Virus record (IMG/VR): IMGVR_UViG_3300003937_000254
Coordinates: 1-27,525 of that record
Origin: a virus
Length of the DNA stretch: 27,525 nucleotides
Reading direction: 5' to 3' (one strand)
The position numbers and the translations under genes were made by a program. How positions within the stretch are numbered: position 1 is the first letter of the stretch; each line of letters starts with the position of its first letter. Under the pieces are notes generated by a model, which worked only from the letters and a program-made list of their open reading frames with translations, had not been told where the DNA came from and ran no database searches. Positions 1 to 27,525 of this stretch are shown here, piece by piece.

Positions 1-957
1 CAAAAAAGAACATCTAATCCAGTGCCGAGAGGTGTGGCAAAAATAGGAGATCCATTGCCATATTTATTTGAGTGGAATGGCATGGTTGGTCCATTACCTA
101 AACTTGCTGAATGTGCGAATGGTGTTGGTGTTATTAATACTGCTCCTGAAATTGATGGCGTTGTAAGGCGAGTGCCATTGCTTATGAAGATAGGTGAGGA
201 AGTTTATCCTAATATGGCAATAGAAACTATTCGTGTTGCGGTTGGTGACCCATCATATCAAGTAAAAGCTGACGAAGCTGGTATTAGTGCTATGCGAGTT
301 CCAGCTTATGCCACAATTAATACAGATACTAATGCTCGTGTATGGGTAAGATGGAATAAAGAATTTAAAACTATGAGTGCTGCATCAGAAAACTTTGATG
401 AGCTTGCAGGAACAACAGTGATTGTAGCTATGACAGCAGAGGGATTAGGTGGAGTTGTTGCAACACCTATTGGAGAACAATATGATTATGTTATATCTGC
501 ACAGACTCTCCAAACAATATTAGATGGTGAAACAATAAAGAGATATGATAGCCTTATAGAGATACTGGCTGGATTCATATTAGGTATATTAATCATACTT
601 ATTACGCGATTTACGCCTTATTGGATAATAGGTGTATCATTAATAGGTACATTTGCTGGAGGTATATATTACGTCCAACATATGTTTAGTACACAATTAG
701 TTCTTGTAGATATTTCTTGGGCATTATTAACATTCTTTGTTGTCGGATTCCATGCCACGTTCAATAGATTCATATTAGAATTTATGCAGAAGCAACAGAT
801 CAAGAAACAGTTCGAACATTACTTAGATCCTCGTCAAGTCAAAGCACTTCAAAAGAATCCTGACTTACTCAAGCTTGGTGGTGAAAGGAAAGATATGTCA
901 TACCTATTCATGGACATTATAGGATTTACACCTATCTCAGAATTCTATAAACCCTGA
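1..957 (+). CDS. CHASE2-domain adenylate cyclase, N-terminal part (5' truncated, ends at frameshift)
   Basis: The frame is open from the first base, so the gene starts outside the window; the GTG at 22 is probably internal. Residues below are numbered from nt 22. Residues 1-170 resemble the end of a CHASE2 sensor domain (GVINTAPEIDGVVRRVPL, then a YPNMAIE segment). Residues about 178-245 form three hydrophobic helices, as usual after CHASE2. From about 290 the class III cyclase domain begins, with the first metal-binding Asp at 298 in FMDIIGFT. The frame stops at TGA 955-957 in the middle of the catalytic domain, and the rest continues in the +1 frame (entry 974-1456). Known family role: membrane receptor making cAMP or cGMP from NTP; the sensor would face the periplasm. 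The family is clear. Whether a full-length protein is made depends on frameshifting or on a sequence error. Confidence 0.85.
   Translation, partial: QKRTSNPVPRGVAKIGDPLPYLFEWNGMVGPLPKLAECANGVGVINTAPEIDGVVRRVPLLMKIGEEVYPNMAIETIRVAVGDPSYQVKADEAGISAMRVPAYATINTDTNARVWVRWNKEFKTMSAASENFDELAGTTVIVAMTAEGLGGVVATPIGEQYDYVISAQTLQTILDGETIKRYDSLIEILAGFILGILIILITRFTPYWIIGVSLIGTFAGGIYYVQHMFSTQLVLVDISWALLTFFVVGFHATFNRFILEFMQKQQIKKQFEHYLDPRQVKALQKNPDLLKLGGERKDMSYLFMDIIGFTPISEFYKP
952..957 (+). promoter_or_regulatory. Candidate +1 programmed frameshift site CCC-TGA
   Basis: The upstream cyclase frame ends TAT AAA CCC TGA. If tRNA-Pro on CCC slips one base forward onto CCT, the next codon is GAA and the protein reads on as KPEGLVVLVNEF, restoring the cyclase domain with no missing conserved residue. 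CCC followed by the slow stop TGA is a known +1 shift context (reported for Listeria phage PSA; prfB uses CTT-TGA). One extra A in AAA at 949-951 caused by sequencing error, or a true mutation, would look the same. I saw no upstream Shine-Dalgarno-like stimulator of the prfB type. Confidence 0.4.
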
Positions 958-973
958 AGGTTTAGTAGTTCTT

Positions 974-1456
974 GTGAATGAATTCCTAGATGAGATGACT
1001 AATATCATATTAGCTAATGGTGGTATGGTCGATAAGTTTATGGGTGATTGTATTATGGCTGTGTTTGGTGCACCACTTGATATGCCTAATCATGCTGAAA
1101 TGGCGGTTAAGTCTGCTGTTGAAATAGAAGCAAAGACACTAGAACTAAAACAACGATATAAGGATAGAGGCTTGCCTGATATCAATGTTGGTACAGGTGT
1201 AAATACTGGTCCAGCAATTATCGGTAATATGGGTAGCTCGACTCGATTCGACTTTTCTGTAATAGGTGATGCTGTTAATCTAGCAGCAAGACTAGAAGCA
1301 ACAGCAGGTAGGGGAGATTATTCAGAATATCCAACTATATACTCAAGTATGACAAAGGAACAACTGCCGCCTAATATGTTTCATAATTCTAGAAAGATTG
1401 GTGATATAAAAGTAAAAGGTAAAGAAGATGTTATTTCAATTTACCATCAACTTTAA
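974..1456 (+). CDS. Class III adenylate cyclase catalytic domain, C-terminal part in the +1 frame
   Basis: This continues the cyclase domain of the preceding frame. Homology starts upstream of the GTG at 974, because the codons from 956 read EGLVVLVNEF, which fits the family. Seen here: the second metal-binding Asp and adenine-contacting Lys in DKFMGDCIMAVFGAP (K21, D25); then VGTGVNTGPAIIGNMGS; then FDFSVIGDAVNLAARLE, with Ser95 where class IIIb enzymes usually carry Thr, and with the transition-state Asn102 and Arg106 present. All residues needed for catalysis are intact across the two frames, so the gene does not look decayed. The 3' end overlaps the convergent SEC-C gene by 26 bp. On its own this fragment lacks the first metal Asp and should be inactive. 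Confidence 0.8.
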   Translation: MNEFLDEMTNIILANGGMVDKFMGDCIMAVFGAPLDMPNHAEMAVKSAVEIEAKTLELKQRYKDRGLPDINVGTGVNTGPAIIGNMGSSTRFDFSVIGDAVNLAARLEATAGRGDYSEYPTIYSSMTKEQLPPNMFHNSRKIGDIKVKGKEDVISIYHQL

Positions 1457-1628
1457 ATTGTTTAAACTTAATCATATATTCTTCTTCTGTGAATCTATGC
1501 CAACCACAACATTTACCAGTAGGTGAACGTCCACAACTACATGGAAATTTATCATGCACGTGGAGTTTTTCTTTTAACTTTTTTAATTGAACTGACTTAC
1601 TAATATTCCTACTAGTTTTATGGTTCAT
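1431..1628 (-). CDS. SEC-C-motif mini-protein (65 aa)
   Basis: Small basic protein with a Cys-rich motif CSCGRSPTGKCCGWH at residues 30-44. This resembles the SEC-C zinc-binding motif at the C-terminus of SecA and in YchJ-type proteins (CPCGS...CCGxxH), one residue shorter than usual between the Cys pairs. The flanks are Lys-rich, with a predicted helical N-terminus, so binding to nucleic acid or protein is possible but only inferred. The start codon overlaps the TGA of the upstream SGNH gene as ATGA at 1625-1628, indicating translational coupling. Its 3' end overlaps the convergent cyclase by 26 bp, with no visible terminator between them. A CDGSH iron-sulfur motif was considered, but the Asp and the spacing do not fit. 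Confidence 0.6.
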   Translation of the reverse strand: MNHKTSRNISKSVQLKKLKEKLHVHDKFPCSCGRSPTGKCCGWHRFTEEEYMIKFKQFKVDGKLK

Positions 1629-2497
1629 AGATTAAGCTCCTGTATTAAAAACTTTGCTATTTGTTTATGTCCTAATTCATTCGGATGGTCATCTAAATCT
1701 GATATAACTAAATCATCACGATGATATTTATGCATACTAGAGTCATCATAAGGATGAACAGGATCATATATATTTATAACTTTATCGAGTAGATTCCATC
1801 CATACTGATAAGGAATTAATGAAAAGTTTGGTCTATCAGTTACCGGATCTTTATAATAACCTCTGTAAAAAAGTTCTCTTTGACCAGGCCAACCTAAAAA
1901 TTCTCTTGTACGATCTTTTGATCTTTGAATACATTCATGTATTTTTTCTCTATCGAATTCTTGCCGCTTTTGACGTGGATACGGAAAACGTTCTCCAAGT
2001 TTTGCCTCACCTTCAAAAATCTGTTTTTCAGTAGGTTGCAATCCACATATATAATTTTCAAATATATCGCCGGTTTGAAACTGAGCATAAGGTACATTAT
2101 AATGTTCACATAGTATTGTAAGACTCATACGAAATCTCATACTTCTATTTACCCAAGATAATAAATTACCATCTCGTGATACACGTGTAGATTTCCATTG
2201 CCAACATAGTATTGGCTCTATCCAAGTTTGTGTCCAATCTTCTCTATGACATTGCGACCAAGCTGCTATTACATATCCTATTTCATCTGGATTCCTTGTA
2301 GTTACTTCTTCTAATATACCACTATATACATATTCATTACCTTGCCCACCATGGGCAAAGGAAACTAAATCCATATCTAAATATTCTGCTAATATCTCAG
2401 GCCATTTTGGCCAAGACGTATCCATTTCTGGATGAGGAGCTGAGCGAAATGTTAAATCAGAGCAACTGTCTCCAGCTACTATCAACTTTTTTCTCAT
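1625..2497 (-). CDS. SGNH/GDSL hydrolase-like protein (290 aa)
   Basis: N-terminal KLIVAGDSCSD carries the block I GDS with the putative nucleophile Ser11. GGQGNEY matches the block II Gly. DDHPNELGH near residue 270 supplies the Asp/His pair of block V. The usual block III G-x-N-D is replaced by AAWSQ, as in both paralogues at 23710 and 24516, so the oxyanion hole differs from standard esterases. The family usually hydrolyses or transfers acyl esters on glycans or lipids; no signal peptide is visible, so it should be cytoplasmic. It begins 5 nt after the lipoprotein gene and ends in an ATGA overlap with the SEC-C gene. The paralogues lie on the other strand more than 20 kb away. The fold call is fairly firm; the substrate is unknown. 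Confidence 0.75.
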   Translation of the reverse strand: MRKKLIVAGDSCSDLTFRSAPHPEMDTSWPKWPEILAEYLDMDLVSFAHGGQGNEYVYSGILEEVTTRNPDEIGYVIAAWSQCHREDWTQTWIEPILCWQWKSTRVSRDGNLLSWVNRSMRFRMSLTILCEHYNVPYAQFQTGDIFENYICGLQPTEKQIFEGEAKLGERFPYPRQKRQEFDREKIHECIQRSKDRTREFLGWPGQRELFYRGYYKDPVTDRPNFSLIPYQYGWNLLDKVINIYDPVHPYDDSSMHKYHRDDLVISDLDDHPNELGHKQIAKFLIQELNL

Positions 2498-2502
2498 AAT
2501 GT

Positions 2503-2949
2503 CTAATCTTTAGTTCTTCGTGCGTTAAGCTCTGCCTTCATAGCATCATATTTATCTTTACGACGTTGGTCTTGTGCTAAAGCTTCTGCTTTCCTTCTTG
2601 CTCTACGCTGTGCAGCCCATGGACCAACAACGTTAGTGAATATTAAAAATCCGATTACACCATATAAAATGGTTTCTGTTAAATTTGCAAACATATATGC
2701 CCTCAATTGTTCTTCGTTTCCAGCCTCAATATCACTTATAGCAGGTTTGTCATCAGGTAATACTGAATCGACTGCTATAGATGTTGCTGCATTTGCCCCG
2801 GCTGCTATAGGACCTGCAATGACGTATGTGACACCAGTCGTTGCTGCTGTCTTAATTAAGTTTTTGGGATCTAGTGCGTTGAAACCGCCTAACATGCTAC
2901 ATCCACCTAACGAAAGGGCTAAAGTGCCCGCTAATATTTTCTCAATCAT
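2503..2949 (-). CDS. Small lipoprotein with a C-terminal membrane segment (148 aa)
   Basis: The first 17 residues form a short lipoprotein signal peptide ending in LSLGGC, so Cys17 would be lipidated. An Ala/Gly-rich stretch at about 33-65 and a strong hydrophobic helix (LYGVIGFLIFTNVVGPW, about 95-111) follow. The tail is highly charged (QRRARRKAEALAQ onward) and probably helical. No family is recognised with confidence. A lysis role (spanin-like) or a membrane-anchored virion or assembly factor can be imagined, but neither is shown. The exact T4-type late promoter octamer lies 5 nt before the ATG, so late expression is likely. The gene just upstream encodes the SDR-oxygenase fusion. Confidence 0.6.
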   Translation of the reverse strand: MIEKILAGTLALSLGGCSMLGGFNALDPKNLIKTAATTGVTYVIAGPIAAGANAATSIAVDSVLPDDKPAISDIEAGNEEQLRAYMFANLTETILYGVIGFLIFTNVVGPWAAQRRARRKAEALAQDQRRKDKYDAMKAELNARRTKD

Positions 2950-2954
2950 GTATG

Positions 2955-2962
2955 TATTTATA
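2955..2962 (-). promoter_or_regulatory. T4-type late promoter octamer TATAAATA
   Basis: On the minus strand the sequence reads TATAAATA, then 5 nt, then the ATG of the lipoprotein gene at 2949. It sits directly after the TAG stop of the upstream gene, in one of the few non-coding gaps. In T4-like phages this octamer is the whole recognition element of late promoters (gp55 sigma). Initiation a few bases downstream would give an mRNA with almost no leader. Confidence 0.65.
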
Positions 2963-3949
2963 CTATTTTAGAGGTGCAATGCCAACTATATGTATTCTAT
3001 CTTCCCATGATGAATTAATTGCTGTGTGTGGTTTAGTTGTATCAAAGTAATACGGATAACCATTAGCAGGTACATGGAATAATTTCATATTTTCATCAGT
3101 CATAAATGCCCATTCATTCGTTTGTACTACTAAATGTATGCGCGGAGTAGGGTCAAAATGGAATGTATAACAACTTTTCTCAGGTAATACAAGTAATCGT
3201 GCTCGTGTTAAGCCTTCAGCCTTGATAAACCTCGCAATCTCAGAGTCTTCAGGGACATTAAGTTTATTAAAATCAGCTTCTTCCATACCATCAGGAATAT
3301 TATCTACTTGCCATACACCTGTATAAAAGTCTTTACCATCTGCTGATTGCAACATTACTTGATTATCTTTTAATTCAGGCAAATCTTTTATTTCTTCTTT
3401 AATTTTTGTAAGATTATATTTACGATTTATTTTTTTAGATTGATTTGCATACATATCTGAATAAGTAAATACCTTATCAGATTTTAATATTTGCTCAGTC
3501 GCTTCTTGAGTTTCATCTGGTGTGATAGTTATTTCTTTTACACGATGTGGATTTAATAATACCCATTCAATAGTATCGAGTACAGACTTATGTGACATTT
3601 TATTATAACGTACAGCACTTGAAGTTTCACTATCCATCCATCCTAAATTAAGACAACATGTGTTATGACCTCTATCGAATAACATTGAATTAGCATCTCG
3701 CAATGCTTTTTTATCAATTATATAATCAACTGTTCCAGTTTCAATAAATGTTATATTAGAATCAGAAGCATATGAACCTATATTAATAACTGTTTTATTT
3801 AATTCACAAGCTTTATATAAGTGTTTTACTTGTTGATCGTGCTTACAATTAATAAACACATCACATTCTTTTAAATTCTCGACAGTCTGCAATCTATCAT
3901 GCAGAAATTTGCCTAAGCCTCTTCTAATTCCTGTTATGTAAAATTTCAT
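2963..3949 (-). CDS. SDR-like Rossmann domain fused to Asp/Asn hydroxylase-type 2OG oxygenase (328 aa)
   Basis: The N-terminus begins MKFYITGIRRGLGK, the TGxxxGxG nucleotide-binding turn of short-chain dehydrogenases, followed by a Rossmann-like segment to about residue 170. I do not see a clear YxxxK catalytic pair, so this half may bind NAD(P) or act as a scaffold. The C-terminal part (about 225-328) has the double-stranded beta-helix signature of aspartyl/asparaginyl beta-hydroxylases: H264-F-D266, distal His308 and the 2OG-binding Arg318 in SSWEDRIHIVG. It overlaps the gene upstream (3924-4493) by 26 bp. The fusion is unusual. The oxygenase assignment is good; the role of the SDR half is uncertain. 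Confidence 0.75.
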   Translation of the reverse strand: MKFYITGIRRGLGKFLHDRLQTVENLKECDVFINCKHDQQVKHLYKACELNKTVINIGSYASDSNITFIETGTVDYIIDKKALRDANSMLFDRGHNTCCLNLGWMDSETSSAVRYNKMSHKSVLDTIEWVLLNPHRVKEITITPDETQEATEQILKSDKVFTYSDMYANQSKKINRKYNLTKIKEEIKDLPELKDNQVMLQSADGKDFYTGVWQVDNIPDGMEEADFNKLNVPEDSEIARFIKAEGLTRARLLVLPEKSCYTFHFDPTPRIHLVVQTNEWAFMTDENMKLFHVPANGYPYYFDTTKPHTAINSSWEDRIHIVGIAPLK

Positions 3950-4493
3950 TTATGTCGCCAGTAAAAAATATATATTGTTTATTATCAGGATATATTATAT
4001 TGATTTTAGTTGGATGTACTTGCCATTCACTAAATATATCTTGTCTTCCTTCTTTTAGTCTTTCAAAAAACTTAGGTGATTTATCACGTGACCAATAAAT
4101 TAATGGTTTATCTGTCAAATGTTTTAATGTATATTTTAATTCTTCGAAGTCATCAACTTTCTCTAATAGCTTTGTGCCATCCGTTCTATATTTATTAAAT
4201 CCAAAATATCTTGAGAAGACTCTTACTGCATTACCATCAGTCTGAGCACCTGAAGCTAGTACAGGTTCTATACCATCGAAGACAAAATTATATATAAGCA
4301 TCTTACCTAAGTGTAGATTGCGGCCGCTATAATTCTCATCTAGCCTATCTCCACCTCTTTCCTTACCCATCATATAAATAGCATTATCACATAATGACAT
4401 ATCACGTTGAGATATCTCAAAATTATATTTTCCTTTATATATGTATGGTACTACTCTAAATCCACATGGTAGTGTTTCACTTTTTGGTATCAT
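3924..4493 (-). CDS. Protein of unknown function (189 aa)
   Basis: I do not recognise a family with confidence. It is a soluble protein with no signal peptide or membrane segment, rich in aromatic residues, with a Cys near the start (LPCGFRVVPY), a central ASGAQTDGNAVRVFSRYFGF segment and a C-terminal WQVHPTKINIIYPDNKQY segment. The central pattern is faintly GNAT-like (acyltransferase), but no acetyl-CoA loop is clear. Its start overlaps the methyltransferase stop as ATGA, and its 3' end overlaps the SDR-oxygenase fusion by 26 bp, so it is an integral member of the minus-strand operon. That context suggests a role in the same tailoring pathway. Confidence 0.55.
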   Translation of the reverse strand: MIPKSETLPCGFRVVPYIYKGKYNFEISQRDMSLCDNAIYMMGKERGGDRLDENYSGRNLHLGKMLIYNFVFDGIEPVLASGAQTDGNAVRVFSRYFGFNKYRTDGTKLLEKVDDFEELKYTLKHLTDKPLIYWSRDKSPKFFERLKEGRQDIFSEWQVHPTKINIIYPDNKQYIFFTGDINEILHNRN

Positions 4494-5185
4494 AATCTTA
4501 CATCTACTATTGTTCTACGACCACTAAATATTGGCACATCTATATTATAGAATTTTGTATTAAAGCACATATACCTATATAGCTGATCTTCAATTGTGTT
4601 TAATTCTAAATCCTCTCTCCAACATTCAGGATGTTGATTTTTCTTTGGTTCTTGTATGATTGCACCATAACAATTATAGAATTTGTGCATATCAGTAAAT
4701 AATTTTAAATGATTATCTGGTTCATATAATAAAACACCTGACCATATAATACAATCAACGTCAAAGCCTACAGATAATCTATCGTGAAATGATCCGACAG
4801 CATATTCTATATTAGGAAATTCTTGCCACGTTTCTTGACCATACTTAATAGGTTCAGGGGATGTATCAAAGCCAAAGTACTGATAATCTGTGTATCCTCG
4901 ATAGTATAATATCTCATTGATTGGACCATGTCTACAACCTACATCAACTATACCTTCGTAGCCATGCTCCATAATAATATCAGCTTGCTTTTCAAATATA
5001 GGTAAAGCTTCAGGAGTATCTAAGTAATCCATACTATACATACGATAATCTTCTTTTAATGGGACATCATCGAATATTTCTTTAGGTAATCTTGGAAATG
5101 GAATACCATTTACATAGTTTGTTTCGCGAAAGTCGTACTTTTCTGGATTAGGTAAGTGCTTTCTCGGCATATTTTTTAAATTCAT
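4490..5185 (-). CDS. Class I SAM-dependent methyltransferase (231 aa)
   Basis: Motif I is IVDVGCRHG (residues 79-87), followed by the acidic strand-2 end YFGFDTS and a later VDCIIWSGVLLY segment matching motif IV. This is the standard Rossmann methyltransferase core at residues about 65-200. It transfers a methyl group from SAM; the acceptor cannot be predicted. The start at 5185 overlaps the end of the upstream oxygenase by 38 bp; an in-frame ATG at 5170 is an alternative start. A TATAAATA octamer 9 nt before the ATG suggests a secondary late promoter inside the upstream coding sequence. Its stop overlaps the next ATG (ATGA). Confidence 0.8.
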   Translation of the reverse strand: MNLKNMPRKHLPNPEKYDFRETNYVNGIPFPRLPKEIFDDVPLKEDYRMYSMDYLDTPEALPIFEKQADIIMEHGYEGIVDVGCRHGPINEILYYRGYTDYQYFGFDTSPEPIKYGQETWQEFPNIEYAVGSFHDRLSVGFDVDCIIWSGVLLYEPDNHLKLFTDMHKFYNCYGAIIQEPKKNQHPECWREDLELNTIEDQLYRYMCFNTKFYNIDVPIFSGRRTIVDVRL

Positions 5186-5729
5186 GATATGTTTTATTTA
5201 TACCTCTCCATGCAACACAGAATATTGCTCGAGGTGCTTCTAATACTTTGACGTCATGTAAGTATATTGTATCTAATAAGACTGGCTTATCTACAATGAT
5301 TTCACCTATTTTATTTGGTGGATATTTATCTTGTAACATATTCCAATGCATCATGCCATGTCTATATTCTAATTGTTCTTGTATAGTTTCATATATGCCA
5401 ATCTTTGCTACACCATACATTGGTAATAATAAATTAAATTGATTACCTTCTCTCTCATCAAAATCTATATGAGGCGGAACACCAGATGTAAGAGTAGCAT
5501 TCGAATTAAAACCAGTACCATGCTCACACATACCAATATTAACTCCACTCATAATTGTAAGTATATGGTCCCATTGTCTATAATAATCTGGGTTATTTCG
5601 AAGAATATGAGATTCGGTTCCACATTCAATGTACTCTTTACCATGTACACCTCTTACTTCGTTATGTTTTCGTATGAGATAATCTTTATCATAATCGACA
5701 TTAATATACTCAACTATTCCACTTAGCAT
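5148..5729 (-). CDS. 2OG-Fe(II) oxygenase-like protein, Asp/Asn hydroxylase type (193 aa)
   Basis: The iron-binding pair is H87-I-D89 in VPPHIDFDEREG. A jelly-roll strand (FNLLLPMYG) follows, with the distal His158 and a likely 2OG-binding Arg167 in LHDVKVLEAPRAIFCVAW. This order and spacing fit aspartyl/asparaginyl hydroxylase-like dioxygenases, which hydroxylate an amino acid side chain or small molecule using O2 and 2-oxoglutarate. A good ribosome site, AAGGAG, lies 4 nt before the ATG at 5729. It overlaps its neighbours on both sides (20 bp with the FMN reductase, 38 bp with the methyltransferase). The substrate is unknown. Confidence 0.7.
   Translation of the reverse strand: MLSGIVEYINVDYDKDYLIRKHNEVRGVHGKEYIECGTESHILRNNPDYYRQWDHILTIMSGVNIGMCEHGTGFNSNATLTSGVPPHIDFDEREGNQFNLLLPMYGVAKIGIYETIQEQLEYRHGMMHWNMLQDKYPPNKIGEIIVDKPVLLDTIYLHDVKVLEAPRAIFCVAWRGINKTYHEFKKYAEKALT
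5195..5202 (-). promoter_or_regulatory. T4-type late promoter octamer TATAAATA inside a coding region
   Basis: Minus-strand TATAAATA followed by 9 nt and the methyltransferase ATG. It lies within the last codons of the upstream oxygenase gene, so coincidence is possible in AT-rich DNA. The position relative to the start matches the other octamers. Confidence 0.45.
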
Positions 5730-6324
5730 CCCACTCCTTATATTGTTCTACCCATTTTTGTGGTCTATCTGTCATATCAGGTTTTCTCTCTCGTGGTTCA
5801 GCTAAGAATGTATTACGCATATCAAATATTTCAATTGCTTCTTCTTTAACCCACTCATAATTACCTGGAATGCATTCTTTCCAACCGTTGTTCTTACAAA
5901 AAGTATCATAAACTATACCACCCATTTTCTCTATTAAATGTGTAGACATTTGAAAATGTCTATGACCAGCATTTTTTACTACAGGAGTAAATGTTATTAT
6001 ATAGATGGGTTTATTAGAGAATGGTCCATCTTGGCCAAGATCAGAATTAAAATGTGTTGAACATATTATCCAATCCATTGCATTTTTAAATCCAGCAGAA
6101 TAATGAGCAGTAGCTTCAGGTATTGCAAACACTAATATGTCTGCATCTTTAATTACCTTTAAGAAATTATGTACACGAACTAACACTTTACCATCAGCAC
6201 TATTCTTATCACATATAGGCATGTTAAAATCTGTCATGTCATATACGTAATCAAGACCCATTAATTTTAAGCCTCGAGTATTCATAGAGTTCTTTGCATG
6301 ACTAAAAGATATTCCTGTAATCAT
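5710..6324 (-). CDS. NAD(P)H-dependent FMN reductase-like flavoprotein (204 aa)
   Basis: The segment ADILVFAIPEATAHYSAGF with the following KNAMDWI matches the flavodoxin-fold FMN reductase signature (in the family: AD-hydrophobic-PEY-N-x-S-x-P-G-x-L-K-N-x-x-D-W). The N-terminal phosphate-binding loop is short (SFSHAKNSMNTRGL). The family uses NAD(P)H to reduce FMN or quinones. Here it could supply electrons to the neighbouring oxygenases or reduce an intermediate; that link is inferred only from the operon. Its start is coupled by ATGA to the upstream gene. The C-terminus is charged and extends about 40 residues past the core. Confidence 0.7.
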   Translation of the reverse strand: MITGISFSHAKNSMNTRGLKLMGLDYVYDMTDFNMPICDKNSADGKVLVRVHNFLKVIKDADILVFAIPEATAHYSAGFKNAMDWIICSTHFNSDLGQDGPFSNKPIYIITFTPVVKNAGHRHFQMSTHLIEKMGGIVYDTFCKNNGWKECIPGNYEWVKEEAIEIFDMRNTFLAEPRERKPDMTDRPQKWVEQYKEWDAKWNS

Positions 6325-6914
6325 AATGGTTTATCTACAAAAAAGTGAAGACTCATTTTTCCTGTTGTTTCACTTTCAACGGAATGAAAATGAGTTTGAT
6401 TAGCAAGCATAACAACATCGCCTATTTCATATTCTAAATCTTTTATTTTTTTAAAATGATCGTGTCTCATATTAGCCAAATTTGCTGCATATTCTGTTTG
6501 TTCATAATCCCATCTATTCGCATCAGGATGTATAGGTTCCCACACATCTATTCTTGATCTCACATCAACGATAGGTATAATCGCTGTCCAATATCCTACA
6601 CATTGGTTCATATTCTTTTCCATATATGGTGACTTATCTCTATGTATAGATAACTCAACCGTATCAGGATAATGCCAAAGAAAACATTCTGATATCAAAT
6701 TATAACCAAGACTATCAGTTAATATATCTTTATACTTTTGTGGCAAATCAAAAACAGAAGAATATGTAGCTTTCTTATTTCCATCTGAAGTATAAGATAT
6801 AGCTTTCTCAGCTACAGCCCATTCATAGCAGTTAATATTATCTAAAACATAATTAGATAATTCTTGAACATTTCCTTTATATGGAACTTTATAAACACAA
6901 TTAATATCCGACAT
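6321..6914 (-). CDS. 2OG-Fe(II) oxygenase-like protein (197 aa)
   Basis: A putative iron pair H91-R-D93 (VELSIHRDKSPY) is followed by a beta-rich region (VGYWTAIIPIVD), a turn GDVVMLANQTHFHSVES with candidate distal His175 or His177, and a final strand KMSLHFFVDKP. This fits the double-stranded beta-helix oxygenase fold but is divergent, and the 2OG-binding Arg is not obvious (a Lys lies nearby). The start is uncertain: ATG 6914 gives MSDINCVYKV and a short overlap with the TauD-like gene, while ATG 6959 adds 15 basic residues and sits deeper in the upstream gene. Its stop overlaps the next ATG (ATGA). It belongs to the oxygenase cluster. Confidence 0.6.
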   Translation of the reverse strand: MSDINCVYKVPYKGNVQELSNYVLDNINCYEWAVAEKAISYTSDGNKKATYSSVFDLPQKYKDILTDSLGYNLISECFLWHYPDTVELSIHRDKSPYMEKNMNQCVGYWTAIIPIVDVRSRIDVWEPIHPDANRWDYEQTEYAANLANMRHDHFKKIKDLEYEIGDVVMLANQTHFHSVESETTGKMSLHFFVDKPL

Positions 6915-7791
6915 CCTTCTTTTTCCAACCAATTTTACCACCTGTGCTATCAACTTCATTACCTTTTAATTCATACCAATCACTAGGCATAATAACACTA
7001 TAGTCGCTTGCTATTCTCCATAGTTCTCGATTAACATCTTCAATTGCAGTACGTCTATGCAATGAAGCAAATTGGTCCATAAGTATTAAGTCACCTTTTT
7101 TAAATATATGGTGTGTAAGATACTTTGATCTCATTATCTTTGCATATAACTTATCAACAAATTCATCTCTATCAACAGGTACTTTCCTTTGTCCTTTTGA
7201 TTTATGCCATACCTTTCGTATAAAGTGATATGAGAAATAAATATATTCTTCACCAGTGTGTGGATGCTTATCAACTAATTTACGAATAGAACCAACATGA
7301 CTATCCATAACTTCTAATTCTGGATCGTCTTCATGTAATTCCATCATCGTATTATTTTCATATTTAAAATAACACGAAATGCCTCTATAGTATTCTTTAT
7401 CTTCTTCAGATAAATCTCTCCATACATCTCTCGTATTTACTATTGATAGAGTAGTATCTTCACATGGTTTTTCACAATATAATCCTATTAATATTTTTTT
7501 AACATCCTTTCTTGAATTTCCATTCGAATGCCAACCTAATTCTTTATCGCCAAACATTCCAACCTTACTGCCATCTTCATGTCGTTTTCCTGTAACTATA
7601 AAGATTTCTGGATTATCAAGTGGATTCATCCATAATCTTGGTGTTTCAGGTTCACCAAACCTTTTCATTAGTTTAACATATTCAGATTGAGTTAAATCTT
7701 GTTCAAAAAAGAAAATAGGTTTTCCAGTCTGAATTTCTTTTGCAACTTCTAATAATTTTTCATCACTAAAATTTAATATTTGAGTAGTCAA
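6901..7791 (-). CDS. TauD/TfdA-like oxygenase paralogue 3, HxN variant (296 aa)
   Basis: Overall a TauD-type dioxygenase: N-terminal MTTQILNFSDEKLLEVAKEI, iron-site strand ELGWHSNG, then EDTTLS, and the distal site SLHRR (His245) with the 2OG-binding Arg259 in ELWRIASDY. The first motif is H88-x-N90 where the family has HxD or HxE, so one iron ligand is changed. The same change occurs in the two tandem paralogues and in the gene at 10002. It starts with TTG at 7791, with GGAGG 7 nt upstream inside the preceding gene, and overlaps that gene by 26 bp. It is the most diverged of the three tandem copies. It may be an oxygenase with altered chemistry; the substrate is unknown. Confidence 0.75.
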   Translation of the reverse strand: MTTQILNFSDEKLLEVAKEIQTGKPIFFFEQDLTQSEYVKLMKRFGEPETPRLWMNPLDNPEIFIVTGKRHEDGSKVGMFGDKELGWHSNGNSRKDVKKILIGLYCEKPCEDTTLSIVNTRDVWRDLSEEDKEYYRGISCYFKYENNTMMELHEDDPELEVMDSHVGSIRKLVDKHPHTGEEYIYFSYHFIRKVWHKSKGQRKVPVDRDEFVDKLYAKIMRSKYLTHHIFKKGDLILMDQFASLHRRTAIEDVNRELWRIASDYSVIMPSDWYELKGNEVDSTGGKIGWKKKDVGY

Positions 7792-7803
7792 ATGCTAACC
7801 TCC
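7760..7803 (-). repeat. Junction repeat copy A of the tandem TauD-like genes
   Basis: This 44-nt segment and 8562-8605 match at about 39 positions. It contains the GGAGG ribosome site, the TTG start of the downstream gene and the stop of the upstream gene, so each copy carries the whole translational junction. It marks the boundary of the tandem duplication. Confidence 0.7.
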
Positions 7804-8593
7804 ATAACATACGCTTTGTGTCTTTAACAGGGGACCGCCTGTGTGTAGTATGTAATTGGTCCATAAACAATAAGTCACCTTTTCTAAATACATGATGTTT
7901 CATATATTTCGATTTAAATAACTTCCTCCATAACTCATCATATAAAGCTTCATGATTAATTCTTTCACCTCTTTCAAATGCGCCAACAATAAATGGTACC
8001 ATGAAATATAAATATTCTCTACCATCAATTGGATGTTTACCTACTAATGGCCTTCTATCTACATCCTCTTGATAAAACTCAGCTCCTGTGTTAATAGTAT
8101 TTTCAGGCGCTGGCTGATCAGGTAAATCATAGTCAGATATCTTATATATAGCATCTGTTACATTATCAAGCTGAATATCTATAGTTCTATATCTTTCTTT
8201 ATCTCTTTCAGATAATTCTGCAAATGCATCACATTGATTACATATTGATAATACAGTATCTATACATTCTTCTACACAATATAGGGTTACAACTATTTGG
8301 TCAAATTTATGACGAGCTGTACCATTAGCGTGCCATTGTAATTCACCTTCGCCAAATACTCCTATCTGTTTTCCATCTTCATCTTTTTGTCCACTTACAA
8401 GACTAATTTCTGGGTGATCTTTAGGATTCATAAAGTAATTATATCCTTCGCATTCACCCATACGATAACCCATTTTGACATATTCTTCTTGTGTCAATAC
8501 TTGATCGTACAACACAGCAGAACCCGTAGCTATAATTTCTTCAGCTAATTCTTTTAATTGTTCATCACTAAAATCTAATATTTGAGTAGTCAA
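7766..8593 (-). CDS. TauD/TfdA-like oxygenase paralogue 2, HxN variant (275 aa)
   Basis: Closely related to the next gene upstream (8568-9389): N-terminus MTTQILDFSDEQLKELAEEI, iron strand ELQWHANG (H88, N90), VVTLYCVEECIDTVLSICNQ, then DLLFMDQLHTTHRR with distal His251 and Arg265 in RMLWRLAFDYSN. The Asp/Glu iron ligand is Asn, as in its paralogues. It starts with TTG at 8593, preceded at 7 nt by GGAGG (8601-8605), which lies inside the Trp-Arg codons of the upstream gene. The last 26 bp overlap the next paralogue. Tandem duplication explains the arrangement. Soluble, cytoplasmic. Confidence 0.78.
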   Translation of the reverse strand: MTTQILDFSDEQLKELAEEIIATGSAVLYDQVLTQEEYVKMGYRMGECEGYNYFMNPKDHPEISLVSGQKDEDGKQIGVFGEGELQWHANGTARHKFDQIVVTLYCVEECIDTVLSICNQCDAFAELSERDKERYRTIDIQLDNVTDAIYKISDYDLPDQPAPENTINTGAEFYQEDVDRRPLVGKHPIDGREYLYFMVPFIVGAFERGERINHEALYDELWRKLFKSKYMKHHVFRKGDLLFMDQLHTTHRRSPVKDTKRMLWRLAFDYSNIKF

Positions 8594-8605
8594 ACGCAGT
8601 CCTCC
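8562..8605 (-). repeat. Junction repeat copy B of the tandem TauD-like genes
   Basis: Second copy of the junction described at 7760-7803: GGAGG, 7-nt spacer, TTG start, and the TAG stop of the preceding gene 26 nt into the next. A more diverged third version lies at about 9364-9400 and uses ATG. Confidence 0.7.
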
Positions 8606-9389
8606 ACAACATTCTATCCATATAATGTATAGGCGATCGTCTATGAATCGTCTTTAATTGGTCCATAAAGAGTAGGTCGCCTCTTCTAAATACGTGATGT
8701 TTCATATATTTTGATCTGAATACTTTCGGCCATAAGTCATCATAGAATTCTTTAATGTCTAATTTCTTATTTCCAATATATGCTTCTTTTAAATATTGAA
8801 TAAGAAAATAACAATATTCTTTGCCATCTATTGGATGAATACCAATAAGCGGTCGTCTATCATCATCTTCAATAGCTTCTTTATAATATTCATTGCTTAC
8901 ATTAAACTCCCGCTCTCTACCCATATAATCACTATTAGGCCACAATGTAACACCATTTCCATCAAGGTGTACATCAATACTTCGATAATAATCTTGTTCT
9001 TCTTTGGATAGATCAGCAAACATATGTGACCAATTACATATTGAGAGCACTGTATCTACGCATTCCTCAACACAATATAATGATACAACAAATTCTGTTA
9101 GCTTATGTCTACCAGCACCGTTCACATGCCATTCTAATTCTTGATCTCTAAACATACCAATAGAATTGCCATCTTCATCTACTTGACCAGATACAATACT
9201 AATTTCTGGAGTATCAGGTGGATTCATCCAATATCCTTGTTTCTCGCACTCACCAAAACGTTCGCATACTTCAACATGCTGTGCTCGTGTTAGATTTTGT
9301 TCATGGAGTACTACTGATCCATCTTCGATTATTTTATTTGCTAATTCTGTAAATTGATCGTCGCTATAATCTAATATCTGTAATGTCAT
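8568..9389 (-). CDS. TauD/TfdA-like oxygenase paralogue 1, HxN variant (273 aa)
   Basis: First of the tandem trio in transcription order. MTLQILDYSDDQFTELANKI at the start, iron strand ELEWHVNG (H88, N90), VVSLYCVEECVDTVLSICNW, distal DLLFMDQLKTIHRR (His249) and Arg263 in RMLWRTAFDYSN. Most conserved with the 7766 gene, differing mainly between residues 135 and 200. It starts with ATG at 9389 and overlaps the end of the Asp/Asn hydroxylase-like gene by 26 bp, the same length as the two overlaps downstream. The ribosome site GGACGG (5 nt before the ATG) is a weakened form of the GGAGG used by the other copies. Confidence 0.78.
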   Translation of the reverse strand: MTLQILDYSDDQFTELANKIIEDGSVVLHEQNLTRAQHVEVCERFGECEKQGYWMNPPDTPEISIVSGQVDEDGNSIGMFRDQELEWHVNGAGRHKLTEFVVSLYCVEECVDTVLSICNWSHMFADLSKEEQDYYRSIDVHLDGNGVTLWPNSDYMGREREFNVSNEYYKEAIEDDDRRPLIGIHPIDGKEYCYFLIQYLKEAYIGNKKLDIKEFYDDLWPKVFRSKYMKHHVFRRGDLLFMDQLKTIHRRSPIHYMDRMLWRTAFDYSNIRF

Positions 9390-9993
9390 TTTGTCCGTCC
9401 AAACTAAACATAAAGGCTATGCGTGGTTCGTCGCTCTTATTGAATACGCCATGAGCAAACCCAGTATTTAAGAAGTAGGCTTTACCTGCTTCTAAATGTG
9501 TTTCAATCTCTTCACCTTTCACTTTAAATAAATTCTTTACTTTCTCATTTGTATAAACTGGTATAATAACTCTTGTGGCATATGTAGGATCATAATCAAT
9601 ATGCATAGGAACATTCGTATGTGGATCAAGTTTAGTGATACGAACTCTCATCTTATCACATTCAAACTGATTACATATCTCTTCGAAATAGCTTCCTATA
9701 TATTTTTCATTTGGCTTATTATATAGTTTTTCCTCACCTCTTCTTAATCTTTCTTTTATGCTATCTGTATATTCTAATTCTTTTTCACCGCCAAATTCGG
9801 TTAAGTTTACTTGTTCAAAATTATCGTATACAGATTTACTCAATGCCATATGATTATCACATAACATTTTGTTAGCGGTCTTTACATCAACATAGTCATT
9901 AGCTAACTTATCAGTAGCAGCTTGAAGCTTATCAAGATCTATATTGATATGCTTTAATTCACCATGTGTTGGTAATTTATATTTTGTTCTCAT
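9364..9993 (-). CDS. Asp/Asn beta-hydroxylase-like 2OG oxygenase (209 aa)
   Basis: The clearest aspartyl/asparaginyl hydroxylase-type domain in the window: RVRITKLDPHTNVPMHIDYD gives H131-x-D133; a strand RVIIPVYTN follows; then YFLNTGFAHGVFNKSDEPRIAF gives distal His181 and Arg191. The N-terminal 115 residues are helical and less conserved. Members hydroxylate Asp/Asn or related residues using O2, Fe(II) and 2OG. I chose ATG 9993 (MRTKYKLPTHG) because a TATAAATA octamer sits 5 nt before it; a longer frame from 10047 would run back into the upstream gene. The last 26 bp overlap the first TauD-like paralogue. Confidence 0.8.
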   Translation of the reverse strand: MRTKYKLPTHGELKHINIDLDKLQAATDKLANDYVDVKTANKMLCDNHMALSKSVYDNFEQVNLTEFGGEKELEYTDSIKERLRRGEEKLYNKPNEKYIGSYFEEICNQFECDKMRVRITKLDPHTNVPMHIDYDPTYATRVIIPVYTNEKVKNLFKVKGEEIETHLEAGKAYFLNTGFAHGVFNKSDEPRIAFMFSLDGQNDITDIRL

Positions 9994-9998
9994 ATTTC

Positions 9999-10006
9999 TA
10001 TTTATA
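9999..10006 (-). promoter_or_regulatory. T4-type late promoter octamer TATAAATA
   Basis: Minus-strand TATAAATA overlapping the TAA stop of the 10002 gene and followed, after 5 nt, by the ATG at 9993. The spacing is the same as at 2955-2962, and no Shine-Dalgarno sequence is present in between. Confidence 0.65.
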
Positions 10007-10931
10007 CAACATAGTCGTGGTGTTTCCTCATATGTGATTTGTACCATGTAGCAGTTCGTAATAGTTTACGTGGCTTATCTTTAAGTATATCTGGTCTTCT
10101 ATGTATACCTATTACATTATCAAATAATGCTATATCTCCTTCTTGCCACGTATGCATATATACGTATCTATCATTACATACATAATCATTCCATAACTCA
10201 TTAAATAATTCTTCTGAGTGTTCATACGGTTCACCATCTTTTAAAAATCCGTGTACCTCATATGGACTAAAGAATAAACCTTCGACACCTAATGGATGTT
10301 TAGGTACAAGTCTATGATTATTCATTATACCACGAGATGCACCAAATTTGTGTTTATTCTCAGGCTCCATATTTAATGCATTAAAAACCTCACGAGTTTC
10401 TCTATTCTTTTGAATTTCTCGTAGAACTTCTTCTCCATATATTTGTCCAAACTTAGGCTGCCATGCTGGCTTATATACACCTAATGTTCTTTTAGGGTCA
10501 AGTACAACTGTTAATTCTCTTAAAAGATTTTGTTTCTTTTCAGGTAATTGATTAAAATATGGTATTGAACTAGCAAACCATGTTTCAGTTTCATAGCTTA
10601 TTGTCTTCGCATATAAACCTATGACTTCCTCTGCGTCAGCAACTGGAGTCATATTAGTATGCCAATCTAATTCATAGTCACCAAATAATCCTTGGTTTCT
10701 ATCATCAACCATTTCATTTGTTACTGTCCAAAACAGATCTGAATGTTCTTTATCAGTACACCATATTTCTGGACTTAAGTGATAACCTATACCTAAAGAC
10801 CATTCAGCGTATTCTTCAGGAGTTGCTCCGCTATCACGTATAACAACTACACCCACATTTGCAATTAATTCAGCAATGTTGTCTGGATTTAATTCGTCTA
10901 ATGTAAGACCTAAGTAAGTTGGTACTACCAT
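10002..10931 (-). CDS. TauD/TfdA-like oxygenase, divergent, HxN variant (309 aa)
   Basis: N-terminal half MVVPTYLGLTLDELNPDNIAE and an insertion-rich middle differ from the three tandem copies, but the core is TauD-like: YELDWHTNM gives H91 and N93, then EVIGLYAKT, and a distal DIALFDNVIGIHRRP with His277 and Arg292 in KLLRTATW. Again Asn stands where the iron ligand Asp/Glu is expected. The ATG at 10931 overlaps the aminotransferase stop as ATGGTAG, a natural coupled start; a TTG at 10952 would add seven residues. It carries a long insert (about residues 170-205) lacking in the paralogues. The substrate may be larger or different; not predictable. Confidence 0.75.
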   Translation of the reverse strand: MVVPTYLGLTLDELNPDNIAELIANVGVVVIRDSGATPEEYAEWSLGIGYHLSPEIWCTDKEHSDLFWTVTNEMVDDRNQGLFGDYELDWHTNMTPVADAEEVIGLYAKTISYETETWFASSIPYFNQLPEKKQNLLRELTVVLDPKRTLGVYKPAWQPKFGQIYGEEVLREIQKNRETREVFNALNMEPENKHKFGASRGIMNNHRLVPKHPLGVEGLFFSPYEVHGFLKDGEPYEHSEELFNELWNDYVCNDRYVYMHTWQEGDIALFDNVIGIHRRPDILKDKPRKLLRTATWYKSHMRKHHDYVV

Positions 10932-11752
10932 TCTATAAGTGGAGTTAAGCAAAGTCTTGCTGTTGGATTACCTTTAGCTCGCCTTCTTTTTTTATAATAT
11001 GGATCACCTGATGTTGCAAGAAAAAAACAATCAGATGGTACTAAACTATATTTTTTACATAAGTGTATCTGTGTTTGTCTATGTCTATTAAACATTTCAT
11101 CAACTGTATAATTACTCATAATAAGTTCCATTGTTTTTACCGATGCATAATTCCAATTTTCAAAATCTTTTAGCATATGTAATGTCTTATGAGGTTTTTT
11201 TGTATAAACTAAACCACATCTATTTCCTATCATACCAAATCCTTTTGAGAAACTAAACATAACTTGTTCAGTATTTTTTGGTATATGTATTTTTTGTATG
11301 CCTGTACTACTTATATATGTACAATCTAATATGACTGGACACTCAACATCTTTTAAGTCATTATGAATATTACCACAACGAGCAGATGGATTTGATAGGT
11401 ATAATACTTTATGTTTATCTAAATCATCATCAATCTCTGTGCCAGCATCGATTATATTAGGATATTCATATTCACCTTTAATGTATTGCCATTGACGATC
11501 TTCTTTAAGTAACCATTGATGGATAGCATCAGTACTGCCATTTGTAACATAGCAATAAGGAAATTCGCTTAAATCAATAATGTCATGAACCCAATTACGA
11601 TGTGTAGCCTCAACCCAATCTAAATCTTGAGTTGCTTGCCCTGACCCACGTTTGTAATAAGTATCGGATATACGTTGTTCCTTCAAAAGATGCCAAACAT
11701 CTTCAGTCATAGGAACATCAACCCATCTATTATTTTTTAATTCTTTTTCCAA
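10925..11752 (-). CDS. Compact PLP-dependent aminotransferase, class I/II fold (275 aa)
   Basis: Fold-type I landmarks are present in order: TNGSTDAIHQW (cofactor phosphate region, residues 70-80), LYLSNPSARCGN with N121-P122, ILDCTY with Asp143 and Tyr146 contacting PLP, and FSFSKGFGMIGNRCG with the Schiff-base Lys170 and Arg178. At 275 residues it is far shorter than the usual 380-420; the C-terminal small domain seems reduced, ending in ARLCLTPL where the substrate carboxylate-binding Arg is expected. It could be an aminotransferase, a C-S lyase or a decarboxylase of the same fold. It overlaps the desaturase by 16 bp and is coupled to the TauD-like gene. Confidence 0.75.
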   Translation of the reverse strand: MEKELKNNRWVDVPMTEDVWHLLKEQRISDTYYKRGSGQATQDLDWVEATHRNWVHDIIDLSEFPYCYVTNGSTDAIHQWLLKEDRQWQYIKGEYEYPNIIDAGTEIDDDLDKHKVLYLSNPSARCGNIHNDLKDVECPVILDCTYISSTGIQKIHIPKNTEQVMFSFSKGFGMIGNRCGLVYTKKPHKTLHMLKDFENWNYASVKTMELIMSNYTVDEMFNRHRQTQIHLCKKYSLVPSDCFFLATSGDPYYKKRRRAKGNPTARLCLTPLIEW

Positions 11753-12378
11753 AATCTATCCGCCAAATGTCCACCTAAATCGTATTTACCTAATATTAAC
11801 CTACGTGGCTCCTCATGATGTACTTTGTGATAACCATCACCGCCTAAAATCCAATTCATCCATGGTCCATCAGTAGGACCATTCCAATGACCAAATATAT
11901 TTAACATACCAAATCCTACCTTTGCAAATACATAAGGCATAAAGGCTGCAGCCCACCAGAAGTACGGTGATATAGCCATACACACGGCCCAATATAACCA
12001 TAAGAATGTTTCCCAATTCTTATGAGCCCATACAAGTCTTGGATTATCGTATAAATCTTTTGCAAATCTTACTGGTATATGTGGTAACTTCCATGTTGTA
12101 AGTGCCACTTTCCAATAACCTATTTGTTTAGCATCGTGAGGATCTAATGGTCCTTCAAGATCTGCATGATGCATTCTATGACTTGCTACCCAACCAATAG
12201 GCGTACGAACACAAGCAATCATAATGAGTATTATGAAGCCAACCTCGTGAAATACACTTGTTTTAAATTGTTGATGAGCAAAGTATCTATGTAATCCTAC
12301 AGAAACAGCATAGTGTGTAACTACCTGGCACCATAAGAATCCTAATCCTGTTGCCCACGCAAATAATTCCCAGTTCAT
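11737..12378 (-). CDS. Membrane acyl (delta-9 type) desaturase (213 aa)
   Basis: The three His boxes of acyl-CoA/acyl-lipid desaturases are complete: HRYFAH (30-35), HRMHH (67-71) and HKVHH (184-188). Hydrophobic helices lie at about 8-28, 44-60 and 120-158. The enzyme introduces a double bond into a fatty acyl chain in the membrane using O2 and electrons from a ferredoxin or cytochrome. At 213 residues it is shorter than the typical 270-320, losing terminal regions but no catalytic His. It is first in the minus-strand run, 10 nt downstream of a TATAAATA octamer. It suggests that a lipid, or a lipid-linked product, is involved in this island. Confidence 0.88.
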   Translation of the reverse strand: MNWELFAWATGLGFLWCQVVTHYAVSVGLHRYFAHQQFKTSVFHEVGFIILIMIACVRTPIGWVASHRMHHADLEGPLDPHDAKQIGYWKVALTTWKLPHIPVRFAKDLYDNPRLVWAHKNWETFLWLYWAVCMAISPYFWWAAAFMPYVFAKVGFGMLNIFGHWNGPTDGPWMNWILGGDGYHKVHHEEPRRLILGKYDLGGHLADRFWKKN

Positions 12379-12388
12379 ATTATCAACT

Positions 12389-12396
12389 TATTTATA
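12389..12396 (-). promoter_or_regulatory. T4-type late promoter octamer TATAAATA (proximal, leftward)
   Basis: Minus-strand TATAAATA ending 10 nt before the desaturase ATG in the only divergent intergenic region. It would drive the leftward operon. Confidence 0.65.
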
Positions 12397-12406
12397 ATTA
12401 TATACC

Positions 12407-12414
12407 TATTTATA
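12407..12414 (-). promoter_or_regulatory. T4-type late promoter octamer TATAAATA (distal, leftward)
   Basis: A second leftward TATAAATA 18 nt upstream of the first. Transcripts from here would carry a leader of roughly 20 nt before the desaturase start. Confidence 0.55.
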
Positions 12415-12417
12415 ACA

Positions 12418-12425
12418 TATAAATA
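12418..12425 (+). promoter_or_regulatory. T4-type late promoter octamer TATAAATA (rightward)
   Basis: Plus-strand TATAAATA, 26 nt before the ATG of the 971-residue gene, with a weak ribosome site (GAGAAG) between. It is separated by only 3 nt from the distal leftward octamer, so the two promoters are back to back. Confidence 0.65.
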
Positions 12426-12451
12426 GAACTATAATTGATAATTGAGAAGTT

Positions 12452-15367
12452 ATGTTAAACATAGTATGTACGAGTAAACCTTGTGATGGCCTATTCTATT
12501 ATAGTTATGAATATTGCTCTCATCTAAACGAAAAAGGTATACCCGCACAGGTATATGTTATAACGCACCGTGATTTTACATCAGGTGATTATACAGAATC
12601 TCTTAATGACAAATATATCCATTGCAAAAATATAGTATTTAATAATGATTATATCCCTGATGATTGTATAACATTGATTATGGGTAGAAGTATGATGACC
12701 TTAGCCCATTGGGGATGGAATGATTATAGATCAGTACAAAAAGAATCACTTAAAAAACTATTTGGTAATAAAGTTATTTCTGTTTATTCAGAGAATCACC
12801 CTAAAGATTATCCTAAAGCTCTAAAATTCTTTAAGCCAACAGAGGTTATCGATTTATGTGACACAGATGTTTATCCTAATGGTGTTGGTGAACACTTTGA
12901 AAAGATAATACATTTCCCTATATACAAAGAAGTTGAAGAAGATATTCAATTCGATCATTTATTTTTAGGTACAAATTCAGAGTATTACGAAGGTATAGAA
13001 AAAATAATAGATGATTATCCTGACCATGGTATATTAACCTATCATCAGAAGTATATAAACTTTGAGCATAACAATCTAAGATCTCCTGTCCCTAATCTAT
13101 TAGGCAAATTTAAAACATATGTTTATACAAAAGATACATTTGACCCAGCTCCAAGATTATTTCAAGAAGCAAGATGGCTTGGCAAAAAGATAATTTATCA
13201 TAGAAAGAATCCTACTAAAGATGGTGGTTATTGGTATTGGAAGAGAGGAATAAAAGCACAAGATATAATGCCAATTCTTACAGCTATTGATACATTAAAT
13301 GGAAAGATTTCATTAGAAACAGAATTAGTTGTGAGAGATATTCCACATCAATTTGGTGCATTGATGGAAGCTGAAAATATAGAAATCAGTGTTGTGACTG
13401 AAAAACTAATAGAACAAATAGAAAATAATGAAATTTGGTTTTGTAGTATTCCATGGATTATGGCATTTACCGATGAAGAAGGTAACTATGCTCAATGTAA
13501 TTTTGGGGAGCGACAGCAGCTCGCACATGGCGAGGCCTTTATCATTAATGAAGGCTTTGACGATATGCAAAGACCAATTCAAGAAATTGAATATTTACCA
13601 TATAAACAAGGAAATACATTACATGATACTTCGCTTAAAGAATGGATGACTGGAAGTACAATGGAAAATATTCGTAGAGAAATGGTAGATCAACAATCTG
13701 ATTACGAATTTGTTAATCATCATTGTAAGAAATGCATAAATGATGAGAAGGGTCAAAAATTAACCTCACGAAGATTAATAGCTAATAGCATTTATAAAAA
13801 TGAAAAACAAATTTGGAGACATGTTCTCGAAGGTGCTGCAAGAACTAAAAGAGGTGAAGGATATGAATTTAAAGGTAGAATTCTTGAAATACAAGTAAAA
13901 TCTTTTGGTATAGAATGTAACTTAGATTGTCATATGTGTCATCATATGAGTTCTTCAATACGAACTAAAATGGCATTTGAAAACGATGTATGGAATGATG
14001 TCGTATGGGGTGATAAAGAAAATGCTCGCGAAAAATCTGTAAATGCTATGAGGAAAAAACCAGTAGATGAAATTAATAATCAAATCATAGAACTTGCTCC
14101 ACACATTTATAATTTAAAAATCATTGGTGGCGAACCTCTTATTATGAAAAAGCATTATGAACTATTAGATAGGTTAATAGAAATAGATGAAGCCAAAAAT
14201 ATACAATTAAAATATCAAACGAATGCAACAGAATTAAAAGTAGGTAAACATAATGTGCTTAAGTATATACCACATTTTTGGCAGGTTTTAGTAGTTGTAT
14301 CTTTAGATGGAATTGAAGGATATAATGATTATATTAGAAGAAGATCTGATTATTGGAAGATATATGATAACATAAAAATATTTTCTAAATTTCCAAATGT
14401 TATTATTGATATAAATTCTGTAGTTACATTTTTTAGTGTATTACATTTACACGAAATTCCATCAGTATTCCCAACATATCTGAAGAATTGGTGGCCAGTA
14501 GATATGCCAAGTCAAATGAAAGCAAACAATTTGCCACAAGATATAAAAGATAGATTAATTCCTATATATGAAAATACTCCACCTTATGAAGAAATTGCAG
14601 ATCTTCTTCGTTTACCAGCAGATCCTGACTTTAATCCTGTAGAATTATATAAATACTGTATAGATATGGATAGTTCATATGAGGGAACGAAGTGGCAAAT
14701 GAATTTGCTGGAAGTATTCCCTGAACTTAAACCACATTTTCTTGAAACTACGGGAAAAGGTTGGCATAAAGATTATTGTATAGAAATGCCACAAATAACT
14801 GGAGTAGTAGATAGTGTTCAAGATTTTTATAAAAAGATTTTAAAAGAAAAGCCAATAGGCGAAGTATGGTATGAAGGTATTACACATCATAGAATACCAA
14901 AAGAGCATCCAGTATATGATATAGTTAATGAAGACTTATTTCATACGGGTGAAATGGATTGGGTTGGAGTACTTGACGCAGCCAAAATAGAATCAGGTGA
15001 GCATAAAGCCGAAATACGTGCTTACTTAAGTGTACAAAATGGCGATGTAGATTTTATACCACATATTGATAGTGGATATGTTTTAATATTTCCATTTGAA
15101 ATATCGGAAAATAGTAATTATAAGTTACAATATTTAAATAAAGATAGGCATGAGGAAATTGTTTATGAGCATGAATATAGAGAAGATGAAAATGGTAACG
15201 TTATACCTATTTTACATAATGGTCCAAACCATTGGCATACAGTCAATTGGGAAAGTACAAAAGACAAATATTGGGTTCAAATAATATTGAATCCAAAAGA
15301 AGGTGGATGGGAAGGATTATTAAAAGCAATAAGCAATAAAACGTTTTTTAAAAGGAGAAAAAAATGA
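12452..15367 (+). CDS. Three-domain protein: glycosyltransferase-like, radical SAM with Cys-rich auxiliary domain, 2OG oxygenase (971 aa)
   Basis: Residues 1-310 look like a GT-B glycosyltransferase (Rossmann-like start; TFDPAPRLFQEARWLGKKII near the end of the domain). Residues about 325-450 form the Cys-rich auxiliary domain seen in the genes at 16685 and 18226 (WFCSIPW; C349; C425xxC428). Residues 480-720 are a radical SAM core: C489-NLD-C493-HM-C496, then IIGGEPL at 559 and VSLDGIEGYNDYIRRRS. Residues about 780-955 form a 2OG oxygenase-like jelly roll: H871-I-D873 in FIPHIDSGY, distal His929 and a YWVQIILNP strand. No linker stop or frameshift is visible. It leads the plus-strand operon and is coupled by ATGA to the nitroreductase. 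The rSAM part is certain, the 2OG part good, the GT part tentative. Confidence 0.8.
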   Translation: MLNIVCTSKPCDGLFYYSYEYCSHLNEKGIPAQVYVITHRDFTSGDYTESLNDKYIHCKNIVFNNDYIPDDCITLIMGRSMMTLAHWGWNDYRSVQKESLKKLFGNKVISVYSENHPKDYPKALKFFKPTEVIDLCDTDVYPNGVGEHFEKIIHFPIYKEVEEDIQFDHLFLGTNSEYYEGIEKIIDDYPDHGILTYHQKYINFEHNNLRSPVPNLLGKFKTYVYTKDTFDPAPRLFQEARWLGKKIIYHRKNPTKDGGYWYWKRGIKAQDIMPILTAIDTLNGKISLETELVVRDIPHQFGALMEAENIEISVVTEKLIEQIENNEIWFCSIPWIMAFTDEEGNYAQCNFGERQQLAHGEAFIINEGFDDMQRPIQEIEYLPYKQGNTLHDTSLKEWMTGSTMENIRREMVDQQSDYEFVNHHCKKCINDEKGQKLTSRRLIANSIYKNEKQIWRHVLEGAARTKRGEGYEFKGRILEIQVKSFGIECNLDCHMCHHMSSSIRTKMAFENDVWNDVVWGDKENAREKSVNAMRKKPVDEINNQIIELAPHIYNLKIIGGEPLIMKKHYELLDRLIEIDEAKNIQLKYQTNATELKVGKHNVLKYIPHFWQVLVVVSLDGIEGYNDYIRRRSDYWKIYDNIKIFSKFPNVIIDINSVVTFFSVLHLHEIPSVFPTYLKNWWPVDMPSQMKANNLPQDIKDRLIPIYENTPPYEEIADLLRLPADPDFNPVELYKYCIDMDSSYEGTKWQMNLLEVFPELKPHFLETTGKGWHKDYCIEMPQITGVVDSVQDFYKKILKEKPIGEVWYEGITHHRIPKEHPVYDIVNEDLFHTGEMDWVGVLDAAKIESGEHKAEIRAYLSVQNGDVDFIPHIDSGYVLIFPFEISENSNYKLQYLNKDRHEEIVYEHEYREDENGNVIPILHNGPNHWHTVNWESTKDKYWVQIILNPKEGGWEGLLKAISNKTFFKRRKK
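14115..14197 (+). repeat. Radical SAM core repeat, copy 1
   Basis: Near-identical at nucleotide level to 17573-17655 in the next long radical SAM gene, covering the GGEPLIMKKHYELLD codons. Flanking regions are much more diverged, so recent duplication with local gene conversion is possible. Confidence 0.5.
15352..15357 (+). promoter_or_regulatory. Strong ribosome-binding site AAGGAG for the nitroreductase
   Basis: AAGGAG lies 6 nt before the ATG at 15364, inside the last codons of the preceding gene. Most other starts in the window lack such a clear site. Confidence 0.6.
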
Positions 15368-16026
15368 ACCAATTAGAATTACTCAGTAAGAGTAAACACG
15401 TAATTGAATGGAGTGATGAAGTTCCTGATAAAGCATTAATAGAAAAAATATTATGGAATACTTGGAAAGTTACTCGTTCAAAAAATAGTTTTATGCCCTA
15501 TCATGTAAATGTATTAGGTCCAGATAAAACTGCAGAAAAAACTTCAATATGGGAAAAAACTAAAGTTAATGATGTATTGATGAATGAAAAGAATAAAGAT
15601 TATGTCCATCCTGCCACGAGTAACAATAAATTATTTGAACAATTGGCATCTGCACCATATACTATAGTTATGTCACAAAGAATTTGCGAGCCAAATCCAT
15701 TATATAAAAGACATGTAGAAGGTGGTGGTTATTATGAGCAAATGGATAATGATGCAATCAATGGTCAAATGTGTGCGTTAATAGAAACTGGTATGTTTTA
15801 TTCTAACCTAACTGCATTCGCTTTAGAAGAAGGCTTAGATACCTCATGCATTCTTTGTTTTTCAATTGATATGAAAGATTGGGAAGACTTAGATTTTGTA
15901 AAAGAATGTCCATTATTACTTGTGACAATTGGAAAATGTAAAGAGTCGCGAAGAGAATGGTTAAATGATATAGATAGTGCTGATGATAAAAAACCGGAGC
16001 CAGAAACAGTAATAAATTGGGTTTAA
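15364..16026 (+). CDS. Nitroreductase-fold flavoprotein, paralogue A (220 aa)
   Basis: Nitroreductase-like pattern: an N-terminal helix, then RSKNSFMPYHVNVLG (the FMN-contacting strand region in the family), APYTIVMSQR, and the ETGMFYSNLTAFALEEGLDTS helix typical of the fold. Members are FMN enzymes that reduce or oxidise small molecules with NAD(P)H. The gene at 25334 shares the same layout (KQNAFPYKCYVLGP; EVGMIAKTITGAVCDAGWDTS) and, like this one, is followed by an isochorismatase-like gene. The central part is poorly conserved with textbook nitroreductases. It starts in an ATGA overlap with the three-domain gene. The substrate is unknown. Confidence 0.7.
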   Translation: MNQLELLSKSKHVIEWSDEVPDKALIEKILWNTWKVTRSKNSFMPYHVNVLGPDKTAEKTSIWEKTKVNDVLMNEKNKDYVHPATSNNKLFEQLASAPYTIVMSQRICEPNPLYKRHVEGGGYYEQMDNDAINGQMCALIETGMFYSNLTAFALEEGLDTSCILCFSIDMKDWEDLDFVKECPLLLVTIGKCKESRREWLNDIDSADDKKPEPETVINWV

Positions 16027-16032
16027 TATATT

Positions 16033-16701
16033 ATGGAAGATAGAAGATTAATATTATTGATTGACTTTGAGGGTCATCCAGCTTTGGGTGATAACTATAT
16101 GAATAATCTTAGATTTTCTTATTTAAACCAATTCTTATTTTCTGGAGCATCTGGTCATCATGATGAGCCATCTTTGATTATATCCTCTCATCACTATGAT
16201 GCACATCATAAAAAAACATGGGAACTGGAGTTGATGACAAAAGCAGATGGTCTACATAAATGGGTAACCATTTCTCCAGCTGATAAAGAGTTAGATTATA
16301 AAGATATTATAGAAATAGCAAAGGAAAAAGATGTTAATATAACAGATATTTTTATAGCAGGTTGTAATACATGTGGATGTGTAGCATTATCAAGAGGATA
16401 TTCTGCAGTACATTGGGCTAAAGCTGGATATAATGTAAAGATAATGCTTTCTATGTGCGCTGATTATCAAGTGAAAGGCGATAGTACAATTGAAAAAAAT
16501 ATAGTAGCTTTTGCTAGATTATATGAAATTATTAAATGGCATTCAGTAGTTGATGAGATTGATATTTTATATGAACCGACATGGGCTTACAAAGAAATAG
16601 AATTTTTGATGACTGAATATCAAAAAGCAGATTTGAAACATCAACAAGGAGATGTTTCTTTTTTACCAAAGGATGATAAACAATATGAAAGACCACAATA
16701 A
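16033..16701 (+). CDS. Isochorismatase-like (cysteine hydrolase) protein, paralogue A (222 aa)
   Basis: The layout resembles isochorismatase-type hydrolases: an N-terminal strand with an Asp (LILLIDFEG, D11), a central KWVTISPAD segment, then IFIAGCNTCGCVALSRGYSAVHWAKAGYNV with a Cys (C116) at the nucleophile position, and a following LSMCADYQ strand. The match is moderate and the catalytic Lys is not assigned. The paralogue at 26025 keeps the second half (TGTNTAGC, LSMCADYQ) but has Asn in place of the N-terminal Asp. It follows the nitroreductase by 6 nt and overlaps the next gene by 17 bp. An alpha/beta fold of other function is possible. Confidence 0.5.
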   Translation: MEDRRLILLIDFEGHPALGDNYMNNLRFSYLNQFLFSGASGHHDEPSLIISSHHYDAHHKKTWELELMTKADGLHKWVTISPADKELDYKDIIEIAKEKDVNITDIFIAGCNTCGCVALSRGYSAVHWAKAGYNVKIMLSMCADYQVKGDSTIEKNIVAFARLYEIIKWHSVVDEIDILYEPTWAYKEIEFLMTEYQKADLKHQQGDVSFLPKDDKQYERPQ

Positions 16702-18226
16702 AGAACTTCCAACATATATGACAAAGGGCGGACCTGGCGATACGTCTACAGCAGGTCACGTAAATACCGATGCTTGGTTTGTAGAGCCTCTTAAAACACA
16801 TTCTGAGGATGGCCGTAAGAAAAGAGATATAAGAGTTATTCCAGACTTACTTAAACATGGATCAATTGCTCAACAAGCCAAAGACCAAGAAATATTCTTT
16901 TGTGATATTCCATTTACTCAGTTATACATGGAGATAGATGGTAATTATCAACCATGTTGTTTCGGTAAACCTGATGGTAAATCTAATGTACTCAACACAT
17001 CAATTGAAGATTGGATGTTAAACAGCGAAGCTCTAAATGGTATTCGTAAAGAAATGTTAGATCCAAACGAAAAAGAATTTCCTAATGTAAATAAGTATTG
17101 TGAACGATGTGTAAGTGATGAGAGACGTTATGGTAAATCAAGACGTACAGCATGTATGAAAATACATACTAATGATTCTTCATTTTGGCCAAAGGTTGAT
17201 CGTGCTGCTCAATTATTTAAAGCAAGTGGTCTATTTGCCTTTGATGAAAGAATAATTGAGGTTCAATTAAAAGTTTATGGTTCCGAATGTAACTTAGATT
17301 GTTATATGTGTACTCATGCAAATTCAACAATTCGCCAAAAGGTTGCTCATGAAGGTGTATGGAATGATTCAGTATTTGGTGAATTAACCCAAGAAACTCA
17401 AGACTTTTTTGATTGGGTAACAAGAGATAAAACTGAAATATTGAATGAACCTGATATAACACAAGAAGCAGATGGTACATTTATGATACCAATACATAAT
17501 GAAACTTTTCCTATATCTAATACAAAATCTATGGTGGACCAAACTATAGAGATGGCTCCATATATACGAAGCATAAAAATTATTGGTGGTGAACCTCTTA
17601 TTATGAAGAAGCACTATGAACTATTAGATAAATTAATAGAAATCGATCAAGCTAAACATATCATAGTTAAATATCAAACTAATTTGACAGAGACAAAGGC
17701 TGGTAAACATAACATCTTTAATTATATTCCTCACTTTAGACTTGTTTCTATGGTTGGATCTATTGATGGCATCGGACCAGTTATTGAATACATGAGAAGA
17801 AGATGTAGCTGGGATAAGATTGTAGACAATGTAGATATTTGTAATAAGTATGATAATGTTGATGTTGACTTTAATGGATTAGTTTCTTTCCTTAGTGTAT
17901 TAAGATTTTATGAAATGATTGATTGGTGTTTAGATGAAGGTAAAGATAAAGTTAATATGGTAAATTGGGCTATGTTAGAACATCCAACACATTTAAGAAC
18001 TAATAATTTACCACAAAAATTAAAAGATGACTTACTCCCTAAATATGAAGGTTGGCCAGATATTCAAGAAGCTCTTCGTATGCCTGCTGATGATATAGAC
18101 ATACAAGACACATTTGATTATTTATTAAAGGCTGATGAGTATTACACGGGAACAAGATGGGAACTACACTTATTTGATGTATTTCCAGAATTAGAAGAGT
18201 ATTATATAAAACCAGAAAATAGATAA
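16685..18226 (+). CDS. Radical SAM protein with N-terminal Cys-rich (SPASM/twitch-like) domain (513 aa)
   Basis: It begins MKDHNKELPTYMTKGGPGD, a start chosen because a longer frame from 16652 only runs into the upstream gene. Residues 75-150 form an auxiliary iron-sulfur domain: FFCDIPFTQLYMEIDGNYQP, C91-C92, IEDWMLN, then C139xxC142 and YGKSRR. The radical SAM core has C202-NLD-C206-YM-C209, IIGGEPL at 301, and GSIDGIGPVIEYMRRR. In the known SPASM/twitch families the auxiliary domain follows the core; here it precedes it. Such enzymes typically modify peptides or small molecules by hydrogen abstraction. The stop overlaps the next start by one base (TAATG). The same architecture is seen in the 18226 gene. 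Confidence 0.85.
   Translation: MKDHNKELPTYMTKGGPGDTSTAGHVNTDAWFVEPLKTHSEDGRKKRDIRVIPDLLKHGSIAQQAKDQEIFFCDIPFTQLYMEIDGNYQPCCFGKPDGKSNVLNTSIEDWMLNSEALNGIRKEMLDPNEKEFPNVNKYCERCVSDERRYGKSRRTACMKIHTNDSSFWPKVDRAAQLFKASGLFAFDERIIEVQLKVYGSECNLDCYMCTHANSTIRQKVAHEGVWNDSVFGELTQETQDFFDWVTRDKTEILNEPDITQEADGTFMIPIHNETFPISNTKSMVDQTIEMAPYIRSIKIIGGEPLIMKKHYELLDKLIEIDQAKHIIVKYQTNLTETKAGKHNIFNYIPHFRLVSMVGSIDGIGPVIEYMRRRCSWDKIVDNVDICNKYDNVDVDFNGLVSFLSVLRFYEMIDWCLDEGKDKVNMVNWAMLEHPTHLRTNNLPQKLKDDLLPKYEGWPDIQEALRMPADDIDIQDTFDYLLKADEYYTGTRWELHLFDVFPELEEYYIKPENR
17573..17655 (+). repeat. Radical SAM core repeat, copy 2
   Basis: Partner of 14115-14197. Differences are mostly at third codon positions, so protein-level selection also explains part of the match. 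Confidence 0.5.
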
Positions 18227-19686
18227 TGGATAAAAAATTAACGCAAGGTGGTCCTGGTGACCAATACCTTGGCGGTGGAAAGGTAGACACAGGTGAATGG
18301 TTTACAAAATTTCCTCTTTTAGAAGATCAAATTAAAAATCAAGAGATTTGGTTTTGTGGTGCACCATTCCAAATGATATACACATCCACTAATGGTCAAT
18401 TCCTTCCTTGTTCTTGGGCTCAAGAGTCAGATCCAGATACTGGTGAACCGTATGGTCCAAATATTAAAGATGTAAGCTGCAAAGATTATTTTAATAAAGA
18501 TGAAACATTGAATCATATGCGTGAAGAGATGCTTACACCTGATGATCCTTTAAAGCTTGTAAATAAAATATGTAGAAATTGTAGATATCAAGAAGAACAC
18601 TATGGAAGATCAAGACGTCAAGCTTCTTTAAAACTCCAAACAAATGATAAAAGACTTTGGCCTCGCATGCGTAATACCGTTGAACGTTTTAAAAAAATAG
18701 AAAGTTGGAGTCATGATGAAACAGGTTGGGCGACTCATTCAGATGCATTTTTTAAAGAAAGAATATTTGAAGTACAAGTAAAAGCTTATGGTAATCAATG
18801 TAACTTAGATTGTTATATGTGTATTCCATATGATTCTAGTATACGACTTCAAACAATGCATCACGAAGATTTAAAAGACCAAAATATTTTTTCTGAAGCT
18901 TCGATGGAAAGGATTCCAGCTTTATCTATAAATACAATTGATGATATTACAGATCAGATTGCAGAAATTGCTCCGTACATATATAATTTAAAATTAATTG
19001 GTGGTGAACCATTAGTAATGAAAAAGTTTTATGGATTATTAGAAAAGATAGTTGAATCAGGTGAAGCTGAAAATATAATGGTTAAGTACCAAACAAATAT
19101 GTCTATATTAGAATTTGAAAAATTAAAAATTTCTAAATTTATTCCTCACTTTGGATTATTTGAATTTACAGTATCATTAGATTCAATAGGTGAAGCAAAT
19201 AATTATATAAGACGTAGATCTAATTGGGACGAAATTGTTGAAAATATAAAACATGTTAAGCAATACGAGAATGTATGGGTAAACATTAATGGTGCTATAT
19301 CATTCCTATCTGTACTTCGTTTCCATGAATTAATAAAATGGTTTGGTGAGAATAAAGCTTTATTTCATCAAATAAATTGGTCAAATATTAGAGGTCCTGG
19401 TAAATTATGTGCTAATGTATTACCAAAACCACTTAAAGAAAAACTTATACCGTTGTATGAAGGCTTCCCAGATATACAACAGGTATTAAGAGAATCTCCT
19501 CATGATACATATTATGGCAATAGAGTTGAAGGAGATGATGATTACATAGATATACAAGACACATTTAAATATCTACTTATGAATGATAAACATTATAAAG
19601 GAACAAAATGGGAAATGGATTTATTTAAAGTATTTCCAGAACTAGAAGAATATTACATACCCGATATACAGGAGATAGAGTTATGA
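18226..19686 (+). CDS. Radical SAM protein with N-terminal Cys-rich domain, paralogue (486 aa)
   Basis: Paralogue of the preceding gene. The N-terminus MDKKLTQGGPGD shares the GGPGD motif. The auxiliary domain has WFCGAPFQMIY, C62 (followed by Ser, where the paralogue has a second Cys), then C116xxC119 and YGRSRR. The radical SAM core is C192-NLD-C196-YM-C199, LIGGEPL and VSLDSIGEANNYIRRRS. The C-terminal 90 residues (ending FPELEEYY) are shared with the paralogue and with part of the three-domain protein. It is one-base coupled upstream and ATGA coupled to the nitroreductase downstream. Loss of one Cys suggests a changed auxiliary cluster. The substrate is unknown. Confidence 0.85.
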   Translation: MDKKLTQGGPGDQYLGGGKVDTGEWFTKFPLLEDQIKNQEIWFCGAPFQMIYTSTNGQFLPCSWAQESDPDTGEPYGPNIKDVSCKDYFNKDETLNHMREEMLTPDDPLKLVNKICRNCRYQEEHYGRSRRQASLKLQTNDKRLWPRMRNTVERFKKIESWSHDETGWATHSDAFFKERIFEVQVKAYGNQCNLDCYMCIPYDSSIRLQTMHHEDLKDQNIFSEASMERIPALSINTIDDITDQIAEIAPYIYNLKLIGGEPLVMKKFYGLLEKIVESGEAENIMVKYQTNMSILEFEKLKISKFIPHFGLFEFTVSLDSIGEANNYIRRRSNWDEIVENIKHVKQYENVWVNINGAISFLSVLRFHELIKWFGENKALFHQINWSNIRGPGKLCANVLPKPLKEKLIPLYEGFPDIQQVLRESPHDTYYGNRVEGDDDYIDIQDTFKYLLMNDKHYKGTKWEMDLFKVFPELEEYYIPDIQEIEL

Positions 19687-20459
19687 ATGCAACAATAACA
19701 GCGGCTGTCGATATTGCACGAGTCGCACAAAGAAACTGGGATTTGTCTAAGACAATTCCACAAGCAGATTTAGACACACTAATTTATGCTGCGCAGCAAA
19801 GTCCAAAGAAAGCAATGGAAACCCATTATGCTTTACATGTATTTACTGATAAGACTAAAATTAGACAAATTTATGATCAGACAAAGAAATTCCTTGTAGC
19901 ACCAACTGATGCTACTGAACCACCCGATGATATGTTTGAAATGAGAGATGGTCAACCTTGGCAAAACGATGAAAAATATTCTGTAAAGAATTCTCAAGTC
20001 TTAGCAAATGCTATGTTTGTTTTTACTGAAGATAGAGGTACAGCAAAAGGTGGTACTCATTATATGGCTAAAGAAGGCGGAGAATATAATGCTTTAACAG
20101 TATATGAAGAGCAAATTGATTTTTCAATTGGAATCGCTGTTGGTAATTTAACATTATCTGCAGCTATGTTAGGATATAAAACTGGCATATGCTCAGCACT
20201 CGAATGTGATAATATAGCTAATATATTATCTAATGGTCAATCAACGCCAGGTTCAAAAGATATTATGAACCCTAAACTAATTATTGGTATAGGATATCCC
20301 AATGAGGGAGTTGATAGAACATGGCATCATGAAACTAAAAACTCTGAATTAGGTTTTGATGCTAGTGATAGAGGACCACTCGATGAACTATTTAAATTCC
20401 CTTCATTTGATGGTACAGGCGATGGAACAGATTTATATATAAATGGAGTGAAGCAGTGA
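19683..20459 (+). CDS. Nitroreductase-family flavoprotein (258 aa)
   Basis: The most typical nitroreductase of the three: an N-terminal helix VDIARVAQRNWDLSKTIPQ, YAAQQSPKKAMETHYALHVF in the FMN-binding region, FSIGIAVGNLTLSAAMLGYK with GICSALE for the central helix and glycine turn, and LIIGIGYPNEG near the C-terminus, the strand that ends in a GxGxP-like turn in the family. It should bind FMN and use NAD(P)H. An acidic tail follows the core. It sits between radical SAM genes, coupled by ATGA upstream and GTGA downstream, and might act on their product or reduce a flavin for them (inference). Confidence 0.8.
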   Translation: MNATITAAVDIARVAQRNWDLSKTIPQADLDTLIYAAQQSPKKAMETHYALHVFTDKTKIRQIYDQTKKFLVAPTDATEPPDDMFEMRDGQPWQNDEKYSVKNSQVLANAMFVFTEDRGTAKGGTHYMAKEGGEYNALTVYEEQIDFSIGIAVGNLTLSAAMLGYKTGICSALECDNIANILSNGQSTPGSKDIMNPKLIIGIGYPNEGVDRTWHHETKNSELGFDASDRGPLDELFKFPSFDGTGDGTDLYINGVKQ

Positions 20460-20854
20460 GTTCGTCAGAGGCAGCAATGAATAAGCAGAAAGAGGATCAA
20501 GAAGCACAAGAACTTGATATCGGTGAATTTAAATTAGAGATTAAACCACGTTGTTTAACCTTTGAACCGAAGGCTTATCATAAACCTGCTGCCTATACAT
20601 CTGATGGATTTATGTTACCATGCTGTTGGCTAGATGATCCAAAGAATGACTTTGGTGTTGAATACTTTGGGTTAAAAGATAACCATCTTCGATTAAATAA
20701 AGCTGAATCAGTTGAAGCAATATTTAAATCAGAAGAATGGAATCATTTCTTTTGGACATTACTGCATGACCAAAAACATGCAATGAAGCATTGTAAATAT
20801 AAGTGTGGTAATTTAAGGAAAGATAATAATTTATATTTGACGGAAACAATATAA
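20456..20854 (+). CDS. Stand-alone SPASM/twitch-like iron-sulfur domain protein (132 aa)
   Basis: A free auxiliary domain without a radical SAM core: PRCLTFEPKA (C33), YTSDGFMLPCCWLDDP (C56, C57), VEAIFKSEEWNHFFW, and KHCKYKCGN (C113, C117). It aligns by pattern with the last 110 residues of the gene at 22412 (PDCL, VPCCEMD, VEDIKNVFMSDPW, MCQTFCRKN), where the same domain is fused after the radical SAM core. It is therefore a split subunit, probably partnering the radical SAM protein encoded next. GTG start in a GTGA overlap; one-base (TAATG) overlap with the next gene. The first 25 residues are hydrophilic and charged. Confidence 0.75.
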   Translation: MSSSEAAMNKQKEDQEAQELDIGEFKLEIKPRCLTFEPKAYHKPAAYTSDGFMLPCCWLDDPKNDFGVEYFGLKDNHLRLNKAESVEAIFKSEEWNHFFWTLLHDQKHAMKHCKYKCGNLRKDNNLYLTETI

Positions 20855-21576
20855 TGGCAAGATTTACACAACTACAACCTGATGATCGCATCGCCGATTG
20901 GTATGCAACAAATGAAATATGGGGATCACCTAATATTGATTCATCACATAGATGTATCTTAAGGTGTCCACAATGTTTAAGACAAAAGAAAGAAGGTGGA
21001 CCACGTATTAAGAGAGCATACGATCTAGAGCCACAAGATTTTCAAAAAATTATAGATTACTTCCAGCATTGCGTCACATTCTGTGGACAAATATCAGACC
21101 CAATCTATAACCCACACTTTTTAACATTCTTAAAAATGTTAGATGGTACTGGCAGAGGTGTACGTATTGCTACATATGGTATGAATGAGAATGCATGGTA
21201 CTTTGGTGTTGATGGTATCGATAAGAAGAGTGAACTATATCGTATTGGTTCTAATTTTGACAACGTATGGGAAACAATGCGATTAGGTAAATCAATGGGT
21301 GTTGCTATTGTTTGGCAATATATTGTGTTTGGTTATAACGAACATGAGATAGAGATAGCAAAACAAATGGCAGAAGACGAAGGCTTTACTCTATTATTAG
21401 TTAAAACAAATAGAGGCTTCGACCCAGATTCAAGGAATATTCGTGATAGTATGAAAGACATCTATAACAATTTTCCAGCACCTAGTAAGAAAAATACAGT
21501 AAAGAAAATTAAAAACGAAGAATACTTTAATGTCACTAAAGAATTAGAGACATGGAGGAATACAAGGAATACATAA
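20854..21576 (+). CDS. Radical SAM protein without auxiliary domain (240 aa)
   Basis: Radical SAM motif C34-ILR-C38-PQ-C41 near the N-terminus, then FCGQISDPIYNPHF replacing the usual GGEP segment, IATYGMNENAW, and IVWQYIVFGYNEHEI. The gene at 22412 shares these features (CRLKCGGC; FCGNLSDPIYHPDF; IEWQWIVFKYNQEDI), so the two form a subfamily distinct from the GGEP-type paralogues. The core ends at about residue 200, with no Cys-rich C-terminus. The missing domain is encoded by the preceding gene. Coupled to the PP-loop gene by TAATG. Confidence 0.82.
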   Translation: MARFTQLQPDDRIADWYATNEIWGSPNIDSSHRCILRCPQCLRQKKEGGPRIKRAYDLEPQDFQKIIDYFQHCVTFCGQISDPIYNPHFLTFLKMLDGTGRGVRIATYGMNENAWYFGVDGIDKKSELYRIGSNFDNVWETMRLGKSMGVAIVWQYIVFGYNEHEIEIAKQMAEDEGFTLLLVKTNRGFDPDSRNIRDSMKDIYNNFPAPSKKNTVKKIKNEEYFNVTKELETWRNTRNT

Positions 21577-22415
21577 TGGAAATAACATATAATGGTATAA
21601 CAATTGACTTTTTTAGTCCTGAACAAGCAAAAAATTTATACGATGTTAAACTTGGTGAGAATGGTTTACCTGAACAAGTTTTAGTATCGCTATCAGGCGG
21701 ATGTGATTCTGCCTCAGCACTTTATTTGTGTTGTAAATATTTTCCTGAGATTGAATGGATTCCATATACATGTAGAGATTTAAATGCACCATTAGATGCT
21801 GACTCAGCTATTATGTTTGTTGAAAAAATGCAGAAACATTTTCCTAATGCAAATTTAAAAGACATAAGAGTATTTGAATTTGATGACAAAGACCCTAAAT
21901 ATTTTGCTGATGCTGAATATTGTATAAAATATTATGACAGATATAAAGATATGACCGTTGTTGGAATGGTTAAGATGTTATTAATAGATAGAATCACTAG
22001 AGATCTTATGTTAGAATACGATCATATTCTAAGATTCGATGGTATGTCAAGTAATCCATCAATGGAAGAAATGAAAAAACATAAATTCGATCATTTATGT
22101 GAACCTCGCCGTAGTCATGAAGGAGAAGAATGGCCAACAATGCGTAGACAAGTATGTCAACCATTTATTAATGTTGATAAAAAGTTTGTCGCCGCTATAT
22201 ATCATGCTCACCCATTTTTACTTAATGAAATTTATCCGCATACGCGTTCATGTACTGGTACATCTTGGTGGACCCAAGGATTTACAAGAGTATGCGCAAG
22301 ATGTTTTTGGTGTCATGAAAGAAGATGGGCATTTGGTGAAGACTTATATCCAATGAAACATTTGCCTGATGTGGGTGCTCCACCTCCTGGATATAATCCC
22401 AAGAAAACTGCATGA
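21576..22415 (+). CDS. QueC-like PP-loop ATPase with C-terminal zinc site (279 aa)
   Basis: The PP-loop is VLVSLSGGCDSASALY (residues 35-50; SGGxDS motif of N-type ATP pyrophosphatases). The C-terminus has a four-Cys site, C226, C240, C243 and C246, in SCTG...VCARCFWCHERRWAF. This mirrors the zinc-binding end of QueC (7-cyano-7-deazaguanine synthase), where C-x2-C-x2-C-x2-R follows an upstream Cys. QueC makes the nitrile of preQ0 from an acid using ATP and ammonia. This protein is longer and could adenylate another carboxylate. The start at 21576 uses the TAATG junction; an upstream ATG at 21552 only overlaps the previous gene. It lies between two radical SAM genes of one subfamily. Confidence 0.7.
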   Translation: MEITYNGITIDFFSPEQAKNLYDVKLGENGLPEQVLVSLSGGCDSASALYLCCKYFPEIEWIPYTCRDLNAPLDADSAIMFVEKMQKHFPNANLKDIRVFEFDDKDPKYFADAEYCIKYYDRYKDMTVVGMVKMLLIDRITRDLMLEYDHILRFDGMSSNPSMEEMKKHKFDHLCEPRRSHEGEEWPTMRRQVCQPFINVDKKFVAAIYHAHPFLLNEIYPHTRSCTGTSWWTQGFTRVCARCFWCHERRWAFGEDLYPMKHLPDVGAPPPGYNPKKTA

Positions 22416-23713
22416 GTACCAATCATAAGGAAGATCCTCATGCTCAAAAAGCTAGGCATTTTTATATCGATCCTGACAAACCTCAACCTAAACAATTTGA
22501 TGAGAATGGTAAGGTTACATGGGAGTGGATAAGCAATAATAATACTCCTACATCAAAAATTAATTTTGAACCAGGAATTATATGTAGACTTAAATGCGGT
22601 GGATGTTTTATGCGAGAGCAAGGATTACATGATCGTAAAATGATACATTCTGATAAGTATAAGACACAAGCTTGGGATCGTAGATATAATATTCCATTTG
22701 AAAAATATAAAATTATATTTGAAGTATTTAAGTTTATTGAGTTTTGTGGAAATTTATCAGATCCTATTTACCATCCCGACTTTGTAAAAACATTAAGATA
22801 TATGAAAGGCAAAGGTATGAAAGCAAATATTCGTACAAATGGTAGTGGTAAATCAAAGAAATGGTGGACTGAAGTTTTTCAACTTTGTCGTGGAGAAGAA
22901 TGGTGGTGGACATTTGCATTAGATGGTTTACCAAAAGATTCTCATAAATATAGAATCAATCAAAATGGAGAACAAGTATGGGAGATGATGAAGTATGGCA
23001 GAGAATATGGAGCTAATATTGAATGGCAATGGATTGTATTTAAATATAATCAAGAAGATATTAAAGAAGGCAATTTATTAGCTGCACAATATGGTATGTA
23101 TTTTGATTATTATCATTCTACACGATGGTCAGGTGACTTAATAAAATATAAACCTGATGGTAAACATGCAATACAATCTAGACGAACAACAGATGCTATG
23201 GATGCCGTGAAAGCGATGGATATAGATGTAGAAACTTTTATTGATGAGATTAGACCTTTATCTAGTGAATATAAATTTGAAAGTGCAGAAGATTTTTGGA
23301 ATAATTACTGCAACTATGATGGTCCATCAATTTTACCTCCGACATTAAAGACAGATATTATTGGAAAAAGGCCTAAAGAAGAAGCACATTTTATAGATCC
23401 AGATTGTTTAAATTTAGATATAACAAAAGATATTATGTTTAATAGTATGGGATATTTTGTTCCATGTTGTGAAATGGATCAGTGGGTGCCAGAGCTAGAA
23501 GAGCGAGGATTTTTTAGAGAAGAGTTTCATATTGATAATCTTCATAGTGTAGAAGATATTAAAAATGTTTTTATGAGTGACCCTTGGCAAGATCACTGGG
23601 CAGGATTATGGAATCATCCTGATAAAGCTGTAAAAATGTGTCAAACATTCTGTAGAAAAAATCCAAATACTCATGAAGGCGGGAGTGGTAAAGACCCTAA
23701 AGGATTCGTATGA
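22412..23713 (+). CDS. Radical SAM protein with C-terminal SPASM/twitch-like domain (433 aa)
   Basis: Radical SAM motif C58-RLK-C62-GG-C65, FCGNLSDPIYHPDF, NIRTNGSGKSKK, FALDGLPKDSHKYRINQ and IEWQWIVFKYN mark the core (residues 50-260). Residues 325-420 form the auxiliary iron-sulfur domain: PDCL, VPCC (C352, C353), VEDIKNVFMSDPW, then C410 and C414. This is the standard core-then-auxiliary order, unlike the three proteins with the auxiliary domain first and the split pair 20456/20854. It joins the QueC-like gene and the SGNH gene through ATGA overlaps. The reaction cannot be predicted. Confidence 0.83.
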   Translation: MSTNHKEDPHAQKARHFYIDPDKPQPKQFDENGKVTWEWISNNNTPTSKINFEPGIICRLKCGGCFMREQGLHDRKMIHSDKYKTQAWDRRYNIPFEKYKIIFEVFKFIEFCGNLSDPIYHPDFVKTLRYMKGKGMKANIRTNGSGKSKKWWTEVFQLCRGEEWWWTFALDGLPKDSHKYRINQNGEQVWEMMKYGREYGANIEWQWIVFKYNQEDIKEGNLLAAQYGMYFDYYHSTRWSGDLIKYKPDGKHAIQSRRTTDAMDAVKAMDIDVETFIDEIRPLSSEYKFESAEDFWNNYCNYDGPSILPPTLKTDIIGKRPKEEAHFIDPDCLNLDITKDIMFNSMGYFVPCCEMDQWVPELEERGFFREEFHIDNLHSVEDIKNVFMSDPWQDHWAGLWNHPDKAVKMCQTFCRKNPNTHEGGSGKDPKGFV

Positions 23714-24519
23714 AAAAATTATTAATAGTTAGTGGTGATAGTTTCACCGATAGAAGATTTAGATCAGCTGCTCATCCTGATATGGATGTGTCTTTTCCGA
23801 TGTGGCCAGAATTATTAGCAGAAAAATTAGATATGCGACTTATTAACTTAGGAAGATCTGGACAAGGCAACGAATACATATACTCGGTATTATTAGATTA
23901 TATTGAAACTCTAGAAGATAAAAGTCAAATAGGTATGGTAGTTGCTGGTTGGTCACAATGTTTTAGAAAAGATTTTCAAGAAGGTATAAAAGGAAAATGG
24001 AATGTAATAGGCGGCCGCAATCAACAAACACCAGAAGCAATTCCAAAAGGTTGGCTAGCTGAGCGAGTAGATCCGCATGGTGATGTATTTAGCTGGGTAA
24101 GAAGAAGTCTAAGGATTTATAGAAGTTTAGATTATCTTTGTGGAAGATATAATATCCCATATGTACAAACACAAATGATACCGTTATATGTAGATTGGTT
24201 AAGAGGATTGCCTCCCACTGATCAAGAAATAATGTTTGGCGGCAAAACATTTGAAGATGATACACTAGCATATCCAGGTGATCCTAAAGAAGATCTGAAA
24301 AAAATACTTGATATTATAATTGAATATGATGGAATTATAGATGCACGTAACTTTTTAGGTTGGCCAATTTCAAGAAATATTGGAGGATTTCCTCTTAGTA
24401 TTGAGGTGTGTGGTGTAGTAGGAAGTCCTTATGTTATATCACAATATGATGGTCATCCGAATGCTGCTGGTCATATAAGATTAGCAGAAGCTATTCATGA
24501 ATTTATAAAAAATAAATGA
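23710..24519 (+). CDS. SGNH/GDSL hydrolase-like protein, tandem copy 1 (269 aa)
   Basis: KLLIVSGDSFTD gives the GDS nucleophile Ser11; GRSGQGNEYIYS gives the block II Gly; VVAGWSQ replaces the usual G-x-N-D; YDGHPNAAGH supplies Asp247 and His249. Strongly related to the next gene and to 1625-2497; the shared block RFRSA-HPDMD after the nucleophile is a subfamily signature. Probably an esterase or acyltransferase-like enzyme acting in the cytoplasm (no signal peptide). ATGA overlaps on both sides. Variation between the tandem copies lies mainly at residues 165-235, which could set substrate choice. Confidence 0.75.
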   Translation: MKKLLIVSGDSFTDRRFRSAAHPDMDVSFPMWPELLAEKLDMRLINLGRSGQGNEYIYSVLLDYIETLEDKSQIGMVVAGWSQCFRKDFQEGIKGKWNVIGGRNQQTPEAIPKGWLAERVDPHGDVFSWVRRSLRIYRSLDYLCGRYNIPYVQTQMIPLYVDWLRGLPPTDQEIMFGGKTFEDDTLAYPGDPKEDLKKILDIIIEYDGIIDARNFLGWPISRNIGGFPLSIEVCGVVGSPYVISQYDGHPNAAGHIRLAEAIHEFIKNK

Positions 24520-25337
24520 AATATTTAATAGTTAGTGGCGATAGTTTTACTAATTTAAAATTTAGATCTACAAATCACCCTGATATGGATACGTCTTGGC
24601 CAAAATGGCCTGAGATATTAGCTAAGAAATTAGATATGAAACTTATTTGTTTAGGGTCATCTGGTCAAGGTAATGAATATATTTACTCATCGCTACAAGA
24701 TACAATTGAAAATATAAAAGATAAAAGTCAAATAGGTTTAGTTATTGCTGCATGGTCTCAGGGATTTAGAAAAGATTTTCAAGAAAAAGATGTATGGCAA
24801 CATACTGATGTATCACGGGGAAATAGAGCTGCTTCAAGAAGAGGATGGCTATTAGAACGTAAAGCTCTCGGTGATGTATTTAGTTGGGTACGAAGAAGTT
24901 TAAGAACCTATTTAAGTTTTCAATATATGTGTGAATACCATAATTTGCCATATCTACAAACACAAATGGTAAATTTATATGAAGATTATATAAAAGCATC
25001 AAATGGTATAATTAAAACCTATCATGATATTGAAAATTATAAAGATGTTATGGCTATTCTTCCTGCTGGTAGTTATTCCAACCAAGAGAAAGATAATAAT
25101 ATAGAAACATTATTAAAGATAATAATGTACTATGATCCGTTAATTAATCATAAATACTATATAGGTTGGCCAACTATAAAACAACTTGGTGGATATTCTA
25201 TGGATAGGAAATATTTTGATCTAGATCCAGATAATCCAAACATTATATCATTAGACGATGGACACCCCACTAAAGTTGGCAATGAAGTGTTAGCAACTTT
25301 ATTTTATGAACATATAAAACAAGGAGAAATTAAATGA
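24516..25337 (+). CDS. SGNH/GDSL hydrolase-like protein, tandem copy 2 (273 aa)
   Basis: Paralogue of the preceding gene: YLIVSGDSFTN (Ser10), GSSGQGNEYIYS, VIAAWSQ, FSWVRRSLRTYLSFQYMCEYHNLPY, and DDGHPTKVGN with Asp248 and His250. The Asn after Gly in the last block replaces the His found in the other two copies. The initiation codon overlaps the upstream TGA (ATGA), and its own TGA overlaps the nitroreductase start. Residues 165-215 carry an insertion rich in Lys, Asn and Tyr that is unlike copy 1. Confidence 0.75.
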   Translation: MKYLIVSGDSFTNLKFRSTNHPDMDTSWPKWPEILAKKLDMKLICLGSSGQGNEYIYSSLQDTIENIKDKSQIGLVIAAWSQGFRKDFQEKDVWQHTDVSRGNRAASRRGWLLERKALGDVFSWVRRSLRTYLSFQYMCEYHNLPYLQTQMVNLYEDYIKASNGIIKTYHDIENYKDVMAILPAGSYSNQEKDNNIETLLKIIMYYDPLINHKYYIGWPTIKQLGGYSMDRKYFDLDPDNPNIISLDDGHPTKVGNEVLATLFYEHIKQGEIK

Positions 25338-26011
25338 GTAATATAACAGAGTCTCTAAATAAAAGAGCTCATGTCGTACATTACCACACTGGTCATGGAG
25401 AATTAGTTCCTACTAGAGCGGCTATAGATGACATACTAAAAATAGGTTATCCGCTTGCGACATCAAAACAAAATGCCTTTCCATATAAATGTTATGTGTT
25501 AGGACCAAATGTAGAAAGAAGCAATCATCTATATCAGATGTGTGAGCAAAATAAAGTAGATTTTGATGGAGATGTTGGTGACAAATACCATGCAAATCCT
25601 AATCTATATCATATTGCAACAGCACCGTGGACATTGATATTTACACCACGAGTCGCTCCACCTAATGCCTTTGCAGCAGAACAATGTGAAGCAACAGGAA
25701 CTCAGTGGGAAATGGGTAGAGAAGATTTTATCCCAGATGGTAGAGAAAGTTGGGGTATAGAAGTAGGAATGATTGCTAAAACAATTACAGGAGCAGTGTG
25801 CGATGCAGGGTGGGATACTTCATATGCTATTTGTTTTCCTAAACAAGTAGAAAAGTGGCATTCAAAGCATTATCCATTTATTAAATATACACCATATCTA
25901 ATACAAACTATAGGAAAGGCAGAATTATATAAATGGCAAAATATGAAACCAGAAAGTCTTGCTAAAGATACGTGCCCTCCATTTGATGATATCTTTGCTT
26001 TTATAGACTAA
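25334..26011 (+). CDS. Nitroreductase-fold flavoprotein, paralogue B (225 aa)
   Basis: Same layout as the 15364 gene: an N-terminal helix with a VPTRAAIDDILKIGYPLATS segment, KQNAFPYKCYVLGP, APWTLIFTPR, EVGMIAKTITGAVCDAGWDTSYAICFPKQV and a C-terminal YLIQTIGKAELY strand. Nitroreductase-fold FMN binding is inferred from these positions; the FMN-phosphate Arg is not assigned. Like paralogue A it is followed by an isochorismatase-like gene, so the pair has been duplicated as a unit. It starts in an ATGA overlap with the SGNH gene. Confidence 0.68.
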   Translation: MSNITESLNKRAHVVHYHTGHGELVPTRAAIDDILKIGYPLATSKQNAFPYKCYVLGPNVERSNHLYQMCEQNKVDFDGDVGDKYHANPNLYHIATAPWTLIFTPRVAPPNAFAAEQCEATGTQWEMGREDFIPDGRESWGIEVGMIAKTITGAVCDAGWDTSYAICFPKQVEKWHSKHYPFIKYTPYLIQTIGKAELYKWQNMKPESLAKDTCPPFDDIFAFID

Positions 26012-26017
26012 TAAATA
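26010..26017 (+). promoter_or_regulatory. Possible late promoter variant AATAAATA
   Basis: One mismatch to TATAAATA, 7 nt before the ATG at 26025, in one of the few gaps of the plus-strand run. The following GAA matches the bases after the exact octamers at 9999 and 12418. Confidence 0.35.
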
Positions 26018-26024
26018 GAATTAT

Positions 26025-26645
26025 ATGATGAAAAAAGTGATCGTACTAAACCACTTTCGTGGTTATCCTGAACTAATGGACGAATGTTCAAATAACAATC
26101 GTTACGCACAATTACAATTCTTAATAGATCATGTTTATGGCAAAGCTTCTGACGTGGTGTTCTTATGGAATGATTCAATAAATATAGACACACCAAAAGA
26201 AGATAAAAAAATGATGGCTATTAAGGATATTTCTCAAACAAACTTTAGTCATAGATGGGTCAGCTTCTTTGATAGCCACAATCTAGATGCAATCTTATTG
26301 AAAGTTGCACAAGGCGAGGAAGAAGATGTAGCTGGTAATCCACATATAGGATTTAATATTACGCCACACAATTCACATATTATAATAACTGGAACAAATA
26401 CTGCAGGATGTTTATTAAGAAACGCAAATGTTTCAATAAAAGAATGGTTCGATAGAGGATTTACAATAACACTTTGTTTATCAATGTGTGCTGATTATCA
26501 ATTAGATGGTCTTAATCCAACAGATAAGAATCAAAAAGCTACCGCAATTTTATATCAATATCTTAAAGATAATGATATGATACATAAGGTAAATATTTGT
26601 TATAGTCCACAAGAAATGGGAGAAATACATGACAGGCTGGGATAG
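26025..26645 (+). CDS. Isochorismatase-like (cysteine hydrolase) protein, paralogue B (206 aa)
   Basis: Related to the 16033 gene: VIVLNHFRGYPELMDE at the N-terminus (Asn where paralogue A has the putative catalytic Asp), HRWVSFFDSHNLD, then HIIITGTNTAGCLLRNANVSIKEWFDRGFTI with the Cys at the nucleophile position, and LSMCADYQLDG. The N-terminal Asp-to-Asn change would weaken a standard isochorismatase triad, so this copy may be inactive or catalyse something else. It is preceded by a 13-nt gap with an octamer-like element and overlaps the aminotransferase start by 17 bp. Confidence 0.5.
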   Translation: MMKKVIVLNHFRGYPELMDECSNNNRYAQLQFLIDHVYGKASDVVFLWNDSINIDTPKEDKKMMAIKDISQTNFSHRWVSFFDSHNLDAILLKVAQGEEEDVAGNPHIGFNITPHNSHIIITGTNTAGCLLRNANVSIKEWFDRGFTITLCLSMCADYQLDGLNPTDKNQKATAILYQYLKDNDMIHKVNICYSPQEMGEIHDRLG

Positions 26646-27525
26646 AGATTATTTAGAAAATAAAGAGGAGTATTTAGAACTCTTCGATAGCGCAATGCAA
26701 AAAGAACAAGAGAGAAATATAGAATTTCTTGAGAAGAGCTTAAAGAAAATAACAGGTAGAAAGTTTGCAGTTGCTTGTAGTAGTGGCACAGATGCTTTAA
26801 CTTTTGCCTTATTAAGTTTAAATCTTAAACCTGATGATGAAGTGTTAGTGACTAGCTTCTCTTGGATATCATCAGCATCGTGTGTATCATTAGCTGGTGC
26901 CACACCAGTATTTTGTGATGTAGATTTAGAGACATATCATATATCACTTGATAGTGTTCTTGATATGGTGAGTGATAAAACTAAAGCAATTGTTTATCCA
27001 CATTTATTTGGAAGTATGTCTCCAACAGATGATCTAAAAGATTTTTGTAGAGATCACGGTATTGTATTCATTGAAGATGCATGTCAAGCTTTAGGTTCTA
27101 AATTTAATGGTCATCCAGGCGGATCAATAGGAGATATTAGCACATTAAGTTTTAATGCAAACAAACAAGTTGCTGGTATTGCTGGAGGTGGTGCAGTACT
27201 CACAGACGATAAAGAACAAGCGGTGTTATTTAGAAAATTAAGAAAGCATGGTGAGCATGAAGTATTAGGTTATAATTCTAAAATGCTTGGTATGAATGCT
27301 GAGTTTATTAATTTTAGATTAGGGAAGATGGATGATTGGAATTGGAGAAGACGTATTATTGCTGAGAAATATGATGTAGCACTTGCACCATTACCATTTG
27401 TTATTATACAAGTACAAAATTCTGCAGAATACCATAGTTACCACAAATATGTTATTAGATTTGAGAATAAAGAATTAAGAGATGCTGCAAAAAATATGAT
27501 ACAAGGATCAGGAGTACATTATCCT
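26629..27525 (+). CDS. DegT/DnrJ/EryC1/StrS-family PLP aminotransferase (3' truncated)
   Basis: The ATG at 26629 opens a frame that runs off the window (299 codons seen). Signature features: VACSSGTDALTFALLSLNLKPDDEV, VTSFSWISSASCVSLAGATPVF, VYPHLFGSM, IEDACQALGSKFNG with the PLP-binding Asp150, and TLSFNANKQVAGIAGGGAVLTDD with the Schiff-base Lys179; the seen part ends GSGVHYP, as expected about 60-70 residues before the family C-terminus. The family installs amino groups on nucleotide-linked keto-sugars, or acts on keto-cyclitols. This makes sugar or cell-surface glycan chemistry a likely theme for the island. It overlaps the preceding gene by 17 bp. Confidence 0.88.
   Translation, partial: MTGWDRDYLENKEEYLELFDSAMQKEQERNIEFLEKSLKKITGRKFAVACSSGTDALTFALLSLNLKPDDEVLVTSFSWISSASCVSLAGATPVFCDVDLETYHISLDSVLDMVSDKTKAIVYPHLFGSMSPTDDLKDFCRDHGIVFIEDACQALGSKFNGHPGGSIGDISTLSFNANKQVAGIAGGGAVLTDDKEQAVLFRKLRKHGEHEVLGYNSKMLGMNAEFINFRLGKMDDWNWRRRIIAEKYDVALAPLPFVIIQVQNSAEYHSYHKYVIRFENKELRDAAKNMIQGSGVHYP

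Follow-up and report, generated by a model that had tools for sequence, protein, structure and literature searches.

The window is a marine phage fragment, with a virus record of 27,525 bases, and encodes four proteins that match the TauD/TfdA family (PF02668), all of them on the minus strand. Three are arranged in tandem: protein 1 (6901-7791; 296 aa, TTG start; PF02668 E 1.1e-24) with the motif WHSNG, protein 2 (7766-8593; 275 aa, TTG start; E 6.4e-21) with WHANG, and protein 3 (8568-9389; 273 aa; E 2.2e-15) with WHVNG. The fourth, with WHTNM, lies at 10002-10952 (316 aa from a TTG start, or 309 aa from an ATG at 10931; E 6.4e-27). The consecutive overlaps of the tandem ORFs are exactly 26 bp each (7766-7791, 8568-8593 and 9364-9389), as expected for tandem duplication with coupled translation. 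In a single IMG/VR contig ~99.9% identical to the window (L004 and L100), ~207 bp corresponding to window positions of about 7409-7615 are missing; the loss is in-frame, falls within protein 1 and deletes the HxN motif, and is either a real variant or an assembly error.

The iron triad of 2-His-1-carboxylate 2OG hydroxylases, HxD/E...H, is not found in these proteins, all four of which carry HxN. An earlier note had read the motifs as WHSN, WHAN, WHVN and WHTN, and this was confirmed from the ORFs and codons, the asparagine being Asn90 in protein 1 (AAT, 7522-7524, minus strand; motif W87 H88 S89 N90), Asn90 in protein 2 (AAT, 8324-8326, minus), Asn90 in protein 3 (AAC, 9120-9122, minus) and Asn100 in protein 4 (AAT, 10653-10655, minus). 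The numbering H91/N93 previously given for protein 4 holds from the ATG at 10931, where that reading ended, and becomes H98/N100 from the TTG at 10952. In alignments with solved TauD relatives, the Asn of WHxN takes the place of the Asp in WHTD/WHAD. As also claimed before, the distal His and the Arg are kept: all four proteins have the distal His-Arg-Arg and the later, 2OG-binding Arg. The remaining 2OG-like ORFs of the window retain H-x-D-type motifs, which confines the change to the TauD proteins.

Membership in the TauD/TfdA family is clear, with PF02668 scores of 57.7-95.6 bits over the full domain, compared to a curated cut-off of 27, and a jelly-roll fold in which the distal His and the 2OG Arg are conserved. 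The AlphaFold2 model of protein 1 (pLDDT 88) has the TauD fold, with confidence dipping to about 78-85 around residues 81-100, and that of protein 4 has a pLDDT of 86. The protein 1 model matches TauD, ScoE, SfaA, PlaO1, AtsK and Rv0097 with VIA Z of about 24-25, and Foldseek E-values for it reach down to 4.8e-17. None of the NCBIfam models scored above its cut-off for the TauD proteins, which rules out assignment to a known family by this route; the model for the ScoE-type (3R)-3-[(carboxymethyl)amino]fatty acid oxygenase/decarboxylase (NF049937) gave at most 43 bits, compared to an equivalog cut-off of 400. The only PHROGs matches, those of proteins 2 and 4 to phrog_24590, were weak.

The TauD genes are embedded in a set of minus-strand genes, the recurrence of which was assessed by tblastn at 1e-8 with only 3 kb of flank, among 80 related phage loci that include near-identical contigs. 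On one side are a methyltransferase-like protein (4490-5185; matched in 77 of the 80 loci), a small 2OG-oxygenase-like protein with the motif HID and no Pfam match (5148-5729; 39/80), an NADPH-dependent FMN reductase-like protein (PF03358; 5710-6324; 54/80) and a 2OG-oxygenase-like protein with H-x-D and no Pfam match (6321-6959), which is rare in relatives (3/80). Between proteins 3 and 4 lies an AspH-like protein with a canonical HIDYD motif (9364-10047; 68/80), which matches PF05118 (aspartyl/asparaginyl hydroxylase); the TauD proteins match PF02668 only. Beyond protein 4 are a PLP aminotransferase-like protein (10925-11752; weak PF00155, below cut-off; 58/80) and a fatty-acid-desaturase-like protein (PF00487; 11737-12378; 49/80). 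Part of this set recurs in a Bacteriovoracaceae metagenome-assembled genome (MAG), where locus L087 has the methyltransferase, the small HxD protein, the FMN reductase and the AspH-like protein, and the bacterial locus L088 has the AspH-like protein, the PLP enzyme and the desaturase. The WHxNG type thus sits in a cassette that is conserved in phages and partly in a Bacteriovoracaceae MAG. Taken with the genes further right in the window, radical SAM and nitroreductase genes among them, the cassette looks like one that makes a modified small molecule or glycan.

Several further features of these loci were recorded. The window encodes three twitch-domain radical SAM proteins (NF033640; 12452-15367, 16652-18226 and 18226-19686), the first of which, at 971 aa, has an extra HID motif near its C-terminus and may carry a 2OG domain there. 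In L087, small H-x-D oxygenase-like paralogues (1-2280 and 11408-11965) form a run near an HxN TauD gene. At the left edge of the window, on the plus strand, a CHASE2 domain (PF05226; 22-957) adjoins an adenylate/guanylate cyclase catalytic domain (PF00211; 974-1456), a pairing unusual for a phage.

The conservation of the Asn was assessed by scanning IMG/VR phage contigs with the motif G-x-F-x-[DE]-x-[DE]-L-x-W-H, with the residue after WHx left free. Among the matches listed were 112 distinct genuine TauD sequences, of which 110 have N, one D and one A; five further listed matches were chance frames without the distal motif. The distal motif was recognisable in 102 of the 110 listed N sequences and not in the other 8, at least some of which are cut-off sequences. 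Both the residue x and the residue after the Asn vary among the listed matches, the latter being Gly in 46 of the 110 and Glu, Leu, Met, Ala or Val in the others, while the Asn is constant. Relatives were also collected by patterns that did not include the Asn, giving the 80 phage loci, to which bacterial, cyanophage and plasmid loci were later added. Across all of these the WHxNG type always has N, and relatives of protein 4 mostly have N, with four having D. The NG-type rows span a total branch length of about 20 substitutions per site with zero changes at the Asn column, and the adjacent x position is S, A, V, Q, T or N. In the HxN alignment H88, H245, R247, R255 and R259 are invariant and T113 is near-invariant; R247, two residues past the distal His, is mixed in HxD sequences. 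The first bacterial scan was biased, as its pattern included WHxNG, and reliance was placed on the free-residue scan and on profile searches.

HxN members are found in the cultured Pelagibacter phage Mosig EXVC030M and, as WHSNES, in the Prochlorococcus phages P-HM1, P-HM2 and MED4-213, where the gene lies outside any such cassette. Among bacteria, a Bacteriovoracaceae (Bdellovibrionota) MAG (G002) has one WHSNG protein and one protein 4 relative, WHSNV, on the same contig, and further HxN proteins occur in four other genomes: G003 (three), G123 (two), G204 and G278. The two of G123 are divergent TauD genes on one contig (L135 and L143), one match being counted despite an internal TGA stop. 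In profile searches of 290 genomes from the phylum of G002, 10 genomes gave matches at E 1e-6, only some of them HxN. These bacterial loci sit on MAG contigs and may represent integrated phage or binning errors.

On phylogenetic trees the HxN sequences clustered, bearing out the proposal that the motif defines a clade: 3 state changes were counted with the motif column included, compared to a shuffled mean of about 9, and 4 with the column removed, compared to about 10. Within the fourth subfamily, the two HxD sequences L123 and L039 form a pair (100/99) nested in HxN, and the HxA sequence L170 pairs with the HxD sequence L277 (99/88) beside the WHSNES group. The TauD gene of L170, L171 and L239 (WHSAEA) lies between nrdB-like and glutaredoxin-like phage ORFs, which were identified by eye from translations. 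The D and A members inside HxN are best read as later changes, and the simplest reading of the trees would be a single basal D-to-N change, followed by N-to-D and N-to-D/A changes. The number of D/N change events is provisional, since the HxD outgroup consists of only seven plasmid-borne sequences, some bacterial rows are long-branched, and L143, an HxN row from a bacterium, falls with the outgroup. The natural N-to-D change in the fourth subfamily suggests that both residues are exchangeable in one scaffold.

Chance or lineage-specific decay is ruled out by the free-residue scan together with the trees, and the argument of the earlier note that conservation across diverged copies speaks against random loss is strengthened by the 110 of 112 listed distinct TauD sequences with N. 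Since nearly the whole branch retains the Asn, the change from Asp looks selected rather than accidental. We propose, with a probability of roughly 0.55, that these proteins form a TauD/TfdA clade of their own, made up of Fe(II)/2OG oxygenases with H-x-N, most of which are active with a neutral Asn at the third position. Retention of the His pair, the Arg and the Thr, together with strict purifying selection on the Asn, points to a working Fe/2OG site rather than decay. Iron binding and turnover, the role of the Asn and the substrate are inferred as follows. The two His would bind Fe(II), and the conserved Arg and Thr would bind 2OG. The Asn would fill the third protein position, its side-chain oxygen coordinating the iron or an iron-bound water being held there, and the four proteins may work one after another on a single small molecule or glycan from the surrounding cassette. 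Experiments on model enzymes fall on both sides: removal of the carboxylate abolished hydroxylation in TauD D101A and in P4H D414A/G (PMC2767507), which counts against an active HxN site, whereas human AspH, a 2OG hydroxylase, works with water in the carboxylate position (PMC13168262, PMC10947486), and even single-His variants are still active (PMC10947486).

The inactivation of those model hydroxylases (PMC2767507), together with the presence of several TauD paralogues in tandem, would also suit pseudoenzymes that have lost Fe/2OG chemistry and serve a binding or scaffold role. We consider this unlikely, because both His, the 2OG Arg and the Thr are conserved across large divergence, whereas pseudoenzymes usually lose these too, and because, among the matches listed, it is Asn specifically that is retained and not any residue. 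Alternatively, the missing carboxylate could be made good by another Asp or Glu moving in as iron ligand. The best candidate would be E84, which stands four positions ahead of the His and hardly varies in HxN. The same Glu, however, occurs in 4 of the 8 HxD sequences used for comparison, has become D in both HxD proteins of the fourth subfamily and, going by the strand geometry, is expected to be distant from the metal. D234 and D239 do not vary in HxN, nor do they in HxD enzymes. Comparison of the HxN and HxD columns gave no clade-specific acidic residue, which removes a replacement carboxylate as an explanation, and a substitute ligand, raised earlier as what would overturn the reading of the site, is accordingly the least probable of the alternatives, being very unlikely.

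The earlier note had drawn an analogy with halogenases. In a halogenase or pseudohalogenase, an anion would occupy the third site and the Asn would stabilise it. The absence of a carboxylate at this position, the occurrence of HxA, the SyrB2-type motif, in one member of the broader clade (L170/L171/L239) and the abundance of chloride in sea water all count in favour of halogenation or pseudohalogenation. However, known 2OG halogenases have HxA or HxG (PMC12346261), and the window proteins lack this motif, HxA being found only in the distant relative, so that the motif by itself gives no ground for calling them halogenases. Asn, being similar in size to Asp, would be expected to occupy the site, whereas Ala or Gly opens it to halide (PMC12346261); the two HxD relatives nest within the HxN subfamily of protein 4; and AspH, also carboxylate-free, does not halogenate (PMC13168262). 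The analogy is therefore not supported, and we judge halogenation improbable. Somewhat less doubtful, though still not likely, is the broader idea that a neutral third position lets a substrate anion, halide or pseudohalide bind the iron and so diverts the reaction from plain hydroxylation; the D and A members would then mark shifts to or from ordinary hydroxylase and halogenase-like sites. The Asn might instead be a precursor, deamidated post-translationally to Asp with the aid of the next Gly, which would yield either a timer or an HxD site of the usual kind. Deamidation is generally fastest at Asn-Gly and slow where Asn precedes Glu, Leu, Met, Ala or Val. Gly follows the Asn in the 46 listed sequences noted above and such deamidation could apply to these Asn-Gly members, but not to those with Asn-Glu, -Leu, -Met or -Val; with more than half of the listed sequences lacking Gly, a clade-wide rule is ruled out. 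Plain Asp is moreover one transition away and present in relatives, making this account very improbable.

The proposed clade of active H-x-N oxygenases is also not one already known as ordinary active enzymes, at least in the open-access literature: searches there (subscription papers largely outside) for an HxN 2OG oxygenase or a 2-His-1-Asn site gave no description, only kinase papers. In the passages on 'taurine' and '2OG' of the original comparison that covers P-HM1 and P-HM2, the gene is annotated as 'taurine catabolism dioxygenase' and the metal site is not commented on (PMC3037559). As far as the open-access literature goes, the HxN proteins thus make up a large branch of an iron-dependent oxygenase family that had so far gone unremarked. 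Searches for 2OG oxygenases use HxD/E, or HxA/G for halogenases, and may therefore file the HxN phage clade wrongly, either with inactive proteins or with ordinary taurine dioxygenases. Should the clade prove active, it would offer an iron site that natural selection has shaped without a carboxylate, and would bear on the purpose of the carboxylate and on the transition from oxygenase to halogenase. The cultured carriers (Mosig EXVC030M, P-HM1 and P-HM2) and the natural HxD and HxA relatives provide ready comparisons.

Compared to characterized TauD/TfdA dioxygenases (PF02668) such as E. coli TauD, AtsK and AAD-1, the window proteins have in common the fold, the first His, the distal His and the 2OG Arg, but differ in having HxN instead of HxD, at an identity of 13-20%. 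The isonitrile-forming oxidase/decarboxylases ScoE, SfaA and Rv0097 are the best structural matches and are among the nearest NCBIfam models; however, they carry WHAD, and the scores of 16-43 bits are far from the cut-off of 400. The Fe/2OG halogenases SyrB2, WelO5, BesD and DAH likewise have no carboxylate at the third position, which is HxA/HxG there and Asn here. Human AspH also has a non-carboxylate site, with which it is active, although it belongs to another 2OG subfamily (PF05118 type) and uses HxG with a water (PMC13168262, PMC10947486).

Follow-up and report, generated by a model that had tools for sequence, protein, structure and literature searches.

A three-part phage protein with a GT-B-like domain, a radical SAM domain and a probable 2OG-type oxygenase domain in a pelagimyophage host recognition cluster

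Introduction

SAR11 bacteria are the most abundant in the ocean, and in their myophages large islands beside the tail fibres are given to enzymes of unknown product. Glycosyltransferases as well as radical SAM cassettes have been described in the host recognition cluster of pelagimyophages (PMC7029224), and a T4-like marine genome holds 12 radical SAM genes (PMC5332604). The locus studied here raises the question of whether one phage polypeptide combines several of these chemistries, and what such a protein might make. The window, namely the whole 27,525-nucleotide stretch that was analysed, is a 27.5-kb virus record (IMGVR_UViG_3300003937_000254), in which an earlier note, made from the letters alone, had read one 971-residue frame as combining sugar transfer, radical chemistry and oxygen-dependent hydroxylation. 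A physical tie of a glycosyltransferase to radical SAM and oxygenase steps would be evidence for a shared substrate of the three chemistries, and the island's product would become testable through the expression of one protein.

Results

The frame at 12452-15367 (+ strand) encodes a 971-aa protein and is the first gene of the plus-strand operon, the leading position that the earlier note had given it. The same three-part order was found over the full length, at 69% identity, in two contigs from other metagenomes (L006 and L007), an identical gene is carried by a 51-kb contig (L005), and fragments of the protein occur in L008, L094 and L099. The dN/dS ratios of the window against L006/L007 were 0.19 for the N-terminal part, 0.31-0.34 for the radical SAM part and 0.38-0.40 for the C-terminal part; purifying selection acts on all three parts of this protein, and the frame is real. 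Many relatives have the three parts separate or absent, as would be expected if assembly or sequencing had wrongly joined separate genes here; an assembly join had been raised in the earlier note itself. However, such a join can be ruled out, its probability being negligible, because the same order recurs at 69% identity in L006/L007 and unchanged in L005, and every part is under selection.

The N-terminal part (residues 1-285; 12452-13306, + strand) was modelled by AlphaFold from an alignment of 49 sequences with a pLDDT of 94.1 and a pTM of 0.92. Two facing Rossmann-like domains were seen in the model, with full-length Foldseek alignments against the PDB (probability 1.00), and the leading fold matches were PimA (E 4.1e-5) and T4 alpha-glucosyltransferase (AGT; E 3.4e-4), followed by BshA and SenB. 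The GT-B-like N-terminus proposed in the earlier note, for which a glycosyltransferase match of residues 1-310 was sought, is thus borne out at the level of fold, with TM-scores of only about 0.5 against known glycosyltransferases. Against viral models, Foldseek returned a 974-aa unnamed protein at 79% identity and many named glycosyltransferases. A Pfam search with 50 members of the N-terminal part gave no credible match and no glycosyltransferase family, and a PDB sequence search gave no meaningful match. In cellular genomes, a first scan found no copy and a second gave only two short MAG contigs, which are probably phage. As judged from the model, the N-terminal part defines a GT-B family that is widespread in phages and has no Pfam entry.

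Concerning the possible active site, the segment D231-PAPRxxQ-E239 (13142-13168, + strand), in which D, P, A, P, R and E are invariant in the 49 sequences, is proposed to correspond to the EX7E motif that retaining GT-B enzymes carry, from its spacing and position rather than from superposition on a glycosyltransferase. In the C-terminal Rossmann half, no phosphate-binding Arg/Lys loop of the GT4 type was recognised by eye, and G173-T174-N175 stands there instead. Because this usual basic loop was not recognised, the N-terminal part could be a non-catalytic or an unusual glycosyltransferase.

Residues 329-761 (13436-14734, + strand) form an N-terminal-twitch radical SAM part, which is spanned by NF033640 at 239.7 bits (curated cut-off, 170 bits) and also exceeds the cut-off of the Pfam Radical_SAM family (PF04055). 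The complete radical SAM core claimed earlier was found, with the cluster motif C489xxxC493xxC496 (13916-13939, + strand) and a GGEP motif at residues 559-562 (14126-14137, + strand). The Cys-rich auxiliary segment of the earlier note was found in its four cysteines, C331, C349, C425 and C428 (13442-13735, + strand), and its identity is here revised to the N-terminal twitch domain, with an auxiliary [4Fe-4S] cluster, of the known radical SAM subfamily NF033640. A sequence search found no solved relative of this part. That oxygen-sensitive clusters should stand beside an oxygenase had been presented as a puzzle; it is a weak one, because the whole island mixes radical SAM enzymes with TauD and Asp/Arg-hydroxylase (AAH) oxygenases, and cytosolic radical SAM enzymes are common in aerobic bacteria.

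The C-terminal part (residues 769-971; 14756-15364, + strand) bears the signature H871-x-D873, 55 residues, H929-x-V-x3-S-x3-K939, with Ser at H+6 and Lys at H+10. K939 stands at the putative 2OG-binding position, about 10 residues past the distal His, where the AAH family has Arg. H871, D873 and H929 are invariant in four relatives, and the signature is invariant in both divergent groups. The fetched loci have 3450 open frames, and the pattern HxD-x30-90-HxVx3Sx3[RK] matched only 22 of them (ten related to the Asp/Arg-hydroxylase gene of the window, six C-terminal parts and six unannotated frames, similar by eye), while shuffled C-terminal parts matched at a frequency of 0.0005. Against the window's AAH gene (9364-10047), the profile of the C-terminal part placed the motifs in register in an alignment that was not significant; profile-profile comparison with the window's oxygenases was likewise not significant, and the HMM search gave no match to PF05118, another 2OG family or any family. 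The deeper search found relatives in six contigs at most, and none was found among named phages. Taken by its motif, the C-terminal part is probably a divergent 2OG-Fe(II) oxygenase of the Asp/Arg-hydroxylase type. Of the C-terminal HxD...H jelly roll in the earlier note, the motif stands and the jelly roll is suggested by this signature, the structure model having a pLDDT of 33 from four sequences only.

How the three parts came together could be followed among the relatives. In most of 85 matching frames, the N-terminal part stands alone as a gene of about 285 aa, and a minority have it fused. In the tree of the N-terminal part, one clade (97/94) comprised the fused group together with its secondary losses, and the fused domains formed one clade in the radical SAM tree (SH-aLRT 100); read from these trees, the fusion of the two parts has a single origin. 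In L075-L077, no more than about 30 bases separate a gene for the N-terminal part from an unfused N-terminal-twitch radical SAM gene directly after it, and among unfused genes, the second radical SAM gene of L077 is nearest to the fused domains (SH-aLRT 93). This gene order is a plausible forerunner of the fusion. The C-terminal part is confined to the window/L005 and L006/L007 lineages.

The fused radical SAM domain was also lost in several relatives. L010 and L011, whose N-terminal part is 88% identical to that of the window, have the segments with CxxxCxxC (the SAM-cluster motif) and GGEP deleted in frame, with the twitch cysteines retained. These frames (L010 1960-4104; L011 9000-11144) contain a radical SAM pseudoenzyme under purifying selection, and because the remnant is still constrained (dN/dS of about 0.22), they encode a working protein without radical SAM chemistry. 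L019 keeps the C-terminal half of the radical SAM domain alone, and only a short remnant is left in L013/L014. The window, L006, L007, L009, L015 and L017 have every cluster-binding motif intact. Since close relatives have deleted the core in frame (L010/L011 and L019) or lost the domain (L013/L014), the fused radical chemistry is optional, and since relatives exist without the radical SAM core or without the C-terminal part, both parts are dispensable. The conserved core is thus the N-terminal part, to which the other domains add optional modules for tailoring or docking: the N-terminal part mostly stands alone, relatives lose the radical SAM part, the C-terminal part is restricted to two lineages and the L010/L011 remnant is still constrained. 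Therefore, the union of the three parts in one polypeptide, as proposed in the earlier note, holds as an architecture and not as an obligatory unit.

The same losses may be read in another way, in which the glycosyltransferase part alone is the enzyme, and the fused radical SAM and C-terminal parts serve as scaffolds, or as degenerate partners, on which the stand-alone downstream radical SAM enzymes dock. The constrained L010/L011 remnant, with its twitch cysteines and no CxxxCxxC or GGEP, the half-domain of L019, the short remnant of L013/L014 and the intact N-terminal-twitch radical SAM genes downstream in the same loci all fit this reading. We nevertheless consider it somewhat unlikely, as the cluster-binding motifs are all intact in the six loci named above, the window among them, and the radical SAM and C-terminal parts are constrained.

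Downstream of the three-part gene, a nitroreductase-like gene (15364-16026, + strand; Pfam match below the cut-off) overlaps its stop, followed by a second and a third N-terminal-twitch radical SAM gene (16652-18226 and 18226-19686, + strand; NF033640, 288 and 276 bits) and a nitroreductase (19683-20459, + strand; PF00881 above the cut-off). A pair of genes for a small Cys-containing protein and a radical SAM protein (20456-21576, + strand) is kept in most relatives; next come an NAD synthase/QueC-type (PP-loop) enzyme (21552-22415, + strand; weak Pfam and PHROG matches) and, running off the window, a DegT/DnrJ/EryC1/StrS sugar aminotransferase (26629-27525, + strand; PF01041, 242 bits). The nearest solved relatives of this DegT are scyllo-inositol transaminase, QdtB and perosamine synthase. 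It is present in 67 loci, and together with other island genes it is about as widely shared as the three-part protein. The earlier note's suggestion that the three-part protein may define the substrate of the pathway is taken here as a conjecture.

Several further features of the window were observed. The small Cys-containing gene (20456-20854), which precedes the radical SAM gene at 20854-21576, resembles a detached SPASM/twitch domain, and a stretch similar to its product lies at the C-terminus of 22412-23713. At 6901-9389, three TauD-type oxygenase paralogues lie in tandem and overlap at their ends, and a fourth is found at 10002-10952. Three SGNH/GDSL-like paralogues, at 1625-2497 (the distal end of the operon on the minus strand) and in tandem at 23710-24519 and 24516-25337 (+ strand), are possibly glycan esterases or acyltransferases. 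A CHASE2-domain adenylate/guanylate cyclase that flanks the island (1-1456) has a match in pelagiphage HTVC008M and is broken at 955-957 by a one-base frame change (CCC TGA). A programmed frameshift was considered here and rejected, since the close relative L017 is open in one frame; the break is a change or an error in the window record.

The divergent operon begins with a fatty-acid-desaturase-like gene (11737-12378, - strand; PF00487), and the 73-bp intergenic region between the two operons contains the motif TATAAATA three times, against an expectation of about 0.02 at the rate of the window as a whole. The first lies upstream of the plus-strand operon (12418-12425, + strand) and is conserved in 5 relatives, the second would serve the divergent oxygenase operon (12407-12414, - strand) and the third is another minus-strand copy (12389-12396); the two nearest the three-part gene, namely the first and the second, are both conserved in relatives. 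The Pelagibacter phage Mosig EXVC030M (Kyanoviridae), the sole named phage with the N-terminal part, has three TATAAATA motifs at the corresponding divergent junction. Because TATAAATA is the T4 late promoter core, late expression of the island is likely.

The surroundings of the island were read on the 51-kb contig with the identical gene, the window itself holding the island only. On this contig, T4-type baseplate genes, phrog_358 and tail fibres are followed by a Nol-like carbamoyltransferase and the island. The TobZ/Nol-like carbamoyltransferase, which is nearest to TobZ, belongs to the same island past the window end (L104 9410-11035, 51-kb sister contig), and matches to GT8 and to a methyltransferase, both weak, were also obtained on the sister contig. 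Mosig EXVC030M has a similar island in a divergent arrangement, with the N-terminal part as a stand-alone gene and with synteny that includes VrlC. The island is the host recognition cluster of T4-like pelagimyophages.

Discussion

The families of the neighbouring genes point to sugar chemistry. In aminoglycoside and O-antigen sugar pathways, twitch radical SAM enzymes, DegT aminotransferases, GT-B enzymes, carbamoyltransferases and 2OG enzymes act on sugars, and the enzyme set of the island resembles these pathways by analogy. We propose, with moderate confidence, that a late pathway makes an unusual amino-sugar glycan and attaches it to the tail fibres or the host surface, and that the three-part protein is a glycosyltransferase with tailoring domains. 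The glycosyltransferase of a T4-like pelagimyophage would have been fused to a radical SAM enzyme first and to a 2OG-type oxygenase afterwards. The resulting protein would head the plus-strand operon of a late-transcribed sugar-pathway island within the host recognition cluster, beside the tail fibres. An activated (amino)sugar from the DegT aminotransferase and neighbouring enzymes would be transferred by the GT-B part, the sugar or its carrier may then be oxidised or rearranged by the fused radical SAM part, and the product may be hydroxylated by the C-terminal part, the last two acting as tethered tailoring steps. We infer the donor, the acceptor and this order of steps, in which each part is taken to be catalytic; the finished glycan would be carried either by the tail fibres of the phage itself or by the surface polysaccharide of the host.

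A stronger version, which we hold as a tentative possibility, is that this single phage polypeptide is a trifunctional assembly-line enzyme that acts on one glycan by sugar transfer, radical SAM chemistry and 2OG hydroxylation in turn, and that is built on a GT-B family specific to phages and absent from current family libraries.

Two other destinations of the pathway were weighed. As the N-terminal part has T4 AGT as one of its best fold matches (E 3.4e-4) and the phage is T4-like, the part might be a DNA glycosyltransferase of that kind in a module that hypermodifies phage DNA. However, PimA outscores T4 AGT, tail fibres adjoin the island and restriction systems are almost absent from SAR11 hosts (PMC7029224). 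DNA glucosylation is also made less likely by the closest isolate, Mosig, which has no gene of the thymidylate-synthase/hydroxymethylase family, and we regard it as quite unlikely.

Alternatively, the island might make a small molecule or a modified peptide, that is, a natural product and not a surface glycan, with the three-part protein modifying a free aminocyclitol-like or peptide substrate. The aminoglycoside-like enzyme set (a DegT near scyllo-inosose aminotransferases, a TobZ-like carbamoyltransferase, twitch radical SAM, GT-B and 2OG oxygenases) is compatible with this, and radical SAM/nitroreductase sets are known from peptide maturation. Nevertheless, no precursor peptide or exporter was recognised by unsystematic inspection, and the adjacency of tail fibres and the weak GT8 match nearby favour surface glycans, which leaves a natural product unlikely. 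A surface glycan remains our preferred product.

For each part of the protein, a known fold or family exists to which it belongs or which it resembles. In the literature searched, no description was found of the three-part fusion, of the GT-B family or of the island chemistry. PimA (of the GT4 type) and T4 AGT, the best PDB fold matches, have two Rossmann-like halves like the N-terminal part, and its invariant D231-x7-E239 may correspond to EX7E. The N-terminal part differs from them in its identity of about 10% with a TM-score of about 0.5, its smaller size (285 aa), its lack of a recognised Arg/Lys phosphate loop and of Pfam or PDB sequence matches, and its fusion to other enzymes. UniProt A0A1B1IX00 (BFVD, 974 aa), an unnamed entry without annotation, is 79% identical as compared over the N-terminal part only, and its length is compatible with the three-part architecture.

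With the twitch radical SAM proteins of NCBIfam NF033640, the radical SAM part shares the full-length match, the N-terminal twitch, CxxxCxxC and GGEP; unlike them, it is fused to a GT-B-like part and falls in its own clade of fused members, some of which have lost the core. The same islands encode 2OG oxygenases of the aspartyl/asparaginyl beta-hydroxylase type (PF05118), which share HxD...HxVx3Sx3[R/K] with the C-terminal part, in register with the window's AAH gene, whereas the C-terminal part has Lys for Arg and no significant HMM match, the likeness being one of motif. Finally, the pelagimyophage host recognition cluster (PMC7029224; Mosig EXVC030M) and the window island have in common a T4-like phage, a position beside tail fibres, glycosyltransferases, radical SAM cassettes, DegT and TauD; Mosig EXVC030M differs in its stand-alone N-terminal part and in having no NF033640 gene.
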